Of a stretch of 64,000 nt of DNA, positions 1 to 64,000 are shown piece by piece (within the stretch, counting starts at the first letter, position 1; each line of letters begins with the position of its first letter). The stretch comes from Bacteroidetes bacterium GWC2_46_850 (lineage in GTDB: Bacteria > Bacteroidota > Bacteroidia > Bacteroidales > Dysgonomonadaceae), in contig MENQ01000007.1 in assembly GCA_001768325.1 (NCBI GenBank), positions 1-64,000 on the forward strand. Reading direction: 5' to 3'. A model generated the notes under the pieces. The model ran no database searches and had not been told where the DNA came from. It was given only the letters and a program-made list of their open reading frames with translations. The translations under genes and the position numbers were made by a program.

Positions 1-501
1 AGGGAGAAACTCCCTTTACTGGAAAGATTGGACTTTATCCCGGCAGCCCAGAACGTGATCCTCTCCGGCAACCCGGGTACGGGCAAAACACACATCGCCA
101 TAGGGTTGGGGCTTAAGGCTTGCATGCAGGGGTATAAAGTGTTGTTCACCACGGTACACCGCTTGTTGACACAGTTACGTGAATCCCACTCCGGGCGCAC
201 ACTGAAACAGGTAGAAGCACAGTTTGAAAAATATGACCTGGTCATATGCGATGAGTTTGGATATGTATCCTTTGACAAGCAAGGCTCTGAACTGTTGTTT
301 AACCATCTCTCCTTAAGGACGGGCAGGAAATCGACCATCATTACCACGAACCTCGGCTTTGACCGTTGGGAAGAGATCTTTGGTGACCCCGTTCTGACAG
401 CGGCACTGGTAGACAGGGTAACCCATAAGGCATATCTTGTAAATATGTCCGGAGACTCATACCGGCTGAAAGAAACAGAAAAAATGATGAATGAAAAATG
501 A
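1..501 (+). CDS. istB: IstB-like ATPase of IS21 family (5' partial)
   Basis: Helper ATPase of IS21 transposition, which works with the IstA transposase in target-site complex assembly. The reading frame is open from base 1, so the gene begins upstream of the window; a TTG at 28 is not the real start. The fragment has a Walker A motif GNPGTGKTH at fragment residues 23-31, a Walker B-like LVICDEFGY around residues 80-88, and the sensor-like stretch STIITTNLGFDRW. About 166 residues are visible against roughly 240-260 for the family. What remains shows no frameshift, so the element may still be active. Confidence 0.9.
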   Translation, partial: REKLPLLERLDFIPAAQNVILSGNPGTGKTHIAIGLGLKACMQGYKVLFTTVHRLLTQLRESHSGRTLKQVEAQFEKYDLVICDEFGYVSFDKQGSELLFNHLSLRTGRKSTIITTNLGFDRWEEIFGDPVLTAALVDRVTHKAYLVNMSGDSYRLKETEKMMNEK

Positions 502-525
502 AGATAAGAATCAGAATAAGAACGC

Positions 526-569
526 CCGTTTCCCTGTTGGGGGCGGTACCGCCCCCAACAGGGAAACGG
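526..569. terminator. 44-bp perfect palindrome after istB
   Basis: Bases 526-569 form a perfect, loopless GC-rich palindrome (22-bp arms centred on GGTACC at 545-550). It lies 25 bp after the istB stop and 20 bp before the first terminal repeat. The position suggests a transcription terminator or insulator hairpin within the IS, but no clear T-run follows, so a strict intrinsic terminator is uncertain. Confidence 0.55.
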
Positions 570-589
570 ACTTGGAGATTAAATTAAAA

Positions 590-640
590 TGGTATACTTT
601 TGGATTGAAATACTGGTATACTTTTGGGGTGAAATAAACA
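590..640. repeat. IS21 terminal direct repeats
   Basis: Two direct repeats of TGGTATACTTTTGG at 590-603 and 614-627, each followed by a variant of (A/G)TTGAAATA or GGTGAAATA. These match the repeated transposase-binding sites at IS21-family ends. The element boundary is placed at about 640 because the downstream toxin frame opens there. Confidence 0.75.
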
Positions 641-1270
641 ACGATTGTCCAACAGAATGAAAATGTTGATAGAATATTTGACAAGAATAATCCCCAAGGT
701 AAAGAAATAGAGAAAGGTTCATTTGATTTAGATAAATACAGTGATGTTGGCTACAGCATAGAAACCTTGTCTTCCGTTGGGATGGGAATGACTGATTTTG
801 TAGCTTCTTCTGTAATGGGAGGAGTCATCCTTTCTAAAGTTGGAGGATTAATTTCTAAAGGTATTTCTGCGTTAAAAGCGGGGCAGGTGACCAACACATT
901 AGGAACTGCTGCAGAAATCGGAACCAACGCCGCTAAGGGAAGTAGAGTATTTGAAGTAGGTTCATATAATACTCTTAGAGGTGTTGAGGCAGGATTGGAT
1001 GCTCACCACGTGGGACAAAAAGCATTGATGAGTAAGTTTGTGTCAGGTTATAATCAAAGTACTGCCCCATCAATTTTAGTGCCTAAGATAGGACACACTC
1101 AAGGTGCAGGTATTCTATCAAGAGGGTCATCAGGTTTTTCAAATGCACGTCAAGTATTAACACGAGATATTTTTGAATTAAGACGTGTTTATCCAAATAT
1201 ACCTAATAGCTCCTTACAACAATTAATTCAAATGAATAAAACAATGTATCCGGGAGCTTTTGTAAAATAA
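638..1270 (+). pseudogene. Polymorphic-toxin-like protein, C-terminal remnant cut by IS21
   Basis: The frame is open without a credible start from the IS boundary (in-frame stop at 635-637 inside the IS end) to 1270. A TTG at 767 or internal ATGs could start translation, but the sequence upstream of them reads as normal protein. This suggests that the N-terminal portion lies on the other side of the IS or was lost. The middle is Gly/Ala-rich and hydrophobic (residues near FVASSVMGGVILSKVGG), as in pre-toxin regions. The C-terminal tail (LRRVYPNIPNSSLQQLIQMN) looks like a compact variable toxin tip. The gene ends 2 bp before a DMP19/DUF4375-type immunity-like gene, and base composition is AT-rich compared with the core genes. 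The toxin role is inferred from layout; I do not recognise a catalytic motif. Confidence 0.6.
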
Positions 1271-1272
1271 TT

Positions 1273-1740
1273 ATGAATTATACAGAATTAATAGAAGAAA
1301 AATATGCCGAAGCAGTAAAAGGCATAAAAGAAGAATGGTTTAATGAACCAAATACGAAATGGTATAGATATATAATGGAACTTCCCATTCAATTACATAT
1401 TTGTTATTTAATTGTAGTATTCCATAACCAGATTTTTAATGGAGGTTTTCATCAATATTTTGTGAATGGATATGGGCAATTTGCAAATGAAACTATTAAT
1501 GCACTCAAAACAATAGGTGCTTTGAAAAAAGCGGAGTTATTAGAAGAAGCTTTTAAAATAATTAATTCCGAAAATTATTCAGTTGATACTTTCAGAAGGA
1601 TGTTATTAGAAAAACAAATTCCACAACTATTTTCTAAAGATGATTTATTTGAGCCTTTAGATAATTTGGATTATATTTATTATGCAAATGAAACAGAGGA
1701 TGTATGGCAACTATTGGGCAACTATTTAGGAAACTGTTAA
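1273..1740 (+). CDS. DMP19/DUF4375-like protein, probable immunity protein
   Basis: A 155-aa acidic, AT-rich gene. The core FHNQIFNGGFHQYFVNGYGQ (about residues 49-68) followed by FANETINALKTIGA is the hallmark of the DMP19/DUF4375 family. Members often occur as immunity or antitoxin-like proteins beside polymorphic toxins. It begins 2 bp after the toxin-like remnant, consistent with a toxin-immunity cassette and translational coupling. No signal peptide is seen, so it is probably cytoplasmic. The family call is fairly safe; the immunity role comes from position. Confidence 0.75.
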   Translation: MNYTELIEEKYAEAVKGIKEEWFNEPNTKWYRYIMELPIQLHICYLIVVFHNQIFNGGFHQYFVNGYGQFANETINALKTIGALKKAELLEEAFKIINSENYSVDTFRRMLLEKQIPQLFSKDDLFEPLDNLDYIYYANETEDVWQLLGNYLGNC

Positions 1741-2039
1741 AGAGGAGGAAATGCTTTTGGTATATGGCTATTACCGGAAGAGGAATATCCGGAAAGAAAG
1801 AAAAAGCTGTTCATTTTTGAACAAATGTCTCAGGCACTCAATGCAGTCGTCGGTCGACTTGCTTACGATATGGGAATACACCCTAATCAAATACAGACTG
1901 AAAATCCGGCTGCAATTGAAGATGCATCACTCAGACGAACTGTCACAGCAAAATCTATCCAGACGGTAAACGAAACGTTATTGAGTTTGTACCTGGCGGT
2001 GAAATAGCCTACAATTTGGGAACGGACAGAAAGGTCTAA
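1741..2039 (+). pseudogene. Frameshifted remnant of unknown protein
   Basis: Directly after the immunity-like gene's stop, and in the same frame, an open frame runs to 2007 (WLLPEEEYPERKKKLFIFEQ, then FEQMSQALNAVVGRLAYDMG). At about 1945-1952 protein-like sequence appears to jump to frame 3, giving KIYPDGKRNVIEFVPGGEIA and a stop at 2037-2039. There is no good start codon at the beginning (an ATG at 1825 lies inside). This looks like the 3' remnant of a second gene, broken by a small indel. I do not recognise a family. Confidence 0.4.
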
Positions 2040-2058
2040 AAAAATAATAATTTAGAAA

Positions 2059-2382
2059 ATGTCTGTAGAAAACACAAAGATAATAGATTTTATTAGCGAA
2101 GAGGGGGATAATGTCATACTAACAATATCTGATCATTTACAATGGGATGAAGAAAATGAGCATATTTTTCTGTTGCAGGAAAAAATTAACGCTTATTTAA
2201 TGGTAATAGAATCAGGGCAATTAAATGAAAAACATCCAGCTTCGATTGGTAAGAAAGTTACTATTAGCGTCGCTTTAAAATATGAACCCAATAAAAATGG
2301 AGTTTTATTTTTATCAAATGTAAATGACACTTTGTCACATTCAGGGTATGGCTTTGCTTATACATTTATCCCCAAATCTTAG
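2059..2382 (+). CDS. DUF6572-like small protein, possible immunity protein
   Basis: A 107-aa protein with IDFISEEGDNVILTISDHLQ near the start, then WDEENEHIFLLQEKINAYL and a VIESGQL stretch. This resembles the DUF6572 family (pattern: Ile-Asp, hydrophobic strand, D-H-L-x-W-D, LQxKINxYL, ESG). Such proteins are common beside contact-dependent toxins in Bacteroidetes, and this gene is third in the AT-rich toxin/immunity patch. No signal peptide. The family match is from memory of the pattern; function is inferred only from context. Confidence 0.55.
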   Translation: MSVENTKIIDFISEEGDNVILTISDHLQWDEENEHIFLLQEKINAYLMVIESGQLNEKHPASIGKKVTISVALKYEPNKNGVLFLSNVNDTLSHSGYGFAYTFIPKS

Positions 2383-2572
2383 ACAATAAGTATCATTAAA
2401 AATAGAATTATTTTTGTTTTCATGAAAAGCAGGAAACATTACCACAATTCCCTATAATGCATTAAATTTGCCAAGCGTCATCACCTGCGGGTATAGTTGC
2501 TGCGTAAGCATTCGGTAAACCCCGTCCTATTTTAACTTCTGATCCTTGCTATATTTGCCCACAAAAAATAAC

Positions 2573-2929
2573 ATGTGGACATTACAGCAGTTTGAGGAGA
2601 TATTTGATCGTTACCAGTCCAGTGGGCTTCGCATAAAAGAGTTCTGCCGGAACGAGTCAATCGTTGAATCCAGGTTTTATTACTGGCAGAAGAGATTGCA
2701 GGAGCACAACTACAGAACAGCTCGAGAGTCCGGTTTTGTTCCGATCGTCTTTACCGGTTCCAATTCATTGCCTGCAAACAAAACAGTCCATCAAAAACCG
2801 ATTCCGGTGCATGATGATCCCATACAAGGGAATTTTCTGGAAATAGTCTATCCCAATGGCGTTAAAGTGCGTGTTCCCATTGGGACTGATCCGACTCAGC
2901 TGCGTTCATTAATCCTTTTAACCCAGTAA
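2573..2929 (+). CDS. tnpA: IS66 family accessory protein TnpA
   Basis: 118 aa from the ATG at 2573 (MWTLQQFEEIFDRYQSSGLR). The N-terminal half is a helix-turn-helix with the IS66 TnpA pattern FDRYQSSGLRIKEFC and FYYWQKRLQEH. The C-terminal tail FLEIVYPNGVKVRVP is also typical of the family. An in-frame TTG at 2546 would add nine residues and is not needed. It precedes tnpB by 3 bp, forming the canonical IS66 gene set. Confidence 0.85.
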   Translation: MWTLQQFEEIFDRYQSSGLRIKEFCRNESIVESRFYYWQKRLQEHNYRTARESGFVPIVFTGSNSLPANKTVHQKPIPVHDDPIQGNFLEIVYPNGVKVRVPIGTDPTQLRSLILLTQ

Positions 2930-2932
2930 GCC

Positions 2933-3283
2933 ATGTTCAATCTGAACGCCTCGATGCGTTATTGGCTTTACCCATTTCCAACGGACATGCGTAAAGGGTT
3001 CTACACTTTAAGCGGGCTGGTCACTGAGGGGATGGGACAGGATGTACGCAGCGGTGACGTGTTCATTTTTCTGAACCGTCATTGCACGAGCATTAAAGCA
3101 TTGCACATGGAGCACGGCGGACTGGTGATCTACTACATGAAACTGGAGAAAGGCAATTTTGCACTGCCCCCGCTTGATGAAAAAGGCAAAACTCACCCCT
3201 TTTCCTGGCAAAAACTGATGCTGATGGTACAGGGTGTTAACGCTGAAAAATGTCACTACAAAAAACGCTGGGAAAGCCCATAA
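2933..3283 (+). CDS. tnpB: IS66 family insertion sequence protein TnpB
   Basis: 116 aa, full length for IS66 Orf2/TnpB. It shows the diagnostic start YWLYPFPTDMRKGFYTLSGL and the core RSGDVFIFLNRHCTSIKALH, ending in FSWQKLMLMVQGV. TnpB is an accessory protein required for IS66 transposition, with unknown biochemical role. It follows tnpA by 3 bp. The reading frame is intact even though the neighbouring tnpC is destroyed. Confidence 0.9.
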   Translation: MFNLNASMRYWLYPFPTDMRKGFYTLSGLVTEGMGQDVRSGDVFIFLNRHCTSIKALHMEHGGLVIYYMKLEKGNFALPPLDEKGKTHPFSWQKLMLMVQGVNAEKCHYKKRWESP

Positions 3284-3363
3284 ACAGACGATTTCAGTTG
3301 CCTTTTCCTTTGCATTTATTGCTTCTTTTTTGTATCTTTACTCTCGTTATCTGACAGAAAAAG

Positions 3364-3540
3364 ATGCAAGAAAACAAGGAAAATCCGAACGAACTTCTCG
3401 AACTCCTTTTGGAGAAATGCGACCGTTTATATCAGGAGAATATGCTCCTGAAGGGTAAACTGGAAGATCGCACGGATGTTGATGCATTAAAATCCTCTTA
3501 CGAGATGAAAGGGGTGGCTACACCTCCCGAGTCGGGATAG
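3364..3540 (+). pseudogene. tnpC: IS66 transposase TnpC, N-terminal stub
   Basis: A 58-codon frame from ATG 3364 to TAG 3540 encodes a leucine-rich coiled start (ENPNELLELLLEKCDRLYQE), matching the leucine-zipper-like N-terminus of IS66 transposases. It sits where tnpC belongs, 80 bp after tnpB. The DDE catalytic domain (several hundred residues) is absent and no further transposase sequence is visible downstream, so a deletion removed it. Confidence 0.65.
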
Positions 3541-4225
3541 AACCCTGTTATTTCTATGGGCTTGGAGGGGTCAAACGCCTGGTACTTCGTCTCATTTTCA
3601 TCATTACACGAAATAATAAGCGCGACAAAAAAAGGAATGCATAAAAATTGATAAAAATGTCTTTCCATTCTCAAATTTTGTTTAAAATTAATAACTAAAA
3701 TATTTATTCAGGCCTAACTTGCACATGAATAACCCGGCATAGCTGCCTCATTCAGTAATATTCATTGCAATATTTATTTATGGTATTTATGTGTTTTAAA
3801 ATATAAAACTGTCTTATGGGGGCAAATATATAAACTTTTTACATATAAAGTGGGTATTTTATAATAAATAATATAAATAAGACTTAAATTACACAATTTA
3901 CATCCACTAAGCAGCTAAAAATTACCCCAAGGGCAGGCTATAGATAAACCTGGTCACGAATATAATCACTTTCATCTATTAAAACTTTTTTTAATGAATA
4001 AAATATAATTTAGAAATGGCACATTTAAAATATGCAAACAAATAAAATGGCCGACTTCAGGGGTAAAGATATGAAGTTTAGCTAAATTTTATCTTTCATC
4101 ATTTGTGAGGCCAAAATATCGAAAAAAACCGCTTACTTTGCAGGTTGAAATAAGTAACGAGTTTTATCAATCAACAATGCTTGCACACAGCCACGTGATT
4201 GGTTGCAGGGTGCAGTTTTGAAATT
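3541..4225. other. AT-rich intergenic region
   Basis: About 685 bp between the IS66 stub and glyS, very AT-rich, with no ORF of protein-like character on either strand. No tRNA, strong hairpin or repeat array is visible. The glyS promoter should be in its right part, but I see no convincing TTTG/TAnnTTTG pair. It may be debris of the mobile elements. Confidence 0.6.
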
Positions 4226-5773
4226 ATGGCACAACAGGAAGAGGTTTTTAAAAAACTGGTATCGCATAGCAAGGAATACGGGTATGTATTCCCTTCGAGT
4301 GAAATCTACGATGGCTTGGGAGCCGTATACGACTACGGGCAGATGGGCGTAGAGCTCAAGAACAACATCAAAAAATACTGGTGGGACAGCATGGTGCTGT
4401 TGCATGAGAACGTGGTGGGAATCGATTCTGCCATCTTTATGCATCCCACCATCTGGAAGGCATCGGGACATGTGGACGCCTTCAATGATCCGCTCATCGA
4501 CAATAAGGACAGCAAGAAACGGTATCGTGCCGATGTGCTGATCGAAGATCATCTGGCTAAGCTGGACGATAAGATGGAGAAGGAGGTGCAAAAGGCCGCC
4601 AAGCGTTTCGGCGAATCGTTCGACGAGGTTATGTTTCGTGCGACCAACCCCCGGGTACTGGAACAACAGCAGAAAAGGGACGAGATCCACACCCGATTTG
4701 CGAAAGCGCTGAACGACAACGACCTGGATGATCTGCGACAGATCATCATCGACTGTGAGATTGTCTGCCCCATCAGCGGCACCCGCAACTGGACCGAAGT
4801 ACGTCAGTTTAACCTGATGTTCTCTACCGAGATGGGTTCCACAGCCGATGGCGCCACCAAAATATACCTCCGTCCCGAGACGGCGCAGGGAATATTTGTA
4901 AACTTCCTCAATGTGCAGAAAACAGGCCGCATGAAGATCCCCTTTGGCATTGCCCAGATAGGCAAGGCTTTTCGCAACGAGATTGTAGCCCGTCAGTTTA
5001 TCTTCCGCATGCGGGAGTTCGAGCAGATGGAGATGCAGTTCTTTGTGGCGCCGGGTGAAGAGCTGGCGTGGTTTGAACACTGGAAGGCCTTCAGAATGAA
5101 GTGGCATCAGTCACTGGGCTTTGGCGCGGAGAAATATCGTTTTCACGACCACGACAAGCTGGCCCACTATGCCAATGCGGCAACCGACATCGAGTTTGAG
5201 ATGCCTTTCGGCTTCAAGGAGGTGGAAGGAATTCACTCGCGCACCGACTTCGACTTAAGCCAGCACGAAAAATATTCCGGGAAAAAGATGCAGTACTTCG
5301 ATCCGGAACTGAACAAGTCCTATATACCCTTTGTAGTGGAAACCTCTATTGGGGTAGATCGCATGTTTCTCTCCATCCTGGCGGCATCCTACTGCGAGGA
5401 GACATTGGAAGGCGGTGAGAGCCGTGTGCTGCTGAAGCTACCCCCTGCCCTCGCACCGGTGAAGCTGGCCATCCTGCCGCTGGTAAAAAAAGATGGACTG
5501 CCAGAAAAAGCCCGCGAGATCATGGACGAGCTCAAGTTCAGCTTTGCCTGTCAGTACGACGAGAAAGACAGCATCGGCAAGCGTTACCGCCGTCAGGATG
5601 CCATTGGTACACCTTTCTGTGTTACCGTCGACCATCAGACGCTGGAGGACAACACCGTCACCATCCGCTACCGCGATACGATGGAACAGGAAAGGGTTTC
5701 CATCGATTCACTGCAACGCACCATCACCGACAAGGTCGATACGAAACATTTACTGAAACAACTATCAGCATAA
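4226..5773 (+). CDS. glyS: Glycine--tRNA ligase (single-chain class II)
   Basis: Charges tRNA-Gly with glycine in the cytoplasm. 515 aa from ATG 4226; an upstream in-frame start at 4199 adds nine residues not expected in Bacteroidales GlyRS. The N-terminal EYGYVFPSSEIYDGLGAVYD block, motif 2 (FRNEIVARQFIFRMREFEQM), motif 3 (ETSIGVDRMFLSIL) and the C-terminal anticodon-binding domain (APVKLAILPLVKKDGLPEKA) are all present. This is the eukaryotic/archaeal-like homodimer type, not the alpha2beta2 type. An FKBP lipoprotein follows 4 bp after the stop. Confidence 0.97.
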   Translation: MAQQEEVFKKLVSHSKEYGYVFPSSEIYDGLGAVYDYGQMGVELKNNIKKYWWDSMVLLHENVVGIDSAIFMHPTIWKASGHVDAFNDPLIDNKDSKKRYRADVLIEDHLAKLDDKMEKEVQKAAKRFGESFDEVMFRATNPRVLEQQQKRDEIHTRFAKALNDNDLDDLRQIIIDCEIVCPISGTRNWTEVRQFNLMFSTEMGSTADGATKIYLRPETAQGIFVNFLNVQKTGRMKIPFGIAQIGKAFRNEIVARQFIFRMREFEQMEMQFFVAPGEELAWFEHWKAFRMKWHQSLGFGAEKYRFHDHDKLAHYANAATDIEFEMPFGFKEVEGIHSRTDFDLSQHEKYSGKKMQYFDPELNKSYIPFVVETSIGVDRMFLSILAASYCEETLEGGESRVLLKLPPALAPVKLAILPLVKKDGLPEKAREIMDELKFSFACQYDEKDSIGKRYRRQDAIGTPFCVTVDHQTLEDNTVTIRYRDTMEQERVSIDSLQRTITDKVDTKHLLKQLSA

Positions 5774-5777
5774 CATC

Positions 5778-6314
5778 ATGAAGAGAAATTCAATCTTAAT
5801 AGTCACACTTCTGTTCGCTTTCCTGTTTTCGGCATGCGATAAGACAGAAACCTTTGATGACCAGTGGAAGCTCGATAACGAAGCCCAGTTTTCCACCATA
5901 TCCGGCAACTCCCAGTACGTGAAGATCAACTCACAATCGGGTAATGGATTTATCATGGTGAAAAAGCTGGTATCGGGTGATGGGGCAACTCCCTACTTCA
6001 ACAGTCAGGTAAAGGTTCGCTATACCGGTTGGTATAAGAATATCTGGTCGAAGCCCGACACTTATACCGACGATAAGGGGAACATCATTCAGAACAAAGT
6101 TATTTTTGATTCTACACAAAACAACAACATCCCGCGTACATTTTATGTAAACGGTGTGGTGGACGGATTTTCCACTGCCTTGCAACACATGAAGGTGGGC
6201 GACAAATGGGAAGTATGGATGCCCTGGAAGCTGGCCTACGGCGAAGCGGGCAATAGCAGCATTCAAGGATACACCACGCTGGTTTTTGAAATTGAACTGG
6301 TCAGCATTGTGTAG
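5778..6314 (+). CDS. FKBP-type peptidyl-prolyl isomerase lipoprotein
   Basis: 178 aa. The N-terminus MKRNSILIVTLLFAFLFSAC is a lipoprotein signal with the lipobox Cys at residue 20. The rest is one FKBP domain: VKVRYTGWYKN, then FDSTQ, FYVNGVVDGFSTALQHMKVG, a WMPWKLAYGEAG loop and LVFEIELVSI. It probably assists proline isomerisation of envelope proteins at the outer membrane or in the periplasm. It sits 4 bp after glyS and is likely co-transcribed with it. The next gene (dacB) converges from the other strand. Confidence 0.92.
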   Translation: MKRNSILIVTLLFAFLFSACDKTETFDDQWKLDNEAQFSTISGNSQYVKINSQSGNGFIMVKKLVSGDGATPYFNSQVKVRYTGWYKNIWSKPDTYTDDKGNIIQNKVIFDSTQNNNIPRTFYVNGVVDGFSTALQHMKVGDKWEVWMPWKLAYGEAGNSSIQGYTTLVFEIELVSIV

Positions 6315-6348
6315 ATTGCCCGAAAGGCGCCCGCGGCGCCATCCAGGT

Positions 6349-7785
6349 TTATAAACCCTGCAAGAATTGTTCAATGGCACCCCTCACTTGTGGGCGGGTG
6401 CCGTTGAATTTATTGACCATCACGGCAAAGGCATATTTTTTGTTGCCGTCGACCAGATAGCCTGCATAGCACTGTACTCCGCCAATGCTGCCACTCTTGG
6501 CAACGATCTTACCACTATACCGGATATTACCCATAAAATTTTTGAGCGTACCCTCCTGCCCCGCTTTGGGCAATGAACCGATAAATGAGGATGTGTTTTC
6601 GCTTGTGTTGTACATATAGACCAGCAACTGTGTAAGAAACTGCGCACTCACTGCATTCTGCGGTGCCAGGCCGCTTCCGTCATACATCTGCAAGGACGTG
6701 GCATCAAAACCTCTCTTTTTCCAGTAGTCGCTTACATAGGTTGTCCCCGCCTCCAGCGCATCGGCATAGACATCATGCTTACTTTTCCTTCCGATGATGC
6801 GGATCAGATGTTCGGCATAATGGTTGTTGCTTTCCACGTTTACCTCGCGAACAATATCCTTGAGGGGCGGCGAAACATGTGTGCAGAGCACCTGCCCTGC
6901 CCGGTAAGGCTGTTTTGCTCCCGGAGTGCAGTGTCCTGCAAGATAGTCCTCCCTCGTCGTTTCCACCTTTCCAATCTGCATACCAGCCTGCTTCAAATAG
7001 ATGGCTAGCGTTTCACCCAGCAGCAGACCGGGATCGGGGATATCGCCCTTGATGCTGAATTCTGTTCTTCCTGCAGGGATGTTACCCCTCACCGCCCTGT
7101 CGGAAGAGAAAGGCACTCCGTAAATATAACCGTTATCGCGTCCCGTATTGTTCAGCGACAATTCATTCCGAAAAGTAAGACCATTTATTTGTGGCTCCGT
7201 GCGGAGAATTCGCGGACAACTGTTTCTGTCTGTGGTGTTAAAAAAAAGGCGGTAGCTATTGTCGAACACACTGATACCATATGCCCCGGCGGCGTAATAA
7301 TTACCCATATCAATCCAGGTCCATTCCGGAGAAATGCCATTGTATCCGAATAGATTATCTACCACATAGAGTGTATATTCTTTCCCCGGCTGTAGTACTT
7401 TTTTCAGGGCATCGGCAATCGTGATAAAAAAGAGGTTCTGATTACCGTGAAAAGCCTCGCTGGCCAGTGTAGGATCCCCTGATCCGATGACCAGGATGCG
7501 GGTTGGATCATCGGCATCGCGTGCCACGTCGGTCTTGTATCGATAATTCTCGCCCAATAACTCCAGGGCCGTTGCTGTGGTGATCAGTTTCAGTACCGAT
7601 GCAGGGGTAAGCGATTTGTCGGCATCATTTTCCACCACCGGTTTGCCTGTCGTCATGTCCACGACGGAAACACCTACCGACGCGTGCTTCAGGGCAGGAT
7701 GGTCTATAAACTTCTGTAACACCGTCTGAGATTGGGCGGTGAATGCAACACAAAGTAAAGCGTAGAGGATGAGAGTTCTTTGCAT
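6349..7785 (-). CDS. dacB: D-Ala-D-Ala carboxypeptidase/endopeptidase, PBP4 (S13) family
   Basis: 478 aa with an N-terminal signal peptide (MQRTLILYALLCVAFTAQSQ). The three penicillin-binding motifs are visible: SVLK at residues 63-66 (nucleophile Ser and Lys), SNN near 317, and KSGS near 430. A large insert between the first two motifs, with LVIGSGDPTL, is typical of class-C PBP4 enzymes. It acts in the periplasm, trimming peptide stems and crosslinks of peptidoglycan. Length fits the family. Transcribed leftwards, after the terminator at 7841-7864. Confidence 0.93.
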   Translation of the reverse strand: MQRTLILYALLCVAFTAQSQTVLQKFIDHPALKHASVGVSVVDMTTGKPVVENDADKSLTPASVLKLITTATALELLGENYRYKTDVARDADDPTRILVIGSGDPTLASEAFHGNQNLFFITIADALKKVLQPGKEYTLYVVDNLFGYNGISPEWTWIDMGNYYAAGAYGISVFDNSYRLFFNTTDRNSCPRILRTEPQINGLTFRNELSLNNTGRDNGYIYGVPFSSDRAVRGNIPAGRTEFSIKGDIPDPGLLLGETLAIYLKQAGMQIGKVETTREDYLAGHCTPGAKQPYRAGQVLCTHVSPPLKDIVREVNVESNNHYAEHLIRIIGRKSKHDVYADALEAGTTYVSDYWKKRGFDATSLQMYDGSGLAPQNAVSAQFLTQLLVYMYNTSENTSSFIGSLPKAGQEGTLKNFMGNIRYSGKIVAKSGSIGGVQCYAGYLVDGNKKYAFAVMVNKFNGTRPQVRGAIEQFLQGL

Positions 7786-7840
7786 CTGGAGTAAACTTTA
7801 GATTATGGCAAATATACGGGATATTCTGCATTCGATAAAA

Positions 7841-7864
7841 AAAAGGGAGAAATTTCTCCCTTTT
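7841..7864 (-). terminator. Rho-independent terminator of the 7887-8768 gene
   Basis: A perfect 24-bp palindrome AAAAGGGAGAAATTTCTCCC plus TTTT, followed on the minus strand by a run of eight T. It lies 23 bp after the stop of the minus-strand lipoprotein gene. Confidence 0.85.
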
Positions 7865-7886
7865 ATCTTTTTAATAGAATTACTTT

Positions 7887-8768
7887 TTAGAGCGCTGTAA
7901 ATTGTCTCACCGCAGATGTCGGTTTTGCCGCCCTCATGCCCGAAATAACATGATGATACCTTCTTCCAATATAAGCATTCCAATAGTCCGAATAATTCAC
8001 AAATTTACTACTGGAATTCATTATTTGAAGATCTCCCGTATCATTCCCGTTGGCATCGATAACCTTTATTTTGTAATCGAGACGGGCATACCCCGACGAA
8101 ATAAGTATACTTTTATGTACAATCACGGGCATCCAGCCGGTTGATTCACCGAATGATACCGGTGTGCCGAGGTTGGTCCATTCACTTTTACGAATTACAA
8201 CTCCTTTGCTATCATATTCAATGGGGTACTGATATTGATATTGCAATTTAAGATTCGTCGGTATATCCCCGCTTTCAAAAAGAAAATTATAGAATTTAAT
8301 CCAAGCTGTTGTATCTGAATATTCTGTGACATTTGACTCATAAGGAAAGCCGTTATCAAAAACGATGGGAGGCTTGTTAAAATCGTACACAAAAATATTC
8401 TGTTTGCCTTCCGTGAGTGTGCAGTTCTGATTATATACCAGTTCGAGGTCGGTACTTTTATATAATTTAATGTTATTTGTACCGATTGTAGTGGTATAAA
8501 AACGTCCTACCGATCCGTTGGGGATGACATTGTATGTACTTAAAGGTGCTTTGTCATTTGCATAGAGTTGATCATTTATTTCAACCTTATAAATGTTATT
8601 GGTTGAGGTGGCCGTTACCGGAACAAAATAATGGAGTTGAAATTCAGCCACATTGGATATTGGTTCTGCGTCATATTCAACTATATTCTCATCGCAAGAA
8701 ATCAAACCAATAAAAAGCAGCAAAAGAAAGGTAAAGGTATATTGTAAATTTCTCATAATATGCTTCAT
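7887..8768 (-). CDS. Predicted lipoprotein next to SusD remnant, unknown function
   Basis: 293 aa. Signal peptide with lipobox LLFIGLISC (Cys near residue 25); an alternative start MRNLQY four codons in is possible. The mature part is beta-rich (FQLHYFVPVTATSTNNIYKV, SVGRFYTTTIGTNNIKLYK), resembling DUF4397-like immunoglobulin-type lipoproteins. It starts 20 bp after the SusD-like gene, so it was probably a surface lipoprotein of the same glycan- or peptide-uptake unit. With SusC gone, its present role is unclear. Family membership is a weak call. Confidence 0.6.
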   Translation of the reverse strand: MKHIMRNLQYTFTFLLLLFIGLISCDENIVEYDAEPISNVAEFQLHYFVPVTATSTNNIYKVEINDQLYANDKAPLSTYNVIPNGSVGRFYTTTIGTNNIKLYKSTDLELVYNQNCTLTEGKQNIFVYDFNKPPIVFDNGFPYESNVTEYSDTTAWIKFYNFLFESGDIPTNLKLQYQYQYPIEYDSKGVVIRKSEWTNLGTPVSFGESTGWMPVIVHKSILISSGYARLDYKIKVIDANGNDTGDLQIMNSSSKFVNYSDYWNAYIGRRYHHVISGMRAAKPTSAVRQFTAL

Positions 8769-8787
8769 TTAAAAATTTTACATTCGA

Positions 8788-10617
8788 TCATTGAGGTAAC
8801 TCACCCGGATAAGCAAACCAGGGAATGGAAGTATGATAATTGTCGGCGGTGCCCGAAACAGGTTTGAGTGTTTCCAGCGACTTCAGGTTCCACATATACT
8901 CTGAATTATAACGGGGCCTGATTCTGTAAGCAGGAGAACCTTCATTTTTCTCATTATAGGATCCTTTGCGATTAAACACCTGTGTCGGAGACAAATAAAA
9001 ACCTTTGTATACCTTGGCTGGATCAGCATCCCATTTCTGATTGACCTGGGTTTCGTCCCATCCGTTTCCATTGGCTGGATAAGCACCGGTGTAAGAGACA
9101 TCATAATGATTTTTCCGCAAATCGACCCACGCTTCAGGGGCTCCCCATGGATATAGTGCCACCCATTTTTGCATCATAATATGTGAAAGTGAGTAGTCGG
9201 CCAGCGTCAATCCATCAACATAGGGGCCAGCAATATATTGCTGAGCCAAAGTATTGAAAGCACCCACAGTTATTTTATCACCTCCCTGTGAAACTCCTTC
9301 CTTTCCAGGGTAAATATATTTGGCAGTAAATTCCAGGTCTGCTTCCACTGCTTCTTTAAATGCACTGAGCGATTCTGCTTTCCGGTTCATGTGCCACAGC
9401 GCTTCAGCAAGGCAAAATTTTACTTCGGCACAAGTGGTAAGAATATAGGGTGCATTGTCACGGTAAATCCATTTCCCTATTCCATCGTGCGTGGTAATGG
9501 GATTCTCCGGAGTCGGAAATTGTGATGACCTGTTTCTACCGTAATAAGAGGGGGCTGTGCCGATAGGGCCGTTTGTGCTTGTAAATGAACCCCCATAGTA
9601 ACGATACGTTTTTACGTTATCCACATCGTCGATATTTTCAAACGTGCCATTGGATGTGGTAGATAATTTAACTGTTACGCGGGGATCAAAATGACCAGGT
9701 AAATTTACGAGCGTATCACAAATAATCTGCTTCTCGGATAGTGCGTAAGGATAATAAGCATTACCTTCTACCCTGATTTTCTCACCTGTTGCCTGATCAT
9801 ATTTTGGTACTGATCCTGTGAAAACCTGCACGGCATATTCGTGTTGAAAGTAGGAATAGGAAAGATTTCCTCTTGCAGTACCCCAGAAGTTATTGTATGC
9901 GGAATAAGGAGCTGTCTGTGATCCTCCGGCAACCTTCACTACTGCATCGTCTTCAGAAGACTGGAACGATTTTGCGGCACAATCGACCAATTCCGGTGCA
10001 TAATCGGCCACAAAATTGGTTTTGTGTGAAAGGGAAGAAAGATTTCTGACAAGCACGGCATAGGCAAATTTGATCCACTTATCCGTGTCGCCACCATAGA
10101 TGAAATCATTGCTACTTATTTTGGATCCATATTCATGACTGTCTGTCATTTCAAGCAACTCAATTGCTTTATAAGCCCACTCTCTCACCTGTGTATAAAT
10201 ATCCTTCTGATAATCGTAATTGTGTGCCAGCAATCCGTCTACAAAGGCATCCTTCATCGGAAGTTCACCATGTACTTTCGTCATCATATCCCAGGAAAAT
10301 GCCTTGATTGCATAACCTATTCCTGCCAGGGTCCAGTCCTCGGCTTCCAGCGACTGGTTAATCATATTTTCCAGGTTCATGCCCTGATTCCAGTATACCA
10401 CACGCCAAATTTCTCCGGCAGCATCGGACCCTTCACTGTAATAATGGGTGGCAAAACTGGTATAACCAGTAGTCCCCATCATCTGTGTCATTGGCCCGAT
10501 AGCCCGTATATCCCAATAAATCCCCTGATACTGCTGGGTGATGCCTGCCAGATAGAGATATCCGTCCACGTAGTCCGAATAAATGTCACAGAATATGAAC
10601 ACAGCCCAGGTAAACAA
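8788..10617 (-). pseudogene. SusD/RagB-like lipoprotein lacking its N-terminus
   Basis: A 609-codon frame that reads as SusD-like_2 family: HYYSEGSDAAGEIWRVVYWN, TLAGIGYAIKAFSWDMMTKV, LPMKDAFVDG, and the C-terminal FCLAEALWHMNRKAESLSAF TPR-like helix and WVDLRKNHYDVS. The signal peptide, lipobox Cys and first part of the mature protein (estimated 60-80 residues) are missing. The frame continues upstream without a start into the TGA stop of the dioxygenase gene (10645-10647) in the same frame; TTG 10615-10617 or ATG near 10491 are poor starts. No susC partner exists upstream. A deletion fused the dioxygenase end to the middle of susD, so the product, if any, would stay in the cytoplasm. Confidence 0.8.
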
Positions 10618-10644
10618 TAAGTGAATAAAAGCGGAATCATGTGA

Positions 10645-11475
10645 TCAGGGTGTAATCAGCACGGAGGTCATTGTAAGCGAGCCACCCACCGGTTCGTCGT
10701 TAAAGAGAGTGATTTCGTCATTTTTCTCCTTGAGCGCCAAGGCATAAATAAGCGGCAGGTAATGCTCGGGTGTAGGAATGGCCAGATCAAAAGCCGCTCC
10801 TTGTTTTCTATATTGAATAAGGCTTTGATGATCGTCATCCAGGATATAGGATTTCATCAATTCATTGGCTTCAATAGCCCAGTCATAGCCGTAAGGATCA
10901 CCGCTGAGCCTCCTGAAATCGGCCAGACGCAGATTATGTACCATGTTTCCGCTACCAACAATCAGTACTCCTTTCCGGCTAAGCTCACCAATCTCTTTGG
11001 CCAGGTCATAATGGTATTGTGACGGTTTTGTATAGTCGATGCTCATTTGGATAACCGGCACATCTGCCTGCGGATAGAGATGCTTGATCACGCTCCACGC
11101 GCCATGGTCGAGACCCCAGTTATAATCAAGTTCCACCTCGGTCTTTGTGATTATCTTTTTGGCTTTGCTGGCCCACTCGGGACTGCCCGGTGCCGGATAT
11201 TGCACTTCATAAAGCTCGCGGGGAAAGCCGCCAAAGTCGTGAATGGTCTCCGGTGATGACATGGCGGTCACAAACGTACCTTTTGTCTCCCAATGAGCAG
11301 AGACACAAAGAATAAGTTGAGGCTTGGGAAGTGAGTGCCCCAACTCACGGAATGAAGCAACAAACATATTCTCTTCAATGGCATTCATGGGACTGCCATG
11401 GCCCAGAAACAAAACAGGCATCCTATCGGTACGCCCGAAGTGAGAAGCAATGTTGCGCAAATGGCTGAGCTTCAT
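10645..11475 (-). CDS. ygiD: YgiD-like DODA-type extradiol dioxygenase
   Basis: 276 aa. The pattern PVLFLGHGSPMNAI (residues about 20-33), SAHWETKGTFVT, HDFGGFPRELYEVQYPAPG and WGLDHGAWSVIKHLYPQADV belongs to the DODA/4,5-DOPA extradiol dioxygenase family (LigB superfamily). The histidines of HGSP, SAHW, IHDF and LDHG are the usual metal-site residues. It would be a cytoplasmic enzyme cleaving catechol-type rings; the natural substrate in Bacteroidetes is unknown. Only 27 bp separate it from the truncated susD, so the deletion boundary lies just past its stop. Confidence 0.9.
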   Translation of the reverse strand: MKLSHLRNIASHFGRTDRMPVLFLGHGSPMNAIEENMFVASFRELGHSLPKPQLILCVSAHWETKGTFVTAMSSPETIHDFGGFPRELYEVQYPAPGSPEWASKAKKIITKTEVELDYNWGLDHGAWSVIKHLYPQADVPVIQMSIDYTKPSQYHYDLAKEIGELSRKGVLIVGSGNMVHNLRLADFRRLSGDPYGYDWAIEANELMKSYILDDDHQSLIQYRKQGAAFDLAIPTPEHYLPLIYALALKEKNDEITLFNDEPVGGSLTMTSVLITP

Positions 11476-11502
11476 AGTTAATTGCAGATAAATTGAAAAA
11501 GA

Positions 11503-11524
11503 CTGCCTTGCAGTATGCAGGCAG
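11503..11524 (-). terminator. Terminator of the PorT-like gene
   Basis: Inverted repeat CTGCCT (11503-11508) and AGGCAG (11519-11524) with extra internal pairing, followed on the minus strand by a short T-run. It lies 28 bp after the stop of the gene at 11552-12172. Confidence 0.65.
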
Positions 11525-11551
11525 CCCTTTTCCAGTAAAAAACGATCTAAT

Positions 11552-12172
11552 TTAAAATTTATATCCTACGGAAAGATATGCATTTTGATTCTTCACGTTT
11601 CCGTTATCAGCATTTGAGATATTAACCAGACCCATATCCCAGCCCAGGTCGAGAAGAATGGGTCCAAACTCAGCTCCCACACCAAGTCCCAGTCCTGCGT
11701 CAAAAGGTTTGTACTGCCTGTTCTCATCACCAAAAATTTTGTCAACATCCCATTCTCCCGTTAAATTTCCAACTTTCGCTTCTCTGCTTCCACCCACTCC
11801 GTAGGCTGCATAGGGGCCAGCATGAAAAACGACGCGTGTTCCCGGGGTAACATCCACCTTGTATGCATAATGCAGGGGAAGTTGCAGATACATTAAGTTC
11901 TCGGTATATTCGGCATCCAGTGTAGCATCCACTGCCTTAAACCCTTTGGTGGTAAAGAACAGACCTGTCTGAATGGCAGAGCTGGGCAAAAACTCATAAT
12001 CAAGAGCCAGACCCACGTTAAATCCTATCTTCGGATTGTTATCATCTATCTCGTCGTCATAAACAAGATTAGACATGTTTACACCACCTTTAATCCCTAA
12101 ATTTAGCTGAGCACTTACGCCTGTAACGATAGCAAGCATTCCTATAAGTGCCATTAATCTTAATTTTTTCAT
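11552..12172 (-). CDS. PorT-family outer-membrane beta-barrel protein
   Basis: 206 aa with a cleavable signal (MKKLRLMALIGMLAIVTGVS, then AQ). The mature part starts LNLGIKGGVNMSNLVYDDEI, the typical opening of PorT/OmpW-like eight-strand barrels of Bacteroidetes. It alternates aromatic and hydrophobic strands (LMYLQLPLHYAYKV, VVFHAGPYAAYGVGG) and ends in an aromatic residue (YLSVGYKF), the outer-membrane assembly signal. Specific function is unknown. It is monocistronic, with its own terminator. Confidence 0.85.
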   Translation of the reverse strand: MKKLRLMALIGMLAIVTGVSAQLNLGIKGGVNMSNLVYDDEIDDNNPKIGFNVGLALDYEFLPSSAIQTGLFFTTKGFKAVDATLDAEYTENLMYLQLPLHYAYKVDVTPGTRVVFHAGPYAAYGVGGSREAKVGNLTGEWDVDKIFGDENRQYKPFDAGLGLGVGAEFGPILLDLGWDMGLVNISNADNGNVKNQNAYLSVGYKF

Positions 12173-12321
12173 AATTCAATCACTTTAATGTTCAGTTTGT
12201 TTTAAATCAAGCTTTGGTTATTCGTTATCCAAAACTTCTAATAAAACAGTTTTGGGCTTTATTTGTTCGAAAAGCCCATTACCATATCGGAAAATGGAAA
12301 ATAAACCTCTTTTTTATTGGT

Positions 12322-13536
12322 TTAATAATAAATCAACGCCGAGGCAGCATCGGCAAAAACCTCGTTGGCCACCTCCTTTAACTGGCTCGATGTGATTGCG
12401 TCTATGTGGGCAAAGACCTCTTCAAGGGGAGTATACCGCTGAAAATGCAAAAGTTGCTTACCCAATGCAAGGGCACTGTTTTCATTGTTCTCAGAGGCTA
12501 TGCCCAATTGTCCTTTCCACTGCCTTTTAGCCAGTGAAAGCTGCATGGGGGTCAGCTCTTTTGATTTCATTTTTTCAATTTCCTTCCCGATCAGACGAAT
12601 ACATTTGTCTCTTTGCTTCGGATCACAGGCAAAATAGATGGAAAGAAGGCCTGAATCGGAATAGAGTGTCACACTCGATTCCACCAGATAAGCCAGTCCG
12701 TGCTTTTCCCGCAATGAAGCATTGAGACGACTGTTGAGGCTGCCGCCTCCCAGCACGTTGTTGAGCAAGTATAACGCGTATCTCCGGGGATGATGGAACG
12801 AGAAGGCAGGATATCCCAACATGACATGCGTTTGGGTTGTATTTTTTTGTATTTCCTTACGGAACGAAACAACCGGAGCGGGCGCTGTTCTCATCTTCCG
12901 GGGCAACTGATCATGAGAGAGGGAGAAATATCTCTCTACCTGACGGACTATCCGCGCGAAGGGTGTCTTACCGAAAGAGAAAAACACCATTTCGGAAGGA
13001 TGATACTGTCTGCTCATAAAATGCTGTATCTGCTCCTTCCCAAACGCAGTGAGGGTTTCCTCTTCACCCAGTATATAATGGCCCATATCATGTCCTCTGT
13101 AGAACAGGTTTTCAAAATCATCGTAGATGAGTTCAGAGGGTGTGTCGTGATACGAATTGATCTCATCGAGAATAACTTCTCTTTCCCGCTCAATCTGCCG
13201 GGGTGAAAAGACTGAATGAAAGAGGATATCACTCAGAAGCTCCGTTGCACGGGAGAAATAATCCTCCAGAAACGTGGCATAATAAAAAGTCTCCTCCTTG
13301 GTTGTGTAAGCATTTAAATCGCCTCCCACATTTTCCATCCGGTTCGCAATATGATGCGCTCTCCTTTTGGTGGTTCCCTTAAAGAGCATGTGTTCCACAA
13401 AATGTGCCATGCCCGATTCACCGGGATACTCGTCACGTGTACCGGCATTGATCACGACACCGCAATAAGATATTTCAGAAGGAAAGTAGCGATGAACAAT
13501 CCGAAGGCCGTTCGGTAATGTATGTGTATGTATCAT
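12322..13536 (-). CDS. M16 family zinc peptidase
   Basis: 404 aa, single two-domain M16B size. The inverted zinc motif HFVEHMLFKGT (HxxEH, about residues 46-50) is intact, followed by the distal Glu in EREVILDEINSYHD. The R/Y region of the second domain includes LLNNVLGGGSLNSRLNASLR and HGLAYLVESSVTLYSDSGL. No signal peptide, so it is a cytoplasmic processing peptidase acting on short or unfolded peptides. It lies 11 bp downstream of the AlkD gene on the minus strand and is probably co-transcribed. Confidence 0.92.
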   Translation of the reverse strand: MIHTHTLPNGLRIVHRYFPSEISYCGVVINAGTRDEYPGESGMAHFVEHMLFKGTTKRRAHHIANRMENVGGDLNAYTTKEETFYYATFLEDYFSRATELLSDILFHSVFSPRQIEREREVILDEINSYHDTPSELIYDDFENLFYRGHDMGHYILGEEETLTAFGKEQIQHFMSRQYHPSEMVFFSFGKTPFARIVRQVERYFSLSHDQLPRKMRTAPAPVVSFRKEIQKNTTQTHVMLGYPAFSFHHPRRYALYLLNNVLGGGSLNSRLNASLREKHGLAYLVESSVTLYSDSGLLSIYFACDPKQRDKCIRLIGKEIEKMKSKELTPMQLSLAKRQWKGQLGIASENNENSALALGKQLLHFQRYTPLEEVFAHIDAITSSQLKEVANEVFADAASALIYY

Positions 13537-13547
13537 TTTTTATTCTT

Positions 13548-14258
13548 CTATTTGCCCGGCCGCATCATGTAATGGTTCTTTTGTTCGGGCGACAACCGTT
13601 CAATGGCATAGCGAAGCATTGTCCGCGGCATCTCAAGATGGTGATTGTCAAGAAAACCGGTCAGCACGGCCTCATCGCGCTTGCCAGCCTCCCTGAGCAT
13701 CCAGCCACAGGCTTTGTGCATCAGGTCGTGTTTGTGAGTCAGAAACAACTCACACAGATTCAGCGTATCTGAAAAGTCATTGTTCCGGATGAAAGCCATT
13801 GTTGAAACGATTGCGATACGCTGTTCCCACAGCTGGTCGCTTTCTGCCAGCCTGTATAACAGAGATCGGTCTTCCTGACCTTTCAACCAGGCACCGATGA
13901 TATGGTAACACGACAGATCTACCAGATCCCAGTTGTTGATCCGCTGGGTATGGGCAAGATAAAAATCAACAATCTCACGCCGCACCAAATCATCGGCTTT
14001 TTGAAATTGTGCCACCAGGATGATCAATGCACAAAGGCGACACTCATGCAAATCATCATTCAACAGTTTTTCCAGCTCACCAAATGGTGTTTGTATGAAT
14101 TTCCTGGCTATACCGCGTGTTTCCGGAACAGTACATCCCATAAACCGGTCCCCCTCACCGTATTGTCCTTCGCCAGTCTTGAAAAAATATTTCGCATGTT
14201 CCGCTTTGAGGGGATTACCAAAAGCAAGAAGCTGCTGTTTTATGTTCGCTGCTGTCAT
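13548..14258 (-). CDS. DNA alkylation repair protein, AlkD-like
   Basis: 236 aa, all-helical HEAT-like repeat protein. FMGCTVPETRGIARKFIQTP and the WDLVDLSCYHIIGAWL block (the conserved NWDLVD motif with the catalytic Asp) place it in the DNA alkylation repair (AlkD/AlkC) superfamily. These enzymes excise N3- and N7-alkylated bases without base flipping. It is followed after 11 bp by the M16 peptidase gene and preceded by the dehydrogenase gene, whose stop lies 7 bp upstream. All three probably form a minus-strand operon. Confidence 0.93.
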   Translation of the reverse strand: MTAANIKQQLLAFGNPLKAEHAKYFFKTGEGQYGEGDRFMGCTVPETRGIARKFIQTPFGELEKLLNDDLHECRLCALIILVAQFQKADDLVRREIVDFYLAHTQRINNWDLVDLSCYHIIGAWLKGQEDRSLLYRLAESDQLWEQRIAIVSTMAFIRNNDFSDTLNLCELFLTHKHDLMHKACGWMLREAGKRDEAVLTGFLDNHHLEMPRTMLRYAIERLSPEQKNHYMMRPGK

Positions 14259-14265
14259 ATAAAAG

Positions 14266-15231
14266 TCAGGTTGTTTCGTTAACCCGCGATATGGGGAAGG
14301 TACCTTCGTAAAAACCGACGATGTTTCGGGCCATTTCTATGGACATGTCGAGACGGGCTTCCACCGTTTTGGTTCCCGCGTGGGGTGCCAGAATCACATT
14401 GTCGAGTGTGAGCAGTTCCGGTAAAATATGGGGTTCATTTTCAAATACATCGAGTGCGGCTGCCCATATTTTATTATTTCTCAAAGCATCTGCCAAGGCA
14501 TGCTCATCAACCATATCTCCCCGCGCTGTGTTGATGAATACCGCGGTGGGTTTCATGATGTCCAGTTCCCGTTCTCCGATCATGCGACGGGTCTCCTTTG
14601 TGGAAGGAGCATTCAGGGAGATATAGTCCGCTGTGCTTAGTAATGTGTCGAGAGAGACATACGTTGCGTTATAGATTTGCTCAATTTCCCTGCTCAACCT
14701 GTTCCTGTTGTGGTAGATGATATTCATGCCGGAAGCCACGGCCCGGCGCGCGAGGGACTGGCCTATTCTTCCCATACCAATGATTCCCAGCGTCTTGCCA
14801 TATATCGACAATCCTGCTTCAGCATAGATACCCCAACTTACCCCTTCCGGGCTTCTGAGTTTCCTGTCGTAATAGCTGATTCGCCGGCCGGCAGCCAGCA
14901 GGAGGCCAAAAGCAAATTCTGCGGTCGGTTCCCGGGTAGAATCGGGAATGTTGGTGACAGCAATCCCTTTTTGGGTGGCATAATCCACATCGATGTTATT
15001 GAAACCCACGCCCCAATTGGAAATTAGTTCCAGTTTGCTGCCACGCTCCATGATCTCCTGATCGGTATAAAAACTGAAATTGGGGACAAGCACCTCAAAA
15101 TCGGGAATCATAGCCAACACTTCCTCCCTGGAAAAATAGGATTTCTCAGTCGGGAGGGTTACCGCATACGTCCCTTGCAGAACACGCAGTCCCTCCGGTT
15201 TTAGCCGGTATGCAATCAATACTTTTTTCAT
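14266..15231 (-). CDS. D-isomer-specific 2-hydroxyacid dehydrogenase
   Basis: 321 aa. NAD(P)-binding motif LGIIGMGRIGQSLARRA near residue 150, NWGVGFNNIDVDYATQKGIA near 90, and the catalytic triad Arg in INTARGDMVDE (about 237), Glu in FENEPH (about 265) and His in APHAGTKT (about 283). It interconverts 2-oxoacids and D-2-hydroxyacids; the closest recognised types are glyoxylate/hydroxypyruvate reductases (GhrB-like), but the substrate cannot be read from the sequence. First gene of the probable dehydrogenase-alkD-M16 minus-strand operon. Confidence 0.9.
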   Translation of the reverse strand: MKKVLIAYRLKPEGLRVLQGTYAVTLPTEKSYFSREEVLAMIPDFEVLVPNFSFYTDQEIMERGSKLELISNWGVGFNNIDVDYATQKGIAVTNIPDSTREPTAEFAFGLLLAAGRRISYYDRKLRSPEGVSWGIYAEAGLSIYGKTLGIIGMGRIGQSLARRAVASGMNIIYHNRNRLSREIEQIYNATYVSLDTLLSTADYISLNAPSTKETRRMIGERELDIMKPTAVFINTARGDMVDEHALADALRNNKIWAAALDVFENEPHILPELLTLDNVILAPHAGTKTVEARLDMSIEMARNIVGFYEGTFPISRVNETT

Positions 15232-15319
15232 CTGTTCAAACTTTTGCTGATTCCCCGGTAGCAGTGTGATACAAGTTGACGCTTAAACAGAAAAAACGAG
15301 CCGCATGACCCGTTTTCCG

Positions 15320-15393
15320 CTCTTCAGGTTGGACTCGAACCAACGACCCTCTGATTAACAGTCAGATGCTCTAACCGACTGAGCTACTGAAGA
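15320..15393 (-). tRNA. tRNA-Asn (GTT)
   Basis: 74-nt cloverleaf on the minus strand. Acceptor stem TCTTCAG/CTGAAGA with G discriminator, D-arm AGCTCAGTCGGTTAGAGC, anticodon loop CTGTTAA (anticodon GTT), T-arm GTTGG-TTCGAGT-CCAAC. No CCA is encoded. First of two tandem tRNA-Asn copies by coordinate; second in transcription order. Confidence 0.95.
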
Positions 15394-15414
15394 ATAATTC
15401 TTAATTGTAAGCTG

Positions 15415-15488
15415 CTCTTCCTCTTGGACTTGAACCAAGGACCCTCTGATTAACAGTCAGATGCTCTAACCGACTGAGCTAAGGAAGA
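15415..15488 (-). tRNA. tRNA-Asn (GTT), second copy
   Basis: 74-nt cloverleaf on the minus strand, with the same anticodon arm and D-arm as the copy at 15320. It differs in the acceptor (TCTTCCT/AGGAAGA) and T-stem (CTTGG/CCAAG), both changed on the two sides so pairing is kept. CCA is not encoded. The two genes are 21 bp apart and probably come from one transcript. Confidence 0.95.
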
Positions 15489-15577
15489 ATATTTCTCTCT
15501 GTGCTGAAAAGCGATGCAAAAGTAGTATATTTTTCCGAATAAACCAATAACAGATAAAAAAAAACAAGAAGCGATGT

Positions 15578-16513
15578 TTATACCTGCAAGTGTGCGACGA
15601 TTTGCATTGCCACATCGGTGTCATTATCAGAAAGATTTATCCAATGAATCTTTTTGTCTTTTCTGAACCAGGTAAGTTGCTTCCGGGCATAATTTCGGGA
15701 GTGTTGTTTTATCTTTTCAACGGCAAAATCGAGTGTACAATTCCCGTCGAGATAATCGAAAAGCTCTTTATAACCCACGGTGTTCAGCGAATTCAGGTTA
15801 CGTTTCGGATAAAAGCTCCTTACCTCCCCAAGCAGTCCCTCTTCCATCATTGTGTCTACCCGCCGGTTAATCCGTGCGTACAGCTCCCCGCGTTCCCGGG
15901 TAAAACCAACCTTCACAATCTGAAAAGGGCGTTTCTTCCTGGGATTTGTACGTAGTGATGAGTAGGGTTTTCCTGCCATCAGGCAGACCTCAAGGGCATG
16001 TATTACCCTTTTTGGATTTTTCAGATCCACCACGTCGTAAAACACCGGATCCAGCATCTTCAGTTGCTGCCGGATCGGATCGAGTCCCGCATTCCGGTAC
16101 AGCTGCTGCAGTTCCTCCCGCAAGGTTTCATCTATGGTAGGAATCTCATCAATGCCCTTGCATACGGCATCAATATACATCATGGAGCCCCCGGTGAGTA
16201 TGACGATCGGGTGTTGTCTGAAAAGTTTGTCGAGCAGCAAGAGGACATGCTGTTCATACTCACTGGCACTGTAATAATCTTCGGGTGCGAGCGTCCCCAC
16301 AAAATGATGCTCCACGCGCTGCAATTGTGCGTGTGTGGGTGCAGCCGTACCAATGGTCATGCCCCGGTATATCTGGCGTGAGTCTGCTGATAAAATGGGG
16401 CACCGCAATTGTTCGGCAAGCTGCAGGCTTAACTCGGTTTTGCCTACGCCGGTCGGGCCAAGCAGGACGAGCAGTATAGGTTGCGGGGAAAAATCGGGTT
16501 CTTTCGTTTTTAT
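15578..16513 (-). CDS. miaA: tRNA dimethylallyltransferase MiaA, start codon abnormal
   Basis: Transfers a dimethylallyl group to N6 of A37 in tRNAs reading UNN codons. The P-loop [20 protein letters not shown], then [18 protein letters not shown] and the C-terminal [20 protein letters not shown] are all MiaA hallmarks. The frame is open from a TAA at 16526-16528. No ATG, GTG or TTG occurs before the P-loop; the first usable one (TTG 16406-16408) would remove the Walker A motif. ATA at 16511-16513, which looks like ATG changed in the third base, gives 311 aa, the normal family length. I place the start there, tentatively. Confidence 0.88.
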
Positions 16514-16549
16514 GACAAAAGTGGTTTATTGGGGTTCACATATACGGAG

Positions 16550-17107
16550 TCAATAGAGATCGCTGTTATCCGTTTCAGCCTGGATATCATCGAGACCTTC
16601 GAAACCCTCCTTATCCAGCTCATCCATTTCAAAGCTTTCGTCTCCGTAAAATGTTTCTCCCAGGTCGAGAGCCACGTTTTCTGTTTTCAATTCTTCAATT
16701 TGCAACACCTGCTTCGGGGGCTCCCCTACCGACAAGGTGCAGACCGCCTTTTGCAGATTCTTGCCCGGTATCACTTCTGCCAATTCAATAAACAGTGCCC
16801 GTTCGGTAAGATAGTCGAACACAAACATCAGCTTTTGCTTTTCATCTTCCAGGTAGTCGCTCAGGATACAGTCATCCATGGTCAACGAGTCCTCATCGGA
16901 ATAGGTATCCATCTCCACCAGTGTAATCTCCTCCTTTTTCCGCCACTTGTCGTCGCAAAGAAAAAAAGAGGCCATCTCCTTTTCACTGAATCCGGTACAA
17001 TCAATAATAGCCTGGTAGAAATCCAAAAAAGTTTGATCGGCATCAATTTTTATTTCTCTTTTGAATTTCTCGGCCTCATCCGATAGAATTAGAAATTTGA
17101 ATATCAT
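16550..17107 (-). CDS. Plasmid pRiA4b ORF-3-like (IS1096 TnpR-like) domain protein
   Basis: 185 aa from MIFKFLILSDEAEKFKREIK (ATG 17105-17107); an upstream in-frame start at 17128 adds seven residues. The domain core (FLDFYQAIIDCTGFSEKEMA, SFFLCDDKWRKKEEITL, LSDYLEDEKQKLMFVFDYLT) is the pRiA4b ORF-3-like fold, widespread as a chromosomal gene beside miaA in Bacteroidales. The C-terminal 50 residues are acidic and low-complexity. Function is unknown. Upstream of miaA on the same strand, with 37 bp between its stop and the presumed ATA start. Confidence 0.85.
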   Translation of the reverse strand: MIFKFLILSDEAEKFKREIKIDADQTFLDFYQAIIDCTGFSEKEMASFFLCDDKWRKKEEITLVEMDTYSDEDSLTMDDCILSDYLEDEKQKLMFVFDYLTERALFIELAEVIPGKNLQKAVCTLSVGEPPKQVLQIEELKTENVALDLGETFYGDESFEMDELDKEGFEGLDDIQAETDNSDLY

Positions 17108-17338
17108 TGTGATCTTGGTTTTATGCATTATTGACGTTTCAAAGGTAATAAAAAGTTTTAAAAAGTTATCTACGGTCTTATATTTGTTGTTAACTAAACA
17201 GGCAAATTCTACACGGTCGCGAAGGCCAGATCCACGTTGAACCTATTCAGAACTGAATTGTTTTATAAACATACCCCTGGGGAAAGAATAAAATGAGTAT
17301 ACAATTGATGGAGATATAAATTACAAAAAAATAAAAGA

Positions 17339-17656
17339 ATGAAAACAGCATATATGCCCGTTGATCCTGTTTATTTTGATCTAATTGAACAGGAAACGGT
17401 AAAAAAAGAGTCGCGGGTCATCTATTTTACGTTTAACGATGAACCCGAACTGGAAGAGTGTCGCGGTAAGATTCTCAAAACAGGTGAACTGGAACATGAG
17501 GGTGTTTTTCTTTACCTGGACAATGGCGACAAGGTGCGAGTCGACCGGATCGTGGTGATCAATGGCAAACCCGGCCCGGCCTACGATGAGTATGACGCAT
17601 ATGCACTTGCACCGCTGACATGCCAGGCAGGATACGAAAATTGTTCCTTTGATTAA
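17339..17656 (+). CDS. Conserved hypothetical protein, 105 aa
   Basis: A 105-aa acidic soluble protein without signal or membrane segment. It starts MKTAYMPVDPVYFDLIEQET and has a beta-rich middle (VIYFTFNDEPELEECRGKIL, GVFLYLDNGDKVRVDRIVVI) that could be a small OB- or SH3-like barrel. Two Cys residues lie in the C-terminal tail (CQAGYENC). I recognise no family with certainty. It lies 46 bp before rpoN in the same direction. Base composition matches the core genes, so it is probably a real Bacteroidales gene. Confidence 0.7.
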   Translation: MKTAYMPVDPVYFDLIEQETVKKESRVIYFTFNDEPELEECRGKILKTGELEHEGVFLYLDNGDKVRVDRIVVINGKPGPAYDEYDAYALAPLTCQAGYENCSFD

Positions 17657-17666
17657 GTGAAATGAT

Positions 17667-17674
17667 TATCTTTG
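17667..17674 (+). promoter_or_regulatory. Putative -7 element (TATCTTTG) of rpoN promoter
   Basis: TATCTTTG matches the Bacteroidetes -7 consensus TAnnTTTG, 29 bp before the rpoN ATG. A TTTG at 17648 is rather close (15 bp) for the -33 box, so the upstream half is weak. Confidence 0.5.
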
Positions 17675-17702
17675 TCCTTCAAAATCGTATTTATCGACTT
17701 CT

Positions 17703-19157
17703 ATGGCGCTAAAGCAGCAACAGGCACTGAAACAAACACAACGGCTTTCTCCCCTGCAGATGCAGGTGATTAAGCTGGTGGAGTTGAACACGGTGGAGGT
17801 GGAGGATCGCATCAAACAGGAGGTGGAAGAAAATCCGGCGCTGGAGACCGGTGATAATGAATTGTCGGGAGACATTGAAAATGAAGATGGCGAAGTATTA
17901 GAAAATAACCTCACCCAGGAAGAGATTATCCTGGGAGATTATTTTTCGGAAGATGATATTCCCGATTACCGCCTCAACGGGACCGGTGGGAAAAGTGAAC
18001 AAAACTTTATCGAGTATAACAACTACGATGATAAATCGCTCAGCGACTTTCTACAGGAGCAAATCGGCCTGTTAAACCTGGACGAACGAAAACAGTTGAT
18101 TGCCGAATACATAATCGGCAATCTAGATGAAAATGGTTATCTGCAACGCGACCTGCAATCCATTTCCGATGATCTGCTTTTTCAGCAGCAAATTGAAGCC
18201 ACACCCCTGCAGCTGGAAGACGTACTGTATGAAATACAGGATCTGGATCCTCCCGGCATTTGTGCCCGGGATCTGCAGGAGTGCCTCCTTCTGCAGCTGA
18301 ATCGCTACGCATCCACAAAGGCTGTGCGACTGGCGACAGAGATCCTGACGAATTATTTCGATGAATTTTCACGAAAGCATTACGACAAGATCATGCGGCA
18401 GATGAACATTACAGAGGACGACTTGCGTGATGCCATCCACGAGATCATCTCCCTCAATCCAAAACCGGGAAACAGTCTGGGTGGCTCCATGCAGACAGCC
18501 ATGAATAATATTACACCCGATTTCATCGTGGAGTCATACAACGGCGTGGTCTCCTTCCACCTGAACAACAGCAACATACCAAGCTTGAAAGTAAACCGCA
18601 ATTTCTCGGAGATGCTCATGGGATACATCGACAACAAAACAAGCATGTCGGCCGACGACAAGCAGGCTATGCTCTTCATGAAACAAAAGGTGGATTCAGC
18701 CAAATGGTTCATCGACGCAGTAAGACAGCGGCAGTATACACTACAGCGCACCATGGAAGCGATTGTGGCATTACAGTATGATTTTTTTCTTACCGAAGAT
18801 GAGTCGCAGCTCAAACCCATGATCCTGAAAGATGTGGCTGAAAGAACAGGTTTCGACATATCCACCATATCCCGCGTGAGCAACAGCAAGTACGTGCAAA
18901 CAAATATAGCCGTCTATCCGCTCAAATATTTCTTTTCGGAAGCGATGCAAACACACGAAGGTGAAGATATCTCTTCGCGGGAAGTAAAAAAGATCCTCAA
19001 AGAAAGCATCGACAATGAAAATCCTTCCAAACCCATCACCGACGATCAACTAACAAAAATTCTCAATGAGAAGGGATATGTAATTGCACGCCGTACGGTA
19101 GCAAAATATCGGGAGCAGTTGAACATTCCGGTGTCACGTTTAAGAAAAAAGATATAA
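17703..19157 (+). CDS. rpoN: RNA polymerase sigma-54 factor
   Basis: 484 aa. Region I is the Gln/Leu-rich ALKQQQALKQTQRLSPLQMQ and continues into EENPALE; an acidic linker follows (about residues 50-110). The core-binding and DNA-binding parts include LDPPGICARDLQECLLLQL and the HTH around VAERTGFDISTISRVSNSKY. The RpoN box near the C-terminus is RRTVAKYREQLNIP (ARRTVAKYRE). It directs transcription from -24/-12 promoters and needs AAA+ activators; none is encoded in this window. The size is normal for the family. Confidence 0.97.
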   Translation: MALKQQQALKQTQRLSPLQMQVIKLVELNTVEVEDRIKQEVEENPALETGDNELSGDIENEDGEVLENNLTQEEIILGDYFSEDDIPDYRLNGTGGKSEQNFIEYNNYDDKSLSDFLQEQIGLLNLDERKQLIAEYIIGNLDENGYLQRDLQSISDDLLFQQQIEATPLQLEDVLYEIQDLDPPGICARDLQECLLLQLNRYASTKAVRLATEILTNYFDEFSRKHYDKIMRQMNITEDDLRDAIHEIISLNPKPGNSLGGSMQTAMNNITPDFIVESYNGVVSFHLNNSNIPSLKVNRNFSEMLMGYIDNKTSMSADDKQAMLFMKQKVDSAKWFIDAVRQRQYTLQRTMEAIVALQYDFFLTEDESQLKPMILKDVAERTGFDISTISRVSNSKYVQTNIAVYPLKYFFSEAMQTHEGEDISSREVKKILKESIDNENPSKPITDDQLTKILNEKGYVIARRTVAKYREQLNIPVSRLRKKI

Positions 19158-19189
19158 CTTTGCCCCTTCATTGAAAGCAACCCATCAGG

Positions 19190-19804
19190 ATGAAATCAAT
19201 CTCACATGTAATTTCCACAGTTTTTCAGCCATTGTTGATGCCTACTTACGGGGTTATGCTCCTGTTTGTATACACCTATTTCGGTGTGATCTACCGGCAT
19301 CAGTTCTGGCAGATTGTTATTCCTGTGTTTCTTTTTTCATTTGTTATTCCCGCCATTCTCATCTTCGCGCTCTTTAGAATAGGGATTATTTCCGACCTGT
19401 CGTTGAAGGTACGCCGTGAACGGTTTTATCCCTATCTGATTACGCTGCTATCATACTCGGCCATGATCATCTTTTATTACAGGATGCACATGCCCAGGTG
19501 GTTCATGATGATCATGGCTGCCTCGGTAACCATCATGGTGATTGCTATCCTGGTCACCCTCGTGTGGAAGATCAGTGCGCACATGTTTGGCATTGGAGGC
19601 CTTATCGGTGGTGCCATGGCGGTCAGTTTCTTCGTGGAAAGATCCAACCCCTATTACATGTTTATGGGGTTATTCATCATAGCAGGGCTGGTAGGCACTT
19701 CGCGGCTGATCCTCAAGCGGCACACGCTGCCACAGGTGATAGCCGGTTTTTTGCTCGGGTTCCTGGTTTCATTCCTGTTTGTACAGATAGGCACACTGAC
19801 ATAA
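19190..19804 (+). CDS. PAP2-like integral membrane protein
   Basis: 204 aa with about six membrane segments (for example MLLFVYTYFGVI, QIVIPVFLFSFVIPAILIFA, YLITLLSYSAMIIFYYRM). The C-terminal half has KISAHMFGIGGLIGG and TSRLILKRHTLPQVIAGFLL, echoing PAP2 motifs (S/GH near a membrane face, then SR-x5-H-x3-D/A). The acidic residue of the last motif is replaced (HTLPQVIAG), so phosphatase activity is uncertain. A TAACTTTG at 19155-19162, overlapping the rpoN end, may be its promoter. Confidence 0.75.
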   Translation: MKSISHVISTVFQPLLMPTYGVMLLFVYTYFGVIYRHQFWQIVIPVFLFSFVIPAILIFALFRIGIISDLSLKVRRERFYPYLITLLSYSAMIIFYYRMHMPRWFMMIMAASVTIMVIAILVTLVWKISAHMFGIGGLIGGAMAVSFFVERSNPYYMFMGLFIIAGLVGTSRLILKRHTLPQVIAGFLLGFLVSFLFVQIGTLT

Positions 19805-19889
19805 ATATTCTGTTTTTTTCGCTTTGACAACCGGGAATTAAGTCGTACATTTATCCCAGAATATATCATTTTATTAAATTATAACCGTT

Positions 19890-20267
19890 ATGAATTTTCC
19901 AGAAAATGTAAAGTATTCTTCCGATCATGAATGGGTGAGAGTGGAAGCCAATGAAGCGTACGTAGGTATAACAGATTTTGCACAGGAAGAACTGGGTGAG
20001 ATTGTGTATGTGGATGTGACAACCGAAGGAGAAACGTTGAAGCAAGGTGAAGTATTCGGTAGTATTGAAGCGGTGAAGACGGTATCCGATCTGATGATGC
20101 CGGTCGCCGGTGAAGTGCTGGAAATTAACCCCAAGCTCGACGATGCTCCTGAACTGGTGAACAAAGATCCGTTCGGTGAGGGATGGATCATTAAAGTAGC
20201 CTTGCAGGATACCGATCTGGCCGGTTTAATGTCGGCAGAAGAGTACAAGGAATTTGTTGGAAAGTAA
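19890..20267 (+). CDS. gcvH: Glycine cleavage system H protein
   Basis: 125 aa. It carries the lipoyl-lysine motif [20 protein letters not shown] (Lys near residue 63) and ends [20 protein letters not shown], the standard H-protein fold. It shuttles the aminomethyl group between P, T and L proteins. The lipoylated lysine and length are normal. purE follows 11 bp later, a coupling seen in other Bacteroidales, linking one-carbon and purine metabolism. No glycine riboswitch is visible in the 85 bp upstream. Confidence 0.96.
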
Positions 20268-20278
20268 ATCTCAATCAT

Positions 20279-20785
20279 ATGACTCCTATCGTAAGTATCA
20301 TTATGGGCAGCACCTCCGATCTGCCTGTAATGGAAAAAGCGGCGCAGTTTCTCAATGAAATGGAAGTGCCCTTCGAGATGAATGCCCTCTCGGCACATCG
20401 CACACCCGAGGAGGTAGAAAAATTTGCCAAGGGAGCCGGGCAAAAAGGTATTAAGGTCATCATTGCCGCTGCAGGCATGGCAGCACACCTGCCGGGTGTA
20501 ATCGCTTCCATGACGACCATCCCTGTCATTGGTGTACCCATCAATGCATCGCTCGACGGGCTGGATGCCTTGCTCGCCATCGTGCAAATGCCCCCGGGCA
20601 TACCGGTAGCCACCGTAGGAATAAACGGTGCCCTGAATGCAGCCATCCTTGCCTTGCAGATGATCGCCACCGGCGATGAGCCCTCCAGGAAGAAACTGGC
20701 ATCATACAAGGAAAGCCTGAAGAAGAAAATCAAACAGGCAAACGAGGAACTGGCATCGGTAACATACACCTACAAAACAAACTAG
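20279..20785 (+). CDS. purE: N5-carboxyaminoimidazole ribonucleotide mutase
   Basis: 168 aa, class I PurE. The motif [20 protein letters not shown] at the start, then [16 protein letters not shown] (catalytic His) and [20 protein letters not shown] with [20 protein letters not shown] are diagnostic. It converts N5-CAIR to CAIR in de novo purine synthesis. It sits 11 bp after gcvH and 15 bp before the SIS-domain gene, so the three probably share a transcript. Confidence 0.97.
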
Positions 20786-20800
20786 CGTTTGTAACTTACA

Positions 20801-21409
20801 ATGAACCACAAAGAAATACAATCTATCCTCCAAAAGGAGGCAAATGCTATTTTGAACATCCCGATTACAGATCAGTATGAAAAAGCCATTGATCTGATTG
20901 TGGATTATGTACACATAAAGCGCGGCAAACTGGTCATCAGTGGTATGGGCAAGGCGGGCCAGATAGGACAGAACATGGCAACCACATTTTGCTCTACGGG
21001 TACTCCCGCCATTTTTTTGCACCCCAGTGAAGCACAGCATGGCGATCTTGGTATTCTGCAGGATAACGATTTGTTGTTGCTGATGACCAATTCGGGTAAA
21101 ACAAGGGAAATCATCGAACTCATTGCACTGGCAAGAGGGATGTACCCCGATATTTCCATTATTGTGATTACCGGCAACAAGGATAGCATACTGGCTCAGG
21201 AGGCGGATGTGTTCCTGCTGACCGGGAATCCGTCTGAAGTATGTCCGCTGGATCTTACGCCCACCACCTCCACCACCGTAATGACTGTGATGGGTGATAT
21301 ACTTGTTGTGGGCACCATGACCAGGATCGGCTTTAGTGCCGTGGAGTATGCCAAGCGGCATCACGGCGGTTATCTGGGAGACAAGTCGAGAAGTGCCGGC
21401 TGCAAGTAA
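20801..21409 (+). CDS. SIS-domain sugar-phosphate isomerase (KdsD-like, no CBS domains)
   Basis: 202 aa, one SIS domain. GKLVISGMGKAGQIGQNMAT, then HPSEAQHGDLGILQDNDLLL and LLMTNSGKTREIIELIALAR match arabinose-5-phosphate isomerases (KdsD/GutQ). The tail after residue about 150, CPLDLTPTTSTTVMTVMGDI, is also KdsD-like, but the C-terminal CBS pair of canonical 320-aa enzymes is absent. The protein ends shortly after, so this is a natural short form or an isomerase for another sugar phosphate. It follows purE by 15 bp. Confidence 0.82.
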   Translation: MNHKEIQSILQKEANAILNIPITDQYEKAIDLIVDYVHIKRGKLVISGMGKAGQIGQNMATTFCSTGTPAIFLHPSEAQHGDLGILQDNDLLLLMTNSGKTREIIELIALARGMYPDISIIVITGNKDSILAQEADVFLLTGNPSEVCPLDLTPTTSTTVMTVMGDILVVGTMTRIGFSAVEYAKRHHGGYLGDKSRSAGCK

Positions 21410-21477
21410 CATTGTGTCAAAGAGCACCGGCTTTGTAACAGGGGTTCACATCGTCATCAAAATAAAAATTAACAGAA

Positions 21478-23541
21478 ATGAAAAGAATACTTTTTATGCT
21501 CACCTCTCTTTTCCTGCTGGCAGCCTGCAATGAAGGCAAGAAAGCAGACACACGGACGACCGGCGACGACGGCATCGATTCTACATTTGAATACAAGGTA
21601 GACCGTTTTGCCGATATTGAAATACTGCGCTATCCGGTACCCGGCTTCAACAGCCTCACGCTGCAACAAAAAGAACTGATTTATTACCTGTCGCAGGCAG
21701 CCCTTGAAGGCCGTGATATCCTCTGGGATCAGAATAACCGGTACAATCTGACCATCCGCAGGGTATGTGAAGGGGTCTATGAGAATTATATGGGAGACAA
21801 GTCTTCAGAAGAATGGGGAAATTTTGAAACTTATCTGAAGCAGATCTGGATGGCAAACGGCATTCATCATCATTATTCGGAGGACAAGATCATGCCGCAA
21901 TTTTCACAGGATTTCTTCGTGAAGCTGGTGAAAAGTGTCGATCCCGGCCGGATGCCTTTCCGTGACGGCATGGCAGCCGATGAGACGCTGAATGAGATCC
22001 TGCCTGTCATGTTTGATCCGGCCGTGATGCCCAAACGGATGAGCCAGACTCCCGGAACAGACATCGTAGCCACATCGGCCGTCAACTTTTACGAAGGAGT
22101 GACACAGAAAGAGGTGGAAGACTTTTACAACGCGATGAAAGTTCCCAACGACAATACACCGGTATCATACGGGCTGAACAGCAAGGTGACAAAAGTGGAT
22201 GGCGTGGTAACCGAACAGGTGTGGAAACTGGGTGGCATGTACGACAAAGCCATCGAGCGCATCATCGGATGGCTGGAGAAGGCAGCCACAGTGGCCGAAA
22301 ACGATCACCAGAAGCAAACCATCCTCAGCCTCATCGCCTATTATAAAACCGGCGACCTGAAGACCTTCGACGACTATTCCGTACAGTGGGTAACCGATAC
22401 CACCTCCCGTGTCGACTTCATCAACGGTTTCATTGAGACCTACAGTGATCCCCTCGGACTGAAGGCTACCTGGGAGTCGATGGTCAACTTCAAAAGTATC
22501 GAAGCCTCGGAGCGTACCCGCATCATCAGCGAGAATGCACAGTGGTTTGAAGACAACTCTCCCATCGACAATCGTTTTAAAAAGGAAGAGGTGAAGGGCG
22601 TTTCGGCCAAAGTAATCACAGCGGCCATCCTGGGTGGAGATACTTACCCGTCGACCCCAATCGGGATCAATTTGCCGAATGCCGACTGGATCCGTCGCGA
22701 TCATGGCTCAAAATCGGTCACCATCGACAACATCACCTTCGCCTATGACAAGGCAGCCGAAGGAAACGGTTTTAAGGAGGAGTTTATGTGGAGTGATGAT
22801 GAGAGAGGGCTGACAACAAAATATGGCACACTCACCGACAATCTCCATACCGACCTGCACGAATGCCTGGGACACGGATCGGGCAGGCTGCTCCCCGGAG
22901 TAAGCACCGATGTGCTTCAGGCTTATGCCTCTCCACTGGAGGAGACCCGTGCCGATCTATTCGCGCTCTACTACCTGGCCGATCCGAAGCTGGTGGAGCT
23001 GGGACTGCTTCCCGATAACGAAGCCTACAAAGCAGAATACTATTCCTACATCATGAACGGGGCCATGACTCAGCTCACCCGCATCCAGCCCGGCAAGCAG
23101 ATTGAACAGGCCCACATGCGCAACCGCGCCACCATATCGAACTGGGTCATTGAACAGGGCAAGGCCGACAAGGTGGTGGAACTCAAAGAACGCGATGGCA
23201 AAACATACGTGGTCGTCAACGACTACGATAAGCTGCGTGCCCTCTTCGGTCAGTTGTTAGCGGAGTTGCAACGCATCAAGTCGGAAGGTGATTTTGAAGC
23301 CGGTAAAAACCTCGTGGAGACCTATGGTGTGAAAGTGAATCCCGTACTTCACAAAGAGGTATTGTCACGGTACGAAGCGCTCAATCTTGCTCCCTACAAA
23401 GGATTCGTAAATCCTGTTTACAAGCTGGTAACCGATGAGAATGGAAAAGTTACAGATGTAACCATCTCCTACGAGGAGAACTACGTGGACCAGCAACTGC
23501 GTTACGCCAGACAGTACTCGGTACTGCCACTAAAGAACTGA
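21478..23541 (+). CDS. Dipeptidyl-peptidase III (M49), lipoprotein form
   Basis: 687 aa. Lipoprotein signal MKRILFMLTSLFLLAAC with Cys at 17. The M49 zinc motif HECLGH (residues 461-466) and the second motif EETRAD (around 487-492) are intact. NLHTDLHECLGHGSGRLLPG is the family signature, and FMWSDDERGL precedes it. It removes N-terminal dipeptides from oligopeptides of roughly 4-10 residues, probably in the periplasm, which fits a peptide-fermenting lifestyle. It is followed by a very strong terminator at 23562. Confidence 0.95.
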   Translation: MKRILFMLTSLFLLAACNEGKKADTRTTGDDGIDSTFEYKVDRFADIEILRYPVPGFNSLTLQQKELIYYLSQAALEGRDILWDQNNRYNLTIRRVCEGVYENYMGDKSSEEWGNFETYLKQIWMANGIHHHYSEDKIMPQFSQDFFVKLVKSVDPGRMPFRDGMAADETLNEILPVMFDPAVMPKRMSQTPGTDIVATSAVNFYEGVTQKEVEDFYNAMKVPNDNTPVSYGLNSKVTKVDGVVTEQVWKLGGMYDKAIERIIGWLEKAATVAENDHQKQTILSLIAYYKTGDLKTFDDYSVQWVTDTTSRVDFINGFIETYSDPLGLKATWESMVNFKSIEASERTRIISENAQWFEDNSPIDNRFKKEEVKGVSAKVITAAILGGDTYPSTPIGINLPNADWIRRDHGSKSVTIDNITFAYDKAAEGNGFKEEFMWSDDERGLTTKYGTLTDNLHTDLHECLGHGSGRLLPGVSTDVLQAYASPLEETRADLFALYYLADPKLVELGLLPDNEAYKAEYYSYIMNGAMTQLTRIQPGKQIEQAHMRNRATISNWVIEQGKADKVVELKERDGKTYVVVNDYDKLRALFGQLLAELQRIKSEGDFEAGKNLVETYGVKVNPVLHKEVLSRYEALNLAPYKGFVNPVYKLVTDENGKVTDVTISYEENYVDQQLRYARQYSVLPLKN

Positions 23542-23561
23542 TTAGAATTCAACAATATTTG

Positions 23562-23600
23562 AAAAATAAGCGTTTCGGACGATCCGAAACGCTTATTTTT
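23562..23600 (+). terminator. Rho-independent terminator after DPP III
   Basis: An 18-bp perfect stem (23562-23579 with 23583-23600) with a 3-nt loop CGA, ending in a T-run on the plus strand. It lies 20 bp after the DPP III stop and 23 bp before folC. Confidence 0.92.
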
Positions 23601-23623
23601 GTACTCATTCATCCAATCATCAC

Positions 23624-24910
23624 ATGACGTACGAAGAAACACTCGCATACCTCTACAAACAGATGCCAGAATACCAGCGTATCGGGCATCTTGCTTACAA
23701 GGAAGGGCTCGACAACAGTCTGGCGCTGGATATAATCTTTGGTCATCCCCACCGCCGATATAAAACCATTCACGTGGGGGGAACCAACGGAAAGGGATCC
23801 ACTTCCCACCTGCTCGCGGCCATCCTCCAGGAGTCGGGCTATAAGGTCGGCCTCTATACCTCACCCCATCTCGTGGATTTCCGCGAACGGATACGGGTAA
23901 ATGGAGCCATGATCGACCAACAGTATGTGATCGATTTTGTAAATAGATACAGGGAACAGTTTGAGCCGGTGATGCCCTCCTTCTTTGAACTGACCATGGA
24001 GATGGCGTTTCTCTGGTTTGCAGCACAAGAGGTCGATGTAGCAGTGATTGAAGTCGGCCTTGGCGGTCGCCTCGACAGCACCAACATCATCTCTCCCGAT
24101 CTCAGCGTCATCACCAACATCGGGCTCGATCACATGAAACTCCTTGGCGGCACCCTCCCAAAGATTGCCACCGAAAAAGCGGGAATCATCAAACCCCATA
24201 CCCCGGTGGTGATCGGTGAGATCGGCAGTACGGAAGTAGCACAGGTTTTTATCGACAAAGCAAAATCGGTTGATGCTCCCCTGGTCTTTGCAGAACGCTA
24301 CATAAGCAACTTTGCTGCTGAAAGAACCGGGACAGGATGGTTGTTTCAGTCGGACAACTACACCAACCTCCCGGGGGAACTGGGAGGCCCCGCGCAGGAT
24401 AAAAATGCCCGGACAGTGCTGACAGCAGTGGAGGTCCTCCTTGAAACAGGATACACCATTCCACAGGAAGCCGTCTACAACGGATTCAATGACGTGACCG
24501 GCATCACCGGCTTAATGGGACGATGGCAGCAACTACAATCTTCACCAAAGATCATCTGCGATATCGCGCACAATGCGCATGGGTTACGCTACATAGCAGA
24601 ACAATTGCTTTTGGAGAATTATGACCGGTTGCATCTTGTTTTTGGGATGGCTAGTGACAAAGATGTGGACTCCGTGCTTGCCCTGATGCCAAAAAATGCC
24701 CGGTATTATTTTACCAGGGCGTCTATGGAACGGTCTCTGGATGAAAAGATACTGAAAGCGCATGCTGCGACTTACGGATTAAAAGGCACCACCTTTGCAT
24801 CCGTTTCGGAAGCCATTCACGCTGCCAAAGAAAACGCCGGTAAAGATGATCTCATCTTCATCGGCGGTAGTTCTTTTGTAGTGGCAGACGCACTGCCGTT
24901 GTTTATCTGA
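23624..24910 (+). CDS. folC: Bifunctional folylpolyglutamate/dihydrofolate synthase
   Basis: 428 aa. P-loop GGTNGKGSTSHLLAAILQES around residues 52-71, then YTSPHLVDFRERIRVNG, and the omega-loop/Mg region EVGLGGRLDSTNIISPDLS. The C-terminal domain has DIAHNAHGLRYIAEQL and HLVFGMASDKDVDSVL. It adds glutamate to dihydropteroate or tetrahydrofolate. The stop codon TGA (24908-24910) directly abuts the convergent gene's stop at 24911. Other folate genes (thyA, folA) lie 1.6 kb further on. Confidence 0.96.
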   Translation: MTYEETLAYLYKQMPEYQRIGHLAYKEGLDNSLALDIIFGHPHRRYKTIHVGGTNGKGSTSHLLAAILQESGYKVGLYTSPHLVDFRERIRVNGAMIDQQYVIDFVNRYREQFEPVMPSFFELTMEMAFLWFAAQEVDVAVIEVGLGGRLDSTNIISPDLSVITNIGLDHMKLLGGTLPKIATEKAGIIKPHTPVVIGEIGSTEVAQVFIDKAKSVDAPLVFAERYISNFAAERTGTGWLFQSDNYTNLPGELGGPAQDKNARTVLTAVEVLLETGYTIPQEAVYNGFNDVTGITGLMGRWQQLQSSPKIICDIAHNAHGLRYIAEQLLLENYDRLHLVFGMASDKDVDSVLALMPKNARYYFTRASMERSLDEKILKAHAATYGLKGTTFASVSEAIHAAKENAGKDDLIFIGGSSFVVADALPLFI

Positions 24911-25393
24911 TTACCAAATCAGGATAATCTGAAAATTGGCTGCGGGAGGATTTCCGGAATATTTCCCTGCATCCGAGGCCTCCAAGTAAAATGTTGCGGT
25001 AGAGGGATTTCCCAATACGAAATCACAACTGTAGGTTTCCGTGTACGGTATACCCAATGCATCTTTCAGGGTCTTCACATAGGGCAGTGCCGTTTTTGAG
25101 TTGTTGTTAAATTTATAATAGGCCAGAGCTGCACCTTCGTCGAAAATATAATCTTTCAATTCGGGAAGATCCACGGTGACAGAGTAATAGCCTTCATCAT
25201 TATTCTCGAACCATTCCCAATCCGAACTGGCAACATCTACAGGAATAATTTGCCACTGACCATTCAATGAATTATCAATCATATCCTGAATCTCCCGATC
25301 AGACAAGTAGTCATCGGAACATCCATATCCAAATGTCAACACCAATAGTGCAGAAATACCAAATAATAACAGTTTGCTCTTCATATTTTTCAT
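24911..25393 (-). CDS. Predicted lipoprotein, unknown function
   Basis: 160 aa. Lipoprotein signal with lipobox LTFGYGC; start either MKNMKSK or the internal MKSK. The mature part is acidic and aromatic (SSDWEWFENNDEGYYSVTVD, FDEGAALAYYKFNNNSKTAL, FYLEASDAGKYSGNPP), predicted as a beta-sandwich. I recognise no family. It converges with folC with zero intergenic bases. It shares the strand with the DUF937 gene upstream but is separated from it by a terminator. Confidence 0.7.
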   Translation of the reverse strand: MKNMKSKLLLFGISALLVLTFGYGCSDDYLSDREIQDMIDNSLNGQWQIIPVDVASSDWEWFENNDEGYYSVTVDLPELKDYIFDEGAALAYYKFNNNSKTALPYVKTLKDALGIPYTETYSCDFVLGNPSTATFYLEASDAGKYSGNPPAANFQIILIW

Positions 25394-25492
25394 TTTTTTG
25401 AAGTTTGTATACTTGCCTGTATGACGCGTAAAACGCGCATTCGTTTAAATTAAACAACATAAAGAAAGAAAAGTTTTCATGTGAAATATAGA

Positions 25493-25516
25493 AAAGTCCG
25501 CTCGGAGGCGGACTTT
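25493..25516 (-). terminator. Terminator of the DUF937 gene
   Basis: Perfect 9-bp arms AAAGTCCGC (25493-25501) and GCGGACTTT (25508-25516) with a 6-nt loop, then TTTTC on the minus strand. It lies 43 bp past the stop of the gene at 25559-26158. Confidence 0.85.
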
Positions 25517-25558
25517 CACACTACTTGATCTATTTTGAATCTTATTAGCAAAACAGTA

Positions 25559-26158
25559 CTATCTCTTTCCTCCCAGAAACCCGCCGAGGAGATCGTCGAG
25601 GGGATTGCCGTCTCCATCTTTGTCGAGCACGCCACCCAGCATATCCATGATACCACCGCCGGCATTTCCGGACTGCTGATTACTACCGCCTAACAATCCA
25701 CCCAAAAGACCGCCCAGACCACCGGTCCCTGTATTGGTCTGTCGTTTCTCCTTTCCCAGGTAAGCCATCACAATCGGCGCCAGGATAGCCAGCAACGGTC
25801 CGATTTTATTTGCACTGATGCCCGATTTCTGAGCAATACCTTGTTCCACGGCTTCGCGTTTATTTCCAAAGACATGACCCAGGATACCATCGCCATCTGA
25901 CTGCAGCTCCTGCGTGTGTCCCTGCAGCATTCCTGACAGGTTATCAAGCAATGAGCCATCATGCTTCGACTCCAGTGCGTTGTTTAAACTTGCCGCACCA
26001 TCCTGGGATTGCACGTTTTTGGTCATCCCTGCCAATATAGCCGGCACGGCAACATGCACGGCACCTGAAGCTTCCTTTTCATCTAGGCCGAGCTGTCCGG
26101 CCACACTTTGGACAATCGACTGTCCCATTGCACTGTTTAACAAATCTGAGATATCCAT
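25559..26158 (-). CDS. DUF937 domain protein with Gly-rich tail
   Basis: 199 aa. DUF937 domain, residues 1-125 approx. (MDISDLLNSAMGQSIVQSVA, GAVHVAVPAILAGMTKNVQS, GILGHVFGNKREAVEQGIAQ, LLAILAPIVMAYLGKEKRQ). A glycine-rich low-complexity linker (GTGGLGGLLGGLLGG) and a terminal Asp-rich loop DKDGDGNPLDDLLGGFLGG follow, of EF-hand/dockerin-like appearance. Function of DUF937 is unknown. No signal peptide. The protein stands alone, with its own terminator. Confidence 0.88.
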   Translation of the reverse strand: MDISDLLNSAMGQSIVQSVAGQLGLDEKEASGAVHVAVPAILAGMTKNVQSQDGAASLNNALESKHDGSLLDNLSGMLQGHTQELQSDGDGILGHVFGNKREAVEQGIAQKSGISANKIGPLLAILAPIVMAYLGKEKRQTNTGTGGLGGLLGGLLGGSNQQSGNAGGGIMDMLGGVLDKDGDGNPLDDLLGGFLGGKR

Positions 26159-26303
26159 CTGTTTATCGTTTTTAAGTAATAAAAAAATTCTCCAAATTTA
26201 ATTATTAAAACAATTTTCCACCATTTTGGTTTCATAAACGTGAGATCTGAGGAATTAAACCCCAGGCCTCTGATTACCATTTTTATTTTGTTTTCAACAT
26301 TCA

Positions 26304-26334
26304 TTGGTACTGAGCAAAAAAAAAGTTATTTTTG
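26304..26334 (+). promoter_or_regulatory. Putative promoter of thyA-folA
   Basis: TTG at 26304-26306 and TATTTTTG (TAnnTTTG type) at 26327-26334, spaced by 20 bp, as in Bacteroidetes housekeeping promoters. Transcription would begin near 26342, leaving a leader of about 145 nt before thyA. Confidence 0.6.
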
Positions 26335-26427
26335 TCATACAACTAAAAGCAGAATGCAGAAAGCTGATCGCGGACCGCTGGGCGCTCCCTAGCAAAGCGC
26401 TGACTGCACAAAGCCTGCTCCCAAAAA

Positions 26428-26462
26428 GCTGATAGCTGAAAGCTGATACCTGAAAGCTAAAA
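26428..26462. repeat. Heptamer tandem repeat in the thyA leader
   Basis: Five in-phase 7-mers GCTGATA-GCTGAAA-GCTGATA-CCTGAAA-GCTAAAA, 23 bp before the thyA ATG. The same motif family occurs at 41360-41394, before an unrelated glycosyltransferase gene. Confidence 0.8.
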
Positions 26463-26485
26463 AGCTGACCACTAAATTAAAAATT

Positions 26486-27280
26486 ATGAAACAATATCTC
26501 GATTTATTACAACGGGTACTCGACGAAGGAGTGGAAAAAGAAGACCGGACCGGTACGGGTACACTCAGCATATTTGGACATCAGAGCCGTTACAGGATGA
26601 GCGATGGTTTTCCTGTGCTTACCACAAAAAAACTCCATCTGAAATCAATCATCTACGAGCTGCTCTGGTTCCTCAATGGTGACACAAATGTCAAATATCT
26701 GAACGACAATGGAGTACGTATCTGGAATGAATGGGCAGATGAGAATGGGGATCTGGGTCCTATCTATGGATATCAATGGCGTTCATGGCCCGACTACAAG
26801 GGAGGGCACATTGATCAGATTACGCAGGTGGTGAACACACTCAAAAACAATCCCGACTCACGCCGCATCATTGTCAGCTCCTGGAATGTGGCCGATATTC
26901 CGAATATGAACCTCCCACCCTGCCACGCCCTCTTTCAGTTTTATGTGGCCGATGGCAGACTCAGCCTGCAGCTCTATCAGCGCAGTGCCGATATTTTTCT
27001 GGGAGTACCTTTTAATATTGCCTCCTACGCCCTATTGCTGAAAATGATGGCCCAGGTGACCGGATTGCAGGAGGGAGATTTCATTCATACTTTCGGAGAC
27101 GCCCACATTTACCTGAATCATCTCGATCAGGTGAATCTGCAGCTTACCCGTGAACCGCGCGCGCTACCCGAGATGAAGATCAATCCCGATGTAAAGGACA
27201 TTTTCGGTTTTCGTTTCGAGGATTTCGAACTGGTAAATTACGATCCGCATCCACACATAAAAGGAGCTGTTGCCGTATGA
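26486..27280 (+). CDS. thyA: Thymidylate synthase
   Basis: 264 aa, the bacterial ThyA length. Active-site Cys at residue 146 in [14 protein letters not shown], with [16 protein letters not shown] at the N-terminus, [20 protein letters not shown] and the C-terminal PHIKGAVAV. It methylates dUMP to dTMP with methylene-THF, generating DHF. folA begins at 27277, overlapping the stop by 4 bp (ATGA), so the two are translationally coupled: DHF made here is reduced by the next gene product. Confidence 0.98.
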
Positions 27281-27786
27281 TAAATCACAACACAGCTGAA
27301 ATAGCCATTATTGTCGCACTCGATGAAAACAACGGTATCGGACAGAAAGGTGATCTGCTTTGTCATCTCCCCAACGATCTGAAGCATTTTAAACGGGTGA
27401 CCTCGGGACACACCGTGATCATGGGGCGTAGAACCTATGAATCACTGCCAAAGGGGGCTTTACCCAACCGCACCAATGTGGTGATTACATCCGATGCAGC
27501 AGAAAATTATCCCGGGTGTATCGTGGTTCGGTCGGCAGAAGAGGCGCTTACGCATTGCAAGGAAGGTGAAAAGGTTTTCATCATCGGCGGCGGACAACTG
27601 TACCGTGCCACACTCGGACTGGCAGACCAGCTTTATCTGACCCGCATTCATCACACATTCAGCGATGCCGATACCTTCTTTCCGGAAATCGATTTTGATG
27701 AATGGAGACTGACAGAAAAAGAGATGCACGAGGCAGACGACAAGCACAGGTATCCTTATACTTTTTTGACCTACAGTAAAAAATAA
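27277..27786 (+). CDS. folA: Dihydrofolate reductase
   Basis: 169 aa. [20 protein letters not shown] and [20 protein letters not shown], with [20 protein letters not shown] and [20 protein letters not shown], are standard DHFR landmarks. The conserved acidic residue is the Asp of LPNDLKHF. It restores THF for thyA. It overlaps thyA by four bases; the ECF sigma gene starts 10 bp after its stop, so the sigma gene could be read from the folate promoter as well. Confidence 0.97.
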
Positions 27787-27796
27787 TCATGCAGTA

Positions 27797-28372
27797 ATGG
27801 GCGGAGAAGCATGGAAAAGATTCATAGCGGGTGACGATAAATCTTTCGCCATCCTGTATCATGCCTATTTTTCTGAACTTTTCGCCTATGCTTTAAAACT
27901 GGGTTTCGATAAAGAAACGTGCAAAGACGCAATACAGGACCTCTTTTTCAAAATTTATGCCTCTAAAAGTAAACTCACTCACATTCGAAATATAGAGTTT
28001 TACCTGATCCGTAGCCTGAAAAACCAACTCTTCGACATGCACCGCGATGAACACAAGATACAGGAAATAGATTATCAGGATATCTTTGTAGAGAACGAAA
28101 AAAACATCGTGGAGCAAATTATCGACGAAGAAAAAGAGATTCAATTAAAACATGAAATATCTTACCTCCTGCAAAATCTACCTCCCAGACAGCGAAAGAT
28201 TGTCCATTACCGCTATCAGTTTAATCTGACCTACACAGAAATAGGTGAAATCATGCACCTTTCGGCCGATGCCGTGAAAAAAAATCTATACCGTGCACTC
28301 AAAAAGATGAAAGACACATCTACACCCAATTCACGCCAATTCTTTACATATTTATTCACAATACTTAGTTAA
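27797..28372 (+). CDS. ECF-type RNA polymerase sigma factor
   Basis: 191 aa. Sigma-70 region 2 (KSFAILYHAYFSELFAYALK, DKETCKDAIQDLFFKIYASK) and region 4 (LLQNLPPRQRKIVHYRYQFN, LTYTEIGEIMHLSADAVKKN) of the Bacteroidetes FecI-like type. The first codon ATG 27797 follows folA by 10 bp. Downstream are fecR and susC with an STN domain, the classic outer-membrane-to-nucleoid signalling trio, so this factor should switch on the SusCD operon once ligand is bound and FecR is inactivated. It should recognise a promoter near 28375-28430 or 29600-29700. Confidence 0.93.
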   Translation: MGGEAWKRFIAGDDKSFAILYHAYFSELFAYALKLGFDKETCKDAIQDLFFKIYASKSKLTHIRNIEFYLIRSLKNQLFDMHRDEHKIQEIDYQDIFVENEKNIVEQIIDEEKEIQLKHEISYLLQNLPPRQRKIVHYRYQFNLTYTEIGEIMHLSADAVKKNLYRALKKMKDTSTPNSRQFFTYLFTILS

Positions 28373-28430
28373 TTAATATTAATTTCGTCTCTTTTGACAG
28401 TTTATCCCGTCTTTTAAAAAAAGAGTGTGA

Positions 28431-29597
28431 ATGAAACTGAATTTAGATTATAAAGATTTTTTGTGTGATGATCTTTTCATTTACTGGCGGATTCATCCCA
28501 CGGCAGAACTCACCTCATTCTGGGAAAAGTATATCAGTCAGAATGAGCATCTCAGGGAATCATTTCAGTCGGCCATTGTCATTTTTGATGAAATCCAACA
28601 ACAGCATGACAGTTTCCTGCCCGATGAGGCTTCAGTAAAACGACTGTTGCAGGATAGGATCAACCTATTCAGAAAGAAAAAACTACGCATGGTGTTTACG
28701 TCATCAGCAGCTGCCATCCTGTTACTGGCGCTGATCACGGCATTATATACGACTACACGCAGAGGGAACACGTTTTCCGATAAACAGATGGCTTCTATCG
28801 GAGAGGTGATGAACCAGAATAGAGTACAACTGATCACCGGGAACCAGGTGGTTGACATGGAAAATAATGCCACGGTGCATCTTACGGAAAAAGAAAATGC
28901 CTTAATTCAGGATTCTCTTTCCCGGAAAGAGATCGAATTGAAGAAAAGTCAATCAAACAAGCTGATCGTACCGTTCGGAAAAAGATCGTCGGTCATTCTT
29001 GCCGACGGATCTGCGGTACATGTAAACTCTGGTACAGAACTTGATTTTCCTTCTGTCTTTACCGGACAGACGCGGGAAATCAGTGTAAAAGGTGAAATAT
29101 TTATCGAGGTAGCAAAGCAAAGTCACCCCTTCATTATTCACTCGCCCAAATCTCAAATAACTGTTTATGGAACATCATTTAATGTTTCATCCTACACCGA
29201 CGAAAAAAATGAATCGGTCGTGCTGGTAAATGGATCGGTACACGTAAAAAGTGATCAGGGTTCATTGATGCTAAAGCCTGGCGAGATGGCAGAAGTAAAC
29301 AATGGCACCATCCAACGGAAAGAGGTGGATGTGATGGAATATATCAGCTGGAAAAATGGCTATATGCAATTGAATAAAAATTCCTTAACAGAGGTTCTCA
29401 AAAAAATAGGAAGGTACTACAATGTAGAATTCAACTACGCGGCCACATTGAACTTACAGGATCAGACCTGTTCGGGTAAATTGTTTCTCTCCGAAAATCT
29501 TGACGACGTATTGCAATCTTTTTCAAAAATGACTTTCCTCCAATATAACGCCATCAGTGACGGAGTTGTTTATATACAAAAAAAAGAATTACAGTGA
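28431..29597 (+). CDS. FecR-type anti-sigma factor
   Basis: 388 aa. An N-terminal cytoplasmic part (about residues 1-83) is followed by one membrane segment (TSSAAAILLLALITALYTTT). The periplasmic FecR domain (SSVILADGSAVHVNSGTELD, REISVKGEIFIEVAKQSHPF, YGTSFNVSSYTDEKNESVVL) and a C-terminal DUF4974 domain (EVLKKIGRYYNVEFNYA) complete it. It holds the ECF sigma factor inactive until the STN domain of SusC signals. Its own gene follows the sigma gene by 58 bp and precedes susC by 300 bp. Confidence 0.93.
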   Translation: MKLNLDYKDFLCDDLFIYWRIHPTAELTSFWEKYISQNEHLRESFQSAIVIFDEIQQQHDSFLPDEASVKRLLQDRINLFRKKKLRMVFTSSAAAILLLALITALYTTTRRGNTFSDKQMASIGEVMNQNRVQLITGNQVVDMENNATVHLTEKENALIQDSLSRKEIELKKSQSNKLIVPFGKRSSVILADGSAVHVNSGTELDFPSVFTGQTREISVKGEIFIEVAKQSHPFIIHSPKSQITVYGTSFNVSSYTDEKNESVVLVNGSVHVKSDQGSLMLKPGEMAEVNNGTIQRKEVDVMEYISWKNGYMQLNKNSLTEVLKKIGRYYNVEFNYAATLNLQDQTCSGKLFLSENLDDVLQSFSKMTFLQYNAISDGVVYIQKKELQ

Positions 29598-29897
29598 GTT
29601 TAATCAAATATGTACCATCTAAAAACGAATTGCCTATGACTACGAAGTAAAAGAAAAGAAAAAGAAAAAGCCGGATAATGCGGCAACATTATCCGACCAG
29701 AAAAAATTAATTTTGCGCGTAAGCGAGTGCAGAGACAAGCTTGCTTGACTCTGCACAGCATGAGCAAAATCTACAAAGTGAATTTTGCGATTAAGCGAGA
29801 GCAGAGCCAAACTTGTTTGGACTATGCCGAGCGAAAGCAAAATCTACAAAGTGAATCTAATTTATTGGGTAACAAATTAAAATTCAAAAACAAAGAT
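29598..29897. repeat. Tandem ~74-nt repeat and hairpin upstream of susC
   Basis: This 300-bp region holds a hairpin CGGATAATG/CATTATCCG (29672-29680 and 29687-29695) and two tandem copies of a 74-75 nt unit at 29709-29782 and 29781-29855. Each begins AATTTTGCG and ends CAAAATCTACAAAGTGAA and carries an inner palindrome (CAAGCTTGCTTG, CCAAACTTGTTTGG). The frame is open into susC, but the ATG at 29898 fits better. A leader or promoter role for the sigma factor is possible but not shown. Confidence 0.75.
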
Positions 29898-32800
29898 ATG
29901 CAAGAAAAGCAAAACTTTAAACAAATCATCCTGAAAAAAGACAATAAGTTTTTAAAAATCATGAAAATCTATTTTTTAATAACTTTCCTCTGTGTTTTTT
30001 CAATAGCAGCAGAAAACACCTACTCCCAATCGAAATCGGTCAGTGCCGAATTGAAAGGTGTTACGTTGCGGGAAGCATTGCAAGAAATTGAACAGAACAG
30101 CGATTATCTGTTTCTGATTATGGATAATACCGAAGCCGGTTTATCGAAAAGTGTAAGTGTTACTTTTAACAACAAATCGATAGAGGAAATTATGGATTTG
30201 TTGCTGAAGAATACAAACCTTGTTTACTCCATTGTAAACCGGCAGATCACCATTTCCAGGGAACGGGTTGCTATTGAAAGTAAGAAAAAGGAAGAAGCCA
30301 CAACTGCCACCAAAGAAGTTCAACAAACACACAAAACCATCACCGGAACGGTGCGGGATGTAAATGGTGAATTCATTATCGGTGCGAATATTGTGGAAGT
30401 GGGCACAACCAATGGTACCATCACCGATGTGAACGGATATTTTTCATTGAATGTGGCAAACGAAGCCACAATACAGATCACCTACATCGGATACCTGAGC
30501 CAAACGATAAAGACTGCAGGAAGTACCAACTTCAATATCACACTCAGAGAAGATGCACAGGCGCTGGAAGAATTGGTGGTTGTTGGCTACGGAACACAGC
30601 GAAAAGAGAACCTTACCGGTGCTGTGTCTACCGTGAATGTGGAAGAAACGTTAGGCAGCAGACCCATTGCCGACGTAGGGCGGGGCTTGCAGGGAACAAC
30701 TCCGGGGCTTACGGTCATTGTTCCGAGCGGCGAAGTAGGTTCTGATCCTTTGATAAAAGTGAGGGGTCAGATCGGTTCATTTGAGGGTAAATCTCAACCC
30801 CTTATTTTATTGGATAACGTAGAAATACCAAGCATTCAGGTTGTCAATCCAAACGACATCGAGTCGATCTCTATTCTTAAAGATGCTGCCAGTGCATCCA
30901 TATATGGCGCAAAAGGCGCTTTCGGGGTTGTGTTGATCACCACAAAAAAAGGAACCAGTCAAGAGAAGGTGGATGTACAATATTCAAACAACTTTGCCTG
31001 GCAAAACATTTCTAAAAAAATGGAAATGGGGATGTTGGATGCAATGGAATATTCTATTCTTTCGATGGAAAGAGTGGGTGCTTCCGTTGCTGGTGCTTTT
31101 TGGCAAATCACACGGGAGAGTTTCGAAAAATCGAAAACATGGCACGATAATTACGGAAAAATGGGCCCTGATGATCCGATGATTTACGGACGAGACTGGT
31201 ATGTAGATGCCAATAATCGCAAACTGGGTCTCAGGACATATGATCCGTATGATTATATGGTCAGAGAGTGGACCCCCACAATGTCTCATAATTTGTCGGT
31301 AAATGGAAAAAGTGGAAAAACCACGTTTAATGTTGGATTGGGATATCTGGACCAGACAGGTATGATGAAAGCTGCCCAACATGATGATTTTACCCGATAT
31401 AACGGGACAATCAGGCTGAGCACCGAGTTAAGCAAATATGTTACATTAAGGGCAGGAGCTATCTATTCGAATCGCAATAAAAGATATCCCTATGCAACAA
31501 ACAGCACTACTGCTGACCCGTGGCTTTATCTATATCGGTGGGGACCTGTACAGCCAATGGGAACCGAAAACGGGGATCCCATCCGGAGTCCGGCTTCTGA
31601 AGTTGCACAAGCCAATACGGCAAATCAGGAAAATAAATATTTCAACGTCAACGTTGGAGCAGTGGTTAAACTAACCGACAATTGGATGGTTGATTTTGAT
31701 TTTACGAACGCCAATGAAACCTTCATCAACAACCGACTGGGAACCAGATACACAGCCCTAAACTCATGGGGAGGGGCTATTCCCTTGAACGATGCAAATG
31801 GAAATAGAATTTATGTAAACGATCAGGGTCTGTCAGTACCCTCCACTACACCAAATGCATTGCCCGGGTATCAGCTCAGCTTAACAGAATACACAGCCCA
31901 CGGAGCCAATCCTGATCATATATACAGAAATGTTTTAAATGGCGTGACAAACACACTGAATATCTTTACAACCTATAATTTGAAACTGAAGGAAGACCAT
32001 GCCTTCAAGTTTATGTTAGGAGTAAACAGGGTAGCATACGATGCTAAAAGCAACTGGTCGCAAAAGACCGATTTAGCCGATATCATCAATCCCCAATTTG
32101 GTAAAGCGGTAGGAACAATGACATCGGGTGGCGACACTTTCTGGGAAGCACAATTGGGTTACTTCGGGCGTATTAACTATGCCTTCAGAGATAAATATCT
32201 GCTGGAAGGGAATCTTCGTTACGATGGAAGTTCCAAGTTCCCCTCCAGGCTATGGTGGCGCTATTTTCCCTCAGTTTCTGCAGGCTGGCGGATTACAGAA
32301 GAACCCTGGATGGAATGGATACTTCCGGTTGTTTCGTCGATGAAAGTAAGAGGATCGTGGGGTGTTATTGGAGACCAGACGGTGCCAAGCGGACTTTATG
32401 CTCCCTCAATGACTACAACACAAACCAACTGGCTTGAACCAGGTGGATCGAAAGCTGTGGCAGTAGGCACACCTCCCGCGATCACCAGAGATATCTCATG
32501 GCAGGATTTAGAAAATGCGAACTTGGGGGTCGATCTTCGTTTCTTTAATAATTCTTTGGGTGTTGTATTTGATGTGTATCGCAGAGATACAAAGAATATG
32601 ATTGTACCCGGGGAAGGTGTTTCATACACATTTGGAGCAGGTGCTCCCAAGGGAAATTTTGGCTCATTGAGAACAGAAGGATGGGATCTGAGTATCGACT
32701 ACAATCATCGATTTGAAAACGGTTTGGGAATCAGCGCTATGGCGACTCTGTCGGATGCTATTACCACCATTTTGAAATATGGAGATACCAATAGCGTGGA

Positions 32801-33668
32801 TGGATGGTACAAAGGAAAAAGATACGGCGAAATATGGGGATACAGGACCGACAGGCTGTATCAGAAGAGTGATTTTGTTTTAGATGCCGATGGTAATACG
32901 CAGAGGATTGTACTGACAGAAAATGAAAGTAAAAAATATGCCGGAAAATCGGCCAACAAACTATCCGATGCGAACGGCAAACCGGTATATCAGGCATTCT
33001 TACAGAACAGTTCCAACTTTTTCTTCGGTCCGGGCGACGTAAAATTCATTGATCTCAACGGAGATGGAGAAATCGATGCGGGAAGCCGCTTGTTGGACGA
33101 TCATGGTGATTTGGAAATAATTGGCAATTCTACACCCCGTTTTGAGTATGGTCTGCGTTTAGGCGCCGATTGGTATGGTGTGGATGCTACAGTTTTCCTA
33201 CAGGGTGTGGGCAGCAGACAAATTTGGGGTGTGGGCTTCCTGTCAACTCCAGGCTTCCACGCTTCTGACGGAGCCATGCCACAAACCATTGCAGGCGATT
33301 TCTGGAGACCCGACAGAACAGATGCTTTTTATCCGGCACCTTACAACATGGCTGGAAGTAACTCGGGCAATAACATGCAGGTACAGTCAAAATATTTACT
33401 GGATATGTCCTATCTGAGGATTAAAAATATTACAGTCGGTTATAGTTTCCCCACCAGCGTACTAAATAAAGTAATGGTCAACCAGCTACGCATCTTTTTC
33501 TCGCTGGAAAACTTTTTCACTTTTGATAATTTAAGGGGATTACCCATTGACCCCGAAGAGATATCGGGTTATTCCATGTTTAACGATACAAATTACAACT
33601 CAGGCAGAACAGGAGTTGGAACACCTACTTTCAAAAGTGGATCGGTGGGATTACAAATTAATTTCTAA
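29898..33668 (+). CDS. SusC/RagA TonB-dependent transporter with STN signalling domain
   Basis: 1256 aa from ATG 29898. Signal segment MKIYFLITFLCVFSIAAENT after an N-terminal extension. STN (secretin/TonB short N-terminal) domain about residues 45-118 (GVTLREALQEIEQNSDYLFL), CarboxypepD_reg-like domain 147-205 (TITGTVRDVNGEFIIGANIV), plug from about 222 (LEELVVVGYGTQRKENLTGA) and a 22-strand barrel ending in FKSGSVGLQINF. It imports ligand in the outer membrane with its SusD lid and signals through STN to FecR and the ECF sigma factor. An alternative start at 29727 would encode the leader repeats and is less likely. Confidence 0.95.
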   Translation: MQEKQNFKQIILKKDNKFLKIMKIYFLITFLCVFSIAAENTYSQSKSVSAELKGVTLREALQEIEQNSDYLFLIMDNTEAGLSKSVSVTFNNKSIEEIMDLLLKNTNLVYSIVNRQITISRERVAIESKKKEEATTATKEVQQTHKTITGTVRDVNGEFIIGANIVEVGTTNGTITDVNGYFSLNVANEATIQITYIGYLSQTIKTAGSTNFNITLREDAQALEELVVVGYGTQRKENLTGAVSTVNVEETLGSRPIADVGRGLQGTTPGLTVIVPSGEVGSDPLIKVRGQIGSFEGKSQPLILLDNVEIPSIQVVNPNDIESISILKDAASASIYGAKGAFGVVLITTKKGTSQEKVDVQYSNNFAWQNISKKMEMGMLDAMEYSILSMERVGASVAGAFWQITRESFEKSKTWHDNYGKMGPDDPMIYGRDWYVDANNRKLGLRTYDPYDYMVREWTPTMSHNLSVNGKSGKTTFNVGLGYLDQTGMMKAAQHDDFTRYNGTIRLSTELSKYVTLRAGAIYSNRNKRYPYATNSTTADPWLYLYRWGPVQPMGTENGDPIRSPASEVAQANTANQENKYFNVNVGAVVKLTDNWMVDFDFTNANETFINNRLGTRYTALNSWGGAIPLNDANGNRIYVNDQGLSVPSTTPNALPGYQLSLTEYTAHGANPDHIYRNVLNGVTNTLNIFTTYNLKLKEDHAFKFMLGVNRVAYDAKSNWSQKTDLADIINPQFGKAVGTMTSGGDTFWEAQLGYFGRINYAFRDKYLLEGNLRYDGSSKFPSRLWWRYFPSVSAGWRITEEPWMEWILPVVSSMKVRGSWGVIGDQTVPSGLYAPSMTTTQTNWLEPGGSKAVAVGTPPAITRDISWQDLENANLGVDLRFFNNSLGVVFDVYRRDTKNMIVPGEGVSYTFGAGAPKGNFGSLRTEGWDLSIDYNHRFENGLGISAMATLSDAITTILKYGDTNSVDGWYKGKRYGEIWGYRTDRLYQKSDFVLDADGNTQRIVLTENESKKYAGKSANKLSDANGKPVYQAFLQNSSNFFFGPGDVKFIDLNGDGEIDAGSRLLDDHGDLEIIGNSTPRFEYGLRLGADWYGVDATVFLQGVGSRQIWGVGFLSTPGFHASDGAMPQTIAGDFWRPDRTDAFYPAPYNMAGSNSGNNMQVQSKYLLDMSYLRIKNITVGYSFPTSVLNKVMVNQLRIFFSLENFFTFDNLRGLPIDPEEISGYSMFNDTNYNSGRTGVGTPTFKSGSVGLQINF

Positions 33669-33679
33669 ACGAAGAAAAC

Positions 33680-35515
33680 ATGAAAAAGAACATAATAATT
33701 GGCAATCTGTTACTTATTGTTTTTTTAATAAGTAGTTGTTCCGATGTACTCGACAGACCCGAACTGAACAATATGAACGATGATACCTATTGGAGAAATG
33801 AGACCGATCTGCGCCTCTTTACCAATGGATTTTACATCAATTATTTTGTCGGTTATAACAACACCTGGGGAGTTGCCTATGCTCCCTTGAGAGGATATTA
33901 CTTCAGCGATGATTTTTCCAATTCGAATGTACAGTCTAATTTTGAGTCCAGTGCACCATCGAGCAGGGGTAGCACGTCTGAAACACCTGACATGCTGATA
34001 CAGTATGCCGGTCCAAATTGGAACTTTGCATGGGTACGAAAATCAAACCTGCTCATCAACAGGATTGAAAATGTAGCTAAACCACAGATCAGCAGTGAAG
34101 CTTATAATCATTGGATGGGTGTTGCCCGCTTTTTCAAGGGTTATGAATACCACAGGCTGGTTAGTGTTTTTGGCAATGTGCCATATTATGAAGCGTTGTT
34201 TGAATCGAATGACCTGGATATGATGTATCAGGACAGAACACCACGGGGCGAGGTGATGGACCATGTGTATGATGATCTTATGTATGCTTTTCAGAATGTG
34301 CGATTAGACGATGGCAATAATGTCCTTAACAGATATATTGTTGCCGGATTCATATCCAGATTCATGCTGTTTGAAGGAACCTGGCAAAAATACCATCTTA
34401 ACGATCAGGTAAGAGCAAAAAAATACCTCGAACTGGCGATAACTGCGGGCGACTTTGTGATTAACAGTGGAAAATACAATGTCACATCGAACTTCAGAAG
34501 CCTGTTCGGTTCTCAGGACCTGAAAGGCAACCCTGAAATGCTGATGTACCGTCATTACGATGCGGCACAAAGTGTGACTCATCATGTGGCCTCCTATTCG
34601 AACGGATATGAAAGTCAGATCCCATCAGCGAACCTGTCACTGGCCAAATCATTTCTTTGCGTAGATGGGCAGCCGTACAAACTGTCAACCCTTGAGAATT
34701 CCGATGTACTGGATATCAAAAACATGATTAAAACCCGTGATCCGCGATTCGAGGCAACGTTTCAGGATGTTCCAAAAGTTCAGTCTGCCACACTACTATA
34801 TGCAAGCAAGTTTATAGACAGAACAGGACCCACTTTTTGGAATTCAGGCAATATACCGCCCATGTACGCAAGTATGACCAATACAAATGATGCCCCTGTG
34901 ATGCGGTATTCGGAAGTGTTATTAAACTGGATTGAAGCCAAAGCAGAGCTTGCCACCATGGGAGGTGCCGCAGTGACACAGACCGACATCAACAATTCCA
35001 TCAATAAAATCAGAAACAGGCCTTTGGAGACGGAAGCCATTGCAAAGGGTGTGCAGAAAACAGCTCCGATGAGCCTGGCTGCATTACCTGATGATCCCGA
35101 CCGAGATCCTGACGTGTCTCCGTTGTTATGGGAGATCAGACGCGAAAGAAGGATGGAGTTTGTTTTCGAATATTCACGACTGCTGGATATCAAACGTTGG
35201 AAGAAAATTAATTACATGAGCGCTACGCAACACCCGGATAATTTACTGGGTTTGTGGATCAATGTAAAGGAAGAACTTCCTTCTTTGCTGGTAAAAGAAA
35301 AAGTAGGCCTTTTGAAAGTGAAAAAAGCCGATGGAACCGTTGTCAGCTACAATGGAACAAATGGTGATGAAATGGTCGGTTTTTACATGATCGAAAAAGG
35401 AGCAGACCGACAAGCTTTCGATGACAAGGTTTACCTGGCACCTGTGGGAAAAGCCCAGATCGACCAATACAAGGATAAGGGGTATACTTTGACCCAAACC
35501 CCCGGTTGGAATTAA
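33680..35515 (+). CDS. SusD/RagB nutrient-binding lipoprotein
   Basis: 611 aa. Lipoprotein signal ending LLIVFLISSC; the mature part starts SDVLDRPELNNMNDDTYW. SusD TPR-type helices and C-terminal LLWEIRRERRMEFVFEYSRL with LDIKRWKKINY are diagnostic. It is the surface lid on SusC (gene 12 bp upstream) that captures glycan or peptide ligand. The downstream terminator at 35540 closes the sigma-regulated susCD part. The ligand cannot be read from sequence; context points to an amino-sugar polymer. Confidence 0.95.
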   Translation: MKKNIIIGNLLLIVFLISSCSDVLDRPELNNMNDDTYWRNETDLRLFTNGFYINYFVGYNNTWGVAYAPLRGYYFSDDFSNSNVQSNFESSAPSSRGSTSETPDMLIQYAGPNWNFAWVRKSNLLINRIENVAKPQISSEAYNHWMGVARFFKGYEYHRLVSVFGNVPYYEALFESNDLDMMYQDRTPRGEVMDHVYDDLMYAFQNVRLDDGNNVLNRYIVAGFISRFMLFEGTWQKYHLNDQVRAKKYLELAITAGDFVINSGKYNVTSNFRSLFGSQDLKGNPEMLMYRHYDAAQSVTHHVASYSNGYESQIPSANLSLAKSFLCVDGQPYKLSTLENSDVLDIKNMIKTRDPRFEATFQDVPKVQSATLLYASKFIDRTGPTFWNSGNIPPMYASMTNTNDAPVMRYSEVLLNWIEAKAELATMGGAAVTQTDINNSINKIRNRPLETEAIAKGVQKTAPMSLAALPDDPDRDPDVSPLLWEIRRERRMEFVFEYSRLLDIKRWKKINYMSATQHPDNLLGLWINVKEELPSLLVKEKVGLLKVKKADGTVVSYNGTNGDEMVGFYMIEKGADRQAFDDKVYLAPVGKAQIDQYKDKGYTLTQTPGWN

Positions 35516-35539
35516 ATAACACACATCAATACATCCCTG

Positions 35540-35577
35540 AAAGAGGGTAACATCCAAGTCGATTTTACCCTCTTTTT
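35540..35577 (+). terminator. Rho-independent terminator after susD
   Basis: Arms AAGAGGGTAA (35541-35550) and TTACCCTCTT (35565-35574) with a 14-nt loop, followed by TTT. It lies 25 bp after the susD stop. Confidence 0.85.
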
Positions 35578-35648
35578 ACTTCTGTTTATTAGAAAATAGA
35601 TTAGATTTTCCCATGTAAGATAATGAATGATATAAAAACGGACTCCAC

Positions 35649-38168
35649 ATGGAAAAAATAAAAATATCCCTGCTGTTTTTTTTGATTTTCTCTGCAGCCT
35701 ATACCCAGTCTTCCTGGATACGGGTCAATCAGGTGGGTTACCTGGAGGACGATGTGAAAGTCGCCGTCTGGATCAGCAAGGAAAAGAAAACCATCCGTGA
35801 ATTTCAGATAATTGACCCCGATACCCGGAAGATATTGTTCACAGGTTTGGAATCGGATATCCGACAAACCGGAAGACAACCTGCATTCGAATCATCGGCA
35901 CGGCTTAATTTTACTGCCCTCAAAATACCGGGGAGCTATATATTGAAAGCAGACGATACGGAATCTGTGCCTTTCAGCATCGGAAACGATATATATGCAG
36001 GAGCAGCAGATATTCCGTTACAGTATATGCGTCAGCAACGGTGCGGATACAATCCTTTCCTGAAAGATTCATGCCACGTGCACGACGCCATTTCGGTGGG
36101 AGATCCCGATGACAAACGCAACGGATTATATTTCAACACCACAGGCGGATGGCACGATGCATCGGACTATCTGCAATACGTCACCACCTCTGCCAATGCA
36201 GTCTATCAGATGCTTTTCGCATACAGCCGCTATCCCGGATCATTCGGAGATGCGTACGACACAAATGGCAATGAAGGGGCAAACGGGATTCCCGATATTC
36301 TGGATGAAGCCAAATGGGGGTTGGACTGGCTGGTGAAGATGAATCCCGACCCCGACACCTATTTCAATCAGCTGGCCGATGACAGGGATCACATCGGCTT
36401 TACACTACCCAACGAACAGAAGGTAGACTACGGATGGGGGTCGGGAAAAGAACGTCCCCTCTATTTTGTCAGCCCCAAACCCCAGGGGTTGTTCAAATAT
36501 AAAAACAGAAGTACAGGCATGGCTTCCACCTTAGGAAAATATGCTTCTTCATTTTCCCTGGGTGCCAGACTATTGGCTGCTTACTATCCCGAATTTGCCG
36601 GTATACTGGCGCAAAAAGCGAAAGAGGCTTATCGCAAAGGGGTAGATAATCCCGGCGTTTCACAAACAGCACCCGGGGGCGCACCCTACTTTTACGAAGA
36701 GGACAACTGGGCGGATGATATGCAGTTGGCCGCCATGGAAATGCATCAGGCTTCGGGGAAAAAGGAATATCTGACACAAGCCGTCAACTATGGCAGGATG
36801 GAACCCGTGACACCCTGGATGGGGGCCGATTCGGCACGTCACTACCAATGGTATCCATTTGTAAACCTCGCCAATTATCACCTCTCGGCGCAAAACAGCG
36901 ACCTACGCGCAAGAGATGAGTTTGTACGAAATATGAGAACAGGATTGCAGCGGGTGAAAGAACGGGCTGAGGGTGACGCTTTTCTGAATGGAATACCATT
37001 TATATGGTGTTCAAACAACCTCACAGTAGGCTTTATCACACAATGCAGGTTGTATCACGAAATTACCGGAGACGATGCATTTCTAGAAATCGAGACCGCC
37101 ATGCGCGACTGGCTCCTGGGATGTAATCCCTGGGGTACCTCCATGATCGTGGGATACCCGCAACAGGGCGATACGCCGGTCGACCCGCATTCGGCATTTA
37201 CCCATCTTCACCAAATGCCGGTTACTGGCGGCATAGTGGACGGTCCCATTTACAACTCAATATTTAGCAGCCTGATCGGGATTTATCTGGCCAATGCGGA
37301 TGAATATGCCGATCTTCAGTCGGATTACGTGGTGTACCACGATGACTATGCCGACTATTCCACCAATGAACCCACGATGGACGGAACAGCCTCACTGACT
37401 TATTACCTGGGGTATCTGGGCGCACAGGCAAAACAAACAGGTACAAGGATAAACCAACCAACCGTAAGAACTAAACAACCGGTAAGAGATGCAGGCGGCA
37501 TCGTGCGTGGTGATGCATCCACAAAACAGCTCTCCCTTGTTTTTACAGGTCATGAATACGCAGACGGAGCCAATGTGATCCGTGAAGTACTGAAAAAGCA
37601 CCACATCAAAGGGACTTTCTTCCTAACAGGCGATTTTTACAGGAAATACCCTGCTCTTGTACGCAATCTTCAAAAGGAGGGCCATTATATGGGACCACAT
37701 TCCGACAAACATCTCTTGTATGCCGATTGGCAAAATCGCGATTCAACGCTGATCGCCCGCCCCGAATTTGAGAAAGATCTCGACAACAACTACCGGGCAA
37801 TGGAAAAGGGCGGATTAGAGATTGAGTCACCCCGCTATCTGATGCCACCCTACGAATGGTACAACAGAGAGATCAGTGACTGGGCAAAAGCCATGGATGT
37901 GCAGATAGTGAATTTTACGCCGGGCACCACCTCCAACGCCGACTATACGACTCCCGGCATGAAAAACTACCTATCGTCTGAAACAATATATCACAATATT
38001 TTGCAGTACGAAGAAAAGAACAGCCTGAGTGGTTTTATGCTCCTGATCCATATCGGTACCGATCCCACACGAAGCGACAAATTTTATGACTGCCTCGATG
38101 AATTGATCGGTGAATTGAAAAACAGGGAATATAAATTCATAAGGATAGACGGATTGTTGAAAGATTGA
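35649..38168 (+). CDS. GH9 glycosidase fused to CE4-like polysaccharide deacetylase
   Basis: 839 aa secreted enzyme. Signal peptide MEKIKISLLFFLIFSAAYTQ, a CelD-type N-terminal Ig domain (SWIRVNQVGYLEDDVKVAVW, to about residue 105), a GH9 catalytic domain (115-600) with WHDASDY at 168-174 and catalytic Glu at about 574 in TNEPTMDG, then a CE4 NodB-like domain (about 625-835) with HSDKH at 684-688 and YLMPPYEWYN near 730. The usual TFDDG is replaced by FTGHEYADG. GH9 members include cellulases and exo-glucosaminidases; the deacetylase partner favours a GlcNAc-containing substrate. Lies downstream of susCD, after its terminator. Confidence 0.9.
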   Translation: MEKIKISLLFFLIFSAAYTQSSWIRVNQVGYLEDDVKVAVWISKEKKTIREFQIIDPDTRKILFTGLESDIRQTGRQPAFESSARLNFTALKIPGSYILKADDTESVPFSIGNDIYAGAADIPLQYMRQQRCGYNPFLKDSCHVHDAISVGDPDDKRNGLYFNTTGGWHDASDYLQYVTTSANAVYQMLFAYSRYPGSFGDAYDTNGNEGANGIPDILDEAKWGLDWLVKMNPDPDTYFNQLADDRDHIGFTLPNEQKVDYGWGSGKERPLYFVSPKPQGLFKYKNRSTGMASTLGKYASSFSLGARLLAAYYPEFAGILAQKAKEAYRKGVDNPGVSQTAPGGAPYFYEEDNWADDMQLAAMEMHQASGKKEYLTQAVNYGRMEPVTPWMGADSARHYQWYPFVNLANYHLSAQNSDLRARDEFVRNMRTGLQRVKERAEGDAFLNGIPFIWCSNNLTVGFITQCRLYHEITGDDAFLEIETAMRDWLLGCNPWGTSMIVGYPQQGDTPVDPHSAFTHLHQMPVTGGIVDGPIYNSIFSSLIGIYLANADEYADLQSDYVVYHDDYADYSTNEPTMDGTASLTYYLGYLGAQAKQTGTRINQPTVRTKQPVRDAGGIVRGDASTKQLSLVFTGHEYADGANVIREVLKKHHIKGTFFLTGDFYRKYPALVRNLQKEGHYMGPHSDKHLLYADWQNRDSTLIARPEFEKDLDNNYRAMEKGGLEIESPRYLMPPYEWYNREISDWAKAMDVQIVNFTPGTTSNADYTTPGMKNYLSSETIYHNILQYEEKNSLSGFMLLIHIGTDPTRSDKFYDCLDELIGELKNREYKFIRIDGLLKD

Positions 38169-38197
38169 TACGATTCACCTATTTTTTCTATTTTTGT
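38166..38197 (+). promoter_or_regulatory. Putative promoter of the amidase-like gene
   Basis: TTG (38166-38168, overlapping the GH9 stop) and TATTTTTG (38190-38197), spaced by 21 bp, match the Bacteroidetes -33/-7 pattern. The gene's ATG is at 38234. Confidence 0.5.
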
Positions 38198-38233
38198 AAA
38201 AGTCAACACACAATTCAAAAGCTTCGGTATCCA

Positions 38234-41200
38234 ATGAAGAAATCCGTTTTTATCGCTTGCATGCTTGCCATTGCCTTCGCTTCATCTTCGCAGAATCTTC
38301 AAACGGATTCACTGAAATACAAACTGGGCAGATCACTCACAAATATTTACCGCGAAACAATGCTGCGGCCGGGAAGGGTGACGGTGGACAGCATCGCGGC
38401 AAACGACCGGAAAAAGCGTATCGCATTGCATACCAGCCTCTCGCTTTCCTATCTCCCCATGCGGGAACATACCGTTCAGCTCATCTACGACAGCGTACGG
38501 TTTCATCTGCCAGCAAAACAAAAAAAATACCAGATCGCCGTCATCACCGACGACCAGGAGATCAGCCTTCTGGTGCCCAATTTCCACAGGGACAAACAAC
38601 GGGACAAAAACAGGATCATTGCCCATAAAATAAAAACGCCACTGGTGACAGACATCTCTGCCCCAGCCGGCACTTTCAGCAAGGGGTTGCAAAATAACCA
38701 CATCGCCCTCTGGCAGAGCCACGGATGGTATTACGAACAGAAGCTGGGACGGTGGGAGTGGCAACGGGCACGCATCTTCCAGACAGTAGAGGACCTCTAC
38801 ACCCAGAGCTACGTGCTACCCTTCTTGGTGCCGATGCTGGAAAATGCAGGCGCCAACGTGCTGCTTCCCCGGGAAAGGGACTACAACAAAACGGAATTGA
38901 TCATCGACAACGACGACCGCATAAGAGAAGGCGGATTCAACTATTCAGACAAATATGATAATTCCCAATATAGTGAAACAAACGGAAAAGAAACATGGAG
39001 CAACACCGGTATAGCCGGTTTTGCCAATCCCCGGGATCGATATCTGGAGGGTGAAAATCCTTTCCGGATGGGCACAGCCAGGCAGGTACGGACGACAAAT
39101 CGCGGGAAAGAGAGTATCGCAGCCTGGCATCCCAATATTCCCGCAAAAGGGAAATATGGTGTTTATGTCTCCTATCAGACCGTAAAAAACAGCAGCGACG
39201 ATGCACTGTACAGCGTCCATCACGCCGGTGGAAAAACCGATTTCCGTGTGAACCAGCAGATGGGGGGCGGCACCTGGATCTTCCTGGGGTATTTCGACTT
39301 TGAAAAGGGTACAACCCACCAGATCATCCTCTCCAACAAAAGCAGCCGCAACGGAAAAATCGTGACCGCCGACGCAGTAAAGATCGGCGGCGGAATGGGC
39401 AACATTGCCCGGATGCCCCATCCGGGAGGCTTTGAAGCGGAGAACACCAAAAGTTCCGATAACCCGACAAAAAAAAAGACCCTTGTTTCACAGATACGTT
39501 ACGCACCGGAAATCAGCGGCTACCCCCGATACGCCGAGGGAGCGCGCTACTGGATGCAGTGGGCCGGGGTGCCCGACACGATATACAACCGCACCGAAGG
39601 AAAGAACGACTACACCGACGACTATGCATCCCGGGGTGCCTGGGTAAACTGGCTGGCGGGAGGATCCCCGGTGCTGCCCAAAAAAGAGGGGCTCCACATC
39701 CCGGTGGACCTGGCCTTTGCATTCCACACCGATGCGGGCACCTTCTGGGGTGATACCATTGTGGGAACACTCGGCATCTACATGACACACCACAACAACG
39801 AGCGGTTCGAAAATGGACGTTCGCGGTGGGCTTCCCGTGATCTCACCGAGCTGGTGATGGAAGAGATCGTGAACGATATCCGTCGCGACTTTGAACCGGA
39901 CTGGACCCGGCGGCATCTCTGGAACCGCTCCTATGCTGAAGCACGCATGCCCAACGTGCCGACCATGCTGCTGGAGCTGCTCTCTCATCAGAACTTTGCC
40001 GATATGCGCTACGGCCTCGATCCCACTTTCCGGTTTACCGTCAGCCGCTCCATTTACAAGGGTATGTTGAAATTTCTCGCAACCCAGTACAATCGTCCGT
40101 ATGTGGTACAACCGCTGCCGGTGAAGGAGTTCTCCGCCCGTTTCAGCAGTGAAACGCAAGTGAACCTATCCTGGCAACCCACACCCGATCCAGCGGAGCC
40201 CACCGCCCTGCCCGACCGGTACGTGATCTATACCCGCCTGAACGGAGGAGGTTTCGACAATGGGGTCGTGGTCAATGACCCCAACCTGGCATTACCCATA
40301 ATGAAAGACAGCATCTACAGTTTTCGGGTGATCGCTGTCAATGAGGGGGGACGCAGCTTCCCCTCCGAAATACTCTCCATCTGCCGCAGATCGGACCAAA
40401 AAGGAGAAGTACTGATTGTAAACGGATTTACCCGTGTCTCCGCACCGTTCAGCTTCACCACTTCCGAAGACAGCATAGCCGGCTTCTCAGGAAGCGTGGA
40501 CAATGGCGTGCCTTATCTGGCCGATCACCATTTTATCGGGCAGATGCACGAATTCCGGCGCATCATCCCCTGGATGGACGACGATGCCGCGGGCTTCGGC
40601 GACAGCCATGCGAACTACGAAACCACGACCATCGCCGGCAACACGTTCGATTACCCCTTTGTACACGGGCAGGCTTTTGCGGCTGCAGGATATTCTTTTG
40701 TTTCCGCGGCCGCAGATGCGGTGGAAAGCGGTATCGTGAGCCTGACAGATTACATAACGGTGGACTGGATCCTGGGCAAGCAGCGGGAATGGAGCATGGC
40801 CCGGGGAGCAAAACCGCCGCAATACAAAACTTTTTCCAAAAAGAAACAGCAGGCAATCACCGACTTCTGCAATGGCGGTGGAAATATCATCGTGAGCGGC
40901 GCCTTCGTCGGCAGCGACCTGTGGGACAACCCACGTGCTACAAAAGAAGACCGCGCGTGGGCACAACAAACCCTCAAATACAAATGGAGAAACAACAACG
41001 GTGCTGTCACAGGACAGATTAAAGCCGTACCCTCTCCGTTTCCCGCCATACAGGGGACATACCTTTACTACAATGAGCTGAACAGTGAAAGTTATGTGGT
41101 GGAAAATCCCGACGCACTGGAGCCAGCCGATGAAAATGGATTCACCATCTTCCGCTACACGGAGAACAACCTGAGTGCAGGGTTACTCTACAAGGGTGAA

Positions 41201-41299
41201 AAATACAGCACCTGTATCCTTGGTTTCCCAATAGAAGCAGTAAAAGAACAGGAAAAACGAAATGAATTGATCAAAAACATAATGAAAATATTAGAATAA
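38234..41299 (+). CDS. Amidase_3-like protein with golvesin-like insert and Fn3
   Basis: 1021 aa from ATG 38234 (MKKSVFIACMLAIAFASSSQ is a signal peptide). A split N-acetylmuramoyl-L-alanine amidase-like catalytic module: QSHGWYYEQ near residue 163, later LAFAFHTDAGTFWG near 496 and LLELLSHQNFADMRYGLDP near 576. Between these lies a golvesin C-terminal-like beta domain (about 258-391). A fibronectin-III-like stretch (LPDRYVIYTRLNGGGFDNG) and a C-terminal flavodoxin-like/glutamine-amidotransferase-like part follow. Relatives are often annotated xanthan lyase, but the metal ligands argue for peptide-glycan amidase. Its position before the MurNAc operon fits peptidoglycan breakdown. Confidence 0.75.
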   Translation: MKKSVFIACMLAIAFASSSQNLQTDSLKYKLGRSLTNIYRETMLRPGRVTVDSIAANDRKKRIALHTSLSLSYLPMREHTVQLIYDSVRFHLPAKQKKYQIAVITDDQEISLLVPNFHRDKQRDKNRIIAHKIKTPLVTDISAPAGTFSKGLQNNHIALWQSHGWYYEQKLGRWEWQRARIFQTVEDLYTQSYVLPFLVPMLENAGANVLLPRERDYNKTELIIDNDDRIREGGFNYSDKYDNSQYSETNGKETWSNTGIAGFANPRDRYLEGENPFRMGTARQVRTTNRGKESIAAWHPNIPAKGKYGVYVSYQTVKNSSDDALYSVHHAGGKTDFRVNQQMGGGTWIFLGYFDFEKGTTHQIILSNKSSRNGKIVTADAVKIGGGMGNIARMPHPGGFEAENTKSSDNPTKKKTLVSQIRYAPEISGYPRYAEGARYWMQWAGVPDTIYNRTEGKNDYTDDYASRGAWVNWLAGGSPVLPKKEGLHIPVDLAFAFHTDAGTFWGDTIVGTLGIYMTHHNNERFENGRSRWASRDLTELVMEEIVNDIRRDFEPDWTRRHLWNRSYAEARMPNVPTMLLELLSHQNFADMRYGLDPTFRFTVSRSIYKGMLKFLATQYNRPYVVQPLPVKEFSARFSSETQVNLSWQPTPDPAEPTALPDRYVIYTRLNGGGFDNGVVVNDPNLALPIMKDSIYSFRVIAVNEGGRSFPSEILSICRRSDQKGEVLIVNGFTRVSAPFSFTTSEDSIAGFSGSVDNGVPYLADHHFIGQMHEFRRIIPWMDDDAAGFGDSHANYETTTIAGNTFDYPFVHGQAFAAAGYSFVSAAADAVESGIVSLTDYITVDWILGKQREWSMARGAKPPQYKTFSKKKQQAITDFCNGGGNIIVSGAFVGSDLWDNPRATKEDRAWAQQTLKYKWRNNNGAVTGQIKAVPSPFPAIQGTYLYYNELNSESYVVENPDALEPADENGFTIFRYTENNLSAGLLYKGEKYSTCILGFPIEAVKEQEKRNELIKNIMKILE

Positions 41300-41359
41300 A
41301 TTACAAAAGCTGAAAGTTATCCTGCAAACCGCTGCTTTTAACAATACTCAAGTTACAAA

Positions 41360-41394
41360 GCTGAACGCTGATAGCTGAACGCTGATAGCTAAAA
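41360..41394. repeat. Heptamer tandem repeat before the GT2 gene
   Basis: Two exact copies of the 14-mer GCTGAACGCTGATA (41360-41373, 41374-41387) followed by GCTAAAA, four bases before the ATG of the GT2 gene. Same repeat family as at 26428-26462. Confidence 0.85.
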
Positions 41395-41398
41395 ATTT

Positions 41399-42853
41399 AT
41401 GAAAAAAATAGACGCTTTTATTCTCTTCACAGAGCCCGAACAGGCAAAAAAAACAGTCGATGAGCTTCGCCAGTCGGAGTCGGTCGACAAGATATGGCTC
41501 CTTACACCCGAAGAAAGCAAAGAGACGATCAAAGGGTGTAAAAATATCCTCATCGACAGCCTGTACAGTAGTGCCACAATCCGAAAGATCGCACAGAAAT
41601 CGAAAGCAGACTATACGCTCATCTACCAGAAATCGACGGTACTCAAACCGGGCTATTTTGCCCTTGAACGGATGATCCGCATTGCAGAAGACACGGCGGC
41701 AGGTATGGTCTATGCCGATTATTATGCCATCGTGGGCGATGAAAAAAAGAACCACCCGGTGATCGACTACCAGGAGGGCAGCCTACGCGACGACTTCAAC
41801 TTTGGCTCGTTGCTGTGCTACAACACAACAGCACTGAAGAAGGCGGCAAAACGGATGAAAAACGAAACCTATCAATTTGCCGGACTGTACGACCTGCGGC
41901 TGAAAGTCTCTCAAAAGCATCCGCTGGTACATATCAGCGAGTACCTCTACACCGAGATTGAAGCGGATACCCGGGTATCGGGACAGAAAATATTCGATTA
42001 TGTGGATCCCAAAAACAGGCAGCTTCAGCTGGAGATGGAGCAGGCCTGCACCCAACATCTGAAAGATGTGGGTGCGTGGCTGGAGCCCAAATTCAAAACC
42101 ATTGAATTCGAGAAGGGCAGCTTTGCTGTGGAGGCATCGGTGATCATACCGGTACGCAACCGCATCAAAACCATCCGCGATGCCATCGCCTCGGTGCTCA
42201 AACAAGAAACAAGCTTTCCTTTTAACCTGATCGTCATCGACAACCACTCTACCGACGGCACCACCGAGGCCATTGACGGATTTAAAAGCGACGGGCGACT
42301 CATACATCTTGTCCCGGAGAGAGACGACCTGGGTATCGGCGGCTGCTGGAACATGGGCGTACACCACCCTCAATGCGGAAAGTTTGCCGTGCAGCTTGAC
42401 AGCGACGACGTCTACAGCGGCGTGGATACGTTGCAGCAGATCGTGAACGCCTTCTACGAGCAACAGTGCGCCATGGTGGTGGGAACCTACCAGATGACCA
42501 ACTTCAACATGGAGATGATCCCTCCCGGCATCATCGATCACCGGGAGTGGACACCCGACAACGGTAGAAACAATGCCCTGCGCATCAACGGCCTGGGTGC
42601 ACCGCGTGCTTTCTACACACCCGTACTGCGGGAGATCAAGGTGCCCAACACCAGCTACGGCGAGGATTATGCACTGGGACTGAATATTTCCCGCCACTAC
42701 CAGATCGGTCGCATCTACGATGTACTCTACCTCTGCCGCCGCTGGGAGGACAACTCAGATGCTTCACTCGACATCGTGAAAATGAACGGACATAACCTCT
42801 ATAAAGACAGGATCAGAACATGGGAAATCCAGGCGAGACAGAAATTAAAATAA
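41399..42853 (+). CDS. GT2-family glycosyltransferase
   Basis: 484 aa. An N-terminal nucleotide-sugar-like half (MKKIDAFILFTEPEQAKKTV, to about residue 230) is followed by a GT-A domain: ASVIIPVRNRIKTIRDAIAS, VIDNHSTDGTTEAIDGF and the metal-binding LDSDDVYSGVD. No signal or membrane segment. It probably transfers a sugar in the cytoplasm, perhaps to an envelope glycan. The start codon lies beside the heptamer repeats. The SpoIID/LytB gene overlaps its end by 34 bp, so the two are likely coupled and this is the first gene of the amino-sugar recycling run. Confidence 0.88.
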   Translation: MKKIDAFILFTEPEQAKKTVDELRQSESVDKIWLLTPEESKETIKGCKNILIDSLYSSATIRKIAQKSKADYTLIYQKSTVLKPGYFALERMIRIAEDTAAGMVYADYYAIVGDEKKNHPVIDYQEGSLRDDFNFGSLLCYNTTALKKAAKRMKNETYQFAGLYDLRLKVSQKHPLVHISEYLYTEIEADTRVSGQKIFDYVDPKNRQLQLEMEQACTQHLKDVGAWLEPKFKTIEFEKGSFAVEASVIIPVRNRIKTIRDAIASVLKQETSFPFNLIVIDNHSTDGTTEAIDGFKSDGRLIHLVPERDDLGIGGCWNMGVHHPQCGKFAVQLDSDDVYSGVDTLQQIVNAFYEQQCAMVVGTYQMTNFNMEMIPPGIIDHREWTPDNGRNNALRINGLGAPRAFYTPVLREIKVPNTSYGEDYALGLNISRHYQIGRIYDVLYLCRRWEDNSDASLDIVKMNGHNLYKDRIRTWEIQARQKLK

Positions 42854-44163
42854 GAGAACCTCTCATTCAGGTGGGAATCCTCCAGGAGCAACCTCAAATA
42901 AGCTTCACCCTGCTCACCGACTACAGACTGGGAGGAAAACCGATCCTCCGGGGCGACTATTTGGTGAAAATGGCCGACGGGATGATCCGCTTCAACGGAG
43001 AAACCTACACCGAAATAACCTTTGAATCGAATCAGTTTCACGATGAGGCATTCGAGTTGAAGGAGGTGGTGATTGGTGTGGGCTTTCACTGGGAACGCAA
43101 GGAAAACCAACGTTTCCAGGGCAGTTTGAAGTTTATCTGCGGTAATAAGGGAATCACCGCCATTAACATCGTCTCCCTGGAGGATTACCTCAAGAGCGTC
43201 ATTTCATCAGAGATGAGTGCCACCAGTTCCGAAGAGCTGCTGAAGACACACGCCGTGATCTCCCGAAGCTGGCTGCTGGCGCAGATGCAAAAAAACAAAG
43301 AGATCAGGAACGACTATCATACCTCCTTTGTATCGGCCGGTGAGATCGTTCGCTGGTACGACCGCGAAGACCACGCCCTGTTCGATGTCTGTGCCGATGA
43401 CCATTGTCAGCGCTACCAGGGCATCACGCGACAAACCACCGCATTGGTGAACAAGGCGATTGATGAAACCCGTGGACAGGTGGTCGCCTACGGTGATACC
43501 CTCTGCGACGCCCGTTTCTCAAAGTGCTGCGGCGGCGTGATGGAGACATTCGAAAATGTGTGGGAGCCCATCCCGCATCCATACCTCGTGGGAAAACCCG
43601 ATTTCAAGGAGAACACTCCCCTGCCCGATCTGACTGTGGAGGAGCATGCCCGGGCATGGATTCACTCCGCTCCGCAGGCCTTCTGCAACACCACAGATGC
43701 AGACGTGCTCAGGCAGGTGCTGAACGACTACGACCAGGAGACAGCCGACTTCTATCGTTGGAAGGTGGTGTACTCCCAAAGCGAACTGAGTACCCTCATC
43801 AAGGAACGTTCCGGCATCGATTACGGAGAGATCATCGCCCTGGAACCTCTCGAACGGGGCAGCTCGGGACGGATCATCCGGCTCAGGATCATCGGCAGCC
43901 AGCGGGTGATGACCATCGGCAAGGAGCTGGAGATCCGCCGTACCCTCTCCCGCTCTCACCTCTATAGCTCCGCCTTCGTGGTGGACGCGGAAAAAGAGAA
44001 CAACGAGGGGATCCCGCAGCAGTTCACACTCACTGGCGCCGGCTGGGGCCACGGCGTGGGTCTCTGTCAGATAGGGGCAGCCATGATGGCGGAGAAGGGA
44101 TATCGCCACGATCAGATATTGACGCACTATTTCCCCCAGACAAAATTGGTCCACTATTATTGA
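42820..44163 (+). CDS. SpoIID/LytB-domain protein
   Basis: 447 aa. Family landmarks: SVISSEMSATSSEELLKTHA with VISRSWLLAQ, then CDARFSKCCGGVMETFENVW and GWGHGVGLCQIGAAMMAEKG near the C-terminus. SpoIID is a lytic transglycosylase acting on denuded (stem-less) glycan strands, and LytB is an amidase enhancer; this would produce amino-sugar fragments from peptidoglycan. No clear signal peptide, so export or cytoplasmic action is uncertain. The 34-bp overlap with the GT2 gene is unusual. AmpG follows by 39 bp. Confidence 0.88.
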   Translation: MGNPGETEIKIREPLIQVGILQEQPQISFTLLTDYRLGGKPILRGDYLVKMADGMIRFNGETYTEITFESNQFHDEAFELKEVVIGVGFHWERKENQRFQGSLKFICGNKGITAINIVSLEDYLKSVISSEMSATSSEELLKTHAVISRSWLLAQMQKNKEIRNDYHTSFVSAGEIVRWYDREDHALFDVCADDHCQRYQGITRQTTALVNKAIDETRGQVVAYGDTLCDARFSKCCGGVMETFENVWEPIPHPYLVGKPDFKENTPLPDLTVEEHARAWIHSAPQAFCNTTDADVLRQVLNDYDQETADFYRWKVVYSQSELSTLIKERSGIDYGEIIALEPLERGSSGRIIRLRIIGSQRVMTIGKELEIRRTLSRSHLYSSAFVVDAEKENNEGIPQQFTLTGAGWGHGVGLCQIGAAMMAEKGYRHDQILTHYFPQTKLVHYY

Positions 44164-44202
44164 CAAAGCAGCAAAAACTGGCTCACACAACACAAACAAA
44201 AT

Positions 44203-45498
44203 ATGAACAAACAAAAGAAAGTCACATTCCGCAACCCCTGGGCATGGATACCCACCCTCTATTTTGCGGAAGGACTGCCCTATGTGGCGGTGATGACCGT
44301 CTCGGTGATCATGTACAAACGTTTTGGCCTCTCCAACACAGAAATAGCCCTCTACACAAGCTGGTTATACCTTCCCTGGGTGATCAAACCCTTCTGGAGC
44401 CCGTTTGTGGATATCCTGAAAACCAAACGGTGGTGGATCGTCTCGATGCAATTGCTGATTGGCGCCGGCCTGGCAGGTGTGGCCTTTACCCTGCCCACAC
44501 CCTTCTACCTGCAGGCATCGCTGGCATTCTTCTGGTTGATGGCTTTCAGCTCGGCTACACACGACATCGCCGCAGACGGCTTTTACATGCTGGCACTCGA
44601 CGATTCACAGCAGTCCTTTTTCGTGGGAATACGCAGCACGTTCTACCGCCTGGCCTCAATCACCGGACAGGGACTATTGATCATCCTGGCCGGGTTCCTG
44701 GAAAAATCGACCGGCAGAATCCCCTTTGCCTGGAGCATCACCTTCTTTATTCTGGCAGGACTCTTCCTGCTCTTTTTCGTATACCATCGCTTTGTACTGC
44801 CCTACCCGCCCGCCGATACCGGCAAGACAGCCTTTACGCCCAGGGAGGTGATGACTGAATTTGGCAATACCTTCAAATCTTTTTTCACGAAAAAGGGAAT
44901 CGGACTGGCCATTGCCTTTATGCTGCTCTACCGGCTTGCCGAAGCCATGCTCATCAAGCTGGCTTCTCCATTTTTACTGGACAGCCGCGATGTGGGAGGA
45001 CTGGGACTGAGCACCTCCGAGGTGGGCATCACCTACGGCACGGTGGGCGTGATCTCGCTCACCCTGGGAGGCATCATCGGCGGTATCGTGGCATCAAGGC
45101 AAGGGCTGAAACAGTGGCTCTGGCCCATGGCCGTGGCCATCACCCTGCCCAACGCGGCCTACCTGCTGCTGGCAATTTATCAGCCCGAAAACTTTATCTG
45201 GGTGAATGTGGCAGTAGCCATTGAACAGTTTGGATATGGATTTGGCTTTACAGCATACATGCTCTACCTGATTTACTTCTCACAGGGGGAACACAAGACA
45301 GCGCACTACTCCATCTGCACTGGGTTCATGGCACTGGGGATGATGCTGCCGGGTATGGCTGCCGGATGGATACAGGAACAGCTGGGCTATGAAAGTTTTT
45401 TTAGATTTATCATGCTGGCTATTGTCCCCACCCTCCTGCTAATACCGTTCATGAAAGTGGATCCCGACTTTGGCAGATCGAAAAAGACAAACGGATAA
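44203..45498 (+). CDS. ampG: AmpG-like MFS muropeptide permease
   Basis: 431 aa, about 12 membrane segments. FAEGLPYVAVMTVSVIMYKR and TEIALYTSWLYLPWVIKPFW are AmpG-type; ATHDIAADGFYMLALDDSQQ follows in the central loop. AmpG imports anhydro-muropeptides or GlcNAc-anhMurNAc into the cytoplasm in exchange for protons. It lies between the SpoIID/LytB and NamZ-like genes, so transport of recycled cell-wall fragments is well supported. Some MFS sugar permeases look similar, but the neighbours favour AmpG. Confidence 0.9.
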   Translation: MNKQKKVTFRNPWAWIPTLYFAEGLPYVAVMTVSVIMYKRFGLSNTEIALYTSWLYLPWVIKPFWSPFVDILKTKRWWIVSMQLLIGAGLAGVAFTLPTPFYLQASLAFFWLMAFSSATHDIAADGFYMLALDDSQQSFFVGIRSTFYRLASITGQGLLIILAGFLEKSTGRIPFAWSITFFILAGLFLLFFVYHRFVLPYPPADTGKTAFTPREVMTEFGNTFKSFFTKKGIGLAIAFMLLYRLAEAMLIKLASPFLLDSRDVGGLGLSTSEVGITYGTVGVISLTLGGIIGGIVASRQGLKQWLWPMAVAITLPNAAYLLLAIYQPENFIWVNVAVAIEQFGYGFGFTAYMLYLIYFSQGEHKTAHYSICTGFMALGMMLPGMAAGWIQEQLGYESFFRFIMLAIVPTLLLIPFMKVDPDFGRSKKTNG

Positions 45499-45524
45499 AA
45501 TAAACAATTACAAAACACAAGCTT

Positions 45525-46787
45525 ATGGCAACAAACATAACATCCCGTAAGTCGCTTTTTATCGGCTTGCTGATCCTGTCGGGAATCGTTCTCAGCACGA
45601 AGACATCGGCCCAAAACATACGCATCAGTACCGGCATAGAGGTACTGAAGGAATCCGGATTTCGGATACTGCAGGGCAAAAGGGTCGGACTGATCACCAA
45701 CCCAACCGGTGTGGACAACCACCTCAAGTCAACCATCGACATCCTGCACGAAGCCCCCGGCGTGGAACTCGTAGCGCTCTACGGACCGGAACATGGCGTA
45801 CGAGGTGATGTGCATGCAGGTGATAAGGTGTCCGACTTCAAAGATAGCAATACCGGCGTACCGGTCTACTCATTGTACGGAGCCACACGGAAACCCACGA
45901 AAGAGATGCTGGAAGGTGTGGACCTGCTGGTGTATGACATCCAGGATATCGGCTGCCGTTCCTACACCTATATCTCCACAATGTATCTGGCCATGCAGAC
46001 TGCAGCGGAAAACAACATTGAGTTTGTGGTACTGGACAGGCCTAACCCGCTGGGCGGCATCAAGGTGGAGGGTAACCTGGTAGAGGAAGGATTCTTTTCT
46101 TTCGTCAGCCAGCTCAGGATCCCCTATCTGTATGGCCTTACCTGTGGTGAGCTGGCAGAGATGATCAACGGTGAACGAATGAATCCGCAACCCTGTAAGC
46201 TGACGGTGGTGAAAATGAAAAAATGGCGCCGGAAAATGAATTTCGAAGATACCGGTCTGCCTTGGGTGCCCACATCTCCCCATATTCCCTTTGCTCATTC
46301 AGCTTATTTTTATCCGGTGTCGGGGATCCTGGGTGAACTGGGATACATCTCCATCGGTGTGGGGTATACACTTCCATTTGAAATGTTCGCCGCAGAATGG
46401 ATCAATGCGGAAGAATTTGCCGGAGTACTGAATGCAAAAAGAATTCCTGGAATCAGCTTTCGCCCTATCCACCTGAAACCCTACTATGCAGTGGGACAAG
46501 GAAAAAATTATCAGGGAATACAGATTTACCTCACCGATTTCAATAAAGCACGGCTGTCAGACATCCAGTTTCATGTGATGGAGGTGGCTGCGCAGCTCTA
46601 TCCCGACCACAAGGTATTTGATCATGCGCCCGAAAATCGTTTCGACATGTTCGACAAGGTGAGCGGAAGCGATTTTATCAGGTTGGCGTTTTCCAAAAAT
46701 CACCGATTCGATGACATCAAAAGCTACTGGACCAAAGACGAAGAAGCATTCAGAAAATTGTCGAAGAAATATTATCTTTACCGCTGA
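45525..46787 (+). CDS. namZ: NamZ-like exo-N-acetylmuramidase (DUF1343, GH171)
   Basis: 420 aa with a signal segment near residues 12-27 (LFIGLLILSGIVLSTKTSAQ). DUF1343 pattern: GKRVGLITNPTGVDNHL, VALYGPEHGVRGDVHAGD (proposed catalytic Glu), LLVYDIQDIGCRSYTYISTM, VVLDRPNPLGG. The family includes the Tannerella forsythia and Bacillus NamZ enzymes that release MurNAc from the non-reducing end of peptidoglycan strands. This gene lies 26 bp after ampG and just before the MurT-like/MurK/MurQ genes, so its product should feed them free MurNAc. Confidence 0.9.
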   Translation: MATNITSRKSLFIGLLILSGIVLSTKTSAQNIRISTGIEVLKESGFRILQGKRVGLITNPTGVDNHLKSTIDILHEAPGVELVALYGPEHGVRGDVHAGDKVSDFKDSNTGVPVYSLYGATRKPTKEMLEGVDLLVYDIQDIGCRSYTYISTMYLAMQTAAENNIEFVVLDRPNPLGGIKVEGNLVEEGFFSFVSQLRIPYLYGLTCGELAEMINGERMNPQPCKLTVVKMKKWRRKMNFEDTGLPWVPTSPHIPFAHSAYFYPVSGILGELGYISIGVGYTLPFEMFAAEWINAEEFAGVLNAKRIPGISFRPIHLKPYYAVGQGKNYQGIQIYLTDFNKARLSDIQFHVMEVAAQLYPDHKVFDHAPENRFDMFDKVSGSDFIRLAFSKNHRFDDIKSYWTKDEEAFRKLSKKYYLYR

Positions 46788-46854
46788 ATTGAAACGCGTC
46801 GCCTCCATCGTTGGAGACTATGAATTATAACCCATACACTGTTCCATCAAAAAT

Positions 46855-48027
46855 ATGAATACGCTTACCACTACATCGCAAAACAGCCGGCTTCTGTCGC
46901 TCGATATTCTCCGGGGTATTACCATCGCCGGCATGATCATGGTCAACAACCCCGGTTCATGGGAATATGCCTATGCCCCGCTGAAACACGCTCACTGGCA
47001 CGGCCTGACACCCACCGACCTGGTTTTCCCCTTTTTCATGTTCATCATGGGAGTCTCCACCTTCATGTCGCTGCGCAAATTCAACTTTACACCTACCAGC
47101 GCTGCTGTATGGAAAGTGGTACGCCGTACCATTCTTATTTTTGTGATTGGACTGGCGTTGGGTTGGTTCGGGCAACTCATGCGGGGCCTCGCCGCGGGAG
47201 AATCGTTCGGCGTAGCGGCATCCCATTTCGATACGCTTCGCATCCTGGGGGTACTGCAGCGGCTGGCACTTGCCTACGGTCTTGCAGCCCTCATTGCACT
47301 GCTGGTAAAAGACAAACAGCTGCCCTGGATCATTGCCACCCTGCTGGCGGGTTATTATCTGATTCTTCGTTATGGAAGAGGATTTGAGATGTCGGAAGAA
47401 AATATCATTGCCGTCGTGGACAAGGCACTGTGGGGACCCGCCCACATGTACAAAGACAATACACCTGAGGGAGTACGTATCGCACTCGATCCCGAAGGAC
47501 TGCTTAGCACCATCCCCTCCATAGCCCATGTGCTCATTGGCTTTCTTTTCGGAAAAATGATTGTCGAAAACAGGAATAACCATACCAAGGTGGAGAAACT
47601 GCTGATCTGGGGAACCATTCTGGCTTTCTCAGGTTTGCTTTTACAGTACGGATGCCCCATCAACAAGAAAATATGGAGCCCCACCTTTGTGCTGGTGACC
47701 ACAGGCTTTGCAGCGCAACTGCTTGGGCTGCTGATCTGGATTATCGATATCCATAAAAAAGAAAAATGGAGCCGCTTCTTCCATGCTTTCGGAGTCAACC
47801 CGCTCATTGTATACGTGTTCGCCGGTGTGCTCGCCAACCTGGTTGGCAACATCCGTTTTGCCTGGCAGGGAGAGACCATCTCGGTGAAATCATTTACCTA
47901 CAGTGCACTGATTCAGCCCTGGGCAGGGAATTATTTCGGATCGCTGCTCTATGCATTGCTGTTTGTCACCGTCTGCTGGCTTTTTGGATATATACTATAT
48001 AAAAAGAATATTTATATCAAATTATAA
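46855..48027 (+). CDS. DUF5009/HGSNAT-like membrane protein, MurT-like candidate
   Basis: 390 aa, 9-10 membrane segments. It opens LLSLDILRGITIAGMIMVNN (acyltransferase-3/NagX type), then DLVFPFFMFIMGVSTFMSLR. The fold is that of heparan-alpha-glucosaminide N-acetyltransferase relatives (COG4299). In Tannerella forsythia the gene before the MurNAc kinase and murQ has been described as MurT, an inner-membrane MurNAc uptake protein; this gene has the same place. Transport or acetyl-transfer activity cannot be decided from the sequence. Confidence 0.8.
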   Translation: MNTLTTTSQNSRLLSLDILRGITIAGMIMVNNPGSWEYAYAPLKHAHWHGLTPTDLVFPFFMFIMGVSTFMSLRKFNFTPTSAAVWKVVRRTILIFVIGLALGWFGQLMRGLAAGESFGVAASHFDTLRILGVLQRLALAYGLAALIALLVKDKQLPWIIATLLAGYYLILRYGRGFEMSEENIIAVVDKALWGPAHMYKDNTPEGVRIALDPEGLLSTIPSIAHVLIGFLFGKMIVENRNNHTKVEKLLIWGTILAFSGLLLQYGCPINKKIWSPTFVLVTTGFAAQLLGLLIWIIDIHKKEKWSRFFHAFGVNPLIVYVFAGVLANLVGNIRFAWQGETISVKSFTYSALIQPWAGNYFGSLLYALLFVTVCWLFGYILYKKNIYIKL

Positions 48028-48031
48028 AAAA

Positions 48032-48889
48032 ATGATGTTGATTGCCGACAGCGGCGCCACCAAAACAGACTGGTACCTGATACGCGGACGAGAAATCCTG
48101 CAGCGTTTTTCGGGGAAAGGCATCAGTCCCGTGTATCAGAGCGAAGAGGAAATAGCTCAGGAGATAAAGGAACATGTTTTCCCCATGCTGACACATACCG
48201 CTATCGGGGCAATTCATTTCTACGGCACCGGATGCATCCCCGAGAAAATTCCGGTTGTAAAAAATGCCATTTACCGGTCGTTTCCCGTCGATACAATCCA
48301 TGTCTACAGCGATCTGATCGCTGCCGCACACAGCCTTTGCGGCCATAAGAAAGGCATTGCCTGCATCCTTGGCACAGGAAGCAACTCCTGTGAATGGGAC
48401 GGAGAAAAGATCCGGAAGCAGATATCACCACTCGGCTTTATCCTGGGCGACGAAGGGAGTGGTGCCGCCTTGGGCAGACAACTGGTGGCCGACGCACTCA
48501 AAAATCAGTTAACCCCGGGACTGAAGGAAAAACTTCTGGAAGAGTATGCACTGACACCGGCACTGATCATTGAAAAAGTGTACAGGCAACCTTTTCCAAG
48601 CCGCTTTCTGGCGAGCCTCTCACCGTTTTTGCACAACCACATCGAAGACACCTCCCTGCGCCGGATCATCACCGGATCATTTGACGCCTTCTTCGAAAGA
48701 AACGTCATGCAGTACGATTATCGGAATCAGGAGGTTCACTTTGTAGGCTCCATCGCATGGCATTATGCCGACCTGCTGAAGGGGGTTGCAGCACACAAGG
48801 GAATCAGGATAGGGGAAATCACACAATCACCCATGGCGGGACTGATCCGCTACCATCATACCGAAGAGGCGGAAACCCCTAAACTTTGA
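48032..48889 (+). CDS. murK: BadF/BadG-type amino-sugar kinase (MurK-like)
   Basis: 285 aa from ATG 48032 (or the next ATG 48035); the upstream open frame at 47951 overlaps the previous gene and is unlikely. ASKHA ATPase marks: LIADSGATKTDWYLIRG, CILGTGSNSCEWDGE, ILGDEGSGAALGRQLVADA. It phosphorylates GlcNAc or MurNAc at C6. Its place between the MurT-like gene and murQ argues for MurNAc kinase. The start is 4 bp past the previous stop, suggesting tight coupling. Confidence 0.85.
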   Translation: MMLIADSGATKTDWYLIRGREILQRFSGKGISPVYQSEEEIAQEIKEHVFPMLTHTAIGAIHFYGTGCIPEKIPVVKNAIYRSFPVDTIHVYSDLIAAAHSLCGHKKGIACILGTGSNSCEWDGEKIRKQISPLGFILGDEGSGAALGRQLVADALKNQLTPGLKEKLLEEYALTPALIIEKVYRQPFPSRFLASLSPFLHNHIEDTSLRRIITGSFDAFFERNVMQYDYRNQEVHFVGSIAWHYADLLKGVAAHKGIRIGEITQSPMAGLIRYHHTEEAETPKL

Positions 48890-48915
48890 GATATTGAAAC
48901 ATTGAAATCCAACAT

Positions 48916-49734
48916 ATGACATTCATCAAAATAACAGAACAATCGTCGCTCTATGACAATCTGGAACAGAAATCTGTTTTAGAGATACTTACGGAAATCA
49001 ACAGGGAGGACGGGAAAGTGGCGCTGGCGGTAGAAAAAACAATTCCGGAAATAGAGAAGCTGGTGACCGGCATCGTGGAAAGGATGCGGCGCGGGGGAAG
49101 GCTTTTTTATGTGGGCGCAGGCACCAGCGGCAGGTTGGGTGTGCTCGACGCATCAGAAATTCCTCCTACCTTCGGTATGCCCGACACCTATGTGATCGGC
49201 CTGATTGCCGGCGGCGACAGAGCCCTGCGCAACCCGGTGGAGGCAGCGGAAGATGATCTGGAAAAGGGATGGGAAGAGCTTATGGCACACAAGATCAATG
49301 AAAATGATGTGCTGGTGGGCATTGCTGCGTCGGGCACCACACCCTATGTGATCGGAGCATTACGCCGGGCACGGGAAAAGGGCATACTCACAGCCGCCAT
49401 CAGCTGCAACCCCGACTCACCGGTAGCCGCCGAGGCAGAGATAAAAATAGAGCCGATCGTCGGCCCCGAATATGTCACGGGCAGCACGCGCATGAAGTCG
49501 GGAACCGCACAGAAGATGGTGCTAAACATGATCACCACCTCCACCATGATTGGGCTGGGCAGGGTAAAAGGGAACCGCATGGTGAACATGCAACTCACCA
49601 ACCAAAAGCTGGTGGACAGGGGTACGCGGATGATTGTGGATGAACTTTCACTCAATTACGAACAGGCAAAAAACCTGCTCCTTCTCCACGGGTCGGTAAA
49701 AAAAGCCATCGACAGTTATAAGAACGCACAATAA
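48916..49734 (+). CDS. murQ: N-acetylmuramic acid 6-phosphate etherase
   Basis: 272 aa with a SIS domain. LFYVGAGTSGRLGVLDASEI, TFGMPDTYVIGLIAGGDRAL, and the catalytic region VVPEY-like GPEYVTGSTRMKSGTAQKMV are diagnostic. It cleaves the lactyl ether of MurNAc-6-P, giving GlcNAc-6-P and D-lactate. It closes the NamZ/MurT/MurK/MurQ run, and ordinary GlcNAc-6-P metabolism (nagA/nagB) would continue elsewhere. 26 bp separate it from the kinase. The C-terminal domain is shortened relative to longer bacterial MurQ forms. Confidence 0.95.
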   Translation: MTFIKITEQSSLYDNLEQKSVLEILTEINREDGKVALAVEKTIPEIEKLVTGIVERMRRGGRLFYVGAGTSGRLGVLDASEIPPTFGMPDTYVIGLIAGGDRALRNPVEAAEDDLEKGWEELMAHKINENDVLVGIAASGTTPYVIGALRRAREKGILTAAISCNPDSPVAAEAEIKIEPIVGPEYVTGSTRMKSGTAQKMVLNMITTSTMIGLGRVKGNRMVNMQLTNQKLVDRGTRMIVDELSLNYEQAKNLLLLHGSVKKAIDSYKNAQ

Positions 49735-49743
49735 AATAAAGGA

Positions 49744-50085
49744 ATGGCTATTATTATAGATACCGACAACCCCGATCTCCTGCTCGATAAGATTTACGAG
49801 GCAATAGAAACCAGGAAAGCTGATAAATGGATACGTACCGCCGACGGGCGCCTCACATACGGTCCGCTCCTGTGGAGAAACGAAGCGTTTTTCAAACCCC
49901 AGATATGGGTAGATGAGAATCAATTGCGTTTTGGTCTGATAAAAAGAAAGGACAGAAAACACATCACATCCCGGTTGTATACGGCTTTTCACAGCAAACT
50001 GATTGAAATGCTTCTGACTCGCTTCGACGAAGATTTCAGAAGTGTCACTGCCACAGCAGTAAAGACTGAACCTGATGTTTTCTGA
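49744..50085 (+). CDS. Conserved hypothetical protein, 113 aa
   Basis: 113 aa, soluble, basic in its middle (FGLIKRKDRKHITSRLYTAF). It starts 9 bp after murQ and reads IIIDTDNPDLLLDKIYEAIE, DKWIRTADGRLTYGPLLWRN, QIWVDENQLRFGLIKR. No signal or membrane segment and no recognised family. The tight spacing after murQ suggests it is part of the same transcript. Confidence 0.65.
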   Translation: MAIIIDTDNPDLLLDKIYEAIETRKADKWIRTADGRLTYGPLLWRNEAFFKPQIWVDENQLRFGLIKRKDRKHITSRLYTAFHSKLIEMLLTRFDEDFRSVTATAVKTEPDVF

Positions 50086-50113
50086 CGGGTCATAAAAATT
50101 AATGTAGGCAATT

Positions 50114-50953
50114 ATGAAACAACTCACCCTGATACTATTTCTCATCGGCGCAGCATTCACAACAACTGCGCAGGATAACAGATACAACACTGAAACGAAC
50201 ATACCCTATTACCGGGAAGATGTCCGCCTGAAAGACTCATACATCCACGAGCGTTGCCGACTCGATATTTACTACCCGGTCAATAAAAAGGCGTTTGCCA
50301 CGGTGGTATGGTTTCATGGCGGTGGGCTTACCGGAGGAAGCAAGGAGCTTCCTGAGGCACTGAAAAATAAAGATATCTGCATTGTGGGGGTAAACTATCG
50401 TCTCTCACCGCAGGCAGAGGCTCCTGCATATATCGAGGATGCCGCGGCGGCTGTCGCCTGGGCGTTCGCACATATTGAAGATTACGGAGGAGACACCACA
50501 AAGATCTTTGTGTCCGGCCATTCTGCCGGAGGATATCTGGCCATGATGATTGGGCTGGATAAACAGTATCTCGCCGCACACCAGATTGATGCCAACCACA
50601 TCGCAGGCCTGATTCCCCTGAGCGGACAGACCATCACACACTTCAACATCCGTGCGGGATATGGCATGAAAGATACCCACCCGCTCGTGGACAAATATGC
50701 ACCACTCTACCATGTGCGTCCCGACGCACCTCCTCTCCTACTGATCACGGGCGACCGCGAGCTGGAGATGCTTGGCCGTTACGAGGAAAACGCCTATCTT
50801 GCCCGCATGATGAAGGTGGCAGGGCACAAACAAACCCGCCTGCTGGAGTTGCAGGGCTACAACCATGGCATGACCTATCCCGCCTTTCCCCTGCTGCTTG
50901 AGGAGATACAACGGATCGTCCGGGAGAATGCCACATTTGTGATAAATCAGTGA
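50114..50953 (+). CDS. Alpha/beta hydrolase, esterase-like (BD-FAE type)
   Basis: 279 aa. Signal peptide MKQLTLILFLIGAAFTTTAQ. The oxyanion-region VVWFHGGGLTGGSKELPEAL and nucleophile elbow FVSGHSAGGYLAMMIGLD (Ser near residue 140) are clear; the acid and His are probably in LLLITGDRELEM and LQGYNHGMTYPAF. Secreted carboxyl esterases of this sort deacylate glycans. It follows the murQ/hypothetical pair by 28 bp on the same strand, possibly de-esterifying glycan fragments. The substrate is not evident. Confidence 0.85.
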   Translation: MKQLTLILFLIGAAFTTTAQDNRYNTETNIPYYREDVRLKDSYIHERCRLDIYYPVNKKAFATVVWFHGGGLTGGSKELPEALKNKDICIVGVNYRLSPQAEAPAYIEDAAAAVAWAFAHIEDYGGDTTKIFVSGHSAGGYLAMMIGLDKQYLAAHQIDANHIAGLIPLSGQTITHFNIRAGYGMKDTHPLVDKYAPLYHVRPDAPPLLLITGDRELEMLGRYEENAYLARMMKVAGHKQTRLLELQGYNHGMTYPAFPLLLEEIQRIVRENATFVINQ

Positions 50954-50963
50954 CTGATGTTCA

Positions 50964-50995
50964 TTTGTTTACCCTGTTTATTTTGGCTATCTTTG
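50964..50995 (+). promoter_or_regulatory. Promoter of the FemAB-like gene
   Basis: TTTG at 50964-50967, 20-bp spacer and TATCTTTG at 50988-50995: an exact Bacteroidetes -33/-7 promoter. The ATG follows at 51015. Confidence 0.8.
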
Positions 50996-51014
50996 CAAGT
51001 CAAAATGAAACGAA

Positions 51015-52139
51015 ATGCTATCAAACGTCCATAAAAAAGAGGTTGAAGAGCTTTATGCCACCCCCATATTACAGCAAACTGCATTCTGGTCGGTCGTAAA
51101 AAAGAGACTGGGAACAAACACCATCGCCGTCAATTTTAATTCCAGAAAGTCCGCCCTCTACGGAGTCACCGATGACCGGTCATCACTCTCTTCTGATGTG
51201 CTGATTGTACTGCAGCAGATCAACAGGCACCATTCGGTAGCTTATGTACCATACGGACCCGAGCTGGAGCCTGCCGATGAGTTTCAGGGTATATTTCTCG
51301 AGGAGCTTTCCGAATCCTTGCGGCCATACCTACCAAAAAATTGTATCCTCATCCGCTATGATCTCTGCTGGGAGTCGTGGTGGGCCAAGGAAAAAGACCA
51401 CTTCGATGAACACGGTATCTGGAAGGGTGAGCCCGACAGTCCCGCACAGGAGTTCCGATTTAATTTCAATACACAGCACTGGAATTTCAAAAAAGCTTTT
51501 TCAAATATCCTGCCGGCAAACACGGTCTATCTTAATTTAACATACGACACCGAGACCCTGCTCAAAAGAATGAAACCCAAGACACGGTACAACATCGGCT
51601 TGGCACGCCGTAAGGGGGTAACGGTAAAGGCTTTGGGATTGGATGGCATCGACATCTGGTATGAGCTTTACAGGGAAACTGCATCCCGAAACCATATTCT
51701 ACTCAACGACATGAAGTACTTTCAGGCAGTGCTCACCGCACGTGCCGATGATACACACTCACCGGCAGAAGTAAGCCTGCTGGTGGCGGAGAAGGATGGC
51801 AAGCCACTGGCTGCCATGTTTCTGGTGATCACAAAAAACAGGGGATCCTACCTCTACGGCGCCTCCTCCTCCGCAGAACGAAATCTGATGGCCACCTATG
51901 CTTTGCAGTGGGAAGCCATCTGCCGCTCGAAAGCGGCCGGATGTACCGAGTACGACATGTTTGGCATTTCTCCTTCACCCGATCCGCAACACCCATTGTA
52001 TGGATTGTACAAATTCAAATCGGGTTTCGGTGGCGAGATGTACCATAGCCTGGGCTGTTGGGATTATCCGCTGAACAACGACCTGTATACGCTGTTCCGT
52101 GCCTCGGAACTAAACAGCCAGGGATATCATGTAAGTTAA
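51015..52139 (+). CDS. FemAB-like peptidoglycan amino-acyltransferase
   Basis: 374 aa, duplicated GNAT fold. TPILQQTAFWSVVKKRLGTN, VYLNLTYDTETLLKRMKPKT with RYNIGLARRKGVTVKA, and the late GSYLYGASSSAERNLMATYA with LYGLYKFKSGFGGEMYHSLG are FemX/FemAB features. Such enzymes add amino acids from aminoacyl-tRNA to the peptidoglycan stem or related acceptors. It is cytoplasmic. A GNAT gene starts 11 bp after the stop. Its substrate in Bacteroidetes is not known. Confidence 0.85.
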   Translation: MLSNVHKKEVEELYATPILQQTAFWSVVKKRLGTNTIAVNFNSRKSALYGVTDDRSSLSSDVLIVLQQINRHHSVAYVPYGPELEPADEFQGIFLEELSESLRPYLPKNCILIRYDLCWESWWAKEKDHFDEHGIWKGEPDSPAQEFRFNFNTQHWNFKKAFSNILPANTVYLNLTYDTETLLKRMKPKTRYNIGLARRKGVTVKALGLDGIDIWYELYRETASRNHILLNDMKYFQAVLTARADDTHSPAEVSLLVAEKDGKPLAAMFLVITKNRGSYLYGASSSAERNLMATYALQWEAICRSKAAGCTEYDMFGISPSPDPQHPLYGLYKFKSGFGGEMYHSLGCWDYPLNNDLYTLFRASELNSQGYHVS

Positions 52140-52150
52140 AAATATATTGT

Positions 52151-52588
52151 ATGCGTATAGAGAGAGTAACCCATATAGACGAGAGTCTCGTCTCTGCTTT
52201 CAGAAGATTAATGCCACAGCTGACAGGCAGGCAATTCTATCCTTCGTTTGAGGAATTGGAGAAAGTAATCGCCTCTGAAGAGACCCACCTCTTTGTCGCC
52301 ACAGAAGAAGATGAAGTAATTGGCACGCTCACACTGCTGTTTTATCAGATCCCTTCTGGTTGGAAAGCCTGGATTGAAGACGTAATTGTGGACCAGGAAG
52401 CACGGGGAAAGGGCGTGGGCACAGCACTCATGTGGCATTCCATGAAGATTGCCCGCAGGAAAGGGGCTGAAAAGGTGGATCTCACCTCTCACCCCAGTCG
52501 GGAGGCTGCCAACAGGCTATATCAGAAGATGGGTTTCAGACTGCGGGGGTCAAACGTCTACCGCTATGAATTTGATTCAAATGAATGA
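52151..52588 (+). CDS. GNAT family N-acetyltransferase
   Basis: 145 aa from ATG 52151 (MRIERVTHIDESLVSAFRRL); the longer frame from 52058 overlaps the previous gene and is rejected. Acetyl-CoA loop VDQEARGKGVGTALMWHSMK (motif A) and the C-terminal VDLTSHPSREAANRLYQKMGF are typical. The acceptor is unknown. It ends inside a bidirectional terminator (52584-52609), facing the KAS III gene. Confidence 0.9.
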   Translation: MRIERVTHIDESLVSAFRRLMPQLTGRQFYPSFEELEKVIASEETHLFVATEEDEVIGTLTLLFYQIPSGWKAWIEDVIVDQEARGKGVGTALMWHSMKIARRKGAEKVDLTSHPSREAANRLYQKMGFRLRGSNVYRYEFDSNE

Positions 52589-52609
52589 AGCAGCTTGTGC
52601 TGCTTCATT
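52584..52609. terminator. Bidirectional terminator between GNAT and KAS III genes
   Basis: Perfect 11-bp arms AATGAAGCAGC (52584-52594) and GCTGCTTCATT (52599-52609) with loop TTGT and T-rich flanks. It overlaps the GNAT stop and precedes the minus-strand KAS III stop at 52614. Confidence 0.9.
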
Positions 52610-52613
52610 TTCT

Positions 52614-53696
52614 TTACGGAATTTTGTAAACGATGCTGTTGATATTCATGCCGGCACCTACAGAAGCCAGCACAATGTGATCGCCGCTCTTCAGATCATG
52701 ACCATCCATTTTCTTGCGGGTGATCATATCCAGCAACGTGGGTACGGTGGCCACTGAAGAGTTACCCAACCAGGAGATGGTCATGGGCATGATGCTTTCA
52801 GGCACCTCCTTCAGGTCGTACAGCTTGAACAACCGCTGTAATATGGCATCGTCCATCTTTCCGTTTGCCTGATGAATCAATACCTTGCTGACCTGACTGA
52901 TATGCAGTTTCAGCTTATCGAGACCAGCCTTAATTGATTTTGGCACATTCTCCAGCGCATACTGGTACAAACGACGGCCATTCATTTTCAGGTAATAATC
53001 CTTTTTTTCAGCCAACTCCGGATTATAGGAATATCCCATGTGCAGCATATTCACGTAATTCAACGCATCGCTGCGTGAGTTATGGCCTATGATACCCACC
53101 GGCTCATCAGATTCACGTGCCTCCATAACCGCTGCGCCGGCACCATCGGCATAGATCATGCTATCGCGGTCATGCGGATCGGCCACGCGCGACAACACGT
53201 CGGCACCCACGACAAGGATTTTTCTGGCATCACCCGAACGAAGATAATAGTCGGCCTGAATCACCGCCTGTACCCATCCCGGACAGCCATATAGTACATC
53301 ATATGCCACTGTCGACGGATTTTCAATTTCAAGCTTACTCTTCAGTCGCGATGCCATCGTCGGCAGCACGTCCATGCGAATATTATCGACTTTGGTTTCA
53401 CCAAAATTGTGTGCAAAAATGATGTAATCGAGCTCTTCCTTGTTCACTCCCGATGTTTCCAACGCCCTCTGAGCAGCAATCAGGGCCAGATCGGAAGTCA
53501 CCTGGCTGTCCTCGGCATAACGTCGTTCGGCGATGGTGGTAATCTCTTCAAATTTACGGGTAATCTCCTCATTGGGCGTCGTAATGATCTCCCCGGTCGA
53601 GTCAAAAAAAAGGTTATTATGAAAATAATCGTTTCTGATTTGTTTCGTCGGAACATAACTACCTGTCCCCGTAAAAATACTATACAATCGTTTCAT
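52614..53696 (-). CDS. 3-oxoacyl-ACP synthase III family protein
   Basis: 360 aa, thiolase fold. Catalytic Cys in VAYDVLYGCPGWVQAVIQAD, His in VLIHQANGKMDDAILQRLF and Asn in ISWLGNSSVATVPTLLDMI are all present. ERRYAEDSQVTSDLALIAAQ is the typical N-terminal block. It condenses an acyl-CoA primer with malonyl-ACP, either in fatty acid initiation or as a specialised KAS III; no other fab gene is nearby, so the primer is open. Confidence 0.9.
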   Translation of the reverse strand: MKRLYSIFTGTGSYVPTKQIRNDYFHNNLFFDSTGEIITTPNEEITRKFEEITTIAERRYAEDSQVTSDLALIAAQRALETSGVNKEELDYIIFAHNFGETKVDNIRMDVLPTMASRLKSKLEIENPSTVAYDVLYGCPGWVQAVIQADYYLRSGDARKILVVGADVLSRVADPHDRDSMIYADGAGAAVMEARESDEPVGIIGHNSRSDALNYVNMLHMGYSYNPELAEKKDYYLKMNGRRLYQYALENVPKSIKAGLDKLKLHISQVSKVLIHQANGKMDDAILQRLFKLYDLKEVPESIMPMTISWLGNSSVATVPTLLDMITRKKMDGHDLKSGDHIVLASVGAGMNINSIVYKIP

Positions 53697-53903
53697 TCTT
53701 TTCTTATTACTTATTGGAAATGCATCGGATCGGGTTTACCAGAACCCTTACAACTGTGATCATTGTGCATACTCCATATTGAATTTACCTACTTCTAATT
53801 CTTTGGCTCAGGTTTTCAACTGCAAAGGTAAAAAATTAAATTCAAATGAAGTTCAATTTCTCATTGTGAAGATGATTCCTTCTGATGAACACAGCGATAC
53901 ATT

Positions 53904-55223
53904 TTATTGCAGAAGTTGTGATCCGTCTGAATTAGCCACTGATAAAGAGGCAATCACGGGATTAGAGACATCTTCGTAAAGTTCCAGATCAAAATATCCG
54001 GCTGCAGCTGTAATGTGGTCGAAGACATCAGAGACAATCTCCTCATACCGTACCCAGTCTATTGTAGCAGTGAAGAAGTAAAGCTCCAGCGGCAATCCCT
54101 TGGAGGTGGGCTGCAACTGACGTACAATAAGCAACAGTTCTTTGTGCACATCGGGATGATTGCGCAGGTAGTTGTCGATGTAATGCCTGTAAAGCCCCAT
54201 GTTGGTCAGGTTCCGGCCATTGATGAGCAACGACTTATCAGCACCGGCGCGGCTGTTATACTCGTTGATTTCCACCGCCTTTTTTTGAATATAATCAGAA
54301 ATATATTGAATCTTCTCCAGTCCGGCAATCTCTTCTTCCCGGATAAAACGGATGGTGGATTGTTTTATAAAAACGGATCTTTTCAGACGTCTTCCCCCTG
54401 TATCAACCATACCACGCCAGTTTTGAAAGGAGTCCGAAACAAGTGAATAGGGCGGAATGGTGGTGATGGTCTTATCAAAATTACGAATCTTCACTGTGGT
54501 CAGTGTGATCTGTACCACATCTCCGTCGGCACCATATTTGGGCATGGTAATCCAGTCACCGATGCGTACCATGTCGTTCGTCGAGACCTGCAGGCTGGCC
54601 ACAAAACCCAGGATGGTATCTTTAAATATAAGCATCAGGATGGCCGATGCAGCACCCAGACCGGTAATGATGACGGTTGGGTTCTGTCCAGTAAGAATTG
54701 AAAAGAGAATAATAAATCCGATGATATAAAAGATGATCTTTACCACCTGCACGTAACTGTCCAGCGGTTTATCCTTCAGGCTGGGTTTTGTGCGCAATGT
54801 ATCGGAAAAGGCATTCACCACCGACATAATCAACCAGATCACATAAAATATCAGGTAGATATCGGCCAGCTTGTCCATAAACCGCATTGTTTTAGGGAAC
54901 TGGTCAAAAATAATGGGTATCGATCCTTTTGCCAGACTAAAAGGCACGATCATTGCCAGAAAATGCGGGAAACGTCGTTTGGAAAGGTTCTCCAGAATAT
55001 CGGCTTTCGATAATCTGGCTGAGCGACTCAGAATAGTCTGTAGAATAATCCGGGTAACGTACTGCACCACAAACACAAGGACAACAACAACAGATACAAG
55101 AAAAATAAGGTTGATGTATTTTACCCAATTATCGGATATCCCAATATTTTTCAGGAATTCTATCGACCATTCACTGATGGCATTGGTTGAGCGGGAAATA
55201 TGCTCAATATTGTCTTCATTCAT
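53904..55223 (-). CDS. MscS-family mechanosensitive ion channel
   Basis: 439 aa. Four to five membrane segments near the N-terminus (YINLIFLVSVVVVLVFVVQY; IYLIFYVIWLIMSVVNAFS; IIFYIIGFIILFSILTGQN), then the pore helix region ITGLGAASAILMLIFKDTIL and the beta domain GDWITMPKYGADGDVVQITL. The C-terminal domain has FRNW-like SFQNWRGMVDTGGRRLKRSV and extends about 170 residues past the MscS core, as in the YbdG-like subgroup. It opens on membrane tension after osmotic downshock. Confidence 0.92.
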   Translation of the reverse strand: MNEDNIEHISRSTNAISEWSIEFLKNIGISDNWVKYINLIFLVSVVVVLVFVVQYVTRIILQTILSRSARLSKADILENLSKRRFPHFLAMIVPFSLAKGSIPIIFDQFPKTMRFMDKLADIYLIFYVIWLIMSVVNAFSDTLRTKPSLKDKPLDSYVQVVKIIFYIIGFIILFSILTGQNPTVIITGLGAASAILMLIFKDTILGFVASLQVSTNDMVRIGDWITMPKYGADGDVVQITLTTVKIRNFDKTITTIPPYSLVSDSFQNWRGMVDTGGRRLKRSVFIKQSTIRFIREEEIAGLEKIQYISDYIQKKAVEINEYNSRAGADKSLLINGRNLTNMGLYRHYIDNYLRNHPDVHKELLLIVRQLQPTSKGLPLELYFFTATIDWVRYEEIVSDVFDHITAAAGYFDLELYEDVSNPVIASLSVANSDGSQLLQ

Positions 55224-55333
55224 AGAGATAGCAATCTTTTTTGGTTATCATCTTTACAAAGATAAACTTTTTAACGCTTTCTCCAAAACTTCTTTTTTTA
55301 AATCCAATTCTCTGCTGATTCGGGGAATCATTG

Positions 55334-55341
55334 TATATTTG
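55334..55341 (+). promoter_or_regulatory. Putative -7 element (TATATTTG)
   Basis: TATATTTG matches the TAnnTTTG consensus, 31 bp before the ATG at 55373. The -33 TTTG is not clear. Confidence 0.4.
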
Positions 55342-55372
55342 TACAAACGATTCATTGATAAATAAAAATAAT

Positions 55373-56575
55373 ATGGGAAAAGTACTGATCATTGGTGCCG
55401 GCGGCGTGGGAACAGTTGTCGCCAACAAGGTGGCACAGAATAACGGGATATTCAGCGACATCATGCTGGCCAGCCGTACCAAAAGCAAATGCGACGCCAT
55501 TGCAGAAGATGTGAAACGCCGGACAGGTGTGGAAATCAAAACAGCACGGGTAGATGCCGACAATGTACCGGAACTGGTATCCCTTTTCAACGAATTCAAA
55601 CCGGAGCTGGTGATCAACGTGGCACTCCCCTATCAGGATCTCACCATCATGGATGCCTGTCTCGAATCGGGAGTCAACTACCTCGATACGGCCAACTACG
55701 AACCGAAGGATGAAGCCAAGTTTGAATACAAGTGGCAGTGGGCCTACAAGGAGAAATTCGAGAAAGCCGGACTGACTGCCATCCTCGGTTGCGGCTTCGA
55801 CCCGGGCGTGACCAGCATCTTCACCGCTTACGCCGCCAAACATCATTTCGATGAAATACACTATCTAGACATTGTAGACTGCAACGCAGGTGACCACGGC
55901 AAGGCATTTGCCACCAACTTCAATCCCGAGATCAACATTCGAGAGGTAACCCAGAAAGGTAAATACTGGGAAAACGGAGAGTGGGTGGAAACAGAACCCC
56001 ACGAAATACATAAACCACTCACCTATCCCGAGATAGGACCAAAGGAATCCTACGTAATCTATCACGAGGAGCTCGAATCACTGGTGAAGAACTTCCCCTC
56101 CCTCAAACGCGCCCGCTTCTGGATGACCTTCGGACAGGAATACCTTACCCACCTGCGGGTAATCCAGAATATCGGCATGGCCCGCATAGACGAGGTGGAA
56201 TACAACGGCCAGAAGATTGTACCAATTCAGTTCCTGAAGGCCGTGCTGCCCGATCCGGGTGAGCTGGGCGAGAACTACACGGGCCAGACCTCCATCGGCT
56301 GTCGTATCCGCGGCATCAAAGACGGGAAGGAACGTACCTATTATATCTATAACAACTGCAGCCACGAGGAAGCCTATAAAGAAACCGGAGCCCAGGGTGT
56401 GAGCTACACCACAGGCGTTCCGGCCACCATTGGCGCCATCATGTTCATGCAGGGTCTCTGGAAAAAGCCGGGAGTCTTCAATGTGGAAGAGTTTAATCCC
56501 GATCCGTTTATGGAGCAGCTCAACAAACAGGGACTACCCTGGCACGAACTGTTTGACCTGGATCTGGAGGTTTGA
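55373..56575 (+). CDS. Carboxynorspermidine synthase (saccharopine dehydrogenase family)
   Basis: 400 aa from ATG 55373; the longer frame from 55331 is not needed. The Rossmann motif KVLIIGAGGVGTVVANKVAQ and LASRTKSKCDAIAEDV, then YLDTANYEPKDEAKFEYKWQ and CGFDPGVTSIFTAYAAKHHF are diagnostic of carboxynorspermidine dehydrogenase. It reductively condenses aspartate semialdehyde with diaminopropane or putrescine, on the alternative spermidine route of many Bacteroidetes. The partner decarboxylase is not in the window. Confidence 0.93.
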   Translation: MGKVLIIGAGGVGTVVANKVAQNNGIFSDIMLASRTKSKCDAIAEDVKRRTGVEIKTARVDADNVPELVSLFNEFKPELVINVALPYQDLTIMDACLESGVNYLDTANYEPKDEAKFEYKWQWAYKEKFEKAGLTAILGCGFDPGVTSIFTAYAAKHHFDEIHYLDIVDCNAGDHGKAFATNFNPEINIREVTQKGKYWENGEWVETEPHEIHKPLTYPEIGPKESYVIYHEELESLVKNFPSLKRARFWMTFGQEYLTHLRVIQNIGMARIDEVEYNGQKIVPIQFLKAVLPDPGELGENYTGQTSIGCRIRGIKDGKERTYYIYNNCSHEEAYKETGAQGVSYTTGVPATIGAIMFMQGLWKKPGVFNVEEFNPDPFMEQLNKQGLPWHELFDLDLEV

Positions 56576-56602
56576 TTGATACTCCAGGTGCTACGCCAGA
56601 TA

Positions 56603-56616
56603 CCGGCGCAAGCCGG
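56603..56616. terminator. Weak hairpin between CANSDH and TehA-like genes
   Basis: CCGGC (56603-56607), loop GCAA, GCCGG (56612-56616), then a T-rich stretch beginning about 56626. Possible terminator of the preceding gene. Confidence 0.35.
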
Positions 56617-56671
56617 GATACAATACTTTTGCTTTTTACGGGAAGATAAACGTTATTAAAACTCATCTCCG

Positions 56672-57748
56672 ATGACCAAAAGCAAGCTGATTTACGCCAC
56701 ATTTTTGCGTGATCTCTCCAATCTGCCTACGGCCTATTTTGCATTGGTCATGGCCACAGGTATTGTATCCATTGCGTCATACTATCACCATTTTATCCGA
56801 CTGGCGAATTTTCTTTTTTACTTTAATATAGTGGCATACCTATTCTTGAGTTTCCTCTATGTTTTGAGACTGATAATTTTTCCGGAAAAGTTCGTCACCG
56901 ACATAAAAGACCATGCAAAAAGTCCGGGCTTCCTGACATATGTCGCCGGAAGCTGCGTATTGGGCAGTCAGTTTATTATTATAGCTGGCAACCATGCTGC
57001 AGCTTCCGTGTTGTTTTATATAGGCACCATTGCGTGGCTGATACTCATCTACACTGTATTTACTGTCTTTACGGTTAAGAAAGAGAAGCCACCCATCAAT
57101 ATGGCCATCAGCGGGGTATGGCTGCTTATCATTGTATCCACCCAGTCGGTATCCATTCTTGCCACTCAGCTGACCGGACATCTTCCATTTACCAACGACC
57201 TCCTGTTGTTTTTTGCGTTGGCTATGTTCCTTTGCGGATGTATGCTCTATATCATTATCATCACGCTGATCGTATACCGAATGTCATTTTTTGAAATGCG
57301 GGCTGAGGAGTTTGCTCCTGCCTACTGGATTAATATGGGAGCGGTAGCCATCTCCACACTGGCAGGCTCCAATCTGATATTAAACGGACACGATTGGTCG
57401 TTTATTCGGGAGATACTCCCCTTCCTGAAGGGATTCACACTCTTTTTCTGGGCTATTGGCAGTTGGTGGATCCCCCTTATTGTGATATTGGGTATCTGGC
57501 GGCATGTCTTTAAACATTTGCCTTTCAGATATCATCCCCAGTATTGGGGAATGATATTCCCCCTTGGCATGTACACTGCCTGCACGGTAAAACTGTCTCA
57601 AGCACTGGAACTACACTTTCTCATGGCCATTCCTTCGTTTTTCATCTATATCGCATTGGCTGCATGGATGATTGCTTTTTTTAGCATGTTTTATGCCATA
57701 GGCAAAGATTATTTGTTTGGCAAAAACAACTCAAATCTTAAAGTTTGA
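56672..57748 (+). CDS. TehA/SLAC1-family voltage-dependent anion channel-like protein
   Basis: 358 aa, about ten membrane helices. LPTAYFALVMATGIVSIASY is the family signature at the N-terminus, and FWAIGSWWIPLIVILGIWRH and PLGMYTACTVKLSQALELHF lie near the end. Members are anion channels or C4-dicarboxylate/sulfite/nitrate exporters. It lies 140 bp upstream of narG on the same strand, so nitrate or nitrite conductance is an attractive but unproven role. There is no other nitrate transporter in the visible part of the cluster. Confidence 0.85.
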   Translation: MTKSKLIYATFLRDLSNLPTAYFALVMATGIVSIASYYHHFIRLANFLFYFNIVAYLFLSFLYVLRLIIFPEKFVTDIKDHAKSPGFLTYVAGSCVLGSQFIIIAGNHAAASVLFYIGTIAWLILIYTVFTVFTVKKEKPPINMAISGVWLLIIVSTQSVSILATQLTGHLPFTNDLLLFFALAMFLCGCMLYIIIITLIVYRMSFFEMRAEEFAPAYWINMGAVAISTLAGSNLILNGHDWSFIREILPFLKGFTLFFWAIGSWWIPLIVILGIWRHVFKHLPFRYHPQYWGMIFPLGMYTACTVKLSQALELHFLMAIPSFFIYIALAAWMIAFFSMFYAIGKDYLFGKNNSNLKV

Positions 57749-57888
57749 TAAATATACAGGGTTTATGGCTGATAAGTATTATTTATATTATATATTTATC
57801 AGATATTTCTAAAGACGCAGCGAATTAATATACTAAAACACAGGCAAGCGTGATGATCACACTTACCTTAACCTAACACGCTTTTATT
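57749..57888 (+). promoter_or_regulatory. narG leader with alternative hairpins
   Basis: An inverted repeat CTGATAA (57769-57775) / TTATCAG (57796-57802) could be an operator. Nearer the ATG, AAGCGTGAT (57846-57854) can pair with ATCACACTT (57856-57864, one mismatch) or its 7-mer core with CACGCTT (57877-57883), the latter followed by a T-run. No canonical FNR site (TTGAT-N4-ATCAA) was found. Confidence 0.45.
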
Positions 57889-60800
57889 ATGAGCCTACTG
57901 AATAAACTAATCTATTTTAGTAAAAAGGCTACTGTGAGCGCCGACAAACACATTGTCACAACCGATACACCCCGTGATTGGGAACGCTTCTACCGTAACC
58001 GATGGCAATTTGATAAGGTGGTACACTCAACCCATGGCGTAAACTGCACGGGATCCTGCTCGTGGAAGATATTTGTAAAAAACGGACTGGTTACCTGGGA
58101 ACTTCAGAATACCAATTACCCCGAAACAAGACCCGATCTCCCCAACCATGAACCGCGTGGCTGTCCCCGCGGAGCAAGCTATTCGTGGTATCTGTATAGT
58201 GCCAACCGGGTGAAATACCCCATGATAAGAGGGGTATTGGCTCAAGCATACCGAAAAGCCAAAGAGATACACAACGATCCGGTCGTTGCCTGGGAGAGCA
58301 TCATGAATGATCCCGCTACGCGCAACGCCTACATCAGCCAGCGGGGTCTGGGCGGCCTCATTCGCCTCGATTGGGAAGAGGCGCAGGAGATCATCGCTGC
58401 CGCCAATATATATACCATCAAGAAATATGGTCCCGACCGGCTGGCAGGTTTCACTCCTATCCCGGCCATGTCAATGATTAGTTACTCCTCCGGCACCCGC
58501 TATTTGAGCCTGTTGGGAGGAACGGTGCTGAGCTTCTACGACTTTTACTGCGACCTGCCACCCGCTTCACCCCAGACATGGGGAGAACAAACCGATGTGC
58601 CGGAAAGTGCCGACTGGTACAACTCCTCTTTTCTGATGCTTTGGGGCTCCAATGTGCCGGTCACCCGTACGCCGGATGCTCCTTTCTATACACAGGTCCG
58701 ATACAAAGGCACAAAAACCGTCAACATATCACCCGACTTCAATGAAGCAGCCAAATTTGCAGACCTGTGGATAAAACCAAAACAGGGAACGGATGCAGCA
58801 GTGGGCATGGCGATGGGTCATGTAATTCTTAAAGAGTTTTACATGGAGAAAAAGACTCCCTATTTTGAAAATTACGTAAAACAATATTCCGATCTTCCTT
58901 TTTTGGTAAAAGTAGAAAAGAAGGATGGTAAATATCAGGCCGGAAGAATCATCAGAGCCTCCGACATAAAGGCAAAGTATGCTGATGTTGAAAAAGCCGA
59001 CTGGAAGCCATTGCTCATCGATGAGAAAAGCAAAGAGATGGTGATCCCCAATGGAACAATTGGTTCACGCTGGGACAAGAATCAAAAGTGGAATCTGGAA
59101 ATGGTGGATGTTTTAACCGGCAAAGAAATCACACCCCAGCTATCCTTTGCAGCTGATTATGATGAAGTAGCGGAGTTAGCTTTTCCCTATTTTGGGGATA
59201 CAGATCATGAAGAAATTTTATACAGGAAAATACCTGTAAGAAAATCACCGGATGGAGAATTCCTTTATTGCACAGTCTATGACCTGACCATTGCCAACTA
59301 CGGGCTTTCATTGGGTTTGCCGGGCGAGGCTCCTTCTCCCGAATATACGGAAGATGCACCTTATACGCCTGCATGGCAGGAAAAGATTACCGGTGTTCCC
59401 GCCGGGCATATCATTTCAACAGCAAGACAGTTTGCGGAGAATGCGGAGAAGACCGAAGGCAAATCAATGATTATCATTGGTTGTGGTGTGAACCACTGGT
59501 ATCAAACCGACATGATTTATCGCAGTGCCATCAATATGCTGATCTTCTGTGGCTGTGTGGGAAAGTCGGGTGGCGGCTGGTCCCACTATGTAGGGCAGGA
59601 GAAACTGCGGCCACAAACAGGGTGGACTCCGCTGGCGTTTGCCCTCGACTGGCACCGCCCACCGCGACACATGAATACAACCTCCTATTTTTATATGCAT
59701 ACCAACCAGTGGCGTTACGAGAAAGTGGGTGTGACCGAGCTCATCTCTCCATTGGCAGATCAGGAAAAATGGTCGAAACTGTCAATGATCGACTGCAATG
59801 TAAAAGCGGAGCGAATGGGTTGGTTGCCTTCCAGTCCACAGTTAAGCGACAACCCCATCAAATTGGGGAAACAAGCCGATGAGCAGGGTCAGGATATACA
59901 AAGCTTCATTACCCAAAAATTAAAAAGCAATGAGCTGACTATCGCTTCGGAAGATCCCGATGATCCAAAGAACTTCCCGAGAAACATGTTTATATGGCGA
60001 TCCAATCTACTGGCTTCCAGCGCAAAGGGAATGGAGTACTTTATGAAACATCTGCTGGGTGCACAAAACAGTGTGCTTGGGGAAGATTTAAAAGCCAACG
60101 GACAGCAGTTACCTCAGGAGGTGAGATGGCACGACAAGGCGCCCGAAGGAAAACTGGACCTGCTTGTCACACTCGATTTCAGGATGTCCACTTCCGCACT
60201 GCACTCCGACATCATTCTGCCGGCTGCCACATGGTACGAGAAGAACGACCTGAGTACCACCGACTTGCATCCATTCATTCATCCTTTTTCAAATGCTGTA
60301 GATCCGGTTTGGGAAGCACGTACCGACTGGAATATCTTCAAAGGTCTGGCAAAAAAAGTTTCGGAGCTTTCGCCCGGCCACCTCGGAAAAGAGAAGGATA
60401 TTGTGATGCTGCCCATGCAACACGACTCACCCATGGAGATTTCAGAAACTGCTTATGCCAAAGATTGGAAAACAGATAATCTAGAACTGAAACCAGGAAA
60501 AAATATGCCGGATATCATTGAGGTGATCCGTGATTATCCTGAAACCTACAAAAGATACACCACCTTGGGTCCCCTCATGGAAAAGCTGGGCAATGGAGGG
60601 AAAGGCATCAGCTGGAATACGAAAGATGAGGTGGATTTGTTGAAGAAGCTGAATATCTCTTCCAACGGGTATAAGGCAAACGGAAGTGCCCTCATCGAAA
60701 CCGACATACATGCCGCCGAGATGATCCTGACTCTGGCACCGGAGACCAACGGCAAAGTAGCCATGAAAGCCTGGGGGGCATTGGAGAAATTTACAGGACG

Positions 60801-61584
60801 CAAGCATCAGCATCTGGCATCGGCACGCGAAGATGAACAGATCCGATTTAAAGATCTGCTTCAGCAACCGCGAAAGATCATTACCTCGCCCACATGGAGT
60901 GGCGTGGAGTCTCATGAGGTCTCGTACAATGCAGGTTATACCAATGTGCACGAACTGATCCCCTGGCGCACGCTCACGGGACGGCAAACGCTCTATCAGG
61001 ACCACCCCTGGATGATTGACTTTGGCGAAAACCTGGTTTGCTATAAACCACCCATCGATACAAAATCGTTAAAAGGAATGACCGGAAAATTGGATGGAGA
61101 TGAAAAATATATGGTGCTGAATATGATGACTCCCCACAACAAGTGGACCATTCACTCTACCTGGTCCGACAATCTGATCATGCTCACTCTGGGGCGTGGT
61201 GGTCCTGTAGCGTGGATGAGCGAAGAGGACGCAAAAAAAATAGATTTGACCGACAATGACTGGGTAGAGGTATTTAATGAAAACGGTGCAACTGTTGTGC
61301 GGATTGTGGTGTCGCAAAGAATTCCCAACGGTGTATTGATCATGTATCACAATCAGGAGCGAACAGTCAATATGCCTGTAAGTCAGGTGACCGGAAACAG
61401 GGGAGGTGTACACAACTCGGTATCCCGGCTTTGTCTGAAACCCACCCATATGATTGGCGGATACGCTCAGCTGAGCTATGGTTTAAATTATTATGGCACC
61501 ATCGGAACCAACAGGGATGAGTTTATCATCATTCGCAAGCTCAACAAAGTGGAATGGTTGGATCAACCCATTGAAGAATCTTAA
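57889..61584 (+). CDS. narG: Respiratory nitrate reductase alpha subunit
   Basis: 1231 aa, full length. Cluster FS0 ligands H49, C53, C57 (HGVNCTGSC) and C92 are at exactly the positions of the E. coli protein, and the Mo-ligand Asp is D222 (YCDLPPASPQTWGEQTDVPE). SSFLMLWGSNVPVTRTPDA follows. No Tat signal is seen, matching membrane-anchored cytoplasmic NarGHI rather than periplasmic Nap. It reduces nitrate to nitrite with electrons from quinol through NarI and NarH. First gene of the visible narGHJI operon. Confidence 0.97.
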   Translation: MSLLNKLIYFSKKATVSADKHIVTTDTPRDWERFYRNRWQFDKVVHSTHGVNCTGSCSWKIFVKNGLVTWELQNTNYPETRPDLPNHEPRGCPRGASYSWYLYSANRVKYPMIRGVLAQAYRKAKEIHNDPVVAWESIMNDPATRNAYISQRGLGGLIRLDWEEAQEIIAAANIYTIKKYGPDRLAGFTPIPAMSMISYSSGTRYLSLLGGTVLSFYDFYCDLPPASPQTWGEQTDVPESADWYNSSFLMLWGSNVPVTRTPDAPFYTQVRYKGTKTVNISPDFNEAAKFADLWIKPKQGTDAAVGMAMGHVILKEFYMEKKTPYFENYVKQYSDLPFLVKVEKKDGKYQAGRIIRASDIKAKYADVEKADWKPLLIDEKSKEMVIPNGTIGSRWDKNQKWNLEMVDVLTGKEITPQLSFAADYDEVAELAFPYFGDTDHEEILYRKIPVRKSPDGEFLYCTVYDLTIANYGLSLGLPGEAPSPEYTEDAPYTPAWQEKITGVPAGHIISTARQFAENAEKTEGKSMIIIGCGVNHWYQTDMIYRSAINMLIFCGCVGKSGGGWSHYVGQEKLRPQTGWTPLAFALDWHRPPRHMNTTSYFYMHTNQWRYEKVGVTELISPLADQEKWSKLSMIDCNVKAERMGWLPSSPQLSDNPIKLGKQADEQGQDIQSFITQKLKSNELTIASEDPDDPKNFPRNMFIWRSNLLASSAKGMEYFMKHLLGAQNSVLGEDLKANGQQLPQEVRWHDKAPEGKLDLLVTLDFRMSTSALHSDIILPAATWYEKNDLSTTDLHPFIHPFSNAVDPVWEARTDWNIFKGLAKKVSELSPGHLGKEKDIVMLPMQHDSPMEISETAYAKDWKTDNLELKPGKNMPDIIEVIRDYPETYKRYTTLGPLMEKLGNGGKGISWNTKDEVDLLKKLNISSNGYKANGSALIETDIHAAEMILTLAPETNGKVAMKAWGALEKFTGRKHQHLASAREDEQIRFKDLLQQPRKIITSPTWSGVESHEVSYNAGYTNVHELIPWRTLTGRQTLYQDHPWMIDFGENLVCYKPPIDTKSLKGMTGKLDGDEKYMVLNMMTPHNKWTIHSTWSDNLIMLTLGRGGPVAWMSEEDAKKIDLTDNDWVEVFNENGATVVRIVVSQRIPNGVLIMYHNQERTVNMPVSQVTGNRGGVHNSVSRLCLKPTHMIGGYAQLSYGLNYYGTIGTNRDEFIIIRKLNKVEWLDQPIEES

Positions 61585-61597
61585 AAACTAAGACATT

Positions 61598-63082
61598 ATG
61601 CTCATACGCGCACAAATAGCAATGGTCATGAACCTGGACAAGTGCATCGGCTGCCACACATGCTCGGTCACCTGTAAAAACGTATGGACCTCACGCAAAG
61701 GGGTTGAATATGTATGGTTCAACAATGTGGAAACCAAACCGGGGATAGGTTATCCCGACGAGTGGGAGAATCAGGAGCGATGGAAAGGTGGCTGGAAACT
61801 CGACAAAGACAGTGTGACACCCAGAATGGGCAGCAAACCGGGGATCATAAAAAACATCTTTGCCAATCCCACCATGCCCACCATAGATGATTATTATGAG
61901 CCTTTCACCTTTAACTATTCTGTATTACACAAAGGTTCTAAGTTCAAAACACCTCCCACGGCACGGCCTCACTCAATCCTGACCGGAAAAGTGATGGAGA
62001 AGATTGAAAAGACACCCAACTGGGAGGATGATCTGGGGGGAGAATTCGCAAAAAGAGGCATGGATGCAAACTTTAAAGGTGTCCCAAAAGATATATACGG
62101 TGAGTTTAAAAACTCATTCATCATGTATCTGCCCCGTATTTGTGAACATTGCCTCAATCCTACCTGTGTGGCAGTATGTCCTTCGGGAGCTATCTACAAA
62201 CGTGAAGAGGATGGCATTGTGCTCATCGATCAGGAGCGCTGCAGGGGCTGGCGTCAATGTATCAGCGGTTGCCCCTATAAAAAGGTCTACTTCAACTGGG
62301 AAACCAAAAGATCTGAGAAATGCACTTTCTGCTATCCGCGCATCGAAGCCGGTGAATCAACCATTTGCAGTGAATCGTGTGTGGGAAGGATTCGATATAT
62401 TGGCATGATGCTTTACGATGCCGACAAGATTAAATCAGTAGCAATGACACCCGATGAAACAGATCTTTACGATGAACATCTCAACCTGTTTTTAGATCCC
62501 CGCGATCCGGATGTTATTTCTGAAGCCCGCAAACAGGGTATTCCGGAAAATGTGCTGCAGGCTGCAGCGGCCTCCCCCATTTACAGGATGGCGATCGACT
62601 GGAAGATTGCCTTTCCGTTGCACCCTGAATACCGGACACTGCCCATGGTGTGGTACGTACCTCCCCTCTCGCCCATACAATCGGCAGCCAATAGCGGAGA
62701 TATCGGGATGAACGGTATCTTACCCGACGTGGATGATATGCGTATCTCTCATAAATATTTGGCAAATTTATTTACAGCGGGTGATGAAAAGCCTGTAAAA
62801 GATGCGCTGAAGCGAATGCTTGCCATGCGGGCGTATATGAGAAGCAAGACGGTTGACAAAGAAGAGAACCTCACAGTATTGGAAGGAACCGATCTCACAC
62901 CGGAAGAGGTAGAAAAGATGTATCATCTTTTGGCTATTGCAAACTATAAGGATCGGTTCGTGATACCCACAAGCCACAGGGAAGAGGCTAAAAATGTCTA
63001 TCTGAAACAATCCAGCTGTGGCTTCTCAGATGGAGGCTGCGACGACAATCAAAAAATAAAAAACCTGTTTGGAGGAATCTGA
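61598..63082 (+). CDS. narH: Respiratory nitrate reductase beta subunit
   Basis: 494 aa iron-sulfur electron carrier. Cys groups: CIGCHTCSVTC from residue 16, CEHCLNPTCVAVC, CRGWRQCISGCPYKK and CTFCYP...CSESC. The Trp in CRGW replaces a Cys and gives the [3Fe-4S] centre, as in E. coli NarH. The C-terminus has CGFSDGGCDD. It starts 13 bp after narG; its stop TGA overlaps the narJ start by one base. Confidence 0.97.
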   Translation: MLIRAQIAMVMNLDKCIGCHTCSVTCKNVWTSRKGVEYVWFNNVETKPGIGYPDEWENQERWKGGWKLDKDSVTPRMGSKPGIIKNIFANPTMPTIDDYYEPFTFNYSVLHKGSKFKTPPTARPHSILTGKVMEKIEKTPNWEDDLGGEFAKRGMDANFKGVPKDIYGEFKNSFIMYLPRICEHCLNPTCVAVCPSGAIYKREEDGIVLIDQERCRGWRQCISGCPYKKVYFNWETKRSEKCTFCYPRIEAGESTICSESCVGRIRYIGMMLYDADKIKSVAMTPDETDLYDEHLNLFLDPRDPDVISEARKQGIPENVLQAAAASPIYRMAIDWKIAFPLHPEYRTLPMVWYVPPLSPIQSAANSGDIGMNGILPDVDDMRISHKYLANLFTAGDEKPVKDALKRMLAMRAYMRSKTVDKEENLTVLEGTDLTPEEVEKMYHLLAIANYKDRFVIPTSHREEAKNVYLKQSSCGFSDGGCDDNQKIKNLFGGI

Positions 63083-63705
63083 TGATGAAAACCTATAAAG
63101 TGCTCTCTCTGCTACTCTCTTACCCCACTGATGAGCTGCAAAAATTTTTGCCTCACGTGGAAAGAGAAATGAGGGAAGAATCATTGCTGCAGGAAGATAC
63201 AATAAGCGGATTGGTTCAGTTTTGCAAAAGACATGGTCCACTCGATCTCACCCATTGGCAGGAAGAGTACGTGCAGCTGTTTGATTACTCCAGAAGTGTT
63301 TCGCTGCATATCTTTGAACATATCAAAGGTGAGTCGAAGGATCGTGGACAAGCCATGGTCAACCTGATGGAATTTTACAAGGAAAATGGAATGTACCTCA
63401 CCACCAAGGAACTTCCAGATTATATTCCCGCTTTCTTGGAATTCCTTTCTACCCTGCCCCCGGCAAAAGCAGCAGAACTTTTGGGTGAGACCGTGCATGT
63501 GATGGATCGGATCAATGAGGCACTGATCGAAAGTGAAAATATCTACAACGTCATCTTCCAGGCTATTATTTCATTATCAGCCAAAAAACCTGACAAGACA
63601 ATTACCAGGGAGATGATTAAGAACGAGAAACCGTTGGATTTGGATGCGGAGTATGAAGAAGAGCCTGTGACCTTTGGAGGAGAAGCCTGCCAAACCGACC
63701 GGTAA
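63082..63705 (+). CDS. narJ: Nitrate reductase molybdenum cofactor assembly chaperone
   Basis: 207 aa, helical TorD/NarJ family. YKVLSLLLSYPTDELQKFLP, LDLTHWQEEYVQLFDYSRSV, and SLHIFEHIKGESKDRGQAMV are family landmarks. It helps load the Mo cofactor and Fe-S cluster into NarG before membrane attachment. Two starts are possible (63082 or 63085, ATGATG); the first overlaps the narH stop by one base. narI follows after 35 bp. Confidence 0.93.
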   Translation: MMKTYKVLSLLLSYPTDELQKFLPHVEREMREESLLQEDTISGLVQFCKRHGPLDLTHWQEEYVQLFDYSRSVSLHIFEHIKGESKDRGQAMVNLMEFYKENGMYLTTKELPDYIPAFLEFLSTLPPAKAAELLGETVHVMDRINEALIESENIYNVIFQAIISLSAKKPDKTITREMIKNEKPLDLDAEYEEEPVTFGGEACQTDR

Positions 63706-63740
63706 ACCATTTGACCTGTTTAAACATAAAATCAACAGAC

Positions 63741-64000
63741 ATGAATGATTATATCAACAATTTTCTGTTTACCTATTTCCCTTATATTGCACTGACAATA
63801 TTCTTCTTTGGATTTATCACACGGCTGGTAAAGTTTAACAAAACAGTGCAGGCAGAGTCAACCCAATTTCTTGCCGACAACAAGGTGAAGCTGGCAAGCA
63901 ATCTGTTTCATGTGGGGATTATATTTGTCTTTTTCGGCCATCTCACGCTTTTCCTTCCGGAGTGGCTCTACCACATGGTGATGACCACAGAAACCAAAAG
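63741..64000 (+). CDS. narI: Respiratory nitrate reductase gamma subunit (3' cut by window)
   Basis: First 86 codons of narI. ATG at 63741 begins MNDYINNFLFTYFPYIALTI; the membrane helices run YFPYIALTIFFFGFITRL and LFHVGIIFVFFGHLTLFLPE. The His in VGIIFVFFGH is a probable heme ligand of this diheme b subunit. It takes electrons from menaquinol. The frame is open to the window end. Confidence 0.93.
   Translation, partial: MNDYINNFLFTYFPYIALTIFFFGFITRLVKFNKTVQAESTQFLADNKVKLASNLFHVGIIFVFFGHLTLFLPEWLYHMVMTTETK

Follow-up and report, generated by a model that had tools for sequence, protein, structure and literature searches.

The locus described here raises the question of what a glycoside hydrolase and a polysaccharide deacetylase do in a single polypeptide when the deacetylase half departs from its family at the active site, and in particular whether that half is still an enzyme. 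The gene lies at 35649-38168 of the window, which is the whole 64,000 nucleotide stretch analysed, and this and all other window features given below are on the forward (+) strand. The host's nearest relatives, judged by matches to the deacetylase half and by the tree, belong to Proteiniphilum (Bacteroidales).

The gene is a single intact ORF with an ATG start that predicts an 839 aa protein with a signal-like N-terminus, as read from the translation. Pfam finds, in order, a CelD_N Ig-like domain (PF02927, 6e-18; residues 20-105, 35706-35963), a GH9 catalytic domain (Glyco_hydro_9, PF00759, 5e-67; residues 116-587, 35994-37409) and Polysacc_deac_1 (PF01522, 2e-14; residues 641-753), which bears out the claim of an earlier note on this DNA that GH9 and CE4 share one chain. 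A linker (37410-37493), of which residues 598-608 are below pLDDT 50 in the predicted model, separates the GH9 domain from a domain of NodB fold at residues 616-839 (37494-38165), assigned from PF01522, the model and structure alignment. The NodB/CE4-fold half with its altered motif 1 is referred to here as CE4x and its GH9 partner as GH9x. The full-length model has a pTM of 0.70 and thus does not fix the mutual placement of the two.

Relatives of CE4x were drawn from a public scan with one genome per species, in which the best 80 of 138 confirmed stretches were taken as loci. Conservation was counted over 94 aligned sequences, the window protein and 93 relatives; alignment A1 holds the window protein and 72 of the 93 after near-copies were thinned out. 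Set against canonical CE4, taken as NodB1.1 as its motifs and their roles are set out in the available text of PMC10967932, CE4x has the NodB fold and motifs 2, 4 and 5, and lacks the tandem Asp of motif 1 and the Arg of motif 3. The earlier note had read HSDKH as kept and FTGHEYADG as standing where TFDDG is expected, and both motifs are confirmed, at residues 684-688 (37698-37712) and 632-640 (37542-37568, placed by conservation and profile alignment), respectively. In the profile alignment to solved CE4 structures, T633 falls on the first (base) Asp and G634 on the second (metal) Asp, which is Asn in PdaA. Neither position is Asp or Glu in any of the 94 sequences, the window included, so that both motif-1 Asp are gone; position 633 is Thr in 86, Ser in 7 and Ala in 1, and position 634 is Gly in 76 and Ala in 18. 

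The note had placed the alteration in motif 1, and it is wider than that. In the motif 3 variant PPYEWYN (residues 733-739, 37845-37865), the Pro pair is kept (Pro733 in 94/94, Pro734 in 93/94), the preceding position 732, Arg in canonical CE4, is Met in 64 sequences, Leu in 18, Ile in 11 and Val in 1, and a new Glu736 is present in all 94. The stretch after HxxxH is also longer than in CE4, and Tyr691 and Trp694 are invariant there. The remainder of the site is strictly conserved. H684, H688, D710, E736, N739 and D765, the last being the motif 4 Asp (37941-37943), are each found in 94/94, and S685 of motif 2 (H[ST]xxH) in 93/94. Motif 5, LIH (38043-38051), retains His801 in 93/93, one row stopping short of the site, and L799 of the LxH pattern in 91/93. 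Around motif 1, an acid occurs at 635 or 636 in 91/94, D/E639 in 93/94 and T/S633 in 93/94. A domain in plain decay would not be expected to keep its two metal His, Asp-His relay and Pro-Pro pair so strictly.

A shifted register, in which D639-G640 would supply motif 1 with its metal Asp and its Gly, is ruled out: motif 1 runs ungapped into the next strand in the profile alignment, and the strand in the model spans 627-634. A frameshift or sequencing error is ruled out by the agreement of all 94 sequences. The exact peptide FTGHEYAD was one of six search patterns and is absent from 57 of the 80 scanned loci, so the altered motif is not merely a product of search selection.

By tree labels, members of the CE4x clade occur in Bacteroidota, Ignavibacteriota, Acidobacteriota, Fidelibacterota and Aminicenantota, many of them being metagenome bins for which single labels may be wrong. 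Other CE4 genes in the same genomes carry TFDDG. Twelve DDG-bearing paralogues are split from CE4x by a 100/100 branch, in a tree whose outgroup was these 12 distant rows picked by the DDG motif and whose bootstrap had not settled. This supports the option, raised earlier, of a distinct CE4 subfamily. On the CE4x profile, CE4x sequences score 293-360 bits and other CE4 genes of the same eight genomes at most 50 bits, while PF01522 is matched in 73/73 members of A1. With its change shared by relatives in five phyla, CE4x looks like a separate branch that is still functional rather than a broken copy. The structure prediction that the note had suggested yields a confident NodB-fold model from AlphaFold2 for residues 600-839 (pLDDT 94.7, pTM 0.91). 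The best curated labels lie far under their NCBIfam cut-offs (PdaB, 75.5 bits against 237; PdaA, 62.7 bits against 298), and no relative with a measured activity was found among the profile and structure matches or in the literature searched.

The nearest structures include proteins described as inactive. The top Foldseek match of the CE4x model is a BA3943 structure titled CE4 pseudoenzyme, and in VIA-align the best Z is 25.4, to BA0150 (4m1b; 197 residues, rmsd 1.7), followed by 24.1 to 1w17, about 24 for BA3943, PdaA and Bc1960, and 21.6 to 2j13, differences below 1 being ties. According to the available text of PMC10967932, 4M1B is catalytically inert and may descend from a MurNAc deacetylase. 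BA0330 and BA0331 are reported as devoid of activity yet able to bind peptidoglycan (PMC4505593, in part). Together with the loss from all 94 sequences of the motif-1 Asp pair and of the Arg in motif 3, these likenesses would fit CE4x as a non-catalytic NodB binder of amino-sugar chains, a pseudoenzyme turned lectin that brings GH9x or partner proteins to peptidoglycan. We consider this somewhat unlikely. Members from all five phyla keep HxxxH, Asp765 and His801 without exception, whereas in BA0150 motif 2 is altered and no metal is bound (PMC6115787, in part), and EcCDA retains neither His (PMC10967932); CE4x also persists alone where GH9 has been lost (see below). With both metal His and the Asp765-His801 relay present in every sequence that extends to them, and with the domain outliving GH9, CE4x is more likely to be catalytic, with a specialised binding domain as the alternative.

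For GH9x, 3 of 67 rows were dropped as short and 64 aligned; alignment A2 holds the window and 38 others after thinning, with L020 omitted. D170 and D173 of GGWHDASDY and E574 of NEPTMDG, which we take to be the catalytic residues, are present in 64/64. The solved structures closest to GH9x are endoglucanases, with an E value of 4e-58 to the endoglucanase-side 3x17 against 2e-16 to the 3h7l/6gdt/5dgq group, presumably the exo-glucosaminidases of GH9. Where four aligned endoglucanase chains have PHHR, GH9x has [PVTI]H[SLTAIM][ASPV], in which His514 is retained in 64/64 and position 516, Arg in those chains, is Ala, Ser, Pro or Val in 64/64. Of 11 further GH9 genes in genomes with GH9x, only 2 show the PHH pattern, and PHHR is thus no universal GH9 signature. 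GH9x also has invariant blocks peculiar to it, such as DDRDH. Scored with the GH9x profile, the GH9x copies of 12 genomes reach 859-938 bits, whereas none of the 11 other GH9 genes there exceeds 157, which marks GH9x as a GH9 branch of its own.

The two halves are closely linked. In the 80 loci, GH9x and CE4x are fused in 33, are same-strand neighbours in either order in 10 (including L021, whose split GH9 holds unidentified bases and was left out of the scar count below) and lie on opposite strands within ~1.3 kb in 6; at least 49/80 thus have them fused or within ~1.3 kb. Of the 31 loci scored as lacking GH9x, 15 are flanked on one side by less than 5 kb of sequence, and in two (L069 and L072) the edge of a GH9x gene lies at the contig end. 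Of 295 genomes from the window's order, GH9x was found in 18 and CE4x in 19, with 15 carrying both, 3 GH9x only and 4 CE4x only, at thresholds of E <= 1e-100 for the GH9 half and E <= 1e-40 for the deacetylase half; the four with CE4x only were rechecked with the GH9x profile.

GH9 has been excised in frame, leaving a scar and a whole CE4x, in L024 (8524-10708) and L040 (9917-10720). In Proteiniphilum acetatigenes (L024), a 316 aa protein in the same operon consists of a signal-like start, the start of CelD_N, a short remnant and an intact CE4x, the first residues of the CelD_N remnant being identical to the fusion over 19 residues. A second NamZ-like gene lies just upstream of this GH9-less gene. 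The shuffle test for the scar gave 0/2000 in both L024 and L040 and 1/2000 in L032, which probably carries one too; L035 (16/2000) is a weaker case, and L038 fails (202/2000). Of 14 other copies tested, L054 gave 6/2000 through an alignment elsewhere in the Ig-like domain, and four (L061, L031, L055 and L086) were not clean tests, the stretch taken for them being the wrong one or extending into CE4x.

That CE4x is a mere helper of GH9x is weakened by the scars in L024, L040 and probably L032. Because CE4x survives by itself after the loss of GH9, the two halves do not have to work strictly one after the other, as in the deacetylation and then exo-cleavage that the earlier note had suggested. 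CE4x also has other in-frame partners, namely a beta-lactamase-fold domain (L063, 8816-10753), a PQQ-type propeller (L090, 9875-12181) and, in L030 and L031 (L031, 9872-13690), the amidase-like protein encoded next to the fusion in the window.

In the window, the fusion gene is part of a one-strand run in the order sigma-FecR-SusC-SusD-fusion-amidase-like-GT2-SpoIID-AmpG-NamZ-MurT-MurK-MurQ. Upstream are genes for an ECF-type sigma factor-like protein, recognised from the translation, and a FecR anti-sigma factor, recognised by Pfam (27797-29597), and for a SusC-like and SusD-like outer-membrane pair, also by Pfam (29727-35515). Downstream, a 1020 aa protein with Golvesin_C (38237-41299) has a weak Amidase_3 match that is under the cut-off (E 0.037), and is followed by GT2 glycosyltransferase and SpoIID/LytB genes (41399-44163), the latter above cut-off. 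Genes for an MFS transporter, labelled AmpG by its best curated match (186 bits, under the cut-off of 350), and for a NamZ with both Pfam domains above cut-off occupy 44203-46787, and MurT-, MurK- and MurQ-like genes 46855-49734; MurQ scores 377 bits in NCBIfam (cut-off 168), and MurT and MurK are assigned from gene order and weak matches. The fusion gene is thus predicted to head a salvage operon of the NamZ-AmpG-MurTKQ type, for peptidoglycan and MurNAc, a context of which the earlier note made no use.

Some details of the region are recorded here. The listed start of the 1020 aa gene, TTG at 38165, overlaps the fusion gene, and the ATG at 38237, with a signal-like start, is likelier. The nearest NCBIfam label of 46855-48027 is NagX, a glucosamine N-acetyltransferase (144 bits, cut-off 480); by its position and by analogy with work on Tannerella (PMC5388701, in part), this gene is more likely MurT, the MurNAc transporter. 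A MurB match above cut-off argues against the host being auxotrophic for MurNAc in the way that Tannerella is. Genes at 57889-63082 read, from translation, like the large and beta subunits of nitrate reductase.

The context of other loci was compared with 40 control stretches of 20 kb from seven genomes of the window's order, the family loci being shorter on average. A peptidoglycan or amino-sugar gene is found in 33/80 family loci and 2/40 controls (Fisher p 1.4e-5), though this broad test is partly circular, its S13, SIS, NagA, second MurT and GH3/beta-lactamase queries having been chosen from family loci; the same query over L042-L100 only, a set lying outside Dysgonomonadaceae/Tannerella, gives 15/59 (p 0.013). 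When the query is confined to the window's own salvage genes (amidase-like, SpoIID, AmpG, NamZ, MurT, MurK and MurQ), 8/21 loci in L021-L041, 5/59 in L042-L100 (L048, L057, L080, L093 and L096) and 1/40 controls have one in the stored flank. An S13 carboxypeptidase gene is present in 8 loci, AmpG and SpoIID in L080 and L096, and MurQ in L093. A peptidoglycan substrate can fairly be inferred for the window's lineage, and only weakly beyond it.

Some loci bear on other substrates or roles. In L048, MurQ, MurK and NamZ genes lie near GH9x and CE4x together with a GH3+beta-lactamase fusion (12719-15673) that looks like a protein of the NagZ-AmiE type. This gene adjoins GH9x, so GH9x is not simply replacing NagZ, and the idea that it compensates for an absent NagZ is further weakened by 7 GH3 matches in the genome of the window. 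In L060, NagA, SIS and ROK genes are beside GH9x and CE4x, and NagA with a ROK kinase would fit the use of GlcNAc, with CE4x deacetylating chito-oligomers and GH9x acting as an exo-glucosaminidase, an activity that the GH9 family does include. Such a chitin scheme is nevertheless very improbable, as the window genes scanned with Pfam and NCBIfam include no chitinase family and include peptidoglycan genes instead, and the match of GH9x to the 3h7l group is far weaker than to the endoglucanases. Most of the distant loci have no salvage-operon neighbour, and this, with endoglucanases as the nearest solved relatives, would be expected if GH9x were an ordinary beta-glucanase that is incidental in the operon. 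The wide gap on the GH9x profile and the missing PHHR make this quite improbable, although the PHHR argument is tempered by the rarity of PHH in other GH9 genes.

Taken together, the domains, their conservation, the clade, the linkage and the gene order lead us to propose, tentatively and at somewhat below an even chance, that the fusion serves periplasmic processing of de-peptided peptidoglycan sugar strands, with CE4x a hydrolase whose base and metal site has been rebuilt. In the proposed order of steps, SusC/SusD would bring peptidoglycan fragments in, and the 1020 aa amidase-like protein might strip the peptides. SpoIID/LytB and NamZ would cleave at MurNAc; SpoIID proteins are reported to digest de-peptided strands (PMC6635528, in part). 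GH9x would hydrolyse a beta-1,4 bond of the sugar strand by the inverting GH9 mechanism, and CE4x would deacylate an amino sugar in that strand or in fragments of it. AmpG and MurT would then import the sugars, which MurK and MurQ would pass to metabolism. CE4x would use the retained His-His metal site, Asp765-His801 acid relay and Pro-Pro loop of CE4, while the base and third metal ligand would be shifted away from motif 1, with Glu736 as the first candidate and the acids of the 635-639 loop as the second.

A more specific version, in which an active CE4x uses Glu736 or the loop acids in place of Asp with Thr/Ser633 at the base position, perhaps on MurNAc or a non-acetate acyl group, alongside a peptidoglycan-specialised GH9x in a salvage module of five phyla, is unlikely as a whole. 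Profile-based annotation would name such proteins cellulase and polysaccharide deacetylase. A conserved NodB clade that lacks both motif-1 Asp but retains the other site residues offers a natural test of which residues CE4 enzymes require. In Bacteroidota, among them Tannerella forsythia with its dependence on MurNAc, it also supplies a specific candidate for additional steps in peptidoglycan salvage.

The GH9-CE4x fusion is not named in the titles and abstract openings of the literature searched, most subscription journals lying outside its coverage; deacetylase domains are described on long xylanases (PMC4928363, in part). GH9 enzymes with CelD_N (3x17, J30, BoGH9A and CelD) resemble the window protein in domain order and in the catalytic Asp pair and Glu, and the aligned chains differ in carrying PHHR where GH9x has its own variant and its own blocks.

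The closest known operon is the AmpG-MurTKQ operon of Tannerella forsythia, which shares the order of a gene named xanthan lyase, GT, LytB, AmpG, YbbC (presumably NamZ) and MurTKQ. The window has one GT rather than two and has SusCD and the fusion placed in front. The Tannerella unit comprises nine genes, Tanf_08345-08385 (xanthan lyase, two GTs, LytB, AmpG, YbbC and MurTKQ; PMC5388701), the 1020 aa window protein sitting where that operon has the xanthan lyase, and its AmpG-MurTKQ operon was found by RT-PCR to be a single transcript (PMC5388701, PMC7670621; both in part). In T. forsythia itself (L039), the fusion lies apart from the operon, at ~76.6-79.1 kb of JUET01000082, with NamZ at 100.1 kb of contig C81, which we take to be the same contig.

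Among NodB proteins, the PdaA/PdaB branch of CE4/NodB1.1 (1w17, 2j13 and 4m1b) shares with CE4x the fold, HxxxH, the Pro pair, the motif 4 Asp and the motif 5 His; CE4x differs in the absence of Asp from motif 1 and of the motif 3 Arg, in the added Glu736 and in the longer stretch after motif 2. The BA3943 pseudoenzyme (7bkf, 6hpa and 6hm9) is nearest by Foldseek rank, at ~20% identity. It too is without TFDDG in motif 1, and in the available text of PMC6115787 a departure in motif 2 is named for BA0150 only. PuuE allantoinase (3cl6) has the NodB fold, lacks both motif-1 Asp and keeps the motif 4 Asp and motif 5 His, and it is an enzyme even so (PMC10967932, in part). Its second metal His is replaced by Trp, whereas H688 is present in 94/94 CE4x sequences, and CE4x retains both motif-2 His, unlike BA0150 and PuuE.
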